Of a stretch of DNA of 64,000 nt, positions 1 through 64,000 are shown piece after piece. The DNA lies in contig NZ_CP049253.1 in NCBI RefSeq assembly GCF_011046975.1, positions 1,364,001 through 1,428,000 of the forward strand. Direction: 5' to 3'. Each line of letters begins with the position of its first letter. Within the stretch, counting starts at the first letter, position 1. Origin of the DNA: Microbacterium amylolyticum (GTDB taxonomy: Bacteria > Actinomycetota > Actinomycetes > Actinomycetales > Microbacteriaceae). Made by a program: the position numbers and the translations under genes. The notes below the pieces were generated by a model. That model did no database searches and was not told where the DNA came from. It saw only the letters and a list, made by a program, of their open reading frames with translations.

Positions 1-1
1 G

Positions 2-325
2 CATGAAACTGAAGGGCACGCCGTGCGGTGGTCCGAGTACGTTTCGCTCGACGAGGAGTTGGCAACGCTCGACTGGTGGTGGGACGTCGTTGACCGCGCG
101 GCACCTGATCACCCGGAGATTCGCGACATCACTCCCTGCATGGGCGAGCTGGACGCAGTAACGGCAGAGGCCCTCCGAGACGTCATGGATGACGTTGAGC
201 TCAGTGCGCTGCGGTGGAAGGGCTATTCAGAAAACCCGTCCACGACGTTGATGGTGCCCTGGCTGAGCGCGGATGAGCACACGGCCGGGCGGTCACGTCC
301 GAGACCGCGAGAGCATGAGGCATGA
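2..325 (+). CDS. C-terminal part of an unrecognised protein (5' end outside the window)
   Basis: I do not recognise this protein. The frame is open from the first bases of the window through a GTG at 23 to a TGA at 323-325, so the true start probably lies upstream of position 1. The visible 107 residues are acidic and rich in Trp (a WWW run about 25 residues in), with an Arg/His-rich tail. There is no membrane segment and no familiar motif. An alternative is a short gene starting at the GTG at 23, but no ribosome binding site is visible there. The reading frame is credible because composition and codon use resemble the following genes; function cannot be inferred. Confidence 0.5.
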   Translation, partial: HETEGHAVRWSEYVSLDEELATLDWWWDVVDRAAPDHPEIRDITPCMGELDAVTAEALRDVMDDVELSALRWKGYSENPSTTLMVPWLSADEHTAGRSRPRPREHEA

Positions 326-484
326 CCGACGTACGCAATATCCACACGGCAGGCTCAGGTTGATCACCTTGTCGACACGGACCGGGTGCAGCAGGGCCAA
401 TCCTCAGACGACGTTCGCGCCCCAATCGTGACCGACGAAGCATTCTGGACACCGGGTGTCCTCGATCTTCGGCAAGCTGAGGTC

Positions 485-1060
485 ATGCGAACTGATTCCA
501 CGGGCCAGGCGCTGCAGTTGTTGTCGCTTCTGCAGACCCACCGCATCTGGCCCTGCGCAGAACTTGCAGCGCGGCTCGGAGTGACCGAACGAACGGTGCG
601 CCGAGACCTCGACCGCCTTCGCGAGCTCGGCTACCCGATCGATTCGATCTCGGGAAGGTACGGCGGTTACCGGCGACATCAGGGCGAGAGCAGCAGACGG
701 CATGTCGAGCCGCATCAGCTCGGCAGCCATTTTGCGCCCCGCACGATTCCCGGTGGAGACGCGGCCGGTTTCGTCGCGAGCTCGGTCGGCCTCACTGCCC
801 GTGACCACAACGCGACGCTCATCATTCACAAACCTTTCGCCGAGGTTGAGGGCGTCCTCCGGTGGGCTGACCACGCTCTGAGGGAGGAACACACAGAACA
901 CTGCGTCGTCCAGATCCGCAGCGAAGACCTCGGACGGCTCGCGATGACCGTGGCCGAGATAGCGCTCACCGCCCCTGTGTCTGTCCTCGAGCCGGACGAG
1001 CTCGCGAGCGCCGTTGGGCGACTCACCGCTCACCTCGTAGATCGGGAGCGACTCTCGTGA
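485..1060 (+). pseudogene. YafY-type HTH/WYL transcriptional regulator with internal deletions
   Basis: The ATG at 485 gives 191 residues, against roughly 310-330 for the family. Residues 1-60 are a typical HTH_11 domain (AARLGVTERTVRRDLDRLRE followed by GRYGGYR). The C-terminal about 85 residues resemble the family's WCX domain. Between them the core is nearly absent: GGYR runs directly into a short stretch like the family's SRRTVEPHRL segment, then jumps to the PGGDAAGFV region before WCX. This looks like two in-frame deletions that removed the ligand-sensing WYL fold. It may still bind DNA, but should not sense ligands normally. Its stop overlaps the start of the YdeI-family gene, so the two are probably co-transcribed. 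Confidence 0.6.
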
Positions 1061-1677
1061 CCGCTTCGGATGCGACCCCCGCAGCCTCGGATCATCCCCC
1101 GACGTGGAAATTCGACTACCCGATCTTCCATGCCGAGACCCGGGCCGAGTGGCGGACATGGCTGTTAGACAACCACACGACTTTTCGCGGCGTGTGGTTG
1201 TGTTCCTGGCGCACCGCCACGGGCCGCGCGCGCTGTCCGTACCCCGAGGCCGTCGAGGAAGCCATATGCTTCGGATGGATCGATTCCACGATCGCCGTCC
1301 TCGACGAGGAACGTAACCTTCAGTTGTTCACGCCGCGCAGACCGAAGAGTTCCTGGACCCGACTCAACCGCACCCGAGCGGCGGCCATGGAAGAGCGTGG
1401 GCTCATGGTCGACGCGGGCCGTAACGCCATCGCCGCAGCAAAGTCCACCGGATGGTGGACGATCTTGGATCAGGTCGAAGATCTCGAGGAGCCACCACAA
1501 CTGAAAGCGGCACTCGATCGGAATCCGCTGGCACGAAGCAACTGGGATGGTTTTCCTCCCAGCGCGCGCAAACAGATGCTGTGGTGGATCGTCACGGCAG
1601 CTCGAGATGTGACGCGGTCGCGTCGAATTGCCCACGTCGTCGCCGAAGCCGCCGCCGGCCGACGGGCCCAGGGCTGA
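1057..1677 (+). CDS. YdeI/OmpD-associated family protein
   Basis: 206 residues starting at a GTG that overlaps the previous stop (GTGA), so translation is probably coupled. The family signature is clear: an N-terminal WRTWLLDNH segment, then GVWLCSW, YPEAVEEAICFGWIDS around residues 65-83, and FTPRRPKSSWT. The C-terminal half is the usual helical part with a repeated Trp/Ala pattern. Members are small cytoplasmic proteins annotated as bacteriocin-protection or YdeI/OmpD-associated proteins; their biochemical role is not established. Pairing with a YafY-type regulator is common for small stress or detoxification genes and suggests local regulation, which is inference. Confidence 0.85.
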   Translation: MTASDATPAASDHPPTWKFDYPIFHAETRAEWRTWLLDNHTTFRGVWLCSWRTATGRARCPYPEAVEEAICFGWIDSTIAVLDEERNLQLFTPRRPKSSWTRLNRTRAAAMEERGLMVDAGRNAIAAAKSTGWWTILDQVEDLEEPPQLKAALDRNPLARSNWDGFPPSARKQMLWWIVTAARDVTRSRRIAHVVAEAAAGRRAQG

Positions 1678-1701
1678 GCGCGGCCGACAGGTGCTCCGTC
1701 A

Positions 1702-2523
1702 TCACGCAAGTCCGAGGCAGAAGGCCATGACCGCCTGTTGCACAGGCAGAAGAGACCTCTTGAAAGCGTGGCCGACGAAGGCGGGGTGCTCCAGCGCATC
1801 TGCGCTCACCTCTCGGCCGCGAATGAAGGGCGGGCAAGGATTGAGGCGCGCGCCCGCTGGGGCCGTATCGAGAAGAGCCGCGGTAATCCGGTACGACGCG
1901 AGAACATCGCTGTGCGGGCCCGGTCCGTCGGCGAGGATCACATCGGCGGACCGGATCGCCGTCTCGAGGTCATCAGTCCACCGGGCGCCCGGCGTTCGGA
2001 CCTCGCCCGGACAGCACTGAACCATATCGAGCTGGAGCACGCGAACGGCTTCGTGCCACGCCCGCGCGATGTTGCCGTCGGCTCCGACGAACAGAAATCG
2101 CATCGACGCTAGGTCGGCGTGGAGCCGGAGCGACCAGAGATCGGAGAGCACTTCGCAGGGGTGGTTCTCGTCGGTCATGGCGTTCACAATCGGAAGGACA
2201 CCTGCTGCGTCCAAGCCGTCCACAACGGCGAGGTCGCGGTGTCGGGCGACAACGACGTCCGCCCACGCGTGAAGGTAGCCCGTAACATCGCCGAGAGCCT
2301 CGGTCTTATCGAGCGTCGAGTCGGGAAGCACGATCGGCTGGAGCCCCATGAGCGAGGCCCCGCGTTCGAAGGTGACCCGGGTTCGCAGGCTCGTCGAGGG
2401 AAAGAACATGACGGCGCACCCTGACGTCACCGCCCCACGACCAGCGTCGTAGTCGTCAGCGAGGGCGAAAACCTGCTCGATGTCGGCAGGAGTCCAGTCG
2501 TCGAGTCTGATGAGAGAACGCAC
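1702..2523 (-). CDS. Ornithine/aspartate carbamoyltransferase family protein
   Basis: 273 residues from a GTG at 2523. The N-terminal half carries the carbamoyl-phosphate binding motif as STSLRTRVTFE (canonical STRTR/STRTRT), followed by the 80s-loop region. DENHPCEVLSDLWSL matches the OTCase HPCQ(A/V)LADL segment, and the C-terminal domain has the FVGADGNIARAW stretch. It is shorter than typical ArgF (about 310), and the Asp-Cys-Met ornithine signature near the C-terminus (HCLP) is replaced by NPCPPF. It is therefore a divergent member whose second substrate cannot be assigned. No arginine genes are nearby. It converges with the YdeI-family gene across 24 bases. Confidence 0.8.
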   Translation of the reverse strand: MRSLIRLDDWTPADIEQVFALADDYDAGRGAVTSGCAVMFFPSTSLRTRVTFERGASLMGLQPIVLPDSTLDKTEALGDVTGYLHAWADVVVARHRDLAVVDGLDAAGVLPIVNAMTDENHPCEVLSDLWSLRLHADLASMRFLFVGADGNIARAWHEAVRVLQLDMVQCCPGEVRTPGARWTDDLETAIRSADVILADGPGPHSDVLASYRITAALLDTAPAGARLNPCPPFIRGREVSADALEHPAFVGHAFKRSLLPVQQAVMAFCLGLA

Positions 2524-2560
2524 TCCGCCACGGTAGAAGACGAACGGCGTATCCGTGGGC

Positions 2561-2577
2561 CGTTCTTCGAAAGAACG
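2561..2577. promoter_or_regulatory. Short perfect inverted repeat upstream of the carbamoyltransferase-like gene
   Basis: CGTTCTT is followed after three bases by AAGAACG, about 38 bases upstream of the GTG start at 2523. It could be an operator for the carbamoyltransferase-like gene. No regulator is assigned. Confidence 0.25.
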
Positions 2578-2592
2578 CCGATAGCCACTGTT

Positions 2593-2709
2593 TCAGCGGC
2601 GCGCGACGTCGTAGGTCACGCGCACGAGCCCGTCGTTGCCCGTTGAGTGGTGGCCTCGGAGGGTGAGCAGAACGTCGCGATCGAGGTCGCCGAACAGGTG
2701 ATGTCCCCT
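2593..2709 (-). pseudogene. Orphan 3' end of a lost gene
   Basis: A 38-codon open stretch ends in TGA at 2593 and has a stop (complement of 2710-2712) just upstream with no usable start. The translation ends ...LVRVTYDVARR and has a composition like a genuine protein C-terminus. I cannot name the family. It is most simply the tail of a gene whose 5' part was deleted. Confidence 0.3.
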
Positions 2710-3006
2710 TCATGTTTGACGGGAGCAGGGAAATCAACCAGGGAAAGATATGCCTAGGAACAGGAGAACTCCATGGCACACCGAGATGCACTCACGACGG
2801 CGGGCGTTAAAACTCGACAGAGCCTGGGCGAGGTTCGGCTTCGCGCAGGACTGTGGTTTCCAGGCATTCGTCCATGCCATCGCCTCCGAGTTCCCGCCCG
2901 TTGTCGGACTGCCTGTATCCACCCCCCGACGCGGCCGACCAGTCGAACTCGGCATCCGCGAAGCAATGTCAGACGCAGGCGATACGAGACGCCGATGAAA
3001 ATGAAA
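2710..3006. other. About 300 bases with no gene seen
   Basis: Short frames exist on both strands, but none has a family match I recognise, a good ribosome binding site or a plausible composition. Nothing regulatory stands out before the terminator-like hairpin at 3008. Confidence 0.4.
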
Positions 3007-3007
3007 A

Positions 3008-3049
3008 AGCCCCTCGATTTCCGCGTGATTCCGGGAAATTCGAGGGGCT
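3008..3049 (-). terminator. Hairpin terminator downstream of tRNA-Met
   Basis: AGCCCCTCG with an inner ATTTCC pairs with GGAAAT and CGAGGGGCT across a short loop. It lies directly after the 3' end of tRNA-Met on the minus strand and is followed in that direction by T residues (complement of the A run at 3004-3008), as expected for an intrinsic terminator. Confidence 0.75.
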
Positions 3050-3054
3050 ATCTG

Positions 3055-3128
3055 TAGCGGAGGCGGGACTCGAACCCGCGACCTCACGATTATGAGTCGT
3101 GCGCTCTCACCATCTGAGCTACTCCGCC
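3055..3128 (-). tRNA. tRNA-Met (CAU), probably elongator
   Basis: 74 nt reading from 3128 down to 3055. The acceptor stem GGCGGAG pairs with CTCCGCT and is followed by discriminator A. The D-arm contains AGCTCAG, the anticodon stem-loop GACTCATAATC carries CAU, and the T-arm is GCGGGTTCGAGTCCCGC. The full pairing of the acceptor stem (last pair G-U) argues against an initiator tRNA, whose first pair is normally mismatched. A CAU anticodon could also belong to a lysidine-modified tRNA-Ile, but the sequence resembles actinobacterial elongator tRNA-Met. It lies 18 bases after tRNA-Thr and is probably co-transcribed with it. Confidence 0.93.
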
Positions 3129-3146
3129 GTATTTAGTTGCCATGCG

Positions 3147-3218
<72 letters not shown>

Positions 3219-3308
3219 GTGTGCCCTTATCTGGGCAACCAGAAAATCATACCAAGCCGATTTCCGATGCGCTAATCCCGGCACCCCGGGCGTTGCGATC
3301 CTCGGCGA

Positions 3309-4523
3309 TTAATCAGTAAGGAACGCGCCGCCGAGCTGATCAACGATCGCCGCCCGTGCCGCTTCGCGCTCCTCGTCACTGAAGTGACGGTTACCGTGCT
3401 CCTGCATCCAGGGCATCGGGTCGATCGCGGTTCCGTTGACGATGACCTCGAAGTGCAGGTGTGCACCATACGAACGGCCCGTGTTGCCAACGTTTCCGAG
3501 CACATCGCCGACCTTGACCGTGTCACCAGCCTGCACCTGCAACGAGCCGTACTGCATGTGCGCGTAGTGGGACGACACAAGCTGTCCGTCGATGATGTGG
3601 TCGACGTACACGTTCACACCGTAGGCGCCGCCCGCCTCGGTAGCGATACGGACAACACCGTCAGCGATCGACTGAATCGGAGCACCCTCGCCAGGAACGA
3701 AGTCGATTCCCTCGTGCAAACGTCCCCAGCGCATGCCGTAAGGCGAGCTCATGCCGGTTCCGACGATGAACGGCCACTGGATATCCGCACGAATGTCGTT
3801 CTCGAACACCGCGTTGGCGGTATTGATGCCGCTGGCCGCGGCGGCCGCGAAGGCCACGTTCTGCTGCGTGGATGCCTCGTAGCCCTCGACGCGCGTCAGG
3901 GCGTTCGTTTCGACATTCTCGCCTGCAACGTACGCCTGCAGCTGAGTTTCAGGAAGAGCCGCGACCTCGACGGTCTCGGTCTCAGACCCGCTCGCCGCGG
4001 CAACATCGGTGAGAGCACCGGTTCCTGTGGCGAACGGCAACGTTGCGCCAGCGGCGATGAGGCCGACAGCCACGAGTGCGCCTGCCGATGCCGTAGCTGC
4101 CGCAAAGCGACGGAACGGAGTATTCAGCGCCTTGCTCGCTGCGGAACGCTCACGTCGTGTGGGCTGCTCGCGCTCTGCCGCCGACTCTTCGTCGACAACG
4201 CGAATCTGCTCACCCGTAAAGCTGAATGCTTCCGCAGCTGCGGCGAAAGCATCCTGCTGCTTCTGCTGCTCTTCCGACGGCGTCGGAACATCTGCTGCGG
4301 GAGCGAGCGGCGCATCGAACTCGGGAGCGATCGGGGCCGGGTCCTCAACAACGGGCGTAGCGCCCGTCCCAACACGCCGGCGTGCGCGGCGCGACAGCGG
4401 AGGCTGCTCGGAGATCGTGACCTCTGCGATAACGTCCTCTGCGACCTGTGCGTCGGCCGCGCGAGCGGCACGCCGTGAGCGTCGCGTAGTCGCGGTCGCC
4501 GCGGCAGAGGAATCAGATTTCAC
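3309..4523 (-). CDS. Membrane-anchored M23-family peptidase (LytM-type)
   Basis: 404 residues. Residues 1-140 are a charged, Ala/Pro/Glu-rich cytoplasmic region. About 141-167 is a hydrophobic membrane segment. After a linker, residues 255-370 form the peptidase M23 domain: the zinc ligands are H270 and D274 in HEGID and the HLH at 355-357, with SHYAHM at 318-323 before the G-rich loop GNVGNTGRSYG. Such enzymes cut peptide crosslinks in peptidoglycan outside the membrane, or act as regulators of other wall hydrolases when ligands are lost; here all ligands are present. It appears monocistronic, with a long 5' leader. A transcription start tied to the promoter candidate at 4621-4651 would give an untranslated leader of about 90 bases. 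Confidence 0.9.
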   Translation of the reverse strand: MKSDSSAAATATTRRSRRAARAADAQVAEDVIAEVTISEQPPLSRRARRRVGTGATPVVEDPAPIAPEFDAPLAPAADVPTPSEEQQKQQDAFAAAAEAFSFTGEQIRVVDEESAAEREQPTRRERSAASKALNTPFRRFAAATASAGALVAVGLIAAGATLPFATGTGALTDVAAASGSETETVEVAALPETQLQAYVAGENVETNALTRVEGYEASTQQNVAFAAAAASGINTANAVFENDIRADIQWPFIVGTGMSSPYGMRWGRLHEGIDFVPGEGAPIQSIADGVVRIATEAGGAYGVNVYVDHIIDGQLVSSHYAHMQYGSLQVQAGDTVKVGDVLGNVGNTGRSYGAHLHFEVIVNGTAIDPMPWMQEHGNRHFSDEEREAARAAIVDQLGGAFLTD

Positions 4524-4620
4524 GAATGCGCACTTTCGGGGGACGCCCTGGGCGGGGCTGTGAGCGGGTGGTGCGTGCCCTTGCGGGGGAGCAAAGTAAC
4601 GAACAGGTAACTACGGTACG

Positions 4621-4651
4621 GGTATCCCCCTGAAAACGCCAATCGAGTCAA
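4621..4651 (-). promoter_or_regulatory. Candidate promoter of the M23 peptidase gene
   Basis: On the minus strand TTGACT (4651-4646) is followed 19 bases later by GATACC (4626-4621). The -35 is good; the -10 and the long spacing are weak. I looked for a c-di-AMP (ydaO-type) riboswitch, which often precedes peptidoglycan hydrolase genes in actinobacteria, but could not recognise its conserved cores. Confidence 0.35.
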
Positions 4652-4746
4652 CCTTTTTCCGTTGTTGCGACGGTGTCATGGAGGAGAACACCAGGTTTTC
4701 GCCAGGAATCGGCGACGATCCGCGTCAGATTCCGAGCCTCGCCTGT

Positions 4747-5565
4747 CTACTCGTCGGCGGTGATTCCAGACACGCGATCACCGATACGGCTCACGAGTTC
4801 CGCATCGCCGGCGATCGTCATAATGCGTCCGTGCCGGTCTGCTGGCAGATCGAGAATCCGCCCGCCCGCCTCCTGCACGATGAGCGCGCCGGCCGCGCGG
4901 TCCCACGGCTTCAACCCGCGCTCAAAGTAGCCGTCCAGGCGCCCGGCCGCCACATGCGCGAAGTCGAGCGCCGCGGCTCCCGCACGACGAACATCGCGTG
5001 CGATCGGCATCACCCGGCGAACGGTGTCGATATCAGCGTCGTGCGTCGCCTTGTCGTAGCCGAAACCGGTGGCGAGCAGAGCTCCGGCCGGAAACTCTGT
5101 ATTCACGGCCAGGCGGGTGCTTCCGTCGAGACTGTCGAGCACGGCTCCTTCGCCGCGCGCGGCCGAGAAGGTCTCATCAAAAGCGGGGTGACGAACGGCT
5201 CCGGCGATCGCCGTCCACGCCAGCGGGTCCGTTCCCCCACGCGCTGCGGCGATACTCACCGCGTACTGCGGGATGCCGTATGCGTAGTTCACGGTGCCAT
5301 CGATCGGATCAACTACCCACGCCACATCCGTGGTTCCCTCTTCATGCCCCGATTCCTCGCCGAGGAAACCGTCGCCGGGGCGCGCCGCCAGGAGAAGCCC
5401 GCGGATGAGGGTCTCCACCTCGCGGTCAGCCTCGGTGACAATATCGGCGACCGACGACTTACTCTCGGCGATACTGACGCCCTCCGAGCGTCTCCGAACG
5501 GCGAGCTCCCCCGCTTCGATCGCAACGTCGCGGGCAAGATCGCGCAACTGAATCTCGAGGCTCAT
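4747..5565 (-). CDS. Inositol monophosphatase family protein (SuhB/ImpA-like)
   Basis: 272 residues, a normal length. The Mg2+-binding motifs are intact: GEESG with E70-E71, WVVDPIDGTVNY with D86, D89 and G90-T91, and WDRAAG at 221-226. These Li+-sensitive phosphatases hydrolyse myo-inositol-1-phosphate, and some members also histidinol phosphate or FBP; the sequence does not decide between these. In actinobacteria inositol feeds phosphatidylinositol and mycothiol. It starts with ATG at 5565 and has its own transcription unit, separated from the upstream gene by the strong hairpin at 5653-5689. Confidence 0.9.
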   Translation of the reverse strand: MSLEIQLRDLARDVAIEAGELAVRRRSEGVSIAESKSSVADIVTEADREVETLIRGLLLAARPGDGFLGEESGHEEGTTDVAWVVDPIDGTVNYAYGIPQYAVSIAAARGGTDPLAWTAIAGAVRHPAFDETFSAARGEGAVLDSLDGSTRLAVNTEFPAGALLATGFGYDKATHDADIDTVRRVMPIARDVRRAGAAALDFAHVAAGRLDGYFERGLKPWDRAAGALIVQEAGGRILDLPADRHGRIMTIAGDAELVSRIGDRVSGITADE

Positions 5566-5652
5566 GCGTCCACGCTATCGCGCGCGTCGGTAATGGCGGC
5601 CCGGGCCCCTCTCCTGCCCGAGACGGACCTCAAGTCCATGCGCCAAACACGA

Positions 5653-5689
5653 ATGTGGCCCGCGCACCAATTCGGTGCGCGGGCCACAT
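5653..5689 (-). terminator. Strong hairpin terminator
   Basis: A perfect 16-pair stem: ATGTGGCCCGCGCACC and its complement flank a five-base loop (5669-5673). It lies 8 bases after the stop of the membrane protein gene at 5697 and before the phosphatase gene. A U-tract is missing, as is common in actinobacteria. Confidence 0.8.
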
Positions 5690-5696
5690 GTGCGTT

Positions 5697-6659
5697 CTAC
5701 TCGGGACGCGGGGGCGTTGGGGGGAATGGGCTTTGCGGCGGAGCAGGAGCCGGGGCGACCCGTTCAGCCGGGGCTTCGAGGGCTTCGGGGGCCGCTGGCT
5801 CTGTCGCTGGCGTCAGGTGGCGTGCGCCCGGCGAGAGCACACCGGAGTGGGCGCCTTCGAAGTCGGGCTGGCCGTTGGGCAGCATGGGGAACGGCGTGAC
5901 ACCGTCGGCGTACATGGGCCACGGAAGCTGCTCGACCGGAGCCTGCTCGACCCCCGCCGGCTGCGGGACCGGCACCTGCTTCGCGTACGCCGGAGGCTGC
6001 GGCCGCGACTTCTTCGGGCCGAACAGCGCGTTCAGCAACGGGATCATGGCCGTTCCCACGGCCCCCAGGATCGCGACCGACACCATCAGCCGCCCGTAGA
6101 TATCGGGGAAGTCGATGACGTACGGCAAAACGAGCCGCAGAAGCGCCATGCCCAGCAGCAAAACGACCAGCGCGGTCGTCACCAGCGCGATCGTGCGCGT
6201 GAACGTGGTGACGTAGCGCAGATGCGACTTCCAAAACAGTCGCTGATGGACCAGCGCCAGGACAACGAGAACGATCACGGAAATGAAGCTGAAAGCCTTC
6301 CCGATCTCACCCCAGGGCCCCCAATCGGACCAGAGGATCGTGAGGCTGGACAACAGCACGATCACCCATCCGACGGTGCTCGCGAGGACGAACCACTGGG
6401 GCCGCTTCGACGCAAGGTTCGCGTCGAGGAGCGTGACGCCCGCGAAGCCTGCCAGGAGCAGAATCGTCAGGAAGGCCTTCCCGATAATGTCGCCCTCTGG
6501 TGTCAAGAGCACCCAGACGACCGTGACAATCGCCGCGGCGATCAGCGAACCGATCGCGACCCAGATGGCCCCCTTCATCAGCAGGGGCATACCGTCCGAT
6601 TCCCGCGCTTCTGGCGCAGGGGCGGGTCGCGGCGGAATGGGAACGTTTGACTCGGACAT
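5697..6659 (-). CDS. Multi-pass membrane protein with a proline-rich C-terminal tail, function unknown
   Basis: 320 residues when started at the ATG at 6659, which is preceded by AAGGGAGA at good spacing; an upstream GTG at 6734 is open but lacks such a site. Residues 1-25 are Pro-rich. About seven hydrophobic segments follow between residues 26 and 205 (for example GAIWVAIGSLIAAAIVTVVW and IALVTTALVVLLLGMALL). The C-terminal about 110 residues are a cytoplasmic Pro/Ala-rich tail. No enzymatic motif is visible. Such proteins are common in Microbacteriaceae as uncharacterised membrane proteins. Confidence 0.75.
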   Translation of the reverse strand: MSESNVPIPPRPAPAPEARESDGMPLLMKGAIWVAIGSLIAAAIVTVVWVLLTPEGDIIGKAFLTILLLAGFAGVTLLDANLASKRPQWFVLASTVGWVIVLLSSLTILWSDWGPWGEIGKAFSFISVIVLVVLALVHQRLFWKSHLRYVTTFTRTIALVTTALVVLLLGMALLRLVLPYVIDFPDIYGRLMVSVAILGAVGTAMIPLLNALFGPKKSRPQPPAYAKQVPVPQPAGVEQAPVEQLPWPMYADGVTPFPMLPNGQPDFEGAHSGVLSPGARHLTPATEPAAPEALEAPAERVAPAPAPPQSPFPPTPPRPE

Positions 6660-6735
6660 AGCGTCTCCCTTGTCTTCAGAGCCCCATGATCGCATCCGGC
6701 GACGCCGTTCGGGTACGAAACCGTGCGGGTTCACC

Positions 6736-6771
6736 CGGGTGTCGCCCCGGGATCATCCGGGGCGACACCCG
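6736..6771. repeat. Perfect GC-rich inverted repeat between divergent genes
   Basis: CGGGTGTCGCCCCGG and its exact complement flank a six-base loop. It lies between the start of the membrane protein gene (minus) and tRNA-Tyr (plus), where no gene ends, so a plain terminator role is not obvious. It may be a regulatory hairpin or a leftover terminator. Confidence 0.6.
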
Positions 6772-6810
6772 TCGTCCGAGAAATTCTCAGGCGCGCCCGG
6801 CTGTCTCGAT

Positions 6811-6839
6811 TTTTCCTGTGGCGAGGGCGTGCGTATGAT
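6811..6839 (+). promoter_or_regulatory. Candidate promoter of tRNA-Tyr
   Basis: TTTTCC (6811-6816), a 17-base spacer, then TATGAT (6834-6839), 50 bases upstream of the tRNA. The -10 matches consensus in five of six positions. Confidence 0.5.
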
Positions 6840-6888
6840 TAACTCTTGCGTCTCCGGTTGGCTGGGAAAGTTGGGCGGGTGCGCACCT

Positions 6889-6970
6889 GGCGAGTTGCCC
6901 GAGCGGCCAAAGGGAGCTGACTGTAAATCAGCCGCGGAATGCTTCGGGGGTTCGAATCCCTCACTCGCCA
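6889..6970 (+). tRNA. tRNA-Tyr (GUA)
   Basis: 82 nt with a long variable arm (type II). Acceptor GGCGAGT pairs with ACTCGCC, followed by discriminator A. The anticodon loop ACTGTAAAT gives GUA, and the T-arm carries GGTTCGAATCC. It stands alone and is followed by a strong terminator. Confidence 0.95.
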
Positions 6971-6975
6971 CGTTA

Positions 6976-7008
6976 GAAAAGGCCTCACGCATCGCGTGAG
7001 GCCTTTTC
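6976..7008 (+). terminator. Terminator of tRNA-Tyr
   Basis: A perfect 15-pair stem (GAAAAGGCCTCACGC and complement) with a three-base loop, ending in CTTTTC. It lies 6 bases after the tRNA. The A and T runs on both sides make it likely to work in both directions. Confidence 0.9.
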
Positions 7009-7101
7009 GCGTTGACGGGCGTATCCGCTAGCACCGGAAGCTACCGGCCAAAATCGCTGGGCGGTCGGGTGTTTTCCATGCGACCCGCAGCCCCCGCGAT
7101 G

Positions 7102-7181
7102 CCGAACGAAGGAAAAACTGCGCCGAAACGGCCCGAACCCGCCCGAAACAGGCCCCGGGCGCACGGAATTCCTTCGTTCGG
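7102..7181. repeat. 13-bp inverted repeat with a 54-base spacer
   Basis: CCGAACGAAGGAA at 7102-7114 recurs as its exact complement at 7169-7181 in the otherwise featureless 220 bases between the tRNA-Tyr and rplQ terminators. Its purpose is unknown. Confidence 0.5.
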
Positions 7182-7232
7182 TCGGAGGGTGCGACGCGCG
7201 GCCCACCCACACCGCCAGAAAAGCGCGCAAAA

Positions 7233-7272
7233 CACCGCGGGCCCCCTGGACGAATCCAGGGGGCCCGCGGTG
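7233..7272 (-). terminator. Terminator of the ribosomal alpha operon
   Basis: An 18-pair perfect stem (CACCGCGGGCCCCCTGGA and complement) closed by a CGAA loop, 12 bases beyond the rplQ stop. It marks the end of the ribosomal cluster. Confidence 0.9.
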
Positions 7273-7283
7273 GTGAAGAGGTG

Positions 7284-7784
7284 TTACTTCGCCTCGTCCT
7301 CGGTGGTCTCCTCAGCGGGAGCCTCCTCGGCAGCGGCGGGAGCGTCCTCGGCAACAACCGGGGTCTCCTCGACGGGCTCCTCGACGGGAGCCTCCGAGGT
7401 CGCGGTTGCCTTGACCTTGGGCGTGACGGGCTCGAGAACGAGCTCAATCACGGCCATAGGGGCGTTGTCACCCTTGCGGGGGCCGATCTTCGTGATGCGG
7501 GTGTAGCCGCCCTCGCGGTCCGCAACCTGCGGTGCGATGACGTCGAACAGCTCGTAGACGGCGTTCTTGTCGCGGAGGATCGCCAGCGCGCGACGACGCG
7601 AGGCGAGGTCGCCGCGCTTGCCGAACGTGACGAGTCGCTCAGCGATGGGACGCAGGCGCTTGGCCTTGGTCTCCGTCGTCTTGATCGACTTGTGGGTGAA
7701 CAGCGCCGACGCGAGGTTCGCGAGGATCAGACGCTCGTGGGCTGCGCCGCCACCGAGGCGGGCACCCTTCGTGGGCTTAGGCAT
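7284..7784 (-). CDS. rplQ: 50S ribosomal protein L17
   Basis: 166 residues. The first about 115 are the conserved L17 core ([20 protein letters not shown] at the N-terminus, then [20 protein letters not shown]). It is followed by a 45-residue acidic Ala/Glu/Pro/Val tail, a usual extension in Actinobacteria. L17 binds 23S rRNA near the exit tunnel. It is the last gene of the alpha operon, 35 bases after rpoA, and is followed by a strong terminator. Confidence 0.98.
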
Positions 7785-7819
7785 GTTCTCGTTGCTCCAG
7801 TGTCAGAGAGTCAGGTGGA

Positions 7820-8809
7820 TCAGATCGTCTCGTCGTCGTAGCCGCTGTAGAAGTTGGCGCCGTCAAAGCCGGGCACCGAATCCTTCAGCGACAGTCCGAG
7901 CGAGGTGAGCTTGTCGCGCACCTCGTCCACCGACTTCTGTCCGAAATTGCGGATGTTCATAAGCTGCGTCTCCGAAAGGGCGACGAGCTCGCTGACCGTG
8001 TTGATTCCCTCGCGCTTGAGGCAGTTGTACGAGCGAACCGACAGATCGAGGTCTTCGATCGGCATCGACAGCTCGTTCGTGAGAACCTGCTCAACCGGTG
8101 CAGGACCAATCTCGATGCCCTCAGCCTCTTCGTTCAGCTCGCGAGCGAGGCCGAACAGCTCGACCAGCGTACGACCTGCCGATGCGACGGCGTCGCGCGG
8201 CTGGATGGACGCCTTGGTCTCAACGTCAAGAATGAGCTTGTCGAAGTCGGTGCGCTCACCGGCACGAGTTGCCTCGACACGGTAGGCGACCTTGACCACG
8301 GGCGAGTAGATCGAGTCGACGGGAACCTGCCCGGCCTCGGCGTACTCGTTGCGGTTCTGACCAGCCGAGACGTAGCCGCGGCCACGCTCGATGGTGAGCT
8401 CAAGCTCGAACTTGGCGTTGTCGTTCAGCGTGGCGATAACCAGCTCGGGGTTGTGCACCTCGACGCCGGCCGGAGCCGAAATGTCGGCAGCCGTAACCTG
8501 GCCCGCGCCGGTCTTGCGCAGGTAAGCCGTGATCGGCTCGTCGCGCTCGCTCGAAACAACAAGCTTCTTGATGTTGAGGATGATCTGCGTGACATCTTCA
8601 ACAACACCGGGGATGGTGCTGAACTCGTGCAGCACGCCGTCGATGCGGATGCTCGTGACGGCAGCGCCGGGAATCGACGACAGCAGGCTGCGACGCAGCG
8701 AGTTGCCAATCGTGTAGCCGAACCCGGGCTCCAGCGGCTCAATGATGAACCGGCTGCGGAACTCCGAGATCTTCTCCTCGGTCAGGGTGGGACGCTGTGC
8801 GATGAGCAC
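7820..8809 (-). CDS. rpoA: DNA-directed RNA polymerase subunit alpha
   Basis: 329 residues, starting at GTG (8809) after an AAAGGAA ribosome binding site. The N-terminal domain (about 1-230) carries the assembly motif [15 protein letters not shown]. The C-terminal domain (about 250-310) has [16 protein letters not shown] and the ...[14 protein letters not shown] helix-hairpin-helix, which contacts UP elements and activators. It assembles beta and beta-prime. A strong hairpin separates it from rpsK, so transcription may be adjusted between them. Confidence 0.98.
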
Positions 8810-8933
8810 TATGTGTTCCTTTCGATCAAGTGCCCGCTATATGACACTTGGTGAATGAGGTCGTGAGTTGTGACAGCAGCGTGCGAGCTGCTGTTCCTCA
8901 TGCGCGCTTCCAGCGCACGGGTGGAACGGCGTC

Positions 8934-8968
8934 TTGCCGGGGCGCCGACAGTGTCGGCGCCCCGGCAA
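8934..8968 (-). terminator. Hairpin between rpsK and rpoA
   Basis: TTGCCGGGGCGCCGA and complement form a stem of at least 15 pairs with a short loop, 10 bases after the rpsK stop. There is no U-tract, so it may be an actinobacterial I-shaped terminator or attenuator inside the operon, or a processing/stability element. Confidence 0.6.
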
Positions 8969-8977
8969 AGAGCGTGC

Positions 8978-9376
8978 TCAGACGCGGCGGCGCTTCGGCG
9001 GACGGCAGCCGTTGTGCGCCTGGGGCGTCACATCCGAAATCGAGCCGACCTCGAGGCCAGCCGACTGCAGCGAACGAATCGCGGTCTCGCGACCCGATCC
9101 CGGTCCCTTGACGAAGACGTCGACCTTCTTGACGCCGTGGTCCTGTGCCTGACGTGCAGCAGCCTCGGCAGCCATGCCGGCGGCGTACGGCGTCGACTTG
9201 CGTGAGCCCTTGAAGCCCACGCCACCCGACGAGGCCCAGCTCAGGACGGCGCCCGAGGGGTCGGTGATCGAAACGATCGTGTTGTTGAACGTCGACTTGA
9301 TGTGGGCCTGGCCCAGTGCGACGTTCTTCTTTTCCTTGCGGCGCGGCTTGCGCGCGGCGGTCTTCGGCGTTGCCAT
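8978..9376 (-). CDS. rpsK: 30S ribosomal protein S11
   Basis: 132 residues, full length. Conserved core: [33 protein letters not shown], and the C-terminal [15 protein letters not shown] rRNA-binding tail. S11 sits on the platform and contacts mRNA at the E site. It lies 19 bases after rpsM. Confidence 0.98.
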
Positions 9377-9395
9377 TGTGATCTCCTATAAACCC

Positions 9396-9770
9396 TTAGC
9401 GAGCCTTCTTCTTACCTGCGACCGTGCGCTTCCGACCCTTGCGGGTACGCGCGTTGGTCTTGGTGCGCTGACCGCGCACGGGAAGGCCGCGCCGGTGGCG
9501 GATACCCTCGTAGGAACCGATTTCGACCTTGCGGCGAATGTCGGCGGCAACTTCACGGCGGAGGTCACCCTCAACCTTGTATGTACCTTCGATCGCGTCA
9601 CGGAGTGCGATGAGCTGCTCATCGCTGAGGTCCTTGACGCGGATGCTCTCGTCGATACCCGTGGCCGCAAGGACCTCGATCGAACGAGTACGGCCAATGC
9701 CGTAGATGTATGTGAGTGCGATCACCACGCGCTTGTCACGCGGGATGTCAACGCCGGCAAGACGTGCCAT
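9396..9770 (-). CDS. rpsM: 30S ribosomal protein S13
   Basis: 124 residues. It carries [20 protein letters not shown], the IYGIGRTRS helix-hairpin-helix, [20 protein letters not shown] and a basic C-terminal tail. S13 is in the head of the small subunit and contacts the P-site tRNA. It is separated from rpmJ by about 150 bases that contain a GC-rich palindromic run around 9895-9911. Confidence 0.98.
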
Positions 9771-9918
9771 GCGGTTTCTCCTGTTGATAGTGGAGGTGTG
9801 GAGCAGAATCGGTGCCCGGGCCTCCGCCCCGAGGTGTCCCCCGCGTTATGCGGGTTCTGACTCTGCCGAAATCATGTTGAGTTGTATGCCTAGCGGCCGC
9901 GGCGGCCGCGTCAGGAGA

Positions 9919-10035
9919 TTAGCCCTGGCGCTGCTTGTGACGCGGGTTCGACTTGCAGATAACCATCACGCGGCCGTTGCGGCGGATGATCTTGCAGCTG
10001 TCGCAAATGGGCTTAACGCTGGGCTGAACCTTCAT
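9919..10035 (-). CDS. rpmJ: 50S ribosomal protein L36
   Basis: 38 residues read from the ATG at 10035 to the TAA at 9919: [20 protein letters not shown] followed by [18 protein letters not shown]. The zinc-ribbon residues C11, C14 and C27 plus H33 are all present, so this is the zinc-binding form rather than the cysteine-free paralogue. It lies 68 bases after infA, the usual order in Actinobacteria. Confidence 0.97.
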
Positions 10036-10103
10036 GGGTGTTCCTATCGCTGTCTTCGTGCACCGGCTGGGAAACCGGCGACGTTACTTCTCGGCCAGGC
10101 CGA

Positions 10104-10322
10104 TCAGCGGTAGCGGTAGACGATGCGTCCACGCGTGAGGTCGTAGGGGCTGAGCTCCACGACGACACGGTCCTCGGGAATGATGCGGATGTAGTTCTGC
10201 CGCATCTTGCCCGAGATCGTGGCGAGCACCTTGTGACCGTTCGACAACTCAACGCGGAACATCGCGTTGGGAAGCGCCTCGGACACCGTGCCTTCGATCT
10301 CGATGACACCGTCTTTAGCCAT
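10104..10322 (-). CDS. infA: Translation initiation factor IF-1
   Basis: 72 residues. The ATG at 10322 gives the conserved start [13 protein letters not shown]; the longer open frame to 10415 is not conserved in the family. The single OB-fold is complete through [15 protein letters not shown]-1 occupies the A site during initiation. There is no strong Shine-Dalgarno, only a GCGAG run. It is the first gene after a good promoter (10422-10450) and begins the infA-rpmJ-rpsM-rpsK unit. Confidence 0.97.
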
Positions 10323-10421
10323 AAACTCGCTATCGCTTGAGCAGACCGGCCGGTCTGCGGTGAATGGGGTGATTCGGCGGTGCTGATGCGCGCGAACGCA
10401 GGCGCAACACGCCAAAGATCT

Positions 10422-10450
10422 ATAGTAGACGACACGCCTGTGTGGATCAA
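10422..10450 (-). promoter_or_regulatory. Vegetative promoter of the infA-rpmJ-rpsM-rpsK operon
   Basis: On the minus strand TTGATC (10450-10445), a 17-base spacer, then TACTAT (10427-10422), about 100 bases upstream of infA. Spacing is ideal and both boxes are close to the main sigma factor consensus. Confidence 0.75.
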
Positions 10451-10507
10451 CCCGGGCGTGTCGGCTTCGTGCTAGCGCTCAGGTTTGCCCGGCGCCAACG
10501 GAAAATA

Positions 10508-10545
10508 CTCGTCGCCGCGCCCTCCGAAGAAGGCGCGGCGACGAG
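10508..10545 (-). terminator. Terminator downstream of the thioredoxin-like gene
   Basis: A 14-pair GC-rich perfect stem (CTCGTCGCCGCGCC and complement) with a ten-base loop. It begins 12 bases after the stop at 10557 and is followed in the transcribed direction by TATTTTCC. It separates the secY-adk-map-thioredoxin segment from infA. Confidence 0.85.
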
Positions 10546-10556
10546 CACAAAACGAC

Positions 10557-11216
10557 TTAGCCTGCCAGCAAGGGGAGAATGTCGTTCTCGAAGTTCATTG
10601 TCGGGGCGATCTCTTCGCCGTTGACGCGAATCGTGGGCGTTGCCGTGATGTTGGCCTCAGAGGTCTTCTCGGCGACGAAGTCCATGTAGGTGCCGTCGGC
10701 GATGCACGATGCGGCCCCAGCTGCGCCGGCCTGCTCGGCGTACCTGGTGAGCTGGTCATTGTCCAGGCCGGTGGAGCTCTGACGCGGCTGGTTCTTGAAC
10801 AGCAGGTCGACGAAGGGGTAGAACGCATCGCCGTTATCTTCGGCGACGCAGTACGTTGCTGCGGCCGCGCGCGTGGAGTACTCGGTGCCCTGCGACTGGT
10901 GATCGAGGATTGAGATCGGGTGGATCTCGAGCGTGATGTCGCCGCTCTCGATCCGCTCGGTCAGGTCGTCACCGTAGGCGTCGAAGGAACGCTTGCAGGC
11001 GGGGCACATGAAGTCCACGTACTCCTGCACGAGGTCCGGCCCGTCGCCCAGGGCGACACCACCGTTGTCCTGGTTGACGAGACCGGCCGCGGGCGCCTGC
11101 GCGGGGGCACTTGCGCGGTTGTTCATCACAACGACGAGTGCGCCAACGGCAACAACTGCCACAACGACAACCGCCGAGATGATGATCGCAAACACATTGC
11201 GGTTCTTGCCTGCCAT
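10557..11216 (-). CDS. Membrane-anchored DsbA-like thioredoxin-domain protein
   Basis: 219 residues. Residues 10-32 are an N-terminal membrane anchor. Residues 55-215 are a DsbA/Thioredoxin_4 fold facing outside, with the CPAC active site at C71-C74 and the cis-Pro region ITATPTIRVNG near 195. An additional cysteine pair lies in TYCVAED and ASCIADG. Such proteins oxidise or reduce disulfides in exported proteins. It lies between map and the infA operon; this neighbour of map is often found in Microbacteriaceae. An oxidase partner (VKOR or DsbD) is not visible in the window. Confidence 0.88.
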   Translation of the reverse strand: MAGKNRNVFAIIISAVVVVAVVAVGALVVVMNNRASAPAQAPAAGLVNQDNGGVALGDGPDLVQEYVDFMCPACKRSFDAYGDDLTERIESGDITLEIHPISILDHQSQGTEYSTRAAAATYCVAEDNGDAFYPFVDLLFKNQPRQSSTGLDNDQLTRYAEQAGAAGAASCIADGTYMDFVAEKTSEANITATPTIRVNGEEIAPTMNFENDILPLLAG

Positions 11217-11241
11217 GTCTGAATACTCCTGTAGAGGGGGG

Positions 11242-12090
11242 TCAGGGAATCGGGGTGGGTGTCACACCAAACGGCGCGAGCCCCGCCGCTCCCCCATCAG
11301 GAGCGGTGAGAACCCAGATTCCCTTATGATGCACCGCAACGCTATGTTCCCAGTGTGCGCCGCTGGATCCGTCGACCGTTGTCACGGTCCACTCGTCGTC
11401 TTCCACGAACACGTCTTCGTCGCCGGCGGTCATCATCGGCTCAACGCAGATGCACAGTCCGGGCTTGATCTCGGCGCCGCGTTCGGACGTTGCGTAGTGG
11501 AACAGCGTTGGCGCTTCGTGCATCTTGCGCCCGATGCCGTGCCCCACATAGTCGCGCAGGATTCCGGCGGGCTGACCCGTCGACGGAAGCGGGTTGGCCT
11601 CGATGTAATCCTCGATGGCCGCGCCCACCTGCCCCAGGTGCGAGGCGGATGCCAGCGCCGCGATACCGGCCCACATTGATCCGCGGGTGACATCGCTGAG
11701 CTCCTGGCGCTGTTGGACCAGTTCGGTGTCTTCTCCGCCCGGGACGATGAACGTGCGCGCGGAGTCGCCGTTCCAGCCTTCAGGGGTTTCGGCGCCGCAG
11801 TCGACGGAGACGATGTCACCGGCTTCCAGCACGCGGTCGCCCGGCATGCCGTGCACCACCTGCTCGTTGACCGAAACGCACACGGTGTGGCTGTATCCGG
11901 GCACCAGCTGGAAATTGCTGTGGGCCCCGGCTGCGACGATCACGTCGTTCGCGATGCGGTCGAGCTCGCCGGTGGTAATACCGGGACGAATCGCCTCGCT
12001 CACGGCGTCGAGCGCGGCCGCAGTGATGCGACCGGGCTCGACCATGCCGCGAAGCTGATCGGGCTTTTTGTAGATCGACCTGCGGAACAC
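11242..12090 (-). CDS. map: Methionine aminopeptidase, type I
   Basis: 282 residues from a GTG at 12090. The five metal ligands of the pita-bread fold are present: D97 (SVDCG), D109 (NGDSART), H184 (GHGIG), E217 (CVEPM) and E248 (HWEHS). The enzyme removes the N-terminal Met from new proteins in the cytosol. It follows adk by 5 bases and forms the secY-adk-map arrangement. The C-terminal about 25 residues (Gly/Ala/Pro rich) are a little longer than in enteric MetAP. Confidence 0.97.
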   Translation of the reverse strand: MFRRSIYKKPDQLRGMVEPGRITAAALDAVSEAIRPGITTGELDRIANDVIVAAGAHSNFQLVPGYSHTVCVSVNEQVVHGMPGDRVLEAGDIVSVDCGAETPEGWNGDSARTFIVPGGEDTELVQQRQELSDVTRGSMWAGIAALASASHLGQVGAAIEDYIEANPLPSTGQPAGILRDYVGHGIGRKMHEAPTLFHYATSERGAEIKPGLCICVEPMMTAGDEDVFVEDDEWTVTTVDGSSGAHWEHSVAVHHKGIWVLTAPDGGAAGLAPFGVTPTPIP

Positions 12091-12095
12091 GAGCG

Positions 12096-12680
12096 TTACC
12101 GGGTGAAGCCGCGCGCGTCGAGAGCAGCGAAGATGCGCGCGGTGATCTCGTCGAGCGTTCCGACGCCGTTGATGCGGTCGACGATGCCACGCTCGGCGTA
12201 GGTGTCGACAATCGGCGCCGTTTCGCGCTCGTAGATCTCGAGGCGCTTGGCGATGGCCTCTTCGGTGTCGTCGCTACGGCCCTGCTCAGCGGCGCGCTGC
12301 GTGATCCGAGCGATCGATTCCTCGCGAGGAACGTCCAGCAGGATCACGGCTTCCAGCGCCTCTTCGCGGCCGGCGAGGAACTCGTCCAGGTGACCCACCT
12401 GAACCGCGTTGCGCGGGTAGCCATCGAGCAGAAAACCCTCGGTGGCGTCGGGCTCGTCCAGGCGATCGCGAACGATCTCGCTGGTGACCTCGTCCGGAAC
12501 GAGATCTCCGGCGTCGGTGATGGCCTTGACCTTCTTGCCCAGCTCGGTTTCGTTTTTGATGTTCGCGCGGAAGATGTCGCCCGTCGAGACCGTGGGGATG
12601 CCGTAGGCCTCGGCGATGCGAACGCCCTGCGTTCCCTTGCCCGACCCCTGGGGGCCGACGATGAGCAGACGTGCCGTCAC
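12096..12680 (-). CDS. adk: Adenylate kinase (short, lid-less type)
   Basis: 194 residues with the P-loop GPQGSGKGT at 9-17, the AMP-binding segment VSTGDIFRANI, and DGYPRN in place of the more usual DGFPR. The large zinc LID found in Bacillus is missing, matching the short actinobacterial form. It balances ATP + AMP with 2 ADP. The GTG start overlaps the secY stop by 4 bases (GTGA), so translation is coupled. Confidence 0.98.
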   Translation of the reverse strand: MTARLLIVGPQGSGKGTQGVRIAEAYGIPTVSTGDIFRANIKNETELGKKVKAITDAGDLVPDEVTSEIVRDRLDEPDATEGFLLDGYPRNAVQVGHLDEFLAGREEALEAVILLDVPREESIARITQRAAEQGRSDDTEEAIAKRLEIYERETAPIVDTYAERGIVDRINGVGTLDEITARIFAALDARGFTR

Positions 12681-13999
12681 TTGAGAAGTCCTTCGTAGTG
12701 GCGCTGCTGAAGCTGCGCGTCGATCTGCTTAACCGTCTCCAGACCCACGCCGACGATGATGAGGATCGAGGCGCCGCCGAACGGGAAGTTCTGGTTGGCC
12801 TGAACCGTTGCCAGAGCGATCAGCGGGATGAGCGCGATGAGACCGAGGTAGATCGAACCCGGCGTCGTGATACGCGTGAGCACGTAGTCGAGGTACTCGG
12901 CCGTGGGGCGACCCGCACGGATGCCGGGGATGAACCCGCCGTACTTCTTCATGTTGTCTGCGACGTCGACCGGGTTGAACGTGATCGCGACGTAGAAGAA
13001 CGTGAATCCGATGATGAGCAGGAAGTAGACCGCCATGTACAGCGGGTGATCGCCCGTTGTGAAGTACTGGTTGATCCACTGCACCCAGGCCGGGGGAAGC
13101 TGGCCGTCTGTCGGCGTGTTGAACTGCGCGATGAGGGCAGGGATGTACAGCAGCGACGAAGCGAAGATGACCGGCACAACGCCCGCCATGTTGACCTTGA
13201 TCGGGATGTACGTGTTCGAGCCACCGTAGGTGCGGCGTCCGACCATGCGCTTCGCGTACTGAACAGGAACCCGCCGCTGGGACTGCTCAACGAAGACGAC
13301 GGCCGCGATGATGACGATGCCAATCGCGATGACGAGAAGGAAGATCTCGAAGCCACGTGCCGCCCAGATGGCGCCGAGGGCACCGGGGAACGTTGCGGCG
13401 ATCGACGTGAAGATCAGCAGGGACATACCGTTGCCGATACCGCGCTCGGTGACGAGCTCCGCCATCCACATCACGAGGCCGGTTCCGGCGGTCATGGTGA
13501 GGATGATCATGCCCTGGGCCATCCAGCTGTCGCTCGTGAGCAACTGCATGCACTCAGGCACGCTGGTGGCACCGAAGAGCTGACCGGAGCGGGCAACGGT
13601 GACGAGGGTGGTCGACTGCAGCAGCGCCAGCGCGATCGTCAGATAGCGCGTGTACTGCGTCAGCTTGCCCTGTCCCGCCTGCCCCTCCTTGTGGAGCGTC
13701 TCGAAGTGCGGAATGACGACGCGCAGGAGCTGCGTGATGATCGTCGCGGTGATGTACGGCATAACGCCGAGCGCGAAGATCGACAGCTGCAACAGGGCGC
13801 CGCCGGAGAACAGGTTGACGAGAGACAGCAGGCCATCCTGCCCCGACGTCTCAGCAAGACACTGCTGAACGTTGGGGTAGTCGATAAACGGCGACGGAAC
13901 GTGCGCGCCGAATCGATAGATAGCGATGATGCCAAGCGTGAAGCCGATCTTCCGACGCAGGTCGGGCGTGCGGAAGATCCGCGCGATTGCGCTAAACAA
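12677..13999 (-). CDS. secY: Preprotein translocase subunit SecY
   Basis: 440 residues, ten membrane segments. Conserved: the plug region after TM1, GVMPYITATIITQLL in TM2, RGIGNGMSLLIF, and the C-terminal loop RAGRPTAEYLDYVLTRIT that binds SecA and the ribosome. It starts with TTG at 13999 (MFSAIARIF). SecY is the channel of the Sec translocon. The gene follows rplO after a strong hairpin and is the first of the secY-adk-map-thioredoxin segment. Confidence 0.98.
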   Translation of the reverse strand: MFSAIARIFRTPDLRRKIGFTLGIIAIYRFGAHVPSPFIDYPNVQQCLAETSGQDGLLSLVNLFSGGALLQLSIFALGVMPYITATIITQLLRVVIPHFETLHKEGQAGQGKLTQYTRYLTIALALLQSTTLVTVARSGQLFGATSVPECMQLLTSDSWMAQGMIILTMTAGTGLVMWMAELVTERGIGNGMSLLIFTSIAATFPGALGAIWAARGFEIFLLVIAIGIVIIAAVVFVEQSQRRVPVQYAKRMVGRRTYGGSNTYIPIKVNMAGVVPVIFASSLLYIPALIAQFNTPTDGQLPPAWVQWINQYFTTGDHPLYMAVYFLLIIGFTFFYVAITFNPVDVADNMKKYGGFIPGIRAGRPTAEYLDYVLTRITTPGSIYLGLIALIPLIALATVQANQNFPFGGASILIIVGVGLETVKQIDAQLQQRHYEGLLK

Positions 14000-14058
14000 G
14001 TAACTGCCTCCCAGGAATGGAAGATGCGCGCGTCAGCGCGCACCGTCCACCAGACTAG

Positions 14059-14097
14059 CGGAAAGGGCCGGGAGCTGTGAGCTCCCGACCCTTTCCG
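14059..14097 (-). terminator. Hairpin between rplO and secY
   Basis: CGGAAAGGG-CGGGAGCT pairs with AGCTCCCG-CCCTTTCCG, one internal mismatch, three-base loop, 22 bases after the rplO stop. It looks like a terminator or attenuator inside the spc operon, implying partial readthrough into secY or a separate secY promoter. Confidence 0.7.
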
Positions 14098-14118
14098 TGT
14101 AACGCACGAGGTCCGTGC

Positions 14119-14580
14119 TTACTTAATCGAACCGCCAGCGGCCTCGATCTTGGCCTGCGCCGAGGTCGAAACCTTGTCGACCTTGACGTTCAGCGCGACA
14201 TCGAGGTCGCCGCCGCCCAGGACCTTGACGAGCTCGTTCTTGCGAACGAGACCCTTGGCAACGAGAGCCTCAACCGTCACGTCGCCACCCTCAGGGAAGG
14301 CAGCAGCGATCTTGTCCACGTTCACGACCTGGTACTCGGTGCGGAACGGGTTCTTGAAGCCGCGCAGCTTGGGGGTGCGCATGTGAAGCGGCATCTGGCC
14401 ACCCTCGAAACCAACGCGCACGGTGTTGCGAGCGCGGGTTCCCTTGGTGCCTCGGCCGGCCGTCTTACCCTTCGAGCCCTCACCGCGACCCTTGCGGGTC
14501 TTTGCGGTGTTGGCGCCGGGGACGGGACGGAGGTGGTGAGCCTTGAGCACGCCGGGGCGTGTCTCGGTGTTATCAGCCAT
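14119..14580 (-). CDS. rplO: 50S ribosomal protein L15
   Basis: 153 residues. The N-terminal rRNA-binding extension ([21 protein letters not shown]) is followed by the L18e/L15 fold with [16 protein letters not shown] and the C-terminal AKIEAAGG segment. Its ATG overlaps the rpmD stop by one base. Confidence 0.98.
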
Positions 14581-14765
14581 CAGTCGATCTCCTCAACCTT
14601 GACGAGGTGAGCAACGGCACGAACGTAGCCGCGGGTCTGAGCGTCATCGGGGCGGACAACCGCGTCACCGATGCGCTTGAGACCGAGGCTGCGAAGCGTG
14701 TGACGCTGGTTCTGCTTCTCGCTCACCTTGGACTTGATCTGCGTAACCTTCAGACGCGCGGCCAT
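14580..14765 (-). CDS. rpmD: 50S ribosomal protein L30
   Basis: 61 residues, a normal length, with [20 protein letters not shown] and the L30 signature [10 protein letters not shown]. It is overlapped by one base at each end by rpsE and rplO, showing tight coupling. Confidence 0.98.
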
Positions 14766-15460
14766 CAGGCACCTGCCTTCGCTGCAGCGGCGGCCTTAGC
14801 CTCCGCACGGACGATACGGGCGGGAGCGACCTGGTCGAAGTCGAGGCCACGACGTGCGGCAACCGCACGAGGCTCCTCGAGTGCCTTCAGGGCCGCAACC
14901 GTCGCGTGCACGATGTTGATCGTGTTCGACGAACCCAGCGACTTCGAAAGGATGTCGTGGATACCGGCGCACTCGAGAACGGCGCGGACGGGACCACCGG
15001 CGATAACACCGGTACCCGCAACGGCCGGACGCAGAAGCACAACACCGGCGGCTTCCTCACCCTGGACGGGGTGGGGAATCGTCGACTCGATGCGGGGGAC
15101 GCGGAAGAAGTTGCGCTTAGCTTCCTCGACACCCTTCGAGATTGCGAGGGGAACTTCGCGGGCCTTGCCGTAGCCGACACCCACGAGACCGTTGCCGTCA
15201 CCGACGACCACGAGAGCGGTGAAGCTGAAGCGACGACCACCCTTCACGACCTTCGAGACGCGGTTGATCGTGACGACGCGCTCCAGGAACTGGCTGTCGT
15301 TGCCACGGCTGTTGCGGTCGTTGCCACGACGGTCGCCACGGCCGCGGCCACCTCGGTCGCCACCCCCACGACGGTCGTTGCGCTGCTCGGCCGGTGCCGT
15401 CTCGGGCGCGGTCTGAGCTGCTTCCGTGGTCACTTCGGTTGTCTCCTTGATGTCACTCAC
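14765..15460 (-). CDS. rpsE: 30S ribosomal protein S5
   Basis: 231 residues from GTG at 15460. The core S5 double-stranded RNA-binding and C-terminal domains ([19 protein letters not shown] to about residue 210) are preceded by about 55 residues rich in Arg, Gly and Asp (repeated RGG, RGNDR units), and followed by an Ala-rich tail. The N-terminal extension is usual in Actinobacteria but absent in enteric S5. S5 is needed for decoding accuracy. It overlaps the rplR stop by 4 bases. Confidence 0.97.
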
Positions 15461-15816
15461 AGGCTCAGCCCTCCTTCGCGGGCGCCGTCGGCGATCGCTG
15501 CAACGCGACCGGCGTACCGGTTGCCACCGCGGTCGAACACGACGGTCTCAATGCCAGCGACCTTCGCGCGCTCGGCGAGAAGCTCGCCGACCTTACGGGC
15601 CTTGGCGGTCTTGTCGCCCTCAAGCGAACGGAGCTCGGTCTCGAGCGTCGACGCCGAGGCAAGAGTGTGGCCCTGGGCGTCATCGACGACCTGCACGAAG
15701 ACGTGGCGAGCGGAGCGTGTCACGACGAGACGGGGACGCTCTGCGGTACCGACGACCTTCTTGCGAAGGCGAGCGTGGCGGCGCGAACGCGCTGCGGACT
15801 TCGACTTCACAGCCAT
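15457..15816 (-). CDS. rplR: 50S ribosomal protein L18
   Basis: 119 residues: a basic N-terminus ([17 protein letters not shown]), [20 protein letters not shown], and the C-terminal [26 protein letters not shown] signature. L18 carries 5S rRNA to the large subunit. One base separates it from rplF. Confidence 0.98.
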
Positions 15817-15817
15817 G

Positions 15818-16354
15818 TTACTTACCAGCCTTTCCGGCCTTGCGGCGGACCTGCTCGCCGGCGTAGCGCACGCCCTTGCCCTTGTACGGCTCAGGCTTGC
15901 GGATCTTGCGAATGTTGGCAGCCATCTCGCCGACGGCCTGCTTCGAGATACCGCTCACGGTGATCTTGGTGTTGCCGTCGACCGAAAGCTCGATCCCGGC
16001 AGGTGCCTCAACCAGAACGGGGTGCGAGAAACCGAGTGCGAGCTCCAGGTTCGAGCCCTTCTTCTGCACGCGGTAACCCGTGCCGACGATTTCCAGGTCC
16101 TTCTTGTAGCCCTGGGTCACGCCGATGATGTTGTTGTTGATGAGCGTGCGGGTCAGGCCGTGCAGGGCACGCGACTCACGCTCGTCGTCGGGACGGGTGA
16201 CGAGAACCTGGTTCTCTTCGACCTTGGCCTCGATCGGGGCAGCGACCTCGAGGGCGAGCTCGCCCTTGGGCCCCTTGACCGTCACGTTCTGGCCGTCGAT
16301 CTTCACCTCAACGCCCGAGGGAATGTCAATGGGAAGTCGTCCGATTCGCGACAT
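15818..16354 (-). CDS. rplF: 50S ribosomal protein L6
   Basis: 178 residues with the two repeated L6 domains. [15 protein letters not shown] starts the first, and [25 protein letters not shown] is the conserved C-terminal signature. It contacts the GTPase-associated region and sarcin-ricin loop. It lies 6 bases after rpsH. Confidence 0.98.
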
Positions 16355-16360
16355 ATCAGG

Positions 16361-16759
16361 TCACCACACGTAGGCGAGAACTTCTCCGCCCACGCCCTTC
16401 TGCTCGGCCTGACGGTCCGTCAGGAGACCGTTAGAGGTGGACAGGATGGCGACACCGAGGCCGCCGAGCACCTTGGGGAGCTCGTTCGACTTCGCGTACA
16501 CGCGGAGGCCGGGCTTCGAAACGCGCTTGATGCCAGCGATCGAACGCTCACGGGTTGCGCCGTACTTGAGGGTCACGGTGAGAGTCTTGCCGACGCGTGC
16601 GTCGGTCTCCTCCCATGCCGAGATGTAACCCTCATTCTTGAGGATCTCAGCAATGTGCGTCTTGAGCTTGCTCGACGGCATCGACACCTGGTCGTGGTGC
16701 GCCGAGTTCGCGTTGCGCAGACGGGTCAGCATGTCTGCGACCGGGTCTGTCATGGTCAT
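16361..16759 (-). CDS. rpsH: 30S ribosomal protein S8
   Basis: 132 residues: [18 protein letters not shown] at the start and the C-terminal [17 protein letters not shown] signature. S8 binds helix 21 of 16S rRNA and in enterics is the repressor of the spc operon. Here rpsH is preceded by about 150 bases with a strong hairpin and no rpsN gene. Confidence 0.98.
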
Positions 16760-16850
16760 ATGAGTGTTCCTTTGTTCATGAGGTTTCGGCTGCCGTTACA
16801 CGACAGACGACCTTCCACGACGTGGATAGCCAATATTCAATTGTGCATGC

Positions 16851-16885
16851 GGGTGCCGGGCCCGACCAAGTCGAGCCCGGCACCC
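16851..16885 (-). terminator. Hairpin between rplE and rpsH
   Basis: GGGTGCCGGGC pairs with GCCCGGCACCC, with three further inner pairs after one mismatch, 27 bases after the rplE stop, in the 152-base gap where rpsN would be expected. It is a possible terminator or S8-binding control element. Confidence 0.6.
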
Positions 16886-16911
16886 TCAGCTGATTGCCGG
16901 TATTGCGGCGA

Positions 16912-17493
16912 TCAGTTGGCCTTGACGAACGGGAAGCCGAGGTGCGTCAGCAGCGCACGGCCCTCGTCGTCCGACTTCGCGGTCGTGACGACCGTGATGT
17001 CGAAACCGCGAACGCGGTCAATGCGGTCCTGGTCGATCTCGTGGAAGATCGACTGCTCGGTCACACCGAAGGTGTAGTTACCGTTGCCGTCGAACTGCTT
17101 CGCCGAGAGGCCGCGGAAGTCGCGGATACGGGGAAGCGCCAGCGAGACGAGGCGGTCCAGGAACTCCCACGCGCGGTCACCACGAAGAGTGACGTGCGCG
17201 CCGATGGCCTGGCCTTCACGCAGCTTGAACTGCGCGATGGACTTCTTCGCCTTTGTGACGACGGGCTTCTGACCAGTGATCGCCGTGAGGTCTGCGACCG
17301 CACCCTCGATCACCTTGCTGTCGCGAGCTGCCTCGCCGACACCCGTGTTCACAACAACCTTGACGAGGCCGGGAACCTGCATGACGTTCGCATAACCGAA
17401 CTCTTCCGTCAGCTTCTGACGGATCTCGTTGCGGTAAACCTGCTTCAGGCGCGGCTGGATTTTGCCAGTCTGCGCGGCGGTGTCCGTGCTCAT
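16912..17493 (-). CDS. rplE: 50S ribosomal protein L5
   Basis: 193 residues: an N-terminal extension of about 12 residues, then [19 protein letters not shown], the signature [16 protein letters not shown], and [17 protein letters not shown]5 contacts 5S rRNA and P-site tRNA. It follows rplX by 11 bases and is the last gene before the gap where rpsN is missing. Confidence 0.98.
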
Positions 17494-17504
17494 TTACCTG
17501 GTCC

Positions 17505-17876
17505 TTACTTTCCCTTGGGGTCGGGAATGTCAGTTCCCGAACCCTTGGCGACGCGAACGCGCACGGTCTTCTTGACGCCGTCCTTGACCTGCTCCTCGAC
17601 GCGGAAGCCAACGCGAGTGGGCTTCTTGGTCTCGGGGTCGACGATGGCGACGTTCGACACGTGGATCGGAGCCTCGAAAGTCTCGATTCCACCGGTCTTG
17701 GTGCCACGCTGCGTCTGACCGACGCGGGTGTGCTTGGTGATGTAGTTAACGCCCTCGACAACCACGCGGCTGCCGATGACCTCGAGAACCTTGCCCTGCT
17801 TGCCACGGTCTCCACCGCGCTCCTGGGTGGCTCCCGTGATCACCTGGACGAGGTCGCCCTTTTTGATCTTCGCCAT
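17505..17876 (-). CDS. rplX: 50S ribosomal protein L24
   Basis: 123 residues with the N-terminal KOW motif ([11 protein letters not shown]...GKQGKVLEV) and the conserved NYITKHTR segment, where the family has N-x-x-K-x-H. It is about 20 residues longer than enteric L24, with a Lys-rich C-terminus, as in other Actinobacteria. L24 starts large-subunit assembly. Confidence 0.98.
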
Positions 17877-17879
17877 GAG

Positions 17880-18248
17880 TTACAGCACCTCCGGGGCGAG
17901 CGAGACGATCTTCATGAACTTGCGGTCACGCAGTTCACGACCGACCGGACCGAAGATGCGGGTGCCGCGAGGCTCCCCTTCGTTCTTCAGAATCACGGCG
18001 GCGTTCTCGTCGAACTTGATGTACGAACCGTCAGCGCGGCGAACCTGCTTACGGGTGCGGACGACGACGGCCTTGACCACGTCGCCCTTCTTGACGTTGC
18101 CGCCAGGAATCGCGTCCTTAACCGTCGCGACGATGGTGTCACCGAGACCGGCGTAGCGGCGGTTGGATCCACCGAGAACGCGAATCGTCAGCAGCTCCTT
18201 CGCGCCGGTGTTATCGGCGACCTTGAGGCGGGATTCGTTCTGGATCAT
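17880..18248 (-). CDS. rplN: 50S ribosomal protein L14
   Basis: 122 residues, exact family length. [20 protein letters not shown] at the start, [15 protein letters not shown] in the middle, and [23 protein letters not shown] at the C-terminus. It bridges the subunits. Three bases separate it from rpsQ and three from rplX. Confidence 0.98.
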
Positions 18249-18251
18249 GGG

Positions 18252-18539
18252 TTACTTCGCCTTCTCGACGATCTCGACCAGGCGCCAGCGCTTGGTGGCG
18301 CTGGTCGGGCGGGTCTCGTTGATGACGACGAGGTCGCCAACACCAGCGGTGTTCTGCTCGTCGTGCGCCTTCAGCTTCTTCGTGCGGCGAAGGACCTTAC
18401 CGTAAAGCGGGTGCTTAACGCGGTCTTCGACCTCGACGACGATGGTCTTGTCCATCTTGTCGCTCACGACGTAACCGCGGACCGACTTGCGGTAACCGCG
18501 CTCGACGGTCTCCTCAGCCTTGTTCTCGCTGGCCATCAC
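18252..18539 (-). CDS. rpsQ: 30S ribosomal protein S17
   Basis: 95 residues with an OB-fold: [28 protein letters not shown], then the S17 signature [23 protein letters not shown]. Its start overlaps the rpmC stop by 4 bases (ATGA), showing coupling. Confidence 0.98.
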
Positions 18540-18838
18540 TCAGCCTCTTCCTTGGCAGCAGCCTCGTCGGCCTTCTTTGCCTTGCTCTTCTTGGCCTTCT
18601 TCTCGACAGGCGCCGGCGTCGCACGGATCCCGAGCTCGCGCTCGCGGATGACCGTGTACAGACGGGCGATGTCGCGCTTGACAGCACGGATACGTCCGTG
18701 GCTCTCAAGCTGGCCGGTGGCCGACTGGAAGCGCAGGTTGAACAGCTCTTCCTTGGCCTTACGCAGCTCCTCGACGAGGCGCTGGTCTTCGAACGTGTCG
18801 AGCTCGGACGTGGCGAGCTCCTTGGTGCCGATCGCCAT
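18536..18838 (-). CDS. rpmC: 50S ribosomal protein L29
   Basis: 100 residues from the ATG at 18838, which overlaps the rplP stop by one base; the longer open frame upstream runs into rplP and is not real. Residues 1-70 are the L29 helical hairpin ([32 protein letters not shown]). The Lys/Ala/Glu-rich tail of about 25 residues is an actinobacterial extension. L29 forms part of the tunnel exit docking site. Confidence 0.96.
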
Positions 18839-19257
18839 TACGCGTCGCCCTCCTCGCGCTTGATGATGCGTGCCTTGAGCGGCAGCTTGTGCATTGCTCG
18901 TGTCAGTGCGCCACGTGCGAGCTCTTCGCTCACGCCGGCGACCTCGAAGAGGACGCGACCCGGCTTGACGTTGGCGACCCACCACTCGGGCGAACCCTTA
19001 CCGGAACCCATGCGAACTTCCGCAGGCTTCTTGGTGAGCGGGCGGTCGGGGTAGATGTTGATCCACACCTTTCCACCACGCTTGATGTGACGCGTCATGG
19101 CGATACGAGCTGCCTCGATCTGACGGTTGGTCACATAAGCGGGAGTCAGCGCCTGGATGCCGTACTCACCGAACGACACCTGGGTGCCGCCGGTGGCCTG
19201 GCCCGAACGCTTCGGGTGGTGCTGCTTGCGGAACTTGACCTTGCGGGGGATAAGCAT
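18838..19257 (-). CDS. rplP: 50S ribosomal protein L16
   Basis: 139 residues: [15 protein letters not shown], then [20 protein letters not shown], which is the conserved L16 signature. L16 organises the A-site region of the 50S subunit. It overlaps rpsC by one base. Confidence 0.98.
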
Positions 19258-20015
19258 TACGCCGATGCTCCTTCCGGGGCCTTCTTCTCGGCGCCGGCGT
19301 CGTTACGACGCGGTCCGCGACGGCCACCACGGTCGCGTGCAGGCTTCTTCGAAGCCTCCTCGCGAGCGAGTTCCTTGTTCGTGAGGTCACCCTTGTAGAC
19401 CCAGACCTTCACACCAATGCGACCGAAGGTGGTCTTTGCCTCGTAGAAGCCGTAGTCGATGTTCGCGCGCAGTGTGTGCAGCGGCACACGACCCTCGCGG
19501 TAGAACTCCGTACGGCTCATCTCGGCGCCGCCAAGACGGCCCGAAACCTGGATCCGAACGCCCTTGGCGCCGGCGCGCATGGCGCCCTGCAGACCCTTGC
19601 GCATCGCACGACGGAATGCCACGCGAGCAGCGAGCTGCTCTGCGACACCCTGTGCGACGAGCTGAGCGTCAGCCTCGGGGTTCTTCACCTCGAGGATGTT
19701 CAGCTGGATCTGCTTGCTCGTGAGCTTCTCGAGCTCGCTGCGGATGCGCTCGGCCTCCGCGCCACGGCGACCGATAACGATGCCGGGACGGGCGGTGTGA
19801 ATGTCGACGCGAACGCGGTCCTTCGTGCGCTCCAGGTCGATACGGCTCACACCGGCACGGTCGAGGTTCTTCTGCAGAAGCTCGCGGATACGGATGTCCT
19901 CGGCAACGTAGTCAGCGTAACGCTGACCCGGCTTCGTCGAATCAGCGAACCAACGCGAGGTGTGGTCCGTGGTGATTCCGAGGCGGAAGCCGTAAGGGTT
20001 GATCTTCTGTCCCAT
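19257..20015 (-). CDS. rpsC: 30S ribosomal protein S3
   Basis: 252 residues: an N-terminal KH domain ([21 protein letters not shown]) and the C-terminal S3 domain ([21 protein letters not shown]). A basic Arg/Gly-rich tail of about 40 residues is typical of Actinobacteria. It lines the mRNA entry channel. It overlaps rplV by one base. Confidence 0.98.
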
Positions 20016-20413
20016 TACTTGCTCGCCTTCTGCTCGCTGGCGTCTGCCGCGTCAGCAGCAGTCGCGGGCGTTGAGAGCACGACCGTGATGTGGCTCGTGC
20101 GCTTCTTGATCTGGTCGGCGCGACCCTGAGCGCGGGGACGGAAACGCTTCAGCGTTGTTCCCTCATCCACGAAGGCGTTCTTGACGAACAGCTCCTGCTC
20201 GTCGAAGGACTCGCCAGCGGCGTCGGCCTTCACCTGTGCGTTAGCCATAGCCGACGCAACGAGCTTGTAGATGGGCTCAGATGCACCCTGCGGTGCGAAC
20301 TTCAGGATGGCGAGGGCCTCTTCGGCCTGCTTCCCCTTGATGAGCGCAACGACACGACGAGCCTTCTGAGGGGTCACGCGGATGTGTCGCACGCGTGCGA
20401 TGGACTCCACCAT
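20015..20413 (-). CDS. rplV: 50S ribosomal protein L22
   Basis: 132 residues: [22 protein letters not shown], and the tunnel-lining beta hairpin ending [25 protein letters not shown]. The hairpin is intact, so no macrolide-resistance deletion is seen. It follows rpsS by 24 bases. Confidence 0.98.
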
Positions 20414-20437
20414 TTCTCTCTCCTCTGCGTCCCCGCG

Positions 20438-20719
20438 TTAGCGGCGACGGCCCTTCTTGTCGTCCTTCACGTGGCCGCGGAAGGTGCGGGTGGGCGCGAA
20501 CTCGCCCAGCTTGTGGCCGACCATGGCCTCAGACACGAACACAGGAATGTGCTTGCGTCCGTCGTGCACGGCGATCGTGTGTCCCAGCATGGCGGGGACG
20601 ATCATCGAGCGACGCGACCAGGTCTTGATGACGTTCTTCGTGCCGGCTTCGTTCTGCGAGACAACCTTGCGAAGCAGGTGCTCGTCGACGAAGGGGCCCT
20701 TCTTCAGACTGCGTGGCAT
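20438..20719 (-). CDS. rpsS: 30S ribosomal protein S19
   Basis: 93 residues, exact family length: [19 protein letters not shown], and the signature [27 protein letters not shown]19 binds 16S rRNA in the head with S13. Confidence 0.98.
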
Positions 20720-20731
20720 CTTCTTGAACTC

Positions 20732-21571
20732 CTACTTGCGCTTCTTGCCCGAGGTGCGACGACGCACGATGTACTTGTCGCTTTCCTTGTTGGCGTGGCG
20801 GGTGCGACCCTCAGCCTGGCCCCAAGGCGACACGGGGTGACGACCACCGGAGGTGCGTCCCTCTCCACCACCATGGGGGTGGTCGACAGGGTTCATCACG
20901 ACACCACGAACCGTGGGGCGCTTGCCCTTCCAGCGGTTACGGCCGGCCTTACCCCAGTTGATGTTCGACTGCTCGGCATTGCCGACCTCGCCGATCGTCG
21001 CGCGGCAACGCGCGTCAACGTTGCGGACCTCGCCCGAGGGGAGACGCAGCTGAGCGTAAGGGCCGTCCTTGGCGACGAGACGCACGGAGGCGCCCGCCGA
21101 ACGAGCCATCTTTGCACCGCCACCGGGACGGAGCTCCACGTTGTGGATGACCGTACCTGTGGGGATGTTGCGCATCGGCAGGTTGTTACCGGGCTTGATG
21201 TCAGCCTGGGGACCCGACTCGACGATGTCGCCCTGCTTCAGCTTGTTCGGCGCGACGATGTAGCGCTTCGTGCCGTCGGCGAAGTGGAGCAGCGCGATGC
21301 GTGCGGTGCGGTTGGGGTCGTACTCAATGTGAGCGACCTTGGCGTTGATGCCGTCCTTGTCATTACGACGGAAGTCGATGACACGGTACTGGCGCTTGTG
21401 GCCACCGCCGATGTGACGCGTCGTGATGCGGCCCTGGTTGTTGCGGCCACCCGTCTTTGTGAGAGGGCGGAGCAGCGACTTTTCAGGCGTCGAACGCGTG
21501 ATCTCGGCAAAGTCGGCCACCGACGAGCCGCGGCGACCAGGGGTCGTGGGCTTGTAGTTGCGAATAGCCAT
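20732..21571 (-). CDS. rplB: 50S ribosomal protein L2
   Basis: 279 residues: [18 protein letters not shown] at the start, and the peptidyl-transferase-associated loop [25 protein letters not shown] with its essential histidine. It is one of the most conserved ribosomal proteins. It follows rplW by 27 bases. Confidence 0.98.
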
Positions 21572-21598
21572 ATTCGTTCCTTCAGTCCTTCCCAGCTA

Positions 21599-21898
21599 TC
21601 AGGCGACAGCCGTGAAGATGTCGATGGTGCCCGACTTGATGGTCACAATGGCGCGCTTGGTGTCCTTGCGCTTACCAGTGCCAAAGCGGGTGCGGCGTGA
21701 CTTGCCCTGACGGTTCAGGGTGTTCACCGAGGCGACCTTCACTCCGAAGATCTTCTCGATCGCGAGCTTGATCTCGGTCTTGTTCGCGCGGGGGTCCACG
21801 ATGAACGTGTACTTGCCCTCGTCGATCAGGCCGTAGCTCTTCTCGGAGACGACGGGCGCGAGGATGATGTCGCGCGGGTCCTTGTTGAGAGCGGTCAT
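21599..21898 (-). CDS. rplW: 50S ribosomal protein L23
   Basis: 99 residues: [17 protein letters not shown] near the N-terminus, then [22 protein letters not shown] and [20 protein letters not shown]23 is the docking protein for trigger factor and SRP at the tunnel exit. Its ATG overlaps the rplD stop by 4 bases. Confidence 0.98.
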
Positions 21899-22551
21899 GC
21901 CGAGACCTCCTTCGCGCCGACCTTCATCGCGACGAACGCGTCGAAGGCAGCCTTGGTGAAGACGATGTCGTCACTGGTGACAACGTCGTAGGCGTTGAGC
22001 TGGTCGGGCGCGATGACGTGCACGTTGGCGAGGTTACGGACCGACAGCCAGCCGTTCTCATCCGCGCGGTCGAGCACGACGAGCGTGTTCTTCTGTGCGG
22101 TGAACGTGGCGAGGAAGCCCGATGCTGCCTTCGTGGACGGTGCATCGACGCCGAACGACTCGACGACGTGGATGCGCTCCCCGCGAACACGGTCGCTCAG
22201 CACGCCAGCGAGGGCGGCAGCGATCATCTTCTTGGGGGTGCGCTGCGAGTAGTCGCGCGGCTTCGGGCCGTGGACAATGCCACCGCCGCGGTGCTCGGGC
22301 TGGCGGATCGAGCCCTGACGTGCGCGGCCAGTGCCCTTCTGCTTGAACGGCTTGGCGCCGGTACCCGAAACCTCACCACGACGCTTGGTCGAGTGAGTGC
22401 CCTGGCGTGCCGCCGCGAGCTGCGCGACGACGACCTGGTGGATCAGCGGAACGTTCGTCTTGACGTCGAACACCTGGGCGGGCAGCTCAACAGAGCCTGC
22501 CTTTTTGCCGTCCGTGTTCAGAACGTCGAGAGCGAGAGTCGAGTCAGCCAT
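21895..22551 (-). CDS. rplD: 50S ribosomal protein L4
   Basis: 218 residues: an N-terminal strand region, the tunnel loop with [20 protein letters not shown] and [20 protein letters not shown], then a C-terminal alpha/beta domain. In enterics L4 represses the S10 operon; whether it does so here is unknown, but the long rpsJ leader would allow it. Confidence 0.98.
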
Positions 22552-22556
22552 CTAAC

Positions 22557-23216
22557 TCAAGCCCCCTTCACTGCGTTGCGGACGTATACGACGCGGCCAC
22601 GAGCACCGGGGACGGCGCCCTTAACGAGCATCAGACCCTTCTCGGCGTCGACGGCGTGCACCGTGAGGTTGAGGACGGTCACGCGCTCGCCACCCATGCG
22701 GCCAGCCATGCGCGTGCCCTTGAAGACGCGGCTCGGCGTTGCCGAAGCACCGATCGAGCCGGGCTTGCGGTGGTTGCGGTGGGCACCGTGCGAGGCACCG
22801 ACACCGGCGAAGTTGTGACGCTTCATCACACCGGCGAAGCCCTTACCCTTGCTCGTGCCGACGACGTCGACGAGCTGGCCTGCTTCGAAGGTGCCGTCAA
22901 CCGTGATCTCCTGGCCGGCTTCGTAAGACGAAGCGTCGGCCGTGCGGATCTCGGTGACCTGACGACGGGGGGTCACGCCTGCGGCCTTGAAGTGACCGGT
23001 GAGGGGCTGGGAGACCCGGCGGGGGTCAACTTCGCCACCTGCGATCTGAACGGCGTTGTAGCCATCCTTCTCGGGCGTACGGACCTGAGTCACGACGTTG
23101 GGAGCGAGCTCGATCACCGTGACGGGGATCAGCTTGCCGCTTTCGTTCCAGACCTGGGTCATGCCGACCTTCTTGCCGAGCATGCCCTTGGAAACCTTGT
23201 TGTTGATGTCAGCCAC
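22557..23216 (-). CDS. rplC: 50S ribosomal protein L3
   Basis: 219 residues: [20 protein letters not shown] at the start, [19 protein letters not shown] (the L3 signature), then [18 protein letters not shown]3 reaches toward the peptidyl transferase centre. It lies 5 bases upstream of rplD and 8 downstream of rpsJ. Confidence 0.98.
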
Positions 23217-23224
23217 GTCGCACC

Positions 23225-23533
23225 TCAGAGCTTGATCTCGATGTTGACATCAGCCGGCAGGTCCAGCCGCATCAGCGAGTCGACGGCCTTGGGCGTCGGG
23301 TCGATGATGTCGATGAGGCGCTTGTGCGTGCGCTTCTCGAAGTGCTCGCGGCTGTCCTTGTACTTGTGGGGCGAACGGATAACCGCCACGACGTTCTTCT
23401 CCGTCGGGAGGGGCACCGGGCCCACGACCTGCGCACCAGCGCGGGTCACGGTGTCGACGATCTTCCGCGCCGACGTGTCGATGACCTCGTGGTCATACGA
23501 CTTCAGGCGAATGCGGATCTTCTGTCCCGCCAT
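23225..23533 (-). CDS. rpsJ: 30S ribosomal protein S10
   Basis: 102 residues from the ATG at 23533, giving the conserved start [19 protein letters not shown]; the longer open frame to 23668 is not conserved. The signature [20 protein letters not shown] is intact. S10 is also the NusB partner in antitermination. It is the first gene of the S10 operon; tuf, which in many Actinobacteria lies just upstream, is not within reach here. Confidence 0.97.
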
Positions 23534-23951
23534 TGTCTGCTCACTCTCTTCTCGCGTCTTACCTCTTGGGCATTGGACGCACGTGCCCTCCGGAAACCCT
23601 TCGGGCGGCACCGCTCGCCTCACGCACAGGCCGGAGCCTGGTGCGCGGAGACGCCGCGCCATGTTCACATGTCAGCCCCCACGAGCGCACGGGACAATGC
23701 CCGTTGCATGTGGGTGTGTGAGTTGATCCTCTGCCCGCGGCCCAGGTCTGTACGCGTATCGCGTCGCCTGTGCACTGCCGTAACAGTGATCCGCACCGCG
23801 CACGAGGCGACGGCCGGAATGTGGAACTGGTCTATTCTGCCAGGCGCGCACCCCATAACGCAACCCGGGCGTGTCGCGCTGAGGGCCGCGTCATTCCGCG
23901 GATTTCAGGGGGCACCCCGCACTCTCTCAGCGCCCTCCCGGAAACCCCGGA
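23534..23951 (-). promoter_or_regulatory. Promoter and long untranslated leader of the S10 operon
   Basis: About 420 bases without a gene. On the minus strand TTGCGT (23863-23858), an 18-base spacer and CAGAAT (23839-23834) form a candidate promoter, which predicts a leader of roughly 290 bases before rpsJ. The leader contains several inverted stretches (for example around 23590-23625, CCGGAAACCCTTCGGGCGG) compatible with autoregulatory structure. I do not recognise the enterobacterial L4 leader in it. Confidence 0.5.
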
Positions 23952-24908
23952 TCAGGCGGGGTCGTGCGGGCCCGTTTCGCGCACGGCGAAGGCGTACAGC
24001 GGGCGGTGCTGCACCTCTTCGTAGATGCGGCCGATGTACTGCCCGAGCACCCCGAGCATGAGCAGCTGGATTCCGCCGAGCAGGAACATTCCGGCGGCGA
24101 GGAACGTCCAGCCCTCCACCTGGTTCTCGGGCGCGACGATGCGGGAGATGGCCAGGTAGAGCGTCCAGACGCCTGCACCAACGGCGAGGGTCAGCCCGAG
24201 TGCGCTGATGAGGCGCAGTGGGAACGAGGAGAAGCCCAGGATGCCGTCGGCGGCGAGCTTGAGCATCTTGCCGAGGGGGTAGCCGGTTGTTCCCGCGTGA
24301 CGGGCGTCGCGATCGAACAGCACCGCTTCCTGCCGGAATCCGATCTCGGCCACCATTCCGCGGATGAAGCGGTTGCGCTCGGGGTAGCGCCGCAGCTCTT
24401 CGACGACACGGCGATCCATCAGCCGGAAGTCGCCCGTGTCGCGCGGGATGTCGATGCGGGCGAGCTTGCTGAGGGTCCAGTAGTAGCCGCCGGCCGTCAG
24501 TCGCTTGAGGAAGCCGTCATCGCGTGTGCGGCGCTTGGCGTAGGCCACATCGGCCCCCTGCTCCCACGCGGCGATGAGGTCGAGGGCGACCTCAGGCGGA
24601 TCCTGCAGATCGCTGTCCATCACGATGACGGCGTCGGCGTCGGCAACGTCGATGCCCGCGGTCACAGCGATCTGGTGGCCGCGGTTGCGGGCGAGGGAGT
24701 ACACCGAGACCCGCTCGTCGCGTTCGCGTAGCGCACGCAGCAGCTCGAGTGAGCGATCGCGCGAGCCGTCGTCGATGAAGATGAACTCGACGACGTATCG
24801 CTCGGCGGCGCGCTCGGCCACCTGTGTCAGCCGCTCGTACAGGAGGGGGATGTTGCCCTCTTCGTTGTAGATCGGCAGGACGAAGGCGATGTTGCGGCGA
24901 TCGGTCAT
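23952..24908 (-). CDS. GT2 polyprenyl-phosphate glycosyltransferase (GtrB/DPM1-like)
   Basis: 318 residues from the ATG at 24908, which overlaps the stop of the upstream GT2 gene by 4 bases. Residues 7-170 are a GT-A domain: LPIYNEEGNI, FIDDGSRD, and MDSDLQDPPE at 97-106 with the metal-binding acidic motif. The C-terminal third holds two membrane segments (about 228-252 and 265-290) and ends with the family motif GRIYEEVQHRPLY. Such enzymes move a sugar from a nucleotide donor to undecaprenyl phosphate on the cytoplasmic face. With the GtrA-like gene two places upstream it makes a GtrA/GtrB pair that supplies a lipid-linked sugar for surface-polymer decoration. Confidence 0.92.
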   Translation of the reverse strand: MTDRRNIAFVLPIYNEEGNIPLLYERLTQVAERAAERYVVEFIFIDDGSRDRSLELLRALRERDERVSVYSLARNRGHQIAVTAGIDVADADAVIVMDSDLQDPPEVALDLIAAWEQGADVAYAKRRTRDDGFLKRLTAGGYYWTLSKLARIDIPRDTGDFRLMDRRVVEELRRYPERNRFIRGMVAEIGFRQEAVLFDRDARHAGTTGYPLGKMLKLAADGILGFSSFPLRLISALGLTLAVGAGVWTLYLAISRIVAPENQVEGWTFLAAGMFLLGGIQLLMLGVLGQYIGRIYEEVQHRPLYAFAVRETGPHDPA

Positions 24909-25741
24909 CGCGTGCGTCCTCCCGGCATCAGGGTGTAGATCAGTCGACGCAAGCGTGCCATGCGCTGCGCCTTCTTCGCACCGCGGCTCGCGTCTGCCGG
25001 GGTGATCCCGTCGAAGGTGACGGCGGCCAGGTCGAACAGTGCGCGGATCTCTCGCGCCTGCTTTTCGACGAGGGCCACGGACCACTGGCCGGCGCTGACG
25101 CGAAAGGTGGCGGCAACGGCGTCGTCGCGCACGAAGTCGCCGTGGCGCAGAACGGCGTAGTACGTGGCCAGGTCGATCGCGTACGACCACTCCCCCTGCC
25201 AGCCGCCCGCTGCTTCGAGGGCGGCGCGGCGCATCATCACGGCGCCCGGTTCTCCGAAGGGGTTCGTGCCGCTGAGCACCGACTGGCGCACGGCTGCTTC
25301 GCCGCTCATGTGCGCGCTCAGGCCCTGCAGGCCGCGGCGCGGAGCGATGGTCTTGCCCGTTGCTCCGACGATGCGGCGAGCGCCGCCGACGAGAACGGCG
25401 TCGGGGTTGTCGTCCAGCAGGGCGACCTGGCGGGCCAGGCTGCCGTCCGTCACGGTGTCGTCACCCGGGAGGAGCTTGATGTACTCGCCGCGTGCGGCCC
25501 GTGTGACGGCCGCCCAGTTGGCCGCCGCTCCCCCGCCCGCTGGCGTTGTCATGATCCGCACGCGCGGGTCGCTGCGGAAGCGCTCGGCGATGTCGAGGGT
25601 GTCGTCTGTTGAGGAGTGGTCCGAGACGATCAGCTCGAGTGCGGCGTCTTTTTGCTGCAGAACGGATCGGATCGTCTCGCCCAGGAATCGTCCCTGCTGA
25701 TAGGCGGGGATGACAACCGAGAGCTTCGGCGTGCCGGTCAT
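24905..25741 (-). CDS. GT2 family glycosyltransferase
   Basis: 278 residues from the ATG at 25741 (the longer open frame upstream overlaps the GtrA-like gene). The GT-A fold is shown by LSVVIPAYQQGRFL, IVSDHSSTDDT and the PGDD motif, which replaces the usual DxD, then a FGEPGAVMMRR acceptor-domain segment. There is no membrane segment, so it acts in the cytosol. It overlaps its neighbours by 4 bases on both sides. Donor and acceptor cannot be told from sequence. Confidence 0.9.
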   Translation of the reverse strand: MTGTPKLSVVIPAYQQGRFLGETIRSVLQQKDAALELIVSDHSSTDDTLDIAERFRSDPRVRIMTTPAGGGAAANWAAVTRAARGEYIKLLPGDDTVTDGSLARQVALLDDNPDAVLVGGARRIVGATGKTIAPRRGLQGLSAHMSGEAAVRQSVLSGTNPFGEPGAVMMRRAALEAAGGWQGEWSYAIDLATYYAVLRHGDFVRDDAVAATFRVSAGQWSVALVEKQAREIRALFDLAAVTFDGITPADASRGAKKAQRMARLRRLIYTLMPGGRTR

Positions 25742-26217
25742 GACTTCTGCTCCTTGTTGCTGCGGCGGAACGAGAAATTCGCGTGTCCGAACCAGCTGGC
25801 AATGGCGATCACGAAGGTGAAGAGGAATTGGGCGATGATCTCGTCCATCCCGAGCCAGAGCGTGAGCGGCGGAACAACTAGATAATTCAACAGAAAAACG
25901 CCGAGATAGACCAACTGGAAACGGAAGAAGTCCAGCCAAATCTGTCCGGTGACGCGGAAGACCAGGCGCCGGTAGAGGAAGAACGCGCTGATCGTCGAGG
26001 TGACCTGAGCGCACGCGATGACGACGAAAACGGTCCAGGCGGTGTCGGGCAAGAGGTTCCGGAACAGCAGCGAGAACACGACGAACCAGGCGAAGCCGAT
26101 CGCGGTGTTGATCCCGCCGACGACGAGGAAGGCGATGCGGCGATCTTTGAAGAGCTTCAGCAGCGGGCCGTCTGGCCCCTTCATGCCGCCGACGGCCTCC
26201 TTGTCGGTCTCAGCCAC
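25738..26217 (-). CDS. GtrA family membrane protein
   Basis: 159 residues from the GTG at 26217, preceded by AAGGGGAATT; a start at 26235 is open but less well supported. Four membrane segments fill the protein (IAFLVVGGINTAIGFAWFVV, TVFVVIACAQVTSTISAFFL, LVYLGVFLLNYLVVPPL, FLFTFVIAIASWFGHANF), ending in the usual FSFRR basic tail. GtrA proteins are thought to flip polyprenyl-phosphate sugars across the membrane. It is the first gene of the three-gene overlapping operon with two glycosyltransferases. Confidence 0.9.
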   Translation of the reverse strand: MAETDKEAVGGMKGPDGPLLKLFKDRRIAFLVVGGINTAIGFAWFVVFSLLFRNLLPDTAWTVFVVIACAQVTSTISAFFLYRRLVFRVTGQIWLDFFRFQLVYLGVFLLNYLVVPPLTLWLGMDEIIAQFLFTFVIAIASWFGHANFSFRRSNKEQKS

Positions 26218-26307
26218 AATTCCCCTTCCGAACACGAGTCACGCGTGCAAGAGTATGCGGTGAGCGGTGAACGGCCGCTCTGAGGTCACACATATTGGGG
26301 GTTTCTG

Positions 26308-26508
26308 ATGGGACTGGGGGATCTGGTGAACAAGGGCAAGGACGCCTTTGAACAAAACAAGGACAAGCTGGCCGAGGCAGCGAAGAGCGATCAGGGACGC
26401 GACGCCCTCGACAAGGCAACCGATGCCGCGAAGAAGGCGACGCCGGATGCCGCGGACAGCAAGATCGACGATGTTCGCCGCAATATCGACAAGACACTCG
26501 GCGGCTAG
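26308..26508 (+). CDS. Small MT0933/Rv0909-like antitoxin-family protein
   Basis: 66 residues from the ATG at 26308, preceded by TTGGGGGTT. It is almost all Lys, Asp and Ala in an amphipathic helical pattern (MGLGDLVNKGKDAFEQNKDK, then repeated AxKxxxDxA units). It resembles the MT0933_antitox family of small mycobacterial proteins, annotated by similarity as antitoxins. No toxin gene is adjacent (the neighbours are a GtrA-like gene and a GT-C-like gene on the other strand), so an antitoxin role is doubtful; a stress-induced hydrophilic protein is equally possible. Confidence 0.7.
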   Translation: MGLGDLVNKGKDAFEQNKDKLAEAAKSDQGRDALDKATDAAKKATPDAADSKIDDVRRNIDKTLGG

Positions 26509-26570
26509 GTGATCGCGAGGTTCGGGGCGGGCGGCACGCGCTCCGTCCCGAACCTCCGCCCCGCCTCTCC

Positions 26571-28736
26571 TCAGCGCGCGCGGCGTGCGTCCCGTCGCCA
26601 CACGATCAGCCAGCCAGCCAGCACCAGCCAGGCCAGTACGAAGGATCCGGCGAGCACGGGGAACGGCGGCGGCAGGAACCGCACCGTGACTTCCTCGCCC
26701 GCGGCGGCGGTGACGTCGACGGTGAGCAGATAGTCGCGAACCGGGTCAGCAAAGGAGCCGGCCGACACCTCATAGCCGGGGAACGGCAACCGGCTGAGCA
26801 CAACCCGGGGGTCGGAGCCGACGGCGTCGACGGAGAAGGTGACGGAGGTGTCCGACTGCGCCGTGACGGTGACTGCGGTACCCTCGCCCGTCCAGGTGAC
26901 GCCTCCGGCGCTCGGCAGTTCCTCGTCGCGCTGCAGGTACCAGTTCCAGTCGAGGTCGTCGGCGACGTGCCATCCGTCCGGAACCACGGGCTGGTCCGGG
27001 TAGGTGGCCTTGGCGGCGATGATCGTGGAGATGCTCATCAGGTCGCTGACGCGCTCGCCGGTGTCGGGGTCGATGCTCCAGAGCGTGTCGAGCGCGTCTT
27101 CGCAGGTGAGTCCGCGCAGATCGCTGCAGAGGTCGTCGGCGAAGGATTCAAAGGGCAGCACCGTGTACACGCTGGCGACGGGCGTTTCACTGAGGTACCA
27201 GAGGTTGCCCATCAGGCGCTCGTCCCAGCTGGCGGGGGTGTTCTGCCCTGTGTAGTAGTTGCCGACGACGATCGCATCGCCCCGCGGTTCGTCGAGAACG
27301 GATCGCAGCTCATCGGTGGAGGTGGGCGCGTTGACCGTTGGCATCGGTGATTCACGGAACTGCAGCATCTGCGCACCGGCGACGCCCACGGTGATGGCGA
27401 TGCTGAGCAGCACGGCCACCGTGACCTGGCGGGTGCGCGCGCGAGTGGCGTGCAGGTAGAAGATCGCCACGAGCACCAGCTGGGCGATGAACGTGACGAG
27501 GATCGATTTCCACGACCACATCTCTTCCACCCACCCGATGTAGGTGGTGGCGGCGATCACGGCAACGGCCGCCCAGGCGCGCGCCCGCGTGACGCGATAC
27601 GGGTAGGCGCGGGTGGCGGCGACGACGAGCACGATGATCACGGCGATCGCCACGTAGGGCATCATGCGCAGCGGCCAGCGCAGCGCCCCCATTTCGCTGG
27701 GGGCGAGGATGAAGGCCAGCATCACGGCGCCGAAGATCCACACCGGCAGCAGCCGGATCACGGCGTCGCGCGCGATGGGGAGGAACAGCGGGATCAGCGG
27801 CAGTAGCCAGGCGATGTACACCAGCGGCCCCTGCGTGGTGTCGCCCCAGAACGATTTGATCGTGGCGGTTGTCAGGGGCGATCCGGCCGAGAGTAGATCG
27901 GTGATGTCGGCGTTGAGGAAGTGCTCGTTGGCGAAGGGGTCGGATGAGCGCTCGGTGACGGGGGCGGTGGCGATGGCGGGCAGGTATATGACGATCGTCC
28001 ACGCCGCTCCCCAGGCGGAGGCCAAGAGCGTGCGGATGATGCGGGTACCGTCGCGGTGGACGATGTGGCGCACGAGCGATTCGACGAGGATGATCACGAG
28101 CACCATCACGCCGAACACGTAGCCGATGGTCACGAGCGTGAAGCTGAGGATCACGTACGGCACGGGCGATTTGCCGTGTTCGACGGTGCGGCGCAGCGCC
28201 CACCACAGCAGGGGGAAGAGGCACGCGTCGAACAGGCCCGTTGACCACGATGCTGCGTCTATGTAGACGGTGAACCCGGCTGCGGGGGCGAGCACGCCGG
28301 CGAGCGCCGCCCAGGGGCGGGAGGCCCCCATGTCGCGTGCCAGCAGGAACATGCCGGCGGAGAACAGGGCGAGGAAGGCGATCTTCCACACGGTCACGTG
28401 CAGCGCGGCGTCGGGCGAGATGTAGGCGGTGAGCCCGATCAGCCAGGTGACGGGGCTGAGGATGCCCCACTGCCCCTCGGCGAAGTAGTTGCCGCCCTGC
28501 CAGGCGGAGGGGTTGAGGATGGGCAGGCGTCCCTGCGACAGGTGCTCGCCCAGGGCGTACCACTGGCCGAACGATCCGCGCTCGGTGTCGTCGGTGAAGT
28601 AGAAGCGCGGGTTGATGATCAGCCGCGACAGGGCGATGAGGATCGTGACCGAAACGGCGATCAGCGGCCAGCGCAGGCGCTGGATGAGCATCTCGGTGGC
28701 CGGTGCCCCGGTGGTGGTGCTGGGGGCGTCGGTCAT
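26571..28736 (-). CDS. Large GT-C/YfhO-like integral membrane protein
   Basis: 721 residues from the ATG at 28736 with GGGAGGAA before it. About twelve membrane segments lie in residues 22-490. After TM1 the extracytoplasmic loop has an acidic FTDDTERGSFGQWYALGEHL followed by RLPILNPSAWQGGNYF, the layout of YfhO-like GT-C glycosyltransferases that use polyprenyl-linked sugars. The C-terminal 200 residues are an outer soluble domain, and the last segment (FVLAWLVLAGWLIVW) with an Arg-rich end anchors the tail. It is divergent from rmlA and shares a 76-base promoter region. Function as a surface glycan transferase is inferred from topology and context. Confidence 0.75.
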   Translation of the reverse strand: MTDAPSTTTGAPATEMLIQRLRWPLIAVSVTILIALSRLIINPRFYFTDDTERGSFGQWYALGEHLSQGRLPILNPSAWQGGNYFAEGQWGILSPVTWLIGLTAYISPDAALHVTVWKIAFLALFSAGMFLLARDMGASRPWAALAGVLAPAAGFTVYIDAASWSTGLFDACLFPLLWWALRRTVEHGKSPVPYVILSFTLVTIGYVFGVMVLVIILVESLVRHIVHRDGTRIIRTLLASAWGAAWTIVIYLPAIATAPVTERSSDPFANEHFLNADITDLLSAGSPLTTATIKSFWGDTTQGPLVYIAWLLPLIPLFLPIARDAVIRLLPVWIFGAVMLAFILAPSEMGALRWPLRMMPYVAIAVIIVLVVAATRAYPYRVTRARAWAAVAVIAATTYIGWVEEMWSWKSILVTFIAQLVLVAIFYLHATRARTRQVTVAVLLSIAITVGVAGAQMLQFRESPMPTVNAPTSTDELRSVLDEPRGDAIVVGNYYTGQNTPASWDERLMGNLWYLSETPVASVYTVLPFESFADDLCSDLRGLTCEDALDTLWSIDPDTGERVSDLMSISTIIAAKATYPDQPVVPDGWHVADDLDWNWYLQRDEELPSAGGVTWTGEGTAVTVTAQSDTSVTFSVDAVGSDPRVVLSRLPFPGYEVSAGSFADPVRDYLLTVDVTAAAGEEVTVRFLPPPFPVLAGSFVLAWLVLAGWLIVWRRDARRAR

Positions 28737-28752
28737 GGAGTTCCTCCCGGTC

Positions 28753-28786
28753 GTGAACCCCAGCGATGTTATCTTGCGGGGTTCAC
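28753..28786. promoter_or_regulatory. Operator-like inverted repeat in the divergent GT-C / rmlA promoter region
   Basis: GTGAACCCC at 28753-28761 is mirrored as GGGGTTCAC at 28778-28786 around a 16-base centre that contains TGTTAT, a possible -10 element. It lies between the GT-C-like gene and rmlA and could control both. Confidence 0.45.
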
Positions 28787-28812
28787 ACACGTATGCATGA
28801 CACGATGTTCTC

Positions 28813-32073
<3,261 letters not shown>

Positions 32074-32088
32074 GGTCGGCGCGCCCAC

Positions 32089-32784
32089 GTGACGGCAGGG
32101 CTACCCCGAAATACGCTCAAAGACGTGACGGGGAGCGTTAACGGTTCAGTGCGGCCTGCGGGCGTTCTTGTGGCGTGTGCGCTGAGCCTAGGACTGGCTC
32201 TGACGCCGCTGACGGCCTCGTTCGACACCGCTGTGGCGGTGGCCGCGACGCCTGCTCCGGACGAAGGCGCTCAGAATCCCTCCCCCTCGGCGCAGCCGAG
32301 CACGGATCCAGAGCCGCAGCCGCAGCCATCGACGGATCCGGAGCCCGATCCCGATCCCGATCCCGAGCCGGAACCTCCGCAGCCATCGCCGGATCCCGCG
32401 CCGCAGCCCGAACCTGAGCCGGAGCCTGAGCCGCACCCGGAGCCCGCCCCGGCACCCTATTACCCGCCGGCTCCGGCACCCGCGCCTGCCCCGGCACCCG
32501 CTCCCGCACCCGATCAGGAACCAGAGCCCACGGAAACGCCGGAACCAACCGAGGCCCCGGAGCCCGCTCAGACGCCAACGCTCACTCCGACACCAACACC
32601 GACGGCATCGCCCACCCCCACGCCCACGATCACGGGCACGCCGCTTGTCGAGTCGGATTCGCGCGGGGGCGAGTGGCTGCTGATCGTGGCCGTGATCGGT
32701 TCGGTCGGCATTGTCGGCGTTGGTGCCACAGCGATCGCGCTAACGGTGCCGTGGCGGCGCGTGTTTGGCGGGTCGGCGGGCTGA
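32089..32784 (+). CDS. Pro/Glu-rich surface protein with signal peptide and C-terminal membrane anchor
   Basis: 231 residues from GTG at 32089; a GTG at 32125 would give a 219-residue protein with a more compact signal peptide. An N-terminal hydrophobic stretch (VLVACALSLGLALTPLTA) ending in VAVAATPAP is a signal peptide. Residues 58-190 are low complexity: repeated PEP, PDP, PAPA and later TPTPT units. A C-terminal membrane segment (LLIVAVIGSVGIVGVGATAIALTV) is followed by PWRR. No LPxTG is present. It follows the rml operon by 15 bases and is probably co-transcribed. It looks like a wall-spanning stalk; binding partners are unknown. Confidence 0.75.
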   Translation: MTAGLPRNTLKDVTGSVNGSVRPAGVLVACALSLGLALTPLTASFDTAVAVAATPAPDEGAQNPSPSAQPSTDPEPQPQPSTDPEPDPDPDPEPEPPQPSPDPAPQPEPEPEPEPHPEPAPAPYYPPAPAPAPAPAPAPAPDQEPEPTETPEPTEAPEPAQTPTLTPTPTPTASPTPTPTITGTPLVESDSRGGEWLLIVAVIGSVGIVGVGATAIALTVPWRRVFGGSAG

Positions 32785-32808
32785 TCCGCCACCACTGACC
32801 AGTGCGGA

Positions 32809-34404
32809 CTATGCCGTTGTGTCTCCGGGCATCAGCGCTGCCTTGAAGGTCTTGAAGAGGATGACGATGTCGCCCATCACGGACCAGTTCTCGACGTACG
32901 AGAGGTCCAGGCGCACGCTGTCGTCCCACGAGAGGGTGTTGCGCCCGGATACCTGCCACAGCCCCGTCATGCCGGGCTTCACCAGGAAGCGGCGGTGTAC
33001 GTGGTCGTCGTACAGCTCGACCTCGCGCAGGATCGGCGGGCGGGGGCCCACGAGCGACATCGAGCCGCCGAGCACGTTGAACAGCTGGGGCAGCTCGTCC
33101 AGGCTGTATTTGCGCAGGATCCGGCCAATGCCCGTCACGCGCGGGTCGTCCTTCATCTTGAACTGCACCTTGTTGCCGTAGTCCTGGGCGTCCAGCAGCG
33201 AGGCCAGTTCGGCGTCTGCGCCCACCTTCATCGAGCGGAACTTCAGCATCTGGAACTCGCGCCCATGACGGCCGATGCGGGTCTGCTTGTAGATCACCGG
33301 GCCCCTCGACGTGAACTTCACGAGCGCCGCGATCACGATCAGGACGGGGCTGAGCACGGCGATGATGAAGAAGGAGCCGAAGAGGTCCATCATCCGCTTG
33401 ACGAAGCGCTGACCGGCCGAGAACCGCGGGGTTTCCACGTGCATCAGCGGCAAGCCCGAAACGGGGCGGGTGTGAATGCGCGGGCCGGCGATGTCAGTCA
33501 GGTTGGGGGCGAGCACCAGGTGCTGTTTGCCGGCCTCCAGCGACCACGAAATCTGCTTCACGCGCTGCGGCCCGAGCTCATCGGTGCTGGTGATGACCAC
33601 CGTGTCGGCGCCGGTGACCTCGATGGCGCGTTCCACCGAATTCACGCTGCCCATCACGGGGATGTCAGAACCGCTGAGTTCGCCGGCAACGCGTCCGCTG
33701 GGGATGCAGGCACCCGCCACGACATAGCCGGATGCCTTGGTGCGTTTGAGTTCGTTAGAGATGTGCTTGACCGAGGCTTCCGAGCCCACCAGCAGAACGC
33801 GAGCAGAGTACTGACCCTTACGGCGCTGTTTACGCAACCAGATTCGCCAGAAGTATCTAGCGAGCACCAGGCCCCCAAGCCCGGCGGGGAGCGCGATCAA
33901 CAGATATCCGCGCGCAATTTCGACTCGGAAGGCGAAGCCGAAGATCGCGATGATGCCAAACAGCATCACGCTGGTATCGAAAATGCGGCGATACTCGTCG
34001 GATCCGACGCCGATCACGCGATCGGAGCGGGTGTCGTTCAGCGCGAGGCCGATCAGCCACGCCCCCACCAGCAGAACTGACAGCAGGGTGTAGGACGTCA
34101 GAATGGGCCAGGCCCGAAACGCAGCGGGCATGGCGAGGTCGGTGTGGAAACCGAGCCAGCCGATCTGCGAGCCGAAAACGGCCGCGAGAACGATCAGGGA
34201 ATCGGTGATGCGCAGGTATCCGGCGTATCGCGCTCGCCAGTCGAATGATGCAGGCTTCCCCGCGGCGACCACGGGAACCTTGCCACTGGCGGTTCGGACA
34301 ATTGACGGCAACTCACCCGACGCTGCCCGCGCGCGCGCAGCCGTCACTGTTGCTGCCACCTCCGAGCCTGACTGCTCGGCTGGCCTCGTGATCTCGGTTG
34401 TCAC
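32809..34404 (-). CDS. Polyprenyl-phosphate sugar-1-phosphate transferase (exopolysaccharide priming enzyme)
   Basis: 531 residues from the GTG at 34404, preceded by GAGAGGCGACGG; the frame is open a little further without a good site. A cytoplasmic start of about 65 residues is followed by four membrane segments, a CoA-binding-like fold (ARVLLVGSEASVKHI), a fifth membrane segment (LFGSFFIIAVLSPVLIVIAAL), and the C-terminal bacterial sugar transferase domain with IYKQTRIGRHGREFQMLKFR, DDPRVTGIGRILRKYSLDEL and GPRPPI. This is the WbaP/CpsE/EpsE layout: it puts the first sugar-1-phosphate on undecaprenyl phosphate and starts the repeat unit. It lies downstream of the frameshifted acyltransferase on the same strand. 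Confidence 0.93.
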   Translation of the reverse strand: MTTEITRPAEQSGSEVAATVTAARARAASGELPSIVRTASGKVPVVAAGKPASFDWRARYAGYLRITDSLIVLAAVFGSQIGWLGFHTDLAMPAAFRAWPILTSYTLLSVLLVGAWLIGLALNDTRSDRVIGVGSDEYRRIFDTSVMLFGIIAIFGFAFRVEIARGYLLIALPAGLGGLVLARYFWRIWLRKQRRKGQYSARVLLVGSEASVKHISNELKRTKASGYVVAGACIPSGRVAGELSGSDIPVMGSVNSVERAIEVTGADTVVITSTDELGPQRVKQISWSLEAGKQHLVLAPNLTDIAGPRIHTRPVSGLPLMHVETPRFSAGQRFVKRMMDLFGSFFIIAVLSPVLIVIAALVKFTSRGPVIYKQTRIGRHGREFQMLKFRSMKVGADAELASLLDAQDYGNKVQFKMKDDPRVTGIGRILRKYSLDELPQLFNVLGGSMSLVGPRPPILREVELYDDHVHRRFLVKPGMTGLWQVSGRNTLSWDDSVRLDLSYVENWSVMGDIVILFKTFKAALMPGDTTA

Positions 34405-34524
34405 CCGTCGCCTCTCCGCATCCCCACAGCCTCTCGGCACAGTGAAGTCTACCCCAGTGGCACCTTCCCGTTCATAGCCCGGGCCGCGCGCAACGGCTCA
34501 GCGCGTCCCGCCGGTTCGGCACAA

Positions 34525-36625
34525 TCATTGCGGGTCTGGGAATCCGGCTTGTTCCTTCAGTTCATGAAGCAGTGGCTCCGACAGCGAACGGCCAAATGTC
34601 TCCGTGAAGTGCCCGGCGTCCCTATAGACATGGACATTTCCGATCACCACGGGGCAAGCACCGTCGGCACAGAACCAGTTCGACATGTCTACGACCTCCG
34701 CCCCCTGCACTCGATCGGCAGCGACTGCCAGCACCTCATTCTCGAAATCAACGGTTGCTTCCTCGACTGAACGACTGCACGGGGTATGCGGCGTCTTCAC
34801 GCCGCAACCGATGAGCTCTAGCGTGGTGCGGGGGTAGTCGCGAATCGCAAGAATCGTTGCGCCTCGGTCGATGAGTGGTTGCCACGCTGACTCATATCCC
34901 TGAACGCCCGCGTTGAAGCTCTCCGCACCAGTGTCAGGATCGCGAAACGCTCGGTTCTGGGCGATCGCAGACGTGAGGACGTACTCGTACGCTTCCTCTT
35001 CGGCGAGGAAAGCAGTCAGGTCCGAGACCCACTCATCGCAGGTCGTACGCCAGGTGTCATCAGACTGCGTACGAGACGCGTTGTTGAACGTGCACGAGTG
35101 CTTGAAATAGGTATCGAGCCGCCAACCGTATCGGTCAGCAATTTCTGCGTACGCAGGCATCCATACTGCGGCGTGCGAATTACCGATCAGTGCGATACGT
35201 GTCTCGGAGCTTGGGTCTCCCCATACGCACTGCTTGATCTCAGTGCCCGTCATTCCGGTCGAGCATTCTGCATCGAACAGCGGAGACACGTCGTCGTACG
35301 GCGAAGAAGGAAAAACCGCTGTTTCCTCAAGCTCGCCGTCGCACTCTGCGTCAACAGCGAGCGAACGGGCTCCGAAACAATCACTCGACATCGCTGCAAG
35401 GATGGCAACACGGTCAACTTCGGCGCGATGTTCAACGGCAATGACCCCAGCCGCGCTGACGCAGCTGACTCCAATTGCCGCAGTGACGGAGAGTGCCAGG
35501 GCGAGCCGGCGGTTCCGCGGTCGCGATGAAGCTCGCGCGCGCAATATAGGGTCTTCAACGAGCTTTTTTGTCAGGAAAGCCAGAGAAAGCGCTCCGCCGA
35601 TCACTGCAAGACCAGTCTTCCAACCCGCTTCTGACATATCGCGAACTTCCAGCGCGAAGATTAGGATCGGCCAATGCCATAGGTACACGCCGTAGCCCAG
35701 GCCACCAAGCCATACCAGGGGCTTTGAGGATAGAAGGCTACTTGCCCCCCCACTTGGCCTCCTGCTGCCCCGTCACAATTATCAGGCAGGCCGCGACCAC
35801 GGGAATCAGAGCGACGTACCCCGGGAAAAGATCAGCGACAGGAAGCACCGCTCCGACAGTTACCACTGCGATGAGCGCGATCCATGAAAGTACTGCCGCG
35901 ACCTGCGCGGGGAGCTTGACTTTATCGATGGTTAAGGCGAGCAAAGAGCCTAGCCCGAACTCCCATACCCGCGTCAAGGTACTGAAATACGCGAACTGTT
36001 GGTCGGATCCGGTCTGCAGCACGGACCAGACGAACGACACCACAATAAGGGCGGCGACAGCGACAACCGCTGCGCGTTTCGTGCTCGTTCCGGACCGACG
36101 CACGATGAACGCGACGAGGAGGAACAGGACAAACCAGATCACGTAGAACTGACCTTGGATCGACATCGCCCAGAAATGCTGGACGGGCGATCTCGTCGTG
36201 TCAACAGCGAGATAGTCCACGGAGTTGAAAGCGAGGAACCAGTTCTCCCAGTACGAAGCCGACGCGAGGATCTGAAGAAACCCGTCACGCCACGATGCGT
36301 ACGGCCGGACGACGATGGTCAGAACGAGTACAGCGCCAAGAACGACTGCTGCCTGCGGAAGCAAGCGCATGGCGAGGCGGCCGAAGAACGTTCTCGCTCG
36401 CACATGTCCGAATCGCCGCGTCTGGCTGAGGAGCGTCGCCGTGACGAGGAAGCCGGCGATCGTAAAGAATACGTCCACGCCACCGGATACGCGGTTGAAC
36501 CAGATGTGGAAGACCGCGACGAGCATGAACGCCACGGTGCGGAGGCCTTCGATCTCAGGACGATAGGTCGAGCGTACGACCTCACGGGATGAGTACGCCG
36601 TCTTCGTTATGCGGGTCTCGTTCAT
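34525..36625 (-). pseudogene. OafA/YrhL-type acyltransferase with SGNH domain, frameshifted in a G7 run
   Basis: Two frames together make one gene. The 5' part (36625-35738) has the acyltransferase_3 start YRPEIEGLRTVAFMLVAVFH and GGVDVFFTIAGFLVTA, with the catalytic His. It stops at TAG just after a run of seven G (35735-35751 region, C7 on the plus strand). Removing one G restores the frame through SSKPLVWLGGLGYGVYLWHW into the 3' part, which holds the last membrane segments and an SGNH hydrolase domain (IGNSHAAVWMP, and a C-terminal DAGHFTE block with Asp and His). The full protein would have about 690 residues and would O-acetylate or acylate a surface glycan. The break may be a real mutation, a reversible phase switch or a sequencing error in the homopolymer. 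Confidence 0.85.
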
Positions 36626-36766
36626 AGTCTCTTCGGCGTCGGGGTGCTCACGGGAACACTGGTCATGCGGCGCTTCGGGCATCTGGCGTGGTCAACGCCT
36701 GCGAAGATCACGAACGATCAAGCACGCTGATCAAGCACACGCAATTCGCCGCGTCTCACCATACTG

Positions 36767-36827
36767 GCTCTTCACGAACGAGGGTGTAGCGCGGGCCTGA
36801 AGCCTCCGGCCTCGAGCAGCGATCTTG
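36767..36827 (-). pseudogene. Remnant of the end of an ISL3-family element
   Basis: These 61 bases match the terminal repeat and transposase C-terminus of the full ISL3 copy at 45705: GGCTCTTCACGAACGAGGGTGTAG corresponds to its terminal repeat, and the complementary frame reads SLLEAGGFRPALH, against SLLESGGFRPHLH there. The remnant ends exactly where the IS3 element begins at 36828. The gene itself is lost. Confidence 0.8.
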
Positions 36828-36896
36828 GGGCGTGAGGAACGAATCGGTGACAACTGATCGTTAGTGCCGGGAGGCGCTGGCGGGGAGGATGTCATC

Positions 36897-37202
36897 ATGC
36901 CCGGTCCCTATCCCAGAGAGTTCCGCGAGGACGTTGTCGCGGTCGCTCGTAGCCGTGAGAGCGGCGTCACCATCAAGCAGATCGCCACTGACTTCGGTAT
37001 CAGCGAAGCAACGTTGCAGAACTGGCTCCGCCAAGCTGACGTCGAGGAAGGCAACCGTCCTGGCCAGACCGCCGCGGACGCGGCTGAGACCCGTGAGCTG
37101 AAGAAGCGAATCCGGCTGCTCGAGCAGGAGAACGAGGTGCTCCGGCGCGCGGCGGCGTATCTGTCGCAGGCGAACCTGAAACTCGGTGGCTCCCCAAAAT
37201 GA
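36897..37202 (+). CDS. IS3-family transposase OrfA
   Basis: 101 residues from the ATG at 36897, preceded by GGGGAGGATG. Residues 5-50 are the transposase_8 HTH (REFREDVVAVARSR, TDFGISEATLQNWLRQADVE), followed by a leucine-zipper helix (TRELKKRIRLLEQENEVLRRA). It provides DNA binding to the element ends. OrfA and OrfB overlap by ATGA at 37199-37202, so OrfB may be made by coupled restart, or as a fusion by frameshifting as in other IS3 members. Confidence 0.93.
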   Translation: MPGPYPREFREDVVAVARSRESGVTIKQIATDFGISEATLQNWLRQADVEEGNRPGQTAADAAETRELKKRIRLLEQENEVLRRAAAYLSQANLKLGGSPK

Positions 37203-38074
37203 CGTACCCGCTCGTTGCTGAGCTCGCCGACGCGGGGATCCCCGTGACGGTGTCGTGCCGGGTCCTCAAGCTCGCCCGCCAGCCCTACTATCGCTGGCGA
37301 AACGACCCGGTGCGGGATGCCGATGTGCTCCGCGCGTATCGGATCAACGCGCTGCACGACGCGCACCACGACGACCCGACGTTCGGCTATCGATACCTCG
37401 CCGACGAAGCGCGGCGGGCGGGGTGGCGGATGAGTCGGTGGACGGCGTGGAAGCTGTGCTCGCAGGCCGGGATTCTCTCGTCCGCGCAGCGCCGACGGCG
37501 CGGGAAGGGTAAGAACGCCGGCCCGCCCGTGTTCGACGATCACGTGCAACGAGTGTTCCGCGCAGACGCGCCGAATCGGCTCTGGCTCACGGATATCACG
37601 GAGCATTGGACGAGCGAAGGCAAGCTCTACTGTTGCGCGATCAAGGATGTCCGCTCCAACCGGATCGTGGGGTACTCGATCAGCGACCGGATGACCGCGA
37701 AGCTCGCCGTCGATGCCGTCCGCAACGCCGTCGCCCGCCGCGGTGAGATCGCCGGGTGCATCCTGCACGCCGACAGGGGTAGCCCGTTCCGCAGTCGTGC
37801 CATGGCCCGCGAGCTACGCCGCCACGACATGGTCGGATCGATGGGCCGTGTCGGCGCCGCCGGGGACAACGCGGCCATGGAGTCGTTCTGGTCGCTCCTG
37901 CAGACCAACGTGCTCAACCAGCAGCGCTGGACAACACGGCAGGAGCTGCGTCTCGCGATCGTCGTCTGGATCGAGCGGAAGTACCACCGCCAGCGCGCCC
38001 AGGACACCCTCGGCGGGTTGACTCCCATCGAGTTCGAAGCCAAGCTAGCCGAGCCGCTCACACTCGCGGCCTAA
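37199..38074 (+). CDS. IS3-family transposase OrfB (catalytic subunit)
   Basis: 291 residues. The HTH_21 region (HDAHHDDPTFGYRYLADEAR) precedes an rve integrase core: LWLTDITEHWT (first Asp), ILHADRGSPFRS (second Asp) and DNAAMESFWSLLQ (Glu) give a complete DDE triad. The end has the usual RKYHRQRAQDTLGGLTPIEFE. It appears functional. Confidence 0.94.
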   Translation: MTYPLVAELADAGIPVTVSCRVLKLARQPYYRWRNDPVRDADVLRAYRINALHDAHHDDPTFGYRYLADEARRAGWRMSRWTAWKLCSQAGILSSAQRRRRGKGKNAGPPVFDDHVQRVFRADAPNRLWLTDITEHWTSEGKLYCCAIKDVRSNRIVGYSISDRMTAKLAVDAVRNAVARRGEIAGCILHADRGSPFRSRAMARELRRHDMVGSMGRVGAAGDNAAMESFWSLLQTNVLNQQRWTTRQELRLAIVVWIERKYHRQRAQDTLGGLTPIEFEAKLAEPLTLAA

Positions 38075-38195
38075 GCCGAACCTGTCACCAGTTCGTTCCT
38101 CACGCCCGTCGGAGCCTCTTACGGCTACAGTCGGACCGACCACTGCCGATGCCAACCAAAAGGCAAAAGCCCCCGTCGACCGGAGCCTCACCACG

Positions 38196-39431
38196 ATGCC
38201 ACACAAGTCTTCCCTCGCACGGTCTATTGATCGAGTTGTCACATCTGGGTCCTGCACCGGATGCGGCGCCTGCACCTTGCTAGCCGATGGAATATCGATG
38301 AGAGAAAGTGCTGATGGTTTTCTCCGACCAGTCGCCGAAAATGGCCACACGAAGAGTAGCCGCGACACGATCAAGCAGTTCAATCGTGTATGTCCAGGAA
38401 GACGCGTAAGCGCGCCAGTAGTCGAGGAAGGCGGGAGCCATCATGAAATTTTCGGACGCTATATCTCAGTGTGGCGCGCTTGGGCAAGTGATCCTGAGGT
38501 CCGCGAGCAAGGAAGCAGTGGAGGTGTCCTCACTGCGTTGACGGCATGGCTCGCTGATACCGGCCAGGTAACATCCACGCAAGCCGTTGCCGCGAGCACC
38601 TGCGCACCGAATCGGTCAGTTTCGGTGAGAATTACGACTCGTCAAGAAGCGCTGTCCGCGGCAGGTTCAAGATATGCTCCTGTCGCCGCTCTTGAGGGAA
38701 CGTCCCTCAGTTCCGAGAACGCACTGGTCGGAAAGCCATGTGAAATCGCTGCCGCACGCGCGATTACATCCGAAAGCCAGGGCTCCGCCCCTCTGATGCT
38801 CTCGTTCTTTTGCGCTGGGACCCCTAGCCAACACGCAACAGACTCGCTTGTGCGCAAGCTTGGACTTGAGACGAACAATCTCATGTCAATGCGTTATAGG
38901 GGCGGCGGATGGCCAGGTTACTTCACGGCAATAGATCCTGACGGCCGCGAAGAGTCCCTTTCGTACGCCGAGTCCTGGGGGGCGCATCTCGGGCGCGACC
39001 TTCAAATGCGATGCAAATTGTGCGTCGACGGCACTGGCGAAGCATCAGACATCGCCGTCGGAGATTTCTGGGAGACTGATAGCGCTGGTTATCCACTATT
39101 TTCGGAAGGGGACGGTGAGTCCGTGGCAATCGCGAGGACTCACCGGGGTGATGACGTTATCCGCCGGGCTGCCGAAGCTGGGGTGATTATCGTGGAAGAG
39201 GTCACCCTCGATGACCTCATCGCTGTGCAGCCGCTCCAGGTAAAACGACGACGGACGCTAGCAGGACGCCTCCTCGGCCGCCGCCTCGCTGGCTATCGTG
39301 TACCGCACTACCCTGGCTACAGTCTCGCCCCTCACTTCACCAAGCGAGCAGTCCTAAATCTCAGAACGGCTGCCGGCACGTTTCTACGTTCAGTCAAGTC
39401 ACGTGTTCGGGGCCGAAGCGCAGACCGCTAG
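38196..39431 (+). CDS. FrhB-like (coenzyme F420 hydrogenase/dehydrogenase beta subunit family) protein
   Basis: 411 residues. Near the N-terminus SCTGCGAC gives the start of an iron-sulfur ligand set, FNRVCPG adds one Cys, and MRCKLCVDGTGEASDIAVGDFW in the second half carries another CxxC and the family's GDxW block. SSGGVLTALTAWL is the conserved N-domain signature. In exopolysaccharide loci such proteins often neighbour polysaccharide pyruvyl transferases; the reaction is not established. Residues expected for a second ferredoxin cluster are reduced. It is alone on the plus strand, between the IS3 element and the wzx-like gene. Confidence 0.85.
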   Translation: MPHKSSLARSIDRVVTSGSCTGCGACTLLADGISMRESADGFLRPVAENGHTKSSRDTIKQFNRVCPGRRVSAPVVEEGGSHHEIFGRYISVWRAWASDPEVREQGSSGGVLTALTAWLADTGQVTSTQAVAASTCAPNRSVSVRITTRQEALSAAGSRYAPVAALEGTSLSSENALVGKPCEIAAARAITSESQGSAPLMLSFFCAGTPSQHATDSLVRKLGLETNNLMSMRYRGGGWPGYFTAIDPDGREESLSYAESWGAHLGRDLQMRCKLCVDGTGEASDIAVGDFWETDSAGYPLFSEGDGESVAIARTHRGDDVIRRAAEAGVIIVEEVTLDDLIAVQPLQVKRRRTLAGRLLGRRLAGYRVPHYPGYSLAPHFTKRAVLNLRTAAGTFLRSVKSRVRGRSADR

Positions 39432-39442
39432 CGTTGGGCAGA

Positions 39443-40729
39443 TCAGCCTCGCTTTACTAAGCGCTTGATAGCTTCTTGGAGATCGTTCGGCATTGGCACA
39501 AACGCACGAAATGGGGCTTTGAGCCCTCCGCTGAGCATCAACATCATGACAAAATAGCCCATTGTTGAAGCAAGCGCCGCGCCAACCGCACCGAGAATCG
39601 GTCCCAGAACAATCAACGATCCGACTGAAACGACAAGCGCGACCGTTTGCGATATGGACATGCGCCCGCCACGTCCTTCAGCTGCGAGTGCCATCGAGAT
39701 CACGTACCCGCTCGTCATTGCGAATCCTCCTATTGAGGCTACCCACACTACCGGTACGGCATTCGCAAAGCTCGGGCCAAACAGCAGCGGCACCACAACA
39801 GGTGTCGCAAGGCAAAGCAACGGGAAGCAAACAAGCGCAAGCGCGATTGCTGAACGCGTCGCTTGTTGCTGGAGTTTACGGCGCGGCTCCCCAGCTTCCG
39901 CTCGGACGATCGGCGTGAAGTAGGCCGCACCAAGTGCCTGTCCGAAAGCAAGCGGAATTGTCACAATCGTCGTGGCTACAGCATAGTAGCCAGCCTGCGT
40001 CGCTCCGATCAGTGGCAAAGCAATGGCCTGATCCATCCGGTTAGTCGCTGTCTCTGCGAGAGAAGAACCAGAGAAACGCAATCCCTCACGCGCAAGGCTC
40101 GGAATCTCCCGCCAAGCACCCTGCCAAGAAGCGCGCACAAGACACAGGCCTACAATGCATGCCAGCACATGCCCACACACGTAGGCAATCAGAACCGTCC
40201 CTGTGGAAGCGCTATCCGATAACCATAACGCGAGCACCACCACAAGGTAAGAGACTGGGGGCGTGAGCTGAATCAACGCGATGGCGCGGTATCTCGACTG
40301 CGCTACGAGTACACTGACGTCGCAGGTCCAACTCACGACGACGGGCGCCAAAAGTACACTCATCGTTGCCACGAGCGCGGCCAGCGGCTGAAAAGTTGAA
40401 AACATCGTAAGATGCAGCGTGACGGATATCGGAATGGCTCCGACAAATCCGAGCAATGCGATGATTCGCGCGGATGCCACGATGCGGGCGCCAGCTGGCA
40501 TAGCCGCCCGGCGACGAACGGCTAGCGGAACACCGAAAGCCAAAACGACGGGAACAATGTGAAAGATCGCGATGACAGCGGCCGTCTCCCCCCGTCCCGC
40601 AGGGCCAATTGCGCGCGCAACGATCGGCGCAGAGACTAGCGCCAATCCTGCTGAGAAGATCCGGGCGAAGGCAAGCAAGGAGGGGCTATCTTCGGCGATA
40701 CTTCCAAGCGCGCGGCGAAACCAACTCAT
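39443..40729 (-). CDS. Polysaccharide flippase (Wzx/MOP superfamily)
   Basis: 428 residues, about twelve membrane segments (for example LALVSAPIVARAIGPAGRGETAAVIAIF at the N-terminus, which includes the family's early Gly-rich motif). It should flip undecaprenyl-linked repeat units to the outside. Its start overlaps the stop of the pyruvyl transferase gene by 4 bases, so the two are one operon. Codon use is less GC-biased than in the ribosomal region, suggesting transfer. Confidence 0.87.
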   Translation of the reverse strand: MSWFRRALGSIAEDSPSLLAFARIFSAGLALVSAPIVARAIGPAGRGETAAVIAIFHIVPVVLAFGVPLAVRRRAAMPAGARIVASARIIALLGFVGAIPISVTLHLTMFSTFQPLAALVATMSVLLAPVVVSWTCDVSVLVAQSRYRAIALIQLTPPVSYLVVVLALWLSDSASTGTVLIAYVCGHVLACIVGLCLVRASWQGAWREIPSLAREGLRFSGSSLAETATNRMDQAIALPLIGATQAGYYAVATTIVTIPLAFGQALGAAYFTPIVRAEAGEPRRKLQQQATRSAIALALVCFPLLCLATPVVVPLLFGPSFANAVPVVWVASIGGFAMTSGYVISMALAAEGRGGRMSISQTVALVVSVGSLIVLGPILGAVGAALASTMGYFVMMLMLSGGLKAPFRAFVPMPNDLQEAIKRLVKRG

Positions 40730-41817
40730 GCGGTAAGCGAGATCTTCTTCAAAGCTTCAATGGAATCGGACAGCCTCGACTCAGCATTCGCTCTCAGCGC
40801 ATCGAGTTCATCGTCATATTCACCGCGCAGCAGCTCTTCCGCCTCTGCAACGATTCGTTCGACGGTCAAATCCTCGTCGCGTAGGTCATGGACGTGCGAC
40901 CATCCAATATCATTCATTAATGGCGCGAACTTGCGCGAATAGGCCAGAGGAAGCGACCTTGTCCCCACGGACAGGGCATTCAAACATGCGTGCATTCGCG
41001 ATCCGATAACCAACTCGGCCGACGCAACCATCCGCCTTGCTTCAGTTACATCAACGGGAACGAGTGCCTCCAGATTGAGCTCATCCGCCAACGCGCGACA
41101 AACTGGAACGTCATTGTCAGGGCTCTCGCTCTCAATCACATGGGAGAGTAGAGACACCGTCCGACCGTTTCGCGTCATTTCAGCGATTATCTCGCGTATC
41201 ACGCGCCGGTACTTCTCGTAGTCAACGTGATGGTTCTCTTGCCAGAGCAGCCCAGAGACGTTGAGCAAGACATCCCGCTTCTCGGAGACATTTGGAACTG
41301 GGAGCGCAAAAACAACATCAGTGGATGACACATCAGGACGGCGACCAAGCAATTCTGAAACGTAGTCACTACTTGCGCGGTCTCGCGAGTGCACCTGGTT
41401 CGCGCGCTGCATTACATAGCGACCGATCGCCTTGCCCCACCAGGTATTGAACGGACCGATTGTTTGCGGCCCAAGCACTACTGGAACGTTCAAGGACGCG
41501 GCTAATCTGTTGGCGTTCGCCATCCACAAAAGACGCTGGGCACCATAAATATCTGCGAAACTATCGCCTGCCCCTGAGTCAATAATGAGATCATACGATG
41601 AAAGCTTCACTTTCAGATCCCCCCGCCGCTTCCCCAAGTCGGCTACAATCGCTCGATTCCCAAAGGCGACATCCGAGTCACCACGGCCATAGTCCTGAAA
41701 ATCCACTTGGACGTCGCTACCCCACGCCCGACGCGCTAGCTCCTTCATGCCATACGCCAGCACCTGCACACCAAGATTCGCCGAACGGCTATCCGCCCAA
41801 AGAACAAGAACTCGCAA
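40726..41817 (-). CDS. Polysaccharide pyruvyl transferase family protein
   Basis: 363 residues from a TTG at 41817 with GGGAGAGG upstream; frames upstream of it would collide with the divergent acyltransferase gene. The N-terminus LRVLVLWADSRSANLGVQVL matches PS_pyruv_trans proteins, followed by DLIIDSGAGDSFADIYG, VVLGPQTIGPF and RDRASSDYV. The second half has the conserved VIGSRMHACLNALSVGT with its Arg-x-His. The enzyme transfers pyruvate from PEP to form a ketal on a glycan, adding negative charge. It is the first gene of the pyruvyl transferase-wzx operon. Confidence 0.88.
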   Translation of the reverse strand: MRVLVLWADSRSANLGVQVLAYGMKELARRAWGSDVQVDFQDYGRGDSDVAFGNRAIVADLGKRRGDLKVKLSSYDLIIDSGAGDSFADIYGAQRLLWMANANRLAASLNVPVVLGPQTIGPFNTWWGKAIGRYVMQRANQVHSRDRASSDYVSELLGRRPDVSSTDVVFALPVPNVSEKRDVLLNVSGLLWQENHHVDYEKYRRVIREIIAEMTRNGRTVSLLSHVIESESPDNDVPVCRALADELNLEALVPVDVTEARRMVASAELVIGSRMHACLNALSVGTRSLPLAYSRKFAPLMNDIGWSHVHDLRDEDLTVERIVAEAEELLRGEYDDELDALRANAESRLSDSIEALKKISLTA

Positions 41818-41920
41818 CGTCGCCTCTCCCCTCCCGGAAAAGTGACGTGAGAAACCGCGCCACTGATGACCCATCCTACGGCCATCCACCTGCGAAGCTA
41901 CTCCCGACAGAGCGAGAGCT

Positions 41921-42922
41921 GTGACGAGCCGATCCGATGCCAAGGTAAGATCCGTGGTCGTGCCTACCTCAACTGAACGCATGCAGTGGATGGACTTCCT
42001 CCGTGGGGTCGCGATTGTGTTGGTCATCGCTTGGCACGCCCCGGGAATCCCTTCTATGCTCGGGAGCCCGATGCCTGACTGGTTGCGGACGGTGAACGAC
42101 TTCCTCCTGCCATACCGCATGCCTACCCTCATGTTTCTGTCGGGGCTTCTCGTGCCACGCTCATTGGAAAAGCCGCTGACACGATACTATTGGGGAAAAT
42201 ACCAGTTAGTCTTGTGGCCTTACCTTATTTGGTCAGGAATCCACATGGTTCAACATATCCCGGCCGGTCCGATTACGAATCCTCAAAATTGGATCGCAAC
42301 TGGATACTTGTGGTTTCTCTTCTTCATCGGAGTTTACTACTCCATAGCCCCTTTCATGAGGTATTTTCCTGCCTGGTGCCCGCCCACATTCTTTGCGATC
42401 ATGGCTCTCGCACTACCCGAAGGGCACCCAGAACGCTTCGCATACTTCGCCATATTCTTTTTTAGCGGGGCACTCGTTGCGACTCATGCCAAGCTATTGG
42501 ACGCAATTTTGCGCGGCGGATGGGTGATAGGCGGGGCGGGTCTGGTTGCAGTTGCATTTGGAACACTCGCGACACGAGTCGATACGCAGTATGAGACATG
42601 GGGCGCACCATTTAGTATTTGCGGAATCGCCGTCGCGATATATCTTGCATCACGAGTGAATGGCCGTAGCTGGACAATCCCGTTTCGTTTTATCGGGCGT
42701 TCGTCCCTTGTGTTCTACGTCGCTCATTTTCCAATCATTTACGGAGCTTGGACACTATTCACGCTCTGGAGCGACGCTCGCCCTGACACCATCTCCATCG
42801 CGCTATTTTTCCTTGCTTTGAGCGCCTGCACCGGGCTTGCATACTTCCAGAATATACCGCCAATAAAATGGCTCTTCCGCGCGCCCAGCTTTCCCAGCAT
42901 TAGCACAAAGAAGTGGAAGTAA
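41921..42922 (+). CDS. Acyltransferase 3 family membrane protein
   Basis: 333 residues from GTG at 41921; ATG at 41981 (MQWMDFLRGVAIV) is an alternative. About ten membrane segments. The family start MDFLRGVAIVLVIAWHAPG carries the catalytic His, and YRMPTLMFLSGLL contains the conserved Arg. The end lacks an SGNH domain. It probably O-acetylates a surface polysaccharide. Its 3' end is followed by IS1380 copy 1 after about 30 bases. The region is noticeably AT-richer than the ribosomal part. Confidence 0.88.
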   Translation: MTSRSDAKVRSVVVPTSTERMQWMDFLRGVAIVLVIAWHAPGIPSMLGSPMPDWLRTVNDFLLPYRMPTLMFLSGLLVPRSLEKPLTRYYWGKYQLVLWPYLIWSGIHMVQHIPAGPITNPQNWIATGYLWFLFFIGVYYSIAPFMRYFPAWCPPTFFAIMALALPEGHPERFAYFAIFFFSGALVATHAKLLDAILRGGWVIGGAGLVAVAFGTLATRVDTQYETWGAPFSICGIAVAIYLASRVNGRSWTIPFRFIGRSSLVFYVAHFPIIYGAWTLFTLWSDARPDTISIALFFLALSACTGLAYFQNIPPIKWLFRAPSFPSISTKKWK

Positions 42923-42953
42923 TACGAGATATCTCTATTTGCGATCTCCCTAC

Positions 42954-44626
42954 CCTCGGGCTTTCATCGTTGAAGCGCTCTGAGCTCGTGTCCTGGACGT
43001 GAAAAGTGCCCCTGATCTGGAAGAATAAGACTTGTCTAGAGCACTTGTTCGTCCAGTTCGAGAAGCACCTTCAAGGTGAAGAATACCGGAGCCTATCCCC
43101 GCGCCCATGTTGATACTGCGGCGGTGTCCGCGGCCGGTCATGCGGGCGGGGTGTTGCTGACCGAAACGATCCGCGCGACGGGCCTGGACCGGATCCTGTC
43201 GGAGAGCCTTGGGCCGTGGCGGAAGCCGCTGTCGACGCATGACCCGGCGAAAGTACTGCTTGATCTCGCGGTCACGCTCGCTCTCGGCGGTGACGCGCTC
43301 TCTGATATCGCGACCGTTCGTGCCGAGCCGGGTGTTTACGGGCTGGTCGCGTCGGATCCGACGGTGTCCCGCACTGTCACCGCGTTGGCCGCGGATGCTG
43401 ACCGGGTGCTCGCCGCGATTGACACCGCCCGGCAAGCGGCGCGCGAGCAGGCGTGGGCCCTGGCCGGCGGACACGCACCCCAGGCCGGCATCAGCGCGGA
43501 TGCGCCGTTGGTGATCGATCTGGACGCTACGCTGCTGACCGCGCACTCGGAGAAGGAGCAGGCCGCGGCGACCTTCAAACGCGGGTTCGGGTTCCACCCG
43601 CTGATCGCGTTCGCCGACCACGGCCCCGCAGGTTCCGGGGAAATGCTGGCCGTGAAGCTCCGCCCGGGGAATGCGGGCTCGAACACCGCGGCCGACCACA
43701 TCGCCGTCACGAAGGCGGCGCTCGCGCAGCTCCCGGACGGGAGCCCGCGTCCCGGGAAGAGCGTCCTGATCCGCGCCGATGGTGCCGGCGGGACAAAGGA
43801 CTTCCTGTCCTGGCTGACGAAACAGCGCCTGTCGTACTCGGTCGGTTACACCCTCCCGTTCCATACCCCCGAGCTCTACAAACTCATCACCGACCACAAA
43901 GCCTGGGAGGCCGCGCTCGACGCCGACGGCGACGTCCGTGACGGGGCCGCCGTCGCGGAGCTGACCGGGCTACTCGACATGACCGGCTGGCCCGCCGGGA
44001 TGCGGGTCATCGTCCGGCGGGAACGTCCGCACCCCGGTGCGCAACTCCGCTTCGACGACGTCGACGGTTACCGGCTCACCGCATTCGCGACCAACAGCAA
44101 GCGGGGCCAGCTGCAACAGCTTGAGCTCCGCCACCGGCGCCGCGCACGCTGCGAGGACCGCATCCGCAACACGAAAGACCAAGGCCTCCGCAACCTCCCC
44201 CTCCACGGATTCGCTCAGAACCGGATCTGGACCCAGGTCGTCGCCCTCGCCAGCGAGATCACCGCCTGGACAGGCCTCCTCGCTCACCCCGGACACGAAG
44301 CCCGACGCTGGGAACCCAAACGACTCCGGCACCGCCTCTTCACAATCCCCGCGACCCTCGCCCACCACGGGAGGCGCACGATCCTGCACCTCTCGAACCG
44401 GTCACGCTGGGCAAAGATCGCCCTCACAGCGATCCGCCGGATCCGCGCACTCCCCGCACCCAGCGGCTGACACCGCCGACCTTGCTGACCATCACGACCC
44501 GAGGGCCCGGAGAACCGCCCCGCAGCGCCACGCGGCGCTCTGTCGCACCCTCATGCCAGAATCAGGCCCAAGCGGGCGCACCGACGCCCAACCGGCCACA
44601 CTCAAGAGACCGACGAAAGATCGAGG
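42954..44626 (+). mobile_element. IS1380-family insertion sequence, copy 1
   Basis: About 1670 bp, identical as far as I can follow to the copy at 49959-51631. Ends: CCTCGGGCTTTCATCG at the left and, on the complement of the right end, CCTCGATCTTTCGTCG. Both copies share five more bases (CCTAC) to the left of this, so the boundary could be 42949. The flanking four bases (CTAC left, TTAG right) do not form a target duplication. Confidence 0.88.
43076..44470 (+). CDS. IS1380-family transposase, copy 1
   Basis: 464 residues from GTG at 43076. It is a DDE_Tnp_1-type transposase: the N-terminal helical domain ends near residue 130; VIDLDATLLTAHSEKE carries the first Asp, LIRADGAGGTKDFLSWL the second, and the C-terminal LELRHRRRARCEDRIRNTKDQGL holds the Glu with the conserved RxxxEDRIR pattern of the family. 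Reading frame intact, so the element should be active. Confidence 0.93.
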   Translation: MKNTGAYPRAHVDTAAVSAAGHAGGVLLTETIRATGLDRILSESLGPWRKPLSTHDPAKVLLDLAVTLALGGDALSDIATVRAEPGVYGLVASDPTVSRTVTALAADADRVLAAIDTARQAAREQAWALAGGHAPQAGISADAPLVIDLDATLLTAHSEKEQAAATFKRGFGFHPLIAFADHGPAGSGEMLAVKLRPGNAGSNTAADHIAVTKAALAQLPDGSPRPGKSVLIRADGAGGTKDFLSWLTKQRLSYSVGYTLPFHTPELYKLITDHKAWEAALDADGDVRDGAAVAELTGLLDMTGWPAGMRVIVRRERPHPGAQLRFDDVDGYRLTAFATNSKRGQLQQLELRHRRRARCEDRIRNTKDQGLRNLPLHGFAQNRIWTQVVALASEITAWTGLLAHPGHEARRWEPKRLRHRLFTIPATLAHHGRRTILHLSNRSRWAKIALTAIRRIRALPAPSG

Positions 44627-44693
44627 TTAGAATTGTGAGTTAGATTCTCTCGTCGGCGTCACGCCGCTCAAGCCGAAGGAACGCAGGAGAACT

Positions 44694-45581
44694 ATGAAAG
44701 TTCAGGCAGTCGTCGTAAACTACCAAAGCTCAGACTATGTTCGCGCTTGCCTTAATTCACTGGCGCTTGCCGGTATCGACAGAGTGAGCGTGGTCGATAA
44801 TTATTCGACCGCACATGAAAGACTAGCTATCGAAGAGGTGATACGCCAATCCCCGATCGAGGCAGCATTTACGCCACTCGAAGAGAATATTGGCTTCGGA
44901 GCAGGAGTGAACCGCGGATTCGCGGCGCTAGGAAGCACCCCAGAAGATCTCGTCTGGATCGTGAATCCTGACGCCGAAGTCAATTCGGACGCACTTTCGT
45001 CTCTTGCCGGTCGCATCGTTGACGGTGATGCGGATATCGTATCCCCATTGATCCTCACTGGTTCGCGGGCTCAACCGGTCGTATGGTTTGGCGGCGGTTC
45101 GATTATCGAGTCAGAGGGCCGCACAAAGCACGTTCATTTTGGAGAACGACTGGATGGCTTGACGGGCCTAACGCCCGCCGATTTCCTCACGGGAGCCGCG
45201 CCGATGATGCGATCCCGCGTCTTTGACCAAATGGGAGGATTTCGTGAAGATCTTTTTCTGTACTGGGAAGACGCAGATTTCTCTCGACGTGCAGCCGCTG
45301 CAGGGTTGCGGCTCGCTGTAGATCTTGATGCGCATATTTGGCATGCCGTCGGAGGTTCTGGTGATCGTTCTGGGAAAAGTGCCGTGTACTATTATCACAT
45401 GCAACGCAACCGAATGTTGGTGGCTGCACCATGGACATCTCGCTGGAACCTGCTTCTAGGGCGGGGCCTAAAAGAAACCCTGAAGCTCTCCCTCCGCCCA
45501 CTCAAGGAACCGCAAGCACGCCTCGTAAAATTGAAGTCAGGGTTCCGGGGCCTCCGCGATGGTTTCCGCCGCTCACGGTAG
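44694..45581 (+). CDS. GT2 rhamnosyltransferase-like glycosyltransferase
   Basis: 295 residues with GGAGAACT before the ATG at 44694. GT-A fold: VQAVVVNYQSSDYVRAC, VVDNYSTAHE, ENIGFGAGVNRGF, VNPDAEV (DxD variant), and FLYWEDADFSRRAAAAG, the ED base motif of rhamnosyltransferase-like GT2 enzymes. With rmlABCD 15 kb away, a rhamnosyl transfer onto a lipid-linked unit is likely but not proven. It lies inside the block between the two IS1380 copies and starts 67 bases after copy 1. Confidence 0.9.
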   Translation: MKVQAVVVNYQSSDYVRACLNSLALAGIDRVSVVDNYSTAHERLAIEEVIRQSPIEAAFTPLEENIGFGAGVNRGFAALGSTPEDLVWIVNPDAEVNSDALSSLAGRIVDGDADIVSPLILTGSRAQPVVWFGGGSIIESEGRTKHVHFGERLDGLTGLTPADFLTGAAPMMRSRVFDQMGGFREDLFLYWEDADFSRRAAAAGLRLAVDLDAHIWHAVGGSGDRSGKSAVYYYHMQRNRMLVAAPWTSRWNLLLGRGLKETLKLSLRPLKEPQARLVKLKSGFRGLRDGFRRSR

Positions 45582-45707
45582 CAAAAACGGACTTTCTCCT
45601 GCGATCGTATCACCACACCATTATCTTATGTACTGATATGACGAAGGTTGCGCTATTGCATTAAGTGAGAAAGATGGATCGTGATTTTGACTATGTGGGT
45701 TATCGGC

Positions 45708-47018
45708 TCATCGCATTCCAGAGTGTAGGTGGGGTCTGAATCCTCCGGACTCGAGCAGCGATCTGGCGATGTAGTTCGTGAGGTTGCGGAAGCCGAGGGC
45801 GGATCCGCGGAGATGCTCGAGGCGGCCGTTGATGGCCTCGGTCGGTCCGTTGCTGGTCCCGGGGCGGTCGAAGAACGCGAGGATGTCGGCGGCCCGCTTC
45901 TTCAGTGTCCGGCCGAGCTTGCGGAGTTCGACCAAGCGGGCCGGGACGCCGGTGGCGACGGCGTCGATGACCGCCTGCATGGCCTGCTTCCCGAGCTTCT
46001 TGTCGGGTTCCCGGTAAGCGGCGATCATGCGCTGGTAGATGCCCCAGGTCGCTTCGACCTCGACATGCTGCTCGTCGGCGAACAGCACCTGGATTCGCGT
46101 GACCTGCTTCTCGGTGAGGAGGGCATCACCGGTGTGCAGGGTGCGGCGGGCTTTGTAGAGCGGGTCGTTCTTCATCCCGCGCCTGCCGTGGAGGTCCTGC
46201 TGGACGCGCCGCCGGCAGACGTCGAGCGCGTCGTCGGCGAGGCGGACGACATGGAACGGGTCCATCACCGCGACCGCTTTCGGGAGCTCTTCGGCGGCGG
46301 CGGTCTTGAATCCGGTGAACCCGTCCATCGCGACGACCTCGATCCCGTCCCGCCACGACTTCGGGCGTCCCGCGAGCCAGTCCTTGAACACGGCCTTCGA
46401 TCGCCCCTCAACCATGTCCAACAAGCGTGCGGGGCCGATCTTGTCGCGGTTCGGGGTGAGGTCGATGATCACGGTGACGTATTTGTCGCCGAACCTTGTG
46501 TGCCGCCAGACATGCTCGTCGGCACCGATCACCCGGACCCCGTCGAACCGGTGGGAGTTGTTGATCAGGCGTCGGCGGCCCTCGGCGAGGACCGCGCTGT
46601 TCGCGGTGTGCCAAGACACCCCCAGCCCTGCTGCGACGCGGGTCACGGTGAGATGGTCGACGACGATCCCGGCGAGAGCCCATCCCAGTCCACCGCGGGA
46701 GATCTTCGCCCGAGACGGCGCAGCCCTCGTGGTGTCTTCCCGCCAAGTCCGCCGGCAGTGATCACACCGGAACCGGCGCACCCGGAGCAGGAGCGTCGTG
46801 GGCCGGTGGCCGAACGGCGCGTGCGCGAGCCGCCGGACGACCGTGTCCCGGACCACCCCTTCGGCACCGCATTTCCGGCACCACGGGTCCGGCTCGGCGA
46901 CGCGGCACTCGATCACCGCGCGCTCAGGCTCGAGTCGTTGGCCGACGGCTTGAAGGCCGAGTTCGTCGAGGCGGCAGAAAGTGGTCAGGCACGGTGCGGC
47001 GAAGGTAGCGTTGAACAA
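45708..47018 (-). CDS. ISL3-family transposase
   Basis: 436 residues from TTG at 47018. The N-terminal zinc finger is C-x2-C...C-x2-C (DPWCRKCGAE, RFRCDHCRRTW), followed by an HTH (LTVTRVAAGLGVSWHTAN) and the DDE_Tnp_ISL3 core: VIGADEHVWR, AMDGFTGFKTA, DPFHVVRLADDALD, and a C-terminal GPTEAINGRLEHLRGSALGF. The frame is intact. The stop codon lies inside the left terminal repeat. Confidence 0.93.
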   Translation of the reverse strand: MFNATFAAPCLTTFCRLDELGLQAVGQRLEPERAVIECRVAEPDPWCRKCGAEGVVRDTVVRRLAHAPFGHRPTTLLLRVRRFRCDHCRRTWREDTTRAAPSRAKISRGGLGWALAGIVVDHLTVTRVAAGLGVSWHTANSAVLAEGRRRLINNSHRFDGVRVIGADEHVWRHTRFGDKYVTVIIDLTPNRDKIGPARLLDMVEGRSKAVFKDWLAGRPKSWRDGIEVVAMDGFTGFKTAAAEELPKAVAVMDPFHVVRLADDALDVCRRRVQQDLHGRRGMKNDPLYKARRTLHTGDALLTEKQVTRIQVLFADEQHVEVEATWGIYQRMIAAYREPDKKLGKQAMQAVIDAVATGVPARLVELRKLGRTLKKRAADILAFFDRPGTSNGPTEAINGRLEHLRGSALGFRNLTNYIARSLLESGGFRPHLHSGMR

Positions 47019-47019
47019 C

Positions 47020-47073
47020 GTCGAGGTCTTTCAGATGGACAGCTTAGGAACTTCCATCCTGGAAGACCTCGAC
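47020..47073. repeat. Inverted repeat in the ISL3 promoter region
   Basis: GTCGAGGTCTTTCAG at 47020-47034 pairs with CTGGAAGACCTCGAC at 47059-47073 with one mismatch, immediately upstream of the transposase start. It may limit transposase expression. Confidence 0.55.
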
Positions 47074-47299
47074 ACCTATCCGGCGATCGCCGCGCGGCCC
47101 CGACCTACACTCTCAACTGCGAAGAGCCGGACAACCTCGCGGCGGGGCTCGGGATCGCCGAGAAGGTCGTCGCGTCATTCTCGTCGTGTCCGATCCCGGA
47201 GATCGCGAGGCTGGGACGGACGTTGAAGCGCTGGAAGGACGCGTTCCTCGCGTACTTCACGACCGGGCGCGCGAACAACGGCGGCACCGAGGCGATCTG

Positions 47300-47598
47300 T
47301 GAGTCTGGCTCTGGCTGATCTGGGATCGGCTGGTCAGGATGGATACCGGTCGTGTCGAACCGGGTGTGACTCTCGAAGCAATTGGCCCGCAGCTTGCGGT
47401 GTCTTCCCGTTGAATTGTCCGCTCGGTGCGGCGCGGCCGGCGCCGTCCGGCCCACCTCGGTGACCTCATCAGGAGACTGCCCGACCCTCCGGTCGTGGCC
47501 CATCACAGATTCGCCCCGAAGTGACCTCTTCCCGGACCGGCGCCGGCCGTTCAGCGACCGTGACCATGTCCGTCTCGAGGAGAGGAGCGTCGATCGCC
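47300..47598 (+). ncRNA. Likely location of the IS110 bridge RNA
   Basis: The 300 bases between the IS110 left end and the transposase start carry no gene. IS110-family elements are known to encode a structured bridge RNA in a non-coding end that guides target and donor recognition. I see no fold I can draw with certainty, so this is inference from family knowledge and position. Confidence 0.35.
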
Positions 47599-48669
47599 AT
47601 GGCTATCGTCGCGCATGCTCGTCCGTTCGTCATCGGCGTGGACACCCACGCCCGCAACCACGCCGTCTCAATTCTCGCTTGCCCGACCGGCGAGATCGTT
47701 GATGAGGCCCAGTTTCCAGCTACCGCCGCTGGCCTGTCTCGGGCCGTGTCGTGGGCCGGGCGCCGCACTGGCGGTGACGTCACTGTGCTCTGGGTGATCG
47801 AGGGCACCGGTACCTACGGTGCTCGTCTGCGCGCAGTAGCCGCGGACAACGGATACACGGTCGTCGAGGCTCCGCGGATGAACGCCCGCGCGAACCGCAC
47901 GATCGGCAAGTCTGACCCGCTCGATGCACGCCGTATCGCTGCTGCAGCCCTCCCGCTGCACGAGACGCAGCTGCGCGAACCGCGCGCCGACGATGGGGTC
48001 CGCGCGGCAGTCAAGGTGCTGCTCGCCTCTCGCGACCACATGAGCACCGAGCGCACCGCGACGATCAACGCGCTTACCGCGCTGCTGCGCGTCGTCGACC
48101 TCGGCATCGACGCTCGCCGCCCGCTCACCCAGGCCCAAATCGACGCAACTGCCGCATGGCGGGCCCGCCATGAAGCCCTCGCCACAGCGACCGCACGTGG
48201 CGAGGCCACCAGGCTCGGCAAACGGTTCGCTGCGCTCGACAAGGAGCTCAAGGACATCACCAAGCGCATCACAGACCTTGTTCGCCAGAGCCCCGCTGGT
48301 GGCCTGCTCGACCAGCCCGGCATCGGCCCGGTCACCGCCGCCGTCGCGTTGACGTCCTGGTCGCATCTGGGTCGGATCAGATCCGAGGCTGCGTTCGCCA
48401 GCCTCGCCGGCGCCAGCCCAATCCCCGCGTCCTCGGGCAACACCGTGCGGCACCGCATCAACCGCGGCGGTGACCGCCGTCTGAACCGCGCCCTCCACAT
48501 GGCCATCGTCACTCGCATGCGCATGGACCCAAGAACTCGCGCCTACGTCGAGCGCCGCACCGCTGAAGGACGCACCCTCCGCGAAATTCGTCGCTGCCTG
48601 AAGCGATACCTCGCCCGCGAGATCTACCGCCACCTCACCACCGCAGCCCGCGCCCAACTCGCCGCTTGA
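47599..48669 (+). CDS. IS110-family transposase (DEDD recombinase)
   Basis: 356 residues from the ATG at 47599 with AGGAGAGGAG upstream. The N-terminal RuvC-like DEDD domain: FVIGVDTHARNHAVS (Asp), WVIEGTGTYG (Glu), KSDPLDARRIA (Asp). The C-terminal transposase_20 domain has LLDQPGIGPVTAAVAL, and ASLAGASPIPASSGNTVRHR with the catalytic Ser in the family's S-G region. It is intact. Confidence 0.93.
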   Translation: MAIVAHARPFVIGVDTHARNHAVSILACPTGEIVDEAQFPATAAGLSRAVSWAGRRTGGDVTVLWVIEGTGTYGARLRAVAADNGYTVVEAPRMNARANRTIGKSDPLDARRIAAAALPLHETQLREPRADDGVRAAVKVLLASRDHMSTERTATINALTALLRVVDLGIDARRPLTQAQIDATAAWRARHEALATATARGEATRLGKRFAALDKELKDITKRITDLVRQSPAGGLLDQPGIGPVTAAVALTSWSHLGRIRSEAAFASLAGASPIPASSGNTVRHRINRGGDRRLNRALHMAIVTRMRMDPRTRAYVERRTAEGRTLREIRRCLKRYLAREIYRHLTTAARAQLAA

Positions 48670-48787
48670 CAAACATAGGAGATTCAACGGCATCATCGAG
48701 CTCCACCGACGCCTGGCCCGCGGGTTCCGCAACCGAGACAACTATCGACTCCGCATGCTCCTCGCCGCAGGCGGCCTCACAACCTGA

Positions 48788-48811
48788 CCCCTACCGAATG
48801 TCCCAAGAGCC
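48788..48811. repeat. Right terminal repeat of the decayed ISL3 element
   Basis: On the complement this reads GGCTCTTGGGACATTCGGTA, then GGGG, matching the GGCTC(T/A)T start and GTAGG of the other ISL3 ends. It follows the decayed transposase stop directly and marks the old element's right end. Confidence 0.65.
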
Positions 48812-48825
48812 ACATATGCATCGCC

Positions 48826-48831
48826 TATAAT
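48826..48831 (+). promoter_or_regulatory. Candidate -10 box for the acyltransferase in the IS1380 block
   Basis: A perfect TATAAT, 52 bases upstream of the ATG at 48883. No good -35 is seen at 17 bases (CCAAGA). It lies just outside the ISL3 end. Confidence 0.45.
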
Positions 48832-48882
48832 CGATGCACGCCACGCGAACGACACTGCGATATTTAGGATTCTGGAGAATTT

Positions 48883-49905
48883 ATGACAAGAATCACGACG
48901 TCTAGGTATGCGTGGGTTGATGCTGCACGAGCATTTGCGATAGTTCTCGTCGTTCTCGATCATTCGCTTAACTGGCTCACGCCAGTCGGCCTTACAGCGC
49001 CCTGGTGGCACGACATGAAGCACCTATTTACCTCGATGCGCATGCCGCTTCTCTTCACAGTATCAGGGATTTTTGCAATCAAGTGGGTGGCCGCGCCGTG
49101 GCATTCATTACTCACCAAGAAAGTGCAATTCTTTATCTGGATATTTTTAATCTGGGCTGCTATCGGTGCTCTTGTTCTTCCATTAGGTGAAGCTGTGCAA
49201 GGAAATGATCGGACGCTGATATCACGAATCGGAGTTTTTGTGCTTGCCCCGGTGCGACCTACGGGAGAGCTTTGGTTCATTTGGGCGCTCGTATTGTATT
49301 TCATCGCAGTTAGACTTATGTGCCGAGTTCCGATCGCCGTTCAGCTAGTCCTCGCGTCCGTGATTGGGGTGGTTGGCTGGGTCTTGCCTGTGATAAACGT
49401 TGGCTGGTCCGGGGCGCCGAAGTATTTCTTCTTCTTCCTGGTAGGAATATATCTGCGCGAGAAGATCTTCCGTTTGCAAGGACAGCTGGCAGGCCCGTGG
49501 GGCGCAGTTGCGTTTGGAAGCTGGGCTGTACTCGCTGTCGTAGTCTGGCGCGTTGCGAACAATTCGCCATGGGTTGGTCTGCTGAGCGTGCTTGGGGTCG
49601 TAGCGGGCATCGCCATCGCCGGGCAACTTGCACGAGTTCCTATGATTCACCAAGTCGGGCAGAGCACTCTGCCGATCTATCTTGCACATACTCCCATCAT
49701 TATCCTGGTCGTTTGGGCGCTTTGGAAGTTGAATTTCGAAGTGATTGACTGGATGCCGGTAATTTTCCCGTTCGGAGTTGCGATCATTGCGATTGCAGGA
49801 AGTCTGGGGTTGGAGCGCGTCGTACGCAATAGTCCGTTCAAGTACATTTTTGAGATGCCACCCGTGCTTGGTCGGCTCCCTTTCGGTAGCATCGGTCGTA
49901 GCTGA
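48883..49905 (+). CDS. Acyltransferase 3 family membrane protein
   Basis: 340 residues with TCTGGAGAAT before the ATG. About ten membrane segments. RYAWVDAARAFAIVLVVLDH carries the family's catalytic His, and MRMPLLFTVSGIF the Arg. The C-terminal half ends in STLPIYLAHTPIIIL. There is no SGNH domain. A role in acylating a surface glycan is likely. It is AT-richer than its surroundings and lies between two identical IS1380 copies, together with the GT2 at 44694. Confidence 0.88.
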   Translation: MTRITTSRYAWVDAARAFAIVLVVLDHSLNWLTPVGLTAPWWHDMKHLFTSMRMPLLFTVSGIFAIKWVAAPWHSLLTKKVQFFIWIFLIWAAIGALVLPLGEAVQGNDRTLISRIGVFVLAPVRPTGELWFIWALVLYFIAVRLMCRVPIAVQLVLASVIGVVGWVLPVINVGWSGAPKYFFFFLVGIYLREKIFRLQGQLAGPWGAVAFGSWAVLAVVVWRVANNSPWVGLLSVLGVVAGIAIAGQLARVPMIHQVGQSTLPIYLAHTPIIILVVWALWKLNFEVIDWMPVIFPFGVAIIAIAGSLGLERVVRNSPFKYIFEMPPVLGRLPFGSIGRS

Positions 49906-49920
49906 CTTGCTGCGTATAAG

Positions 49921-49953
49921 CGGGCATCCGGAACGAACCGGTGACCGTTTCGG
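49921..49953. repeat. Orphan end of an IS3-family element, cut off by IS1380 copy 2
   Basis: GGGCATCCGGAACGAACCGG followed by TGACCGTTTCGGC matches the end of the IS3 element at 38107 (complement) in about 29 of 35 positions. No transposase follows: IS1380 copy 2 starts within six bases. Confidence 0.65.
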
Positions 49954-49958
49954 CCTAC

Positions 49959-51631
49959 CCTCGGGCTTTCATCGTTGAAGCGCTCTGAGCTCGTGTCCTG
50001 GACGTGAAAAGTGCCCCTGATCTGGAAGAATAAGACTTGTCTAGAGCACTTGTTCGTCCAGTTCGAGAAGCACCTTCAAGGTGAAGAATACCGGAGCCTA
50101 TCCCCGCGCCCATGTTGATACTGCGGCGGTGTCCGCGGCCGGTCATGCGGGCGGGGTGTTGCTGACCGAAACGATCCGCGCGACGGGCCTGGACCGGATC
50201 CTGTCGGAGAGCCTTGGGCCGTGGCGGAAGCCGCTGTCGACGCATGACCCGGCGAAAGTACTGCTTGATCTCGCGGTCACGCTCGCTCTCGGCGGTGACG
50301 CGCTCTCTGATATCGCGACCGTTCGTGCCGAGCCGGGTGTTTACGGGCTGGTCGCGTCGGATCCGACGGTGTCCCGCACTGTCACCGCGTTGGCCGCGGA
50401 TGCTGACCGGGTGCTCGCCGCGATTGACACCGCCCGGCAAGCGGCGCGCGAGCAGGCGTGGGCCCTGGCCGGCGGACACGCACCCCAGGCCGGCATCAGC
50501 GCGGATGCGCCGTTGGTGATCGATCTGGACGCTACGCTGCTGACCGCGCACTCGGAGAAGGAGCAGGCCGCGGCGACCTTCAAACGCGGGTTCGGGTTCC
50601 ACCCGCTGATCGCGTTCGCCGACCACGGCCCCGCAGGTTCCGGGGAAATGCTGGCCGTGAAGCTCCGCCCGGGGAATGCGGGCTCGAACACCGCGGCCGA
50701 CCACATCGCCGTCACGAAGGCGGCGCTCGCGCAGCTCCCGGACGGGAGCCCGCGTCCCGGGAAGAGCGTCCTGATCCGCGCCGATGGTGCCGGCGGGACA
50801 AAGGACTTCCTGTCCTGGCTGACGAAACAGCGCCTGTCGTACTCGGTCGGTTACACCCTCCCGTTCCATACCCCCGAGCTCTACAAACTCATCACCGACC
50901 ACAAAGCCTGGGAGGCCGCGCTCGACGCCGACGGCGACGTCCGTGACGGGGCCGCCGTCGCGGAGCTGACCGGGCTACTCGACATGACCGGCTGGCCCGC
51001 CGGGATGCGGGTCATCGTCCGGCGGGAACGTCCGCACCCCGGTGCGCAACTCCGCTTCGACGACGTCGACGGTTACCGGCTCACCGCATTCGCGACCAAC
51101 AGCAAGCGGGGCCAGCTGCAACAGCTTGAGCTCCGCCACCGGCGCCGCGCACGCTGCGAGGACCGCATCCGCAACACGAAAGACCAAGGCCTCCGCAACC
51201 TCCCCCTCCACGGATTCGCTCAGAACCGGATCTGGACCCAGGTCGTCGCCCTCGCCAGCGAGATCACCGCCTGGACAGGCCTCCTCGCTCACCCCGGACA
51301 CGAAGCCCGACGCTGGGAACCCAAACGACTCCGGCACCGCCTCTTCACAATCCCCGCGACCCTCGCCCACCACGGGAGGCGCACGATCCTGCACCTCTCG
51401 AACCGGTCACGCTGGGCAAAGATCGCCCTCACAGCGATCCGCCGGATCCGCGCACTCCCCGCACCCAGCGGCTGACACCGCCGACCTTGCTGACCATCAC
51501 GACCCGAGGGCCCGGAGAACCGCCCCGCAGCGCCACGCGGCGCTCTGTCGCACCCTCATGCCAGAATCAGGCCCAAGCGGGCGCACCGACGCCCAACCGG
51601 CCACACTCAAGAGACCGACGAAAGATCGAGG
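49959..51631 (+). mobile_element. IS1380-family insertion sequence, copy 2
   Basis: Same orientation and sequence as copy 1, exactly 7005 bases further on. It is flanked by CTAC at the left and CTAA at the right, so no perfect target duplication. It follows an orphan IS3 end. Confidence 0.88.
50081..51475 (+). CDS. IS1380-family transposase, copy 2
   Basis: 464 residues, identical to the protein at 43076-44470, including the DLDATLLTAHSEKE and RADGAGGTKDFLSWL catalytic blocks. The lack of any difference over the whole element points to recent duplication or gene conversion. Confidence 0.93.
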   Translation: MKNTGAYPRAHVDTAAVSAAGHAGGVLLTETIRATGLDRILSESLGPWRKPLSTHDPAKVLLDLAVTLALGGDALSDIATVRAEPGVYGLVASDPTVSRTVTALAADADRVLAAIDTARQAAREQAWALAGGHAPQAGISADAPLVIDLDATLLTAHSEKEQAAATFKRGFGFHPLIAFADHGPAGSGEMLAVKLRPGNAGSNTAADHIAVTKAALAQLPDGSPRPGKSVLIRADGAGGTKDFLSWLTKQRLSYSVGYTLPFHTPELYKLITDHKAWEAALDADGDVRDGAAVAELTGLLDMTGWPAGMRVIVRRERPHPGAQLRFDDVDGYRLTAFATNSKRGQLQQLELRHRRRARCEDRIRNTKDQGLRNLPLHGFAQNRIWTQVVALASEITAWTGLLAHPGHEARRWEPKRLRHRLFTIPATLAHHGRRTILHLSNRSRWAKIALTAIRRIRALPAPSG

Positions 51632-51878
51632 CTAAAAGGAGGGCGGCTGGATTATCCGGTGGCGACCCCCGTCCGGCAAGGCAGATCCCAGGCAACGCCT
51701 GATCGCCCATGAGCTTCGACCGCGCGTCCGAGAAAAATCCGGCGTGACTGCAATCATCTGCCATAAACTCCGGCCAGGATCTCTATCCTGGCGAAACGCA
51801 TCTCGGACAGGTGAATGCGAATGGACTATGCACGGCCCTATCATTCTAGTGGCGCTCGGGTAAAGAGAGAAAAGGTCT
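51632..51878. other. About 250 bases with no gene seen
   Basis: Between IS1380 copy 2 and the 3' end of the wzy-like gene. No family-like frame, no element end and no strong hairpin was recognised. Confidence 0.4.
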
Positions 51879-53183
51879 CTACTGCTTTCTGGCCTGCGCC
51901 TCACGCCAAGCCCGGCGAGGGGATACCCGCGACCCGTCGTCGGCACCGTGAGAACTGTTGGCCTGATTCACACCCGCCGTTGCCATCGCGAGCACGAGCG
52001 CGAGTGGCACCGCAGACTGTGGAGCATTGAGGAGATTGTCGAACGCACCGTAAAATGCACACGCAACGGCTATCACGCAAACCATACCCCGGAATTCGTG
52101 CGCCACACCCCGGAACGCAAACCAAAATAGAAATGCAAACATCGCCAAAAAGACGATAAATAGCGGCGCACCAATATCTACGAGCAAACTTACATATGCG
52201 CTATGAGGCGAAACAAACGATCGCATAATCGTTGCATTTCCCGACTCTTCAGCGAGGACAGTCGCACCCCCGGGTCCAAACCCAGTCCAGGGATGCTCCT
52301 GAAATCTACGCATAAAGTAAGACCAGGCTTCAGTTCGGCCGGAGAAGCCCAGAATGCCATGTGCGGAAGCAGTCGACCTCTGCATGAACAGAGGAATAAA
52401 AAGCATCGCACCAGCAACGAGACCAACAACGCCAACTCCGATTCCAACTCGCCACTGCCGTAGGCGATAGAGGACAGCGACTATCAACATTGCGACGAAT
52501 ACCAGACCTGCAGCGAGCGTCGCTCCACGCGTTCCGGTAAGCGCACAAATTCCCGCATTCGCTACCGAAACCCAAAGCCCCCAAGGACTACCCAAGCTCC
52601 ACAGCCAGGCTGCGCCGATGACACCGAATAGAGCCAGGGACGCGAGATACGCCGGCGGCATTCCAGCGGCAAGTCGAAGTGCTCCAGTGTATTCATGCAT
52701 GATGAAGATCGTGTGACCAGAAATGCTTAATGGTACACTGATCAACACAGCAATAATTGGCGCAAATGCAAGCGAGACAGCTCGCGATCGAACATTCACT
52801 TGACGCCAATCCACAAAGAAAACACACCAGGCGTACACGTAACCCGCAGTTCCACGAATGAGAACTAGATCACCTGGCCCTGCATCGCGCAGGTCCAACA
52901 ACGATGCTATGAAGAAAGCGGTTGCAAAAACACCGAAAAGAACAAGCACTGGCCAGGGTGGGATTCGAAAACCGACCAGAATTCCCGCCACAGCGACACA
53001 TATAAATACAAATATCTTCTGTAGCATCGCACCGTTGTCGATGCCGAACAAAGACTGGATGGCGCCGTAGCCGGTGAGGGCAGGCAACAACACCAGCAAT
53101 GGAAGTAAGGCTCCGAGTGGACCCGCGAAAACTGTCCGCAGACGCCTGTGCTGGTACGCAATCCTTTGCAGTGCTGCGGTCAT
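51879..53183 (-). CDS. O-antigen ligase/polymerase family protein (Wzy-like)
   Basis: 434 residues with GAAAGGAC before the ATG at 53183. About eleven membrane segments. The large outer loop and following segment contain FSGRTEAWSYFMRRFQEHPW, GFGPGGATV and SPHSAYVSLLVDIG, typical of the Wzy_C domain with its conserved Arg, Gly and His. It polymerises or ligates lipid-linked repeat units outside the membrane. It lies 2 bases after the GT4 gene in the operon GT28-GT4-wzy. No cognate chain-length regulator was seen. Confidence 0.87.
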   Translation of the reverse strand: MTAALQRIAYQHRRLRTVFAGPLGALLPLLVLLPALTGYGAIQSLFGIDNGAMLQKIFVFICVAVAGILVGFRIPPWPVLVLFGVFATAFFIASLLDLRDAGPGDLVLIRGTAGYVYAWCVFFVDWRQVNVRSRAVSLAFAPIIAVLISVPLSISGHTIFIMHEYTGALRLAAGMPPAYLASLALFGVIGAAWLWSLGSPWGLWVSVANAGICALTGTRGATLAAGLVFVAMLIVAVLYRLRQWRVGIGVGVVGLVAGAMLFIPLFMQRSTASAHGILGFSGRTEAWSYFMRRFQEHPWTGFGPGGATVLAEESGNATIMRSFVSPHSAYVSLLVDIGAPLFIVFLAMFAFLFWFAFRGVAHEFRGMVCVIAVACAFYGAFDNLLNAPQSAVPLALVLAMATAGVNQANSSHGADDGSRVSPRRAWREAQARKQ

Positions 53184-53185
53184 TT

Positions 53186-54160
53186 TTACGTGTCCTTTCT
53201 AATCACTCCACCTAGGTGCTCCAGTTGCGCGGCTTGCTGAGCAACGATACTTGCTCTCCTCGTCACAATCCTGGCAGCTAACGCCTTCGCATCCGCAATC
53301 GCTTCGTTCACCTGTGCGCCGATGGAAGCGGAAGTTGGTTCAATATAAAGCGCCGCATCTCCGAAGAAGTCCCGGAGGACCTTCGTTCCTGATGTCACCA
53401 GGGCAACTCCGCTGCCTATGGCTTCATAGCCGACGCGCTGCATCGTGTTCTCCTGCGTCGTCACGGCGACCATGACCGTGGCATTGGCGACGAGTCGCCC
53501 ATAGTCCTCGTTCGTCACGAAGCCCGGGAACACAACGTTGTCTGGCGCGGCGTCACGCACCGCATGCGGAGGTCGCCCAGTGAGAACCCATGTCACGTCT
53601 GGATAGTCGCGTGCAGCCTGAAGAATCTCATCGACCGGTTCATCGAACGCGTAGGCCAAGGGTACGAGCGCGAAATCGTTTTTAATCACGTCAACTAGCC
53701 CTGGATCATCGGGCGACTCGTCCGAGACCGCAACGGACGTGATCATGTCATGCATCTCGAGGGCTTCAACGCCATATTCACGAGTGCGTTGCGCAAGATC
53801 CGCGCCCGTCACCACTGCGGCACCGCGCTTCCGCAGGATGCGCATCGTGAGCCCCAGCGCCCATTTCCATTTCGGGTCTGTGAAGACGCCGGTGTGCAGG
53901 TCGCCAATAATCTGCGTCGAACGCGGAGCTGACATTGCGACGCTCAGCAACGCAACCACGGGCGGTTGCATAACAACGACGCTGTTCGGCTTGCAATCCC
54001 GGAGAATCCGAGCTGTCTCGCGCCAGGCTCGCAAATAGCGGAGAGGTGCCGGGCCGCTCCCACCCGTCACATAGAACGAATCAATCCCCAATGCATCAGC
54101 GAGGCCCGCACTACGTCCGTGGTGCCGAATCCAACTAATGAAAATCGCGTCACTGGTCAC
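53186..54160 (-). CDS. GT4-like glycosyltransferase
   Basis: 324 residues from the GTG at 54160, six bases after AGGAGG; the ATG at 54166 is too close to that site. It has a GT-B fold: the N-domain includes NSVVVMQPPVVALLSVAM and DLHTGVFTDPKWKW. The C-domain has VTWVLTGRPPHAVRD, VVFPGFVTNEDYGRLVANATVMVAVTTQ and YEAIGSGVALVTSGT, the GT4 donor-binding block, with E in YEAIG at the usual place. It overlaps the upstream gene by 11 bases. Confidence 0.85.
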   Translation of the reverse strand: MTSDAIFISWIRHHGRSAGLADALGIDSFYVTGGSGPAPLRYLRAWRETARILRDCKPNSVVVMQPPVVALLSVAMSAPRSTQIIGDLHTGVFTDPKWKWALGLTMRILRKRGAAVVTGADLAQRTREYGVEALEMHDMITSVAVSDESPDDPGLVDVIKNDFALVPLAYAFDEPVDEILQAARDYPDVTWVLTGRPPHAVRDAAPDNVVFPGFVTNEDYGRLVANATVMVAVTTQENTMQRVGYEAIGSGVALVTSGTKVLRDFFGDAALYIEPTSASIGAQVNEAIADAKALAARIVTRRASIVAQQAAQLEHLGGVIRKDT

Positions 54161-55157
54161 GATCATCCTCCTGATCGGTGGCGTCTGTGCTCGACACAAC
54201 GACTGATGCCGCCGTCTCGAACGTCCGGCGCGACGGGTTATCAAGATCCAGGCTCAACGCCAAACCGCGAGCGGCAACGACCTCCGCGATGAACTGCTGA
54301 TGATCGTCAACATGCTCACTATGCGCTCCCCGACGCACGGCGACGATCGGTGATTTCCCGAGCTCGAGCGACGCAAGAATCGACCCGACTCCCGCGTGAG
54401 TGACGATTACGTCCGACTCTGCCATCAACCGGTTCATCTCTTCGCCCGGAAGTTCCGCGTGCACCGCGCCCGGAAGGTCCGAACGCTCCGTCACACCCAG
54501 TTGCCAGGTCACTTCGTCGGTCGGCTCCAGCACCTTCAACACGGCATCAACAAGACGGTCGAAACGGTATGGGCGAATGGTCCCCAGTGTGACGAAGATC
54601 TTCCGAACGTCGTGCTTGGATTCCGCGGCACGGGAGTCAAAACTGTCAAGGATCGTGCCCGTGTAGCTCCAGCTCCCACCTTCCCATGAGGGGTACTGCG
54701 TATAAGTGCGGATGCGTGGAGCCGCACGCATAATCTTCCCGGTCAGACTCGGCCCCTGTGAGCGTGCGAGACTCTCGATATAAACCACCGGGACTTTTCC
54801 AGTCAAGGCGACCATTGGCAGCCCGAAGAAGCCAATAGCGGCCCCCGTCGACACCACGAAGTCGAAATGTTCGGCCTTAGCCGTGCGCCGGATCTGCTTG
54901 GCCGCACGGACGGCAGCGCGCATGTCGCGGGGCGCAACGTAGTCAACGTGCACAACACGACGGCCCGCGAGCAACGAACGCGTCTGCGGTACGTCGAAGG
55001 TAATCCACATCGATTGCTCGTTCACGCCAAGTAGGCGCTCGATACGATGCGCCTGCGCTACGTGCCCACCAGATGAGGCGACCCAGAGAATTTTCGGCCT
55101 GGTTCCGAAAACGTCGGCGAAGCGTGGATCGCCCACCAGAAGCTGTTTGTCAGACAT
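54150..55157 (-). CDS. Alg14/Alg13-like fused glycosyltransferase (PssD-PssE type)
   Basis: 335 residues. Residues 20-165 resemble Alg14/PssD: ILWVASSGGHVAQAHRIERL, then FDFVVSTGAAIGFFGLPMVA and VVYIESLARSQGPSLTG. Residues 185-310 are a GT28 C-domain like Alg13/PssE: IFVTLGTIRPYRFDRLVDAV, VIVTHAGVGSILASLELGKSP and RRGAHSEHVDDHQQ. In yeast and many bacteria these are two proteins; here they are one chain. It should add the second sugar to the lipid-linked primer. It is the first gene of the GT28-GT4-wzy operon. Confidence 0.87.
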   Translation of the reverse strand: MSDKQLLVGDPRFADVFGTRPKILWVASSGGHVAQAHRIERLLGVNEQSMWITFDVPQTRSLLAGRRVVHVDYVAPRDMRAAVRAAKQIRRTAKAEHFDFVVSTGAAIGFFGLPMVALTGKVPVVYIESLARSQGPSLTGKIMRAAPRIRTYTQYPSWEGGSWSYTGTILDSFDSRAAESKHDVRKIFVTLGTIRPYRFDRLVDAVLKVLEPTDEVTWQLGVTERSDLPGAVHAELPGEEMNRLMAESDVIVTHAGVGSILASLELGKSPIVAVRRGAHSEHVDDHQQFIAEVVAARGLALSLDLDNPSRRTFETAASVVVSSTDATDQEDDRDQ

Positions 55158-55322
55158 AGTCGCATGCCATGTTACCCCGCTAGCCTGCGGAAAACGCGAT
55201 CAATGGAAGCTTGGAGTTCGCGCAACCGCGATTCGGCAGTCTCGGATCGTAAACTGGTCGGGCCCCACCGCTGCGAGCCGACTGGCTGGCGAGCACCACT
55301 GGAAGAAGCGCGAGCAGTGCAC

Positions 55323-57137
55323 ATGTCCACACCTCATGACACACCGTCCACGCCGGCGGGTCGCAAGCCACGTCGGCGGATGAAGACCATCATCTGGTCG
55401 ATCGTCGGCGCGCTGGGCTTGTTTGCCACGATCCTTGGAGCTAGCGCTGCCGTGGCCTACACATCGCTGATGTCAGTGGTCGACGAAGCGAAAGAACTCG
55501 TCAGCGACATCGGCGACTCGGATGCTGTGGACGAACACGTCGACAGCATGAAAAGTTCGACGCGGGCAGCACGTTTCGCCACGGCTCACCCCCTCTGGAG
55601 AGCGACCGAAGTCATTCCCGTAGTTGGTGAAAACACACGTGCGATACGCCTCCTTTCCGCTTCTGCCGACGATCTTGTCGGCGATGTCGCTGCCCCGCTT
55701 CTCCAAGCAGATCTCACCAGCATCGGGCCTGTCGACGGCGTGCTCAACGTCGACGCCGTGCGCGATGTCGGAAACGTCCTCGCCGAGGTAGGGCCGGCCG
55801 CGCAGCAAGTTCACCTCCGACTGATTGCGGCAGGCCTCGACACCGACAAACTTTTGGAACCGCTTCAGGGGCCGGCGGGACAAGCTGTCGATGCCATTAG
55901 CTTGGTCTCCGATCTGCTCGCGCGGTTCGCGGTCCTCGGGCCACATCTTCCGACAATGATTGGTGCGGACGAGCCGCGCAATTATCTCGTGCTTGTACAG
56001 AACACAGCCGAAGCTCGTTCGCTCGGCGGGAACCCGGCGGTGATGCTCCGGCTTACGTTCGACGAAGGTCGAATGGACGTCACAGAGGAAGCCGGTCGGT
56101 TCGACGTCAACACCGGCCGCGATGAGAGCATCGTCCCGCTGAACCCTTGGACCGAAGAGCTTTACACCGACCGCGTCGGAAAGTGGCTTCAAGACATCAC
56201 CATGACGCCCGACTTCGCGCAAACAGCGCATCTCGCTCGGGCGTTTTGGGAGGAAACCTTAGGCGATCCGGGACACGCGGTACTTTCGATCGACCCTGTC
56301 GCACTGGGATACTTCATCGAGGCTACAGGCCCCATCGATCTCGGCGGAGACGTCGTGCTGACCGAGGAAAACGCAGCACGCATCCTCATGAACGATGTGT
56401 ACTTCCGTTTTCCCGGAGACACGATGGAGTCGATGCAGTTGCAGGACGAGTTCTTTGGCCTCGCCGCTGGTTCGATCTTCGCGAAACTGACTTCAATTGA
56501 CGGAGTGTTCTCAGACCTTGCGTCGCCGATCGTCAAGGCCTACAGCGAGGGTCGCCTGTACTACGCCTCGACTGACGCGAGCGAAAACAAGGCCATCAAG
56601 GGTTCGAAGCTCCAGGGCCCGCTGTACCGATCAACCAACCGCGCTGAAACCCTGCTTGGCGTATTCATCAACGACACGACCGAGGGAAAGCTCGACTACT
56701 ACACCGACATGTCAGTAGCGATAGCGAGCGACGTGTGCACGGTGTCTGAGGACGACGTTCCGACCTTCACAACAACAGCCACGTACAACTACAACCTCGA
56801 TCCGAACGACGTTTCTGGCTTGCCCCACTACATTTCAACCGAGCGCTACTATCCAAAGGGCGTCAAGGCGACTGACCTCGTCTTCTATGGTCCTGTCGGT
56901 AGCACCTTCGTTTCGGCCAAAGTTGACGGTCAAGAGTATGTCCCGCATGCCGGAACAAACGACCTAGGGCGTGCTGCTGTGCGCATTCGCATCGAACAAC
57001 AGCCGTCGACGTCAACCGATGTCGAAGTCATTTTCGCAGGCGGGGAAGGCCAAGAGTATGGTCCGATCAATCTCGCCCACACGCCAATGCTGGAAGACGA
57101 CGTCCCGCTAGACCTGGATGCGGCAGGGTGTCACTGA
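55323..57137 (+). CDS. DUF4012 domain membrane-anchored protein
   Basis: 604 residues from the ATG at 55323, after GAAGAAG; the frame is open to 55164 without support. Residues 1-20 are basic, about 22-46 form one membrane segment, and the rest is outside. The DUF4012 core is recognised by GADEPRNYLVLVQNTAEARSLGGNPAV, then STDASENKAIKGSKLQG and GVFINDTTEGKLDYYTDMS. DUF4012 proteins are common in actinobacterial and Gram-positive exopolysaccharide loci, but no activity is known. It is divergent from the GT28 operon, which suggests shared control. Confidence 0.85.
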   Translation: MSTPHDTPSTPAGRKPRRRMKTIIWSIVGALGLFATILGASAAVAYTSLMSVVDEAKELVSDIGDSDAVDEHVDSMKSSTRAARFATAHPLWRATEVIPVVGENTRAIRLLSASADDLVGDVAAPLLQADLTSIGPVDGVLNVDAVRDVGNVLAEVGPAAQQVHLRLIAAGLDTDKLLEPLQGPAGQAVDAISLVSDLLARFAVLGPHLPTMIGADEPRNYLVLVQNTAEARSLGGNPAVMLRLTFDEGRMDVTEEAGRFDVNTGRDESIVPLNPWTEELYTDRVGKWLQDITMTPDFAQTAHLARAFWEETLGDPGHAVLSIDPVALGYFIEATGPIDLGGDVVLTEENAARILMNDVYFRFPGDTMESMQLQDEFFGLAAGSIFAKLTSIDGVFSDLASPIVKAYSEGRLYYASTDASENKAIKGSKLQGPLYRSTNRAETLLGVFINDTTEGKLDYYTDMSVAIASDVCTVSEDDVPTFTTTATYNYNLDPNDVSGLPHYISTERYYPKGVKATDLVFYGPVGSTFVSAKVDGQEYVPHAGTNDLGRAAVRIRIEQQPSTSTDVEVIFAGGEGQEYGPINLAHTPMLEDDVPLDLDAAGCH

Positions 57138-57325
57138 GCGCGAGTGCAGGCTCGTTCCTATACCAGGAGATGCGGCGGGCGCGTGGCGACCGGACGGACC
57201 CTGCAAGCTCGCGTTCTTCAGGGGCGTTCCGTCAGAACGGGGTGGGCTGACCCCGTTTCGTAGGTCCGGTGGTTCTGAGAGTCGTCCTGTTGCCCGAGGG
57301 TTCGGGCAGGGAGACTGGTCAGATC

Positions 57326-57610
57326 ATGTCGAACAGCAGGAAGCGTCACACCCCGGAACAGGTCATCCGCAAGCTCGGGCAGGCCGACCGGATGCTCGCC
57401 GATGGCGCGGATGTCGCGGCGGTGTGCCGGGAGCTCGGGGTCTCCGAGCAGACGTACTACCGGTGGCGGAACCAGTCCGGCGGCCTTAAAGCCGACGACG
57501 CGAAGCGCCTGAAGGAGCTCGAGAAGCAGAACGCGACGCTCAAGCGGCTGCTCGCCGAGGCGGAACTGGAGAAGGCCGCGCTCAAGGAGCTGGCTGAGGG
57601 AAACTTCTAG
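57326..57610 (+). CDS. IS3-family transposase OrfA
   Basis: 94 residues from the ATG at 57326. A transposase_8 HTH (KRHTPEQVIRKLGQADRML, CRELGVSEQTYYRWRNQ) is followed by a coiled-coil helix (DDAKRLKELEKQNATLKRLL, AEAELEKAALKELAEG). It is intact even though OrfB is broken. Confidence 0.9.
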   Translation: MSNSRKRHTPEQVIRKLGQADRMLADGADVAAVCRELGVSEQTYYRWRNQSGGLKADDAKRLKELEKQNATLKRLLAEAELEKAALKELAEGNF

Positions 57611-57660
57611 GCCCGGGCAGGCGCCGCGCCGCCGTCGCTCACCTGATCAGGACACTGCAG

Positions 57661-58486
57661 GTGAGTGAACGGATGGCGTGCCGTCTGGTCGGGCTGAGTC
57701 GCTCCGCGTACCGGCGGCCGCTCAAGGGCGACACGACCGCAGACCCGGACCGGGCGTTGCGGGACTGGCTGCGCGTCTGGGCGAAGAGCCATCCCCGCTA
57801 CGGGTACCGGCGGGCGTATCACGACGCGCGCGCCGAGGGGTGGGTGGTGAACCACAAGAAGATCCAACGCCTCTGGCGTGACGAAGGGCTCCGGGTCCCG
57901 CAGCGGCGTCGACGCAAACGCGTCGGGTCCTCGACCGTCGACCCGCCGACAGCGGACGCGCCGAACGTGGTGTGGGCGGTGGGCTTCCAGTTCGACGCCG
58001 ACGAGCACGGCCGACCGATCAAGATCTGCTCGATCGTCGACGAACACACCCGGGAATGCATCGGCGGGCTTGTCGAGCGGTCGATCACCGCCGCCCGGCT
58101 CACCGCGCATCTCGAGGATCTCGTCGCCGCCCGCGGCGCTCCCTCGGCGCCCCGGCGGTGCTCAGGTCGGACAACGGGCCGGAGTTCATCAGCGAAGCGA
58201 TGGCCGACTGGGCAGGCACCCGCACCGGCCTGTCCTACATCCCACCAGGATCGCCGTGGCGCAACGGATACGTCGAGTCGTTCAACAGCCGGCTCCGCGA
58301 CGAGTGCCTGGGCATCAACAGCTACTACTCGCTGCTGCACGCGCAGGTCGTGATCGGCGGCTGGAAGGACGAGTACAACCATCACCGCCGGCACTCCTCG
58401 CTCGGCTACCTACCCCAGTCGAGTACGCTCGGCAGTGCACCCATCAAATGGAAACCGACGACTCACAGAGCGTCCGGACCGAATGA
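57661..58486 (+). pseudogene. IS3-family transposase OrfB, two frameshifts
   Basis: The first frame runs from GTG 57661 to about 58145: LVGLSRSAYRRPLKG, HPRYGYRRAYHDARAEGW, and VVWAVGFQFDADEHGR, where the first catalytic Asp is expected as TD. The frame is lost in a near-duplicated GGCGC-rich stretch (58137-58160) that looks like an 11-base insertion. It resumes as LRSDNGPEFISEAM, PGSPWRNGYVESFNSRLRDE (catalytic Asp and Glu) and is lost again at 58420 (one base missing in CTACCCC), then ends TPVEYARQCTHQ. No functional transposase is made. Confidence 0.87.
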
Positions 58487-58499
58487 AGGGGGCGGCCCA

Positions 58500-59259
58500 C
58501 TTGTAGTCGATGGCGTCGAACCCGGGCGGTCGCCCTCCGCGCGACCCGCGTCGTTTCCGGTGCGCCTGCTGGTCGCGCGGTTGCGGGATCACGGCGCGGA
58601 TGCCGCGGTCACGCAGGTGACTGCGGATCGCTCGTGAGGAATACGCCTTGTCACCACGGACCGCGTCAGGACGGGTGCGGGGGCGCCCGACCGGGCGCGT
58701 GACGCGAAGCCCGGACAGCAGCGGCAACAACGCGGGCGCGTCGCCAGACTGGCCAGATGCGACCGCGATCACCAGCGGCAAACCGTGGTCATCGACAAGC
58801 TGGTGGATCTTCGTCGACAGCCCGCCGCGGGAGCGGCCGATCGCGTGATCAGCCGGCTCGACGGCCGGATTCTTGTAATTCGATCCAGCCCCCTGTGAGG
58901 CGCGTGAGGTTGGTCGCGTGCTGATGCGCGCGAGCGATCGAGGAGTCCACCGACACCGTCCAGCCGATCTTCCCGTCCCTGTCTGCCGCAGCGAGCAGGG
59001 TCTGGTGAACCCGGTCCCAGGTGCCGTCGGCCGCGAGATTACGATGCCATCGCCACACCGTTTGCCAGGGGCCGAACTCCCGCGGCAGGTCACGCCACGC
59101 GATCCCGCACCGGTACCGGTAGATGATGCCCTCCACGATCCTCCGTGCGTCAGAGAACGGGCGACCCTGCCGGCCGGTCCGAGACGGAAGAAACGGCGCG
59201 ATCAACGCCCACTGATCATCAGAGAGAAGCTGGAAACGAGACACCCCCCAGCCTCTCAC
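58500..59259 (-). pseudogene. IS5-family transposase, 3' truncated
   Basis: The first frame (59259-58849) gives LLSDDQWALIAPFLPSRTGR, YRCGIAWRDLPREFGPWQTV and VSVDSSIARAHQHATN with the first Asp. The second frame, overlapping as usual for the IS427 group, gives NYKNPAVEPADHAIGRSRGG, IHQLVDDHGLPLV and VRGDKAYSSRAIRSHL with the second Asp, then ends in RGSRGGRPPGFDAIDY. The last about 55 residues, with the catalytic Glu, are lost at the IS3 junction. It is inactive. Confidence 0.85.
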
Positions 59260-59290
59260 CCGTACACCTCAACCTTTATGAGACATGCCC
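58500..59290 (-). mobile_element. Truncated IS5-family (IS427-like) element
   Basis: The left end on the minus strand is GGGCATGTCTCATAA (from 59290), next to a CTA trinucleotide, the usual target of this group. The other end is missing: sequence stops at 58500, where the IS3 element begins. Confidence 0.75.
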
Positions 59291-59440
59291 TAGTTGCTTG
59301 GTTGCATGCGACCCGCAATCACATGCTCGCGCCAGCATCAGATGACCCGAGAGCCCTCTTCAGACGTGCCCGGCTTGCGCCTTGCTGTCACTGCACGACA
59401 GATCCACCAGGAAAATCTTGGGCGGTCACTTGGTGGCGTG

Positions 59441-59708
59441 CTAGCACTGCGACAACGTAATCGCCCGACCGCGTTTCCCTGCCGAACGGCAGGTTGGGTC
59501 AGACAAGTGCCGCACTGGTCTGCATGCGGCATGGGATCGGGCGACGGTGCCATCGCGGTAGGTCTTGTAACCGCGTGACCAGTTATGGCCGGCGGTGCGA
59601 GAGACACCCACTTCCCGGGCCGCAGCAGCGATGCTCCACCCCCTCTCGCGGAGCTCCATGAACCTTCTACGCTTGACCGACTGCGGGCGACGCCCCGGGG
59701 CCCTTCTT
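59441..59708 (-). pseudogene. IS30-family transposase N-terminal remnant
   Basis: On the minus strand RRPQSVKRRRFMELRERGW continues with SIAAAAREVGVSRTAGHNWS and RGYKTYRDG, the N-terminal HTH of actinobacterial IS30 transposases. After about 60 residues the family match is lost and the frame soon stops; the DDE domain is gone. About 150 bases to its 3' side (59291-59440) are probably decayed parts of the same element. Confidence 0.7.
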
Positions 59709-59857
59709 CACACGACGAGACGACGACAACACAATTCCCAGGATCGAGGAGGTGTTGCGACGATGACTGGAACCCACCACGCCGGAAGTGTTCAGAAATT
59801 GAGCGCCGCCGACACCGCGTAGATTATGCGTATACCTGCCCTTTGGAGGCCCTTGTC

Positions 59858-60385
59858 ATGACCCGCATCATCCCGGCCGCGCTTGTCGGATTCCTAGCCC
59901 TAGCACTGGCCGCCTGCGGTACGCCCACCCCGTCCGCAGACCCAGTACCCTCGGTATCCGCAGGCACTGTCGCCCCGTCAGAGATGCCGGCTCCGACACA
60001 GGATCCGATGAACGAGACAGGTGATGAACCGATCGACGAAGAGCCCCCTGTCGAAGTCGACGAGGACGCTCGCGCAGCGGACTTGGAAGAGGCAATCAAG
60101 GGCGCCTTGGGTATTGAGTCGTCGTTCTCCGAGTTGTACGCGTATGATCCGTCACTCTGGGGTGGCTACATCAACGGAGTCCGCACGGAAGGCGATTTGG
60201 CGTTCATTACGCTTCAGGTTGCCGCCGACGATCCCATGCGTGATGACCTTGGCCAGCGCGCCGCGCAGGCTCTGTCGACGCTCCTATCAGCAGACACGAT
60301 CGAGTCCGTAGACATTGGCTGGATCATCGTCGAAGACGCTTCCGGCGTAGTCATCGCGCAGGAGCAGCCCGCTCCGTTCAGCTGA
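59858..60385 (+). CDS. Putative lipoprotein, function unknown
   Basis: 175 residues with GGAGG nine bases before the ATG at 59858. Residues 1-20 are a lipoprotein signal peptide with lipobox LALAAC, lipidated Cys at 20. Residues 21-75 are a Pro/Glu/Asp linker. The remaining domain (about 80-175) has mixed alpha/beta character (FSELYAYDPSLWGGYINGVR, then VDIGWIIVEDASGVVIAQEQ), similar to small extracellular domains that I cannot name. It does not resemble its IS neighbours. Confidence 0.8.
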   Translation: MTRIIPAALVGFLALALAACGTPTPSADPVPSVSAGTVAPSEMPAPTQDPMNETGDEPIDEEPPVEVDEDARAADLEEAIKGALGIESSFSELYAYDPSLWGGYINGVRTEGDLAFITLQVAADDPMRDDLGQRAAQALSTLLSADTIESVDIGWIIVEDASGVVIAQEQPAPFS

Positions 60386-60551
60386 GCTAGGGCGAAAAGC
60401 TCGACCCTTCTCTATAGCCGGGTATCCCTAGTCCTGACCGCGACTGGGAAAGTCGGAGGACCAACTCACCGTGAAAATCGTCATGGTGCACGGATCGCGG
60501 CTGTCTATCCCTGGCTCATTAACCACGCGAACACCACGAGGAGTGCTTGTA
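60386..60551. other. Short region with no gene seen
   Basis: Between the lipoprotein gene and the 3' end of the manA remnant (convergent). No hairpin or family-like frame was recognised. Confidence 0.4.
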
Positions 60552-61229
60552 TCACCCCACCCTCGGCGGCCGCACCACCAGAATCTCCCCTTCTCCGTCC
60601 ACGTCGATGTCTCCCGCGGCGAACGGCGCGAGAACGGTTGATCCGCGTGTGACGCGCAGGGGGTCACCGGTGGCGGGCCGGAGTGTGGCCTCACCCACCG
60701 TGACGACGAGAACGGCGAAGCCCATGCCTATCGTCGCGCTGCTGTGGCACACAACGCGTTCCATCCGGAAGTACTCCTCCGCCGGGGCGGGAAGCTCGCT
60801 GCGCCGCACGAGCGCCGAAACATCGGCGGGCGCCACACCGCGCAGGTCGATGGCATCGATCGCACGGTCGAATCCGAGACCCAGGTGCCCGTGGCGGGAG
60901 CCGTCCAGATCGAAGCCCTCCCACTCCACCAGGATCGAGAGGTCTTCGGGCTCCTGTGCCTCCACCAGCAGAATGCCTTGACCGATCGCATGCAGCGTTC
61001 CGGGCGGGACGAAGACGACGTCTCCACCGCGCCCGGGAACCTCGTGCAGGACGTCCAGCAGCGCTGCGGTGTCCTGTTTCTCGATCAGGCGGAGCAGATC
61101 GGGCTTACTGATGTCGCGTTTCAGCCCCACGTGAACGACGCCCGAGGTGAGAATCCACCACGCCTCCGCTTTGCCATGCGCACGCCCCAGGTATTCCTGC
61201 GCGAAGGCCCCGCCCGCCCGGCAACACCG
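60552..61229 (-). pseudogene. manA: Mannose-6-phosphate isomerase, N-terminal part lost
   Basis: The frame from 61229 to 60552 has no usable start before GTG 61130 and begins inside the protein: AFAQEYLGRAHGKAEAWWIL, GVVHVGLKRDISKPDLL, VVFVPPGTLHAIGQGILLVE and QEPEDLSILVEWEGF are the type I isomerase cupin core. The N-terminal about 100 residues, including the QxHP metal ligands that should precede AFAQEYLG, are absent; the frame meets a stop at 61230. The enzyme would interconvert mannose-6-P and fructose-6-P for GDP-mannose. It is unlikely to work as is. Confidence 0.85.
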
Positions 61230-61680
61230 TCAAGCCCTGGGCGAACACCTCACTGGCCGGTTGCCACGGGCCCTGCAGCACACGCACGATGTCCTGCTCT
61301 CGCACGGCATCACCGTGCAGGTACCGGGCGGCGGCCGAGGCGTTTCCATGATCCATGGCCTGCGCAAACTGTTCCGCGCGCAGACCGATCGACACCGATC
61401 AGAACCGGGTGTGAACAACCAGGGTCGGACCGGGAATCGCCTGCCGCAACTCCTCCAGCGCAATGGCAACGTCGCCCACGTCGTGCAGATCAATCGACCG
61501 CCCGATGCGCACCTGCAGGTCGTCCTCATTCATCCCGAACACATCGACCGTGTCGCACAGCGCCGCCGCGACGCGAGGGGCGAACCGTTCCTGTTCGGCG
61601 GATCTGTGCGCACCGTCACCCAGGCCACCGGAGCACTCGCCGAGGCGCTCGAAGCGGGTGAGGTGGAGGTTTTGGTGGGG
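61220..61680 (-). pseudogene. ADP-dependent sugar kinase-like remnant
   Basis: On the minus strand NLHLTRFERLGECSG leads into VDVFGMNEDDLQVRIGRSID and LEELRQAIPGPTLVVHTRF, then TGA at 61399. In another frame RYLHGDAVREQDIVRVLQG follows and ends in the manA remnant. The NED block and LVVHTR resemble ADP-dependent sugar kinases, whose downstream part often has a TRYxxGD stretch. A frameshift, an early truncation at 61684, and the fused end show decay. The assignment is moderate. Confidence 0.45.
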
Positions 61681-61699
61681 TGACGATGAGGGGCCGGGA

Positions 61700-61765
61700 T
61701 GGTCGAGCGCCGCTCGCGAAGAACCCCGCGATGCTCGAGCGCCGCTCGTGAGAGGGTCTCGACCA
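61700..61765. repeat. Palindromic intergenic repeat
   Basis: TGGTCGAG at 61700 and CTCGACCA at 61758 frame two near-identical copies of TCGAGCGCCGCTCG. This type of TGGTCGAG...CTCGACCA element is a common intergenic repeat in Microbacteriaceae. It lies at the stop of the lacI-type gene and may act as a terminator, since the lacI gene ends at 61767. Confidence 0.7.
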
Positions 61766-61766
61766 C

Positions 61767-62855
61767 CTAACCGCGTTCCGCGCTCGGGGCGGATTCGCGC
61801 ACGACCAGGTGCGTCGGGAGGATGATCGGGCTGGGGCTTTCGCCATCGATCACACGCATCAGCATCAGGGCCATCTCATGGCCCAGGGAACGGATCGGTT
61901 GACTCACCGTGGTCAGGGACGGCTCCGCCTGCTGCGCAACGGCCAAGTCGTCGAAACCCACAACCATGACGTCGTCGGGCACGGAACGTTCGCGTGCCTT
62001 CAGAACGCGAAGCGCTGCCGCAGCCATATTGTCTGATCCGACGAAAACCGCATCAAGGTCGGGGTGCCTGTCCAGCAACGTCGTCATGGCGCGGGCGCCA
62101 TCGTCATACGTGAAGTCGGCCTCTTCTATCCAGTCCGTCGGAAGACCGACAGCAGCCACAGCATCCACAAAGCCCTGATACCTGGCCACCGATGCTTGCG
62201 AATCCATGGGGCCAACGATGGATGCGATACGCCGGCGTCCGGCGCCCAGCAGGTGCTCGGCCGCCAGCCGCGCACCTCCGCGGTTATCGGCGTCGACGTA
62301 CCACCGCGGCTCTCGGCCCAGCGTTCTGCCGCAGAACACAACGGGCAGGTCGGTTGATTCGATGATGTCGTTCAGAGGGTCATCTTTGCGCGTTGCCAAC
62401 ACCATCACACCATCCGCGCTGCGAGACCTCAGCAGTCGTTTCAGGCGGTCTGAGCCCTCCCCCGACGATGCCAACATGAGCGTCAGGACCAGATCGGACT
62501 TCTCCAGAGCCGTGGCGATTCCCACGACGATCTGCGAGAAGAACGGGTCGGCGAAGAATCCCGGCTCCTCGTTCGGCACGACCAGAACCACCGAGCCGAC
62601 CTTGTTCGTGGCAAGGGCACGCGCTGTCGCGTTGGGAACGTAGCCCAGTTCCTCGGCTGCCTTCAGAATCGCCTCGCGCTTCAGCGGGCTGACGTGGGGA
62701 GCGTTGTTCAGCGCTCGCGAAGCAGCCGAACGAGACACTCCGGCACGGTGCGCCACTTCTTCCAGAGACGGCATGCTGCGCGCATCGCGACGCGGGCGAA
62801 GAGAATCGGACGCGGAGCCGGAAGGTTGACGACGCCCTGTGGGTGAATCCGGCAT
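61767..62855 (-). CDS. LacI-family transcriptional regulator
   Basis: 362 residues from the ATG at 62855; ATG at 62774 (MPSLEEVAHRAGVSRSA) is an alternative closer to the usual start. The HTH (LEEVAHRAGVSRSAASRALN) is at about 30-50, the hinge helix is ATARALAT, and the periplasmic-binding-like sensor domain follows (VGIATALEKSDLVLTLMLAS, VVFCGRTL, VVGFDDLAVAQQAEPSLTTV). It probably controls nearby sugar genes, such as the lost isomerase/kinase pair or the GH9 gene. Its ligand is unknown. Confidence 0.92.
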   Translation of the reverse strand: MPDSPTGRRQPSGSASDSLRPRRDARSMPSLEEVAHRAGVSRSAASRALNNAPHVSPLKREAILKAAEELGYVPNATARALATNKVGSVVLVVPNEEPGFFADPFFSQIVVGIATALEKSDLVLTLMLASSGEGSDRLKRLLRSRSADGVMVLATRKDDPLNDIIESTDLPVVFCGRTLGREPRWYVDADNRGGARLAAEHLLGAGRRRIASIVGPMDSQASVARYQGFVDAVAAVGLPTDWIEEADFTYDDGARAMTTLLDRHPDLDAVFVGSDNMAAAALRVLKARERSVPDDVMVVGFDDLAVAQQAEPSLTTVSQPIRSLGHEMALMLMRVIDGESPSPIILPTHLVVRESAPSAERG

Positions 62856-62893
62856 ATCTGAAGCCTACTGTCATCATGATGGGGCACCGCAGA

Positions 62894-62959
62894 GCGCCGG
62901 CCCCTTCCGGATACCCGAAGAACCGTGAGGGCTCTCGGGCATTCGAAAGGGGCCGGCGC
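62894..62959 (-). terminator. Terminator of the GH9 gene
   Basis: GCGCCGGCCCCTT at 62894 pairs with AAAGGGGCCGGCGC at 62946-62959, around a 40-base loop with its own smaller hairpin (CCGAAGAACCGTGAGGGCTC). It lies 29 bases after the stop of the GH9-like gene. Confidence 0.65.
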
Positions 62960-62987
62960 TTCCTGCGCGGACGGTGTCAGCTCACGC

Positions 62988-64000
62988 TCATTCCGCAGAC
63001 ATCCGTCGGCGGCGGAGAGTCAGCACGAACGCTCCAGCGCCCAGAGCGAGCGACGCCAGAATCACGAACACGATCCCCATCTGCTCCGAACCTGTTGCGA
63101 CGAGATCCGCATCATCCGCAACCTCGTCCGGCTCAGGTGCGGGTGTGGGATCGTCAGCCGGTGATTCATCCGGCACCGCTGGCCGATCGTCCGGCTCGGC
63201 TGGTCGATCGTCCGGCTCGGCTGGTCGATCATCCGGCGCTTCTGACGGCTGGTCAGATACCGCCGCCTGATCGGCCACAAACGAGGCCACCCACGTCAAC
63301 GCCGAGTTCCAGTTGACCGTGATCTCGTTGGTCGCCCACGACTGGATGTCATCGACGTAGCAGAACTGCGGCGCACACGGGTGCTCCTCGTTGTACAGCG
63401 ACTTGATAACGGGGTCCCATGTCTCCGTCATCGAGTTGGGGCCACCCGACACCGATCCCCGAGGAGGGTTCGGCAGGCTCGGCTCAAGGGAGTTCGCGAA
63501 CCAACGGCTGTGCTGGTTCTTCGAATACTGGTGACCGTAACCGGTGATGTACGAGTTGTTCAGCGCGTTGCGGCCGAGGAGGTAGTCCATCGACTCGAGA
63601 ACACCATCAGCGAACCGCTGGTCGCTGGTGAGGTCGAACGCCGTTCCGAGGACAACCTGGTTGTTGAGGATCGAGCTGTTCGATCCCCAGTCGTAGTTCC
63701 CATCAACCCCGGGGTACGCCGTGCCGAAAGGCTGCTCAGACTGCCAGCCCAGGTATCGCTCGGCCGCATCAACCACCGACTGGCGGATGTCTGCTCGTCC
63801 CGGAATATCCGATTCGACGATCGCGAGGCTGATTCGTCCAAGCGCTGCCGTTTCGAACCAGTTGAACCCTCCGGCCGACCAAATGTCAGCCGTGTTGTAG
63901 TCGCTGGCAAGAACGTAATCCCGGAACTCAGAATCACCCGTCGTCAGGAACATCTCCGCCGCAGCCCAGTAGAACTCATCCTCGGCCTTGTCGTCGTCGT
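62988..64000 (-). CDS. GH9 cellulase-like enzyme with wall-sorting tail (5' end outside the window)
   Basis: About 337 residues are visible and the frame stays open to position 64000, so the start lies beyond. The catalytic domain is glycoside hydrolase family 9: MDYLLGRNALNNSYITGYG, HSRWFANSLEPSLPNPPRGS, GGPN, and the C-terminal CYVDDIQSWATNEITVNWNS with the family's Asp and NE residues. A linker of PDDRPAE repeats follows, then a sorting tail: LVATG, a hydrophobic segment (VFVILASLALGAGAFVLTL) and RRRR. This suggests sortase anchoring with a variant of LPxTG. It should cut beta-1,4-glucans outside the cell. Carbohydrate-binding modules, if any, lie outside the window. Confidence 0.88.
   Translation of the reverse strand, partial: DDDKAEDEFYWAAAEMFLTTGDSEFRDYVLASDYNTADIWSAGGFNWFETAALGRISLAIVESDIPGRADIRQSVVDAAERYLGWQSEQPFGTAYPGVDGNYDWGSNSSILNNQVVLGTAFDLTSDQRFADGVLESMDYLLGRNALNNSYITGYGHQYSKNQHSRWFANSLEPSLPNPPRGSVSGGPNSMTETWDPVIKSLYNEEHPCAPQFCYVDDIQSWATNEITVNWNSALTWVASFVADQAAVSDQPSEAPDDRPAEPDDRPAEPDDRPAVPDESPADDPTPAPEPDEVADDADLVATGSEQMGIVFVILASLALGAGAFVLTLRRRRMSAE
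63180..63242. repeat. Three 21-bp direct repeats in the GH9 linker
   Basis: Units TGGCCGATCGTCCGGCTC, TGGTCGATCGTCCGGCTC and TGGTCGATCATCCGGCGC, each followed by three bases, encode the PDDRPAE-type linker on the minus strand. Copy number may vary between strains. Confidence 0.75.

What the first reader, a model, noticed from the sequence alone, without database searches (positions are those of the whole stretch)
42949..51631. Two identical IS1380 copies bracket a 5.3 kb exopolysaccharide block
Copies 42954-44626 and 49959-51631 lie in the same orientation, 7005 bases apart, and appear identical. Between them are a rhamnosyltransferase-like GT2, an acyltransferase and other insertion sequences. 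This is the form of a composite transposon, or of a unit that can be lost or multiplied by recombination between the copies. It would change surface-glycan structure in one step. Flanking bases do not give matching target duplications, so the order of events is open.
Basis: partly seen in the sequence, partly recalled or inferred. Interest (0 to 1): 0.75.

Follow-up and report, generated by a model that had tools for sequence, protein, structure and literature searches.

The report
Twin insertion sequences flanking sugar-coat genes
Two identical copies of a common kind of jumping gene lie on either side of two surface-sugar genes in a Microbacterium chromosome; the layout could let the genes be lost or moved, but it is an ordinary kind of arrangement and nothing seen here shows that the block has moved.

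Summary
Window 42949-44626 and 49954-51631 are identical over 1678 bases, 7005 apart, same orientation: complete 1673-bp IS1380-family elements plus five shared bases, CCTAC. Of the 5.33 kb between them, 45704-48787 is other IS DNA; only a GT2 and an acyltransferase are exopolysaccharide (EPS) genes. Their G+C (53-55%) is like that of flanking EPS genes (53-61%), not of the ISs (68-69%), so they look like locus genes hit by ISs. Relatives show 4-bp target duplications, mostly YTAR (14 of 22 loci). Neither window copy has a matching pair, nor do the composite's outer ends (CTAC/CTAA). No second place for the block was found. 'Composite transposon' is thus a form, not a shown mechanism; 7005-bp loss by recombination is possible but untested. 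One new point: CTAC flanks [copy 1 + block] on both sides, as an ISEcp1-type one-ended unit would give, and in Tessaracoccus I found two such units of this IS group with CTAG/CTAG and TTAG/TTAG duplications. In the window no surrogate right end is recognisable, so this stays a minority reading.

The parts
42949..42953 (.). CCTAC left of IS1380 copy 1 (last four bases CTAC)
   Evidence: same five bases at 49954-49958
42954..44626 (+). IS1380-family element, copy 1; transposase 43076-44470 (464 aa)
44627..44630 (.). TTAG, right flank of copy 1 (target-like YTAR, does not match its left flank)
44694..45581 (+). GT2 glycosyltransferase, EPS gene
   Evidence: Pfam PF00535; GC 55.1%
45704..47129 (-). 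ISL3-family element, transposase 45708-47018, inverted-repeat ends
47130..47297 (+). left piece of an ISL3 transposase remnant
47298..48683 (+). IS110-family element inside the ISL3 remnant; transposase 47521-48669
48684..48787 (+). right piece of the same ISL3 remnant, to its stop codon
48883..49905 (+). membrane acyltransferase (Acyl_transf_3), EPS gene
   Evidence: GC 52.9%
49954..49958 (.). CCTAC left of copy 2; repeat of 42949-42953
49959..51631 (+). IS1380-family element, copy 2; transposase 50081-51475
51632..51635 (.). CTAA, right flank of copy 2 (target-like, does not match its left flank)
38196..42922 (.). left flank, EPS genes: FrhB-type protein, flippase-like, pyruvyl transferase, first acyltransferase 41921-42922
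51879..55157 (-). right flank, EPS genes: Wzy/ligase-type protein and two glycosyltransferases

Best explanation
A native, low-G+C exopolysaccharide locus of a Microbacterium chromosome has collected insertion sequences. Two recent copies of one IS1380-family element lie, in the same orientation, on either side of a GT2 and an acyltransferase gene; an ISL3 and an IS110 that sits in an ISL3 remnant fill the space between those two genes. Shown: identity of the copies, their ends, the interior content. Inferred: the two genes belonged to the locus before the ISs came, and the copies were made by separate insertions. The copies now form 1.7-kb direct repeats, so homologous recombination could delete 7005 bp (leaving one IS and no GT2 or second acyltransferase) or duplicate it. 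Movement as a composite transposon is possible in principle but has left no trace that I could find. The flanks need at least one event beyond two clean insertions: mutation, or recombination with a further copy such as the one whose remnant is on the 45.6-kb contig.
For: Identity over 1678 bases. GT2 and acyltransferase G+C 55.1 and 52.9%, flanking EPS genes 53.3-60.5%, the three transposase genes 67.7-69.3%. Both genes run on the strand of the flanking acyltransferase 41921-42922 and meet the opposite Wzy-type gene. Within the own genome the other matches to the block are to ISL3 and IS110 only. Neither copy nor the composite has a matching duplication, whereas 14 of 22 relatives do.
Against: EPS loci are often low in G+C (established knowledge), so a block imported from another EPS locus would look alike. 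No relative with the same locus was found: the left flank 38076-42948 has a DNA match at E<=1e-20 in 1 of 366 Microbacterium genomes, its own, so the order of genes before the ISs was not seen. Two independent insertions leave the shared, unusual CTAC (0 of 44 flanks in 22 relatives) to chance.
Confidence: 0.58

Rival explanations
1. One-ended (ISEcp1-type) transposition: copy 1 moved together with DNA downstream of it, using its left end and a surrogate right end, and landed beside copy 2 (or copy 2 later used the duplicated target). CTAC on both sides of [copy 1 + block] is its duplication; TTAG right of copy 1 is a relic of its earlier site.
For: CTAC (CCTAC) repeats at 42949-42953 and 49954-49958; CTAC is absent from 44 flanks of 22 relatives. 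The same IS group does this elsewhere: in L114 (Tessaracoccus coleopterorum) and L124 (T. flavescens MAG) IS1380 plus several kb of passenger, 99% alike, lies between CTAG/CTAG and TTAG/TTAG while the IS's own right end is followed by CTAT. ISEcp1, also IS1380 family, is described as one-ended, with a surrogate right end matching as few as 4 of 14 bases (passages of PMC12116815; PMC12589106).
Against: No right-end-like sequence at the end of the supposed unit: best 7 of 16, reached by 87% of 5250 interior positions, against 13 of 16 and 0 of 6100 in L114. A separate 19-base score at the exact end gave 9 with CTAC and 7 with CCTAC as the duplication. With a CTAC duplication the unit ends in C, not the G thought important for ISEcp1. 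It also needs a landing exactly beside copy 2.
Confidence: 0.25
2. A true composite transposon that came in as one unit 42954-51631.
For: Two identical same-family copies bracket foreign-looking and EPS DNA; the outer flanks CTAC/CTAA differ by one base only.
Against: The outer flanks do not match; with targets so alike three of four shared bases mean little. No second location in the own genome; G+C of the cargo equals that of the locus.
Confidence: 0.1
3. The right half of copy 1 and the block came by recombination with an IS1380 copy on the 45.6-kb contig.
For: The 179-base IS remnant there, 99% identical, has left flank TTAG, like the right flank of copy 1.
Against: TTAG is a frequent target (3 of the 14 matched duplications), so the match is weak; the remnant lacks its right part; no other similarity between that contig and the block was reported.
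Confidence: 0.05

Closest known systems
Class I composite transposons (recalled)
   Same: Two same-family IS copies, same orientation, around unrelated genes
   Different: No matching outer duplication and no second location found
ISEcp1 (ISEc9) transposition units, IS1380 family (passages of PMC12116815 and PMC12589106)
   Same: IS family; a short direct repeat at the left end of the IS and at the far end of the downstream DNA
   Different: 4-bp YTAR-type targets instead of 5 bp; no surrogate right end recognised in the window; a second full IS copy lies beyond
ISRer1-named IS1380 elements of Rhodococcus plasmids
   Same: 58.6-59.7% transposase identity over 99% of the query in the ISRer1-named rows shown
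   Different: A distinct element. Closest in named genomes seen here: Microbacterium luticocti, 83% protein (one of its two copies has a TGA inside); a 90% relative is known from short metagenome contigs only (P0164)

Membership tests
IS1380 family | IS1380 transposase | tested here: met
   NF033539 312.6 bits, cut-off 180
IS1380 family | Inverted-repeat ends | tested here: met
   CCTCGGGCTTTCATCG / CCTCGATCTTTCGTCG
IS1380 family | 4-5 bp target duplication | tested here: not met
   Met in 14 of 22 relatives but in neither window copy; membership rests on transposase and ends
Composite transposon | Two related IS copies around other genes | tested here: met
Composite transposon | Matching target duplication at the outer ends | tested here: not met
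   CTAC / CTAA
Composite transposon | Block found at other places or seen to move | tested here: not met
ISEcp1-type one-ended unit | Direct repeat at IS left end and at far end of passenger | tested here: inconclusive
   CTAC/CTAC present, but the second lies directly beside copy 2
ISEcp1-type one-ended unit | Surrogate right inverted repeat | tested here: not met
   7 of 16, chance level; ISEcp1 itself tolerates 4 of 14
Recombination-competent direct repeat | Long identical direct repeats | tested here: met
   1678 bases
Recombination-competent direct repeat | Observed excision or amplification | not testable with these tools
   No reads; one assembly reachable

The most novel reading that the evidence does not exclude
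Actinobacterial IS1380 elements carry neighbouring genes by one-ended transposition as ISEcp1 does, and in this Microbacterium such an event placed a glycosyltransferase and an acyltransferase within a surface-polysaccharide locus, so that a single IS copy could remodel the glycan without any composite. The Tessaracoccus units support the general part; the window's CTAC repeat is only suggestive.
Probability: 0.25. Interest if true: 0.45.

Novelty: new member of a known kind. Interest (0 to 1): 0.3.

Why it matters
It gives a concrete deletion/duplication unit in a surface-polysaccharide locus that one PCR can check. More generally, the Tessaracoccus units indicate that IS1380 elements of actinobacteria, and not only ISEcp1, may carry downstream genes with one IS copy; searches for composite transposons would miss such units.

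Tried and rejected
GT2 in viral contigs: two stretches matched a pattern, none encoded a relative. IS DNA in the plasmid collection, near mode: two short Streptomyces matches only. One acyltransferase as a recent duplicate of the other: 25% identity, so no. Promoter from the IS for the GT2: two sigma-70-like sites in 42850-51900 against 1.3 expected, neither placed to drive the GT2 from the IS end. ISL3 target duplication: the bases outside 45704 and 47129 do not match by eye.

Literature: IS1380 + one-ended + Rhodococcus and three of IS1380, Actinobacteria, TSD, YTAR returned no paper; this covers only that open-access library. IS1247/dhlB as another one-ended precedent is recalled; one search gave listings only. 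Microbacterium/exopolysaccharide/insertion sequence: listing only, none opened.

Survey of targets: 33 of the 55 loci were examined; 22 had both ends; L116 and L125 gave implausible lengths and were dropped; nine lacked an end. Of the 8 mismatched loci, L114, L115 and L124 carry passenger DNA past the right end, and L086 and L087 are the two M. luticocti copies. Several loci come from one genome (four from Brachybacterium epidermidis), so they are not independent.

The clusters of the GT2, the acyltransferase and the transposase each lie on 3 contigs, the longest 2,582,944 bases. That is not the contig held here (2,542,738), so another assembly exists that I could not read.

Full report
What is there. 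The two IS1380 copies are identical over 1678 bases (42949-44626 and 49954-51631), 7005 apart, in the same orientation. Their ends are set by two Microbacterium luticocti copies of 79% DNA identity: the element is 1673 bases, 42954-44626 and 49959-51631, with inverted-repeat ends and an intact 464-aa transposase. Five bases to the left, CCTAC, are shared too. The genome has contigs of 2,542,738 and 45,606 bases. The small contig is probably a plasmid (a ParA-like gene by my own reading, no family search); it holds a 179-base remnant of the IS, 99% identical.

The interior. Of 5327 bases, 45704-48787 (3084) is other IS DNA: an ISL3 at 45704-47129 and an ISL3 remnant split by an IS110 at 47298-48683. 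What is left is the GT2 44694-45581 and the acyltransferase 48883-49905 with short flanks. Both resemble the flanking EPS genes in composition and continue the strand of the flanking acyltransferase 41921-42922, so I take them for locus genes; this is inference, since no relative with the locus was found. The closest other GT2 is 70% identical, from a short metagenome contig, and the closest named one 61% (Pseudoclavibacter sp. RFBA6, best 120 of 227 listed). For the acyltransferase the highest identity is 45% (42 proteins, only the candidates sharing most words scored).

Target duplications. Of 33 relatives examined, 22 had both ends and 14 of those carry a perfect 4-bp duplication: CTAG 6, CTAA 4, TTAG 3, TTGA 1. 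The window copies read CTAC/TTAG and CTAC/CTAA. The left flanks {CTAC, CTAC} and the right flanks {TTAG, CTAA} share no member, so exchange between these two copies alone cannot restore the pairs; mutation or a further copy is needed. Mismatch is not rare in itself: 8 of 22 relatives, both M. luticocti copies among them. Because targets are so alike, a 4-bp match is weak evidence; CTAC, absent from all 44 flanks of the 22 loci, is the informative one, and it stands at 42950-42953 and at 49955-49958, on both sides of [copy 1 + block].

One-ended units in relatives. Three of the 55 loci (L114 Tessaracoccus coleopterorum, L115 Propionibacteriaceae bacterium P6A17, L124 T. flavescens MAG) share the IS1380 and several kb downstream at about 99%, with different left flanks. 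In L114 and L124 the shared DNA ends where CTAG and TTAG, the respective left flanks, recur. The units are 7934 and 6526 bases (L114 has an ISL3 insertion inside) and carry what reads as an ABC export module (my reading, no family search). A right-end-like sequence, 13 of 16, lies 11 bases inside the end. In L115 the match stops earlier, near the contig end, and cannot be judged. This is the pattern described for ISEcp1 (passages). In the window the same test finds 7 of 16, a chance value. I therefore give the one-ended reading 0.25.

Verdict. An IS-riddled EPS locus with a real, composite-like pair. Loss or duplication by homologous recombination is plausible and untested. The finding is a new example of a known kind; the more interesting lead is the one-ended movement of actinobacterial IS1380 elements.

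Noticed in passing
window 47298-48683; L049; L144:1501-2887: The IS110 sits in an ISL3 transposase remnant exactly between the codons Ile and Asn of a conserved Thr-Glu-Ala-Ile-Asn-Gly motif; its 98% twin at C1:1731334-1732797 sits at the same codon of a different ISL3 (67-70% protein identity), and the closest plasmid relative (75%, Rhodococcus sp. p52) is followed directly by ISL3 residues 396-435 (82.5%). Five weaker plasmid relatives (64-68%) of the six fetched, out of 115 records, show no ISL3 at their ends. It looks like an IS110 group that targets ISL3 transposase genes; IS4321/IS5075 on Tn21 ends is a precedent seen as a title in the reference list of PMC11208160.
   Followed up: partly
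L114:9882-17815; L124:5560-12085: IS1380 plus a passenger that reads as an ABC export module, bounded by CTAG/CTAG and TTAG/TTAG: ISEcp1-like transposition units in Tessaracoccus.
   Followed up: partly
L074:8850-12482 (45.6-kb contig C2): The IS1380 remnant at L074:9886-10064 lies between a zeta-toxin-like gene and a DNA-methylase-like gene, with a Fic-like gene beyond; names are my own reading of the ORFs.
   Followed up: no
G000 C1, many places: Pieces or copies similar to the block's ISL3 DNA occur at about ten or more separate places of the chromosome, 71-87% identical; two decayed IS1380 relatives, 66-75%, lie near C1:856000 and C1:1628500.
   Followed up: no
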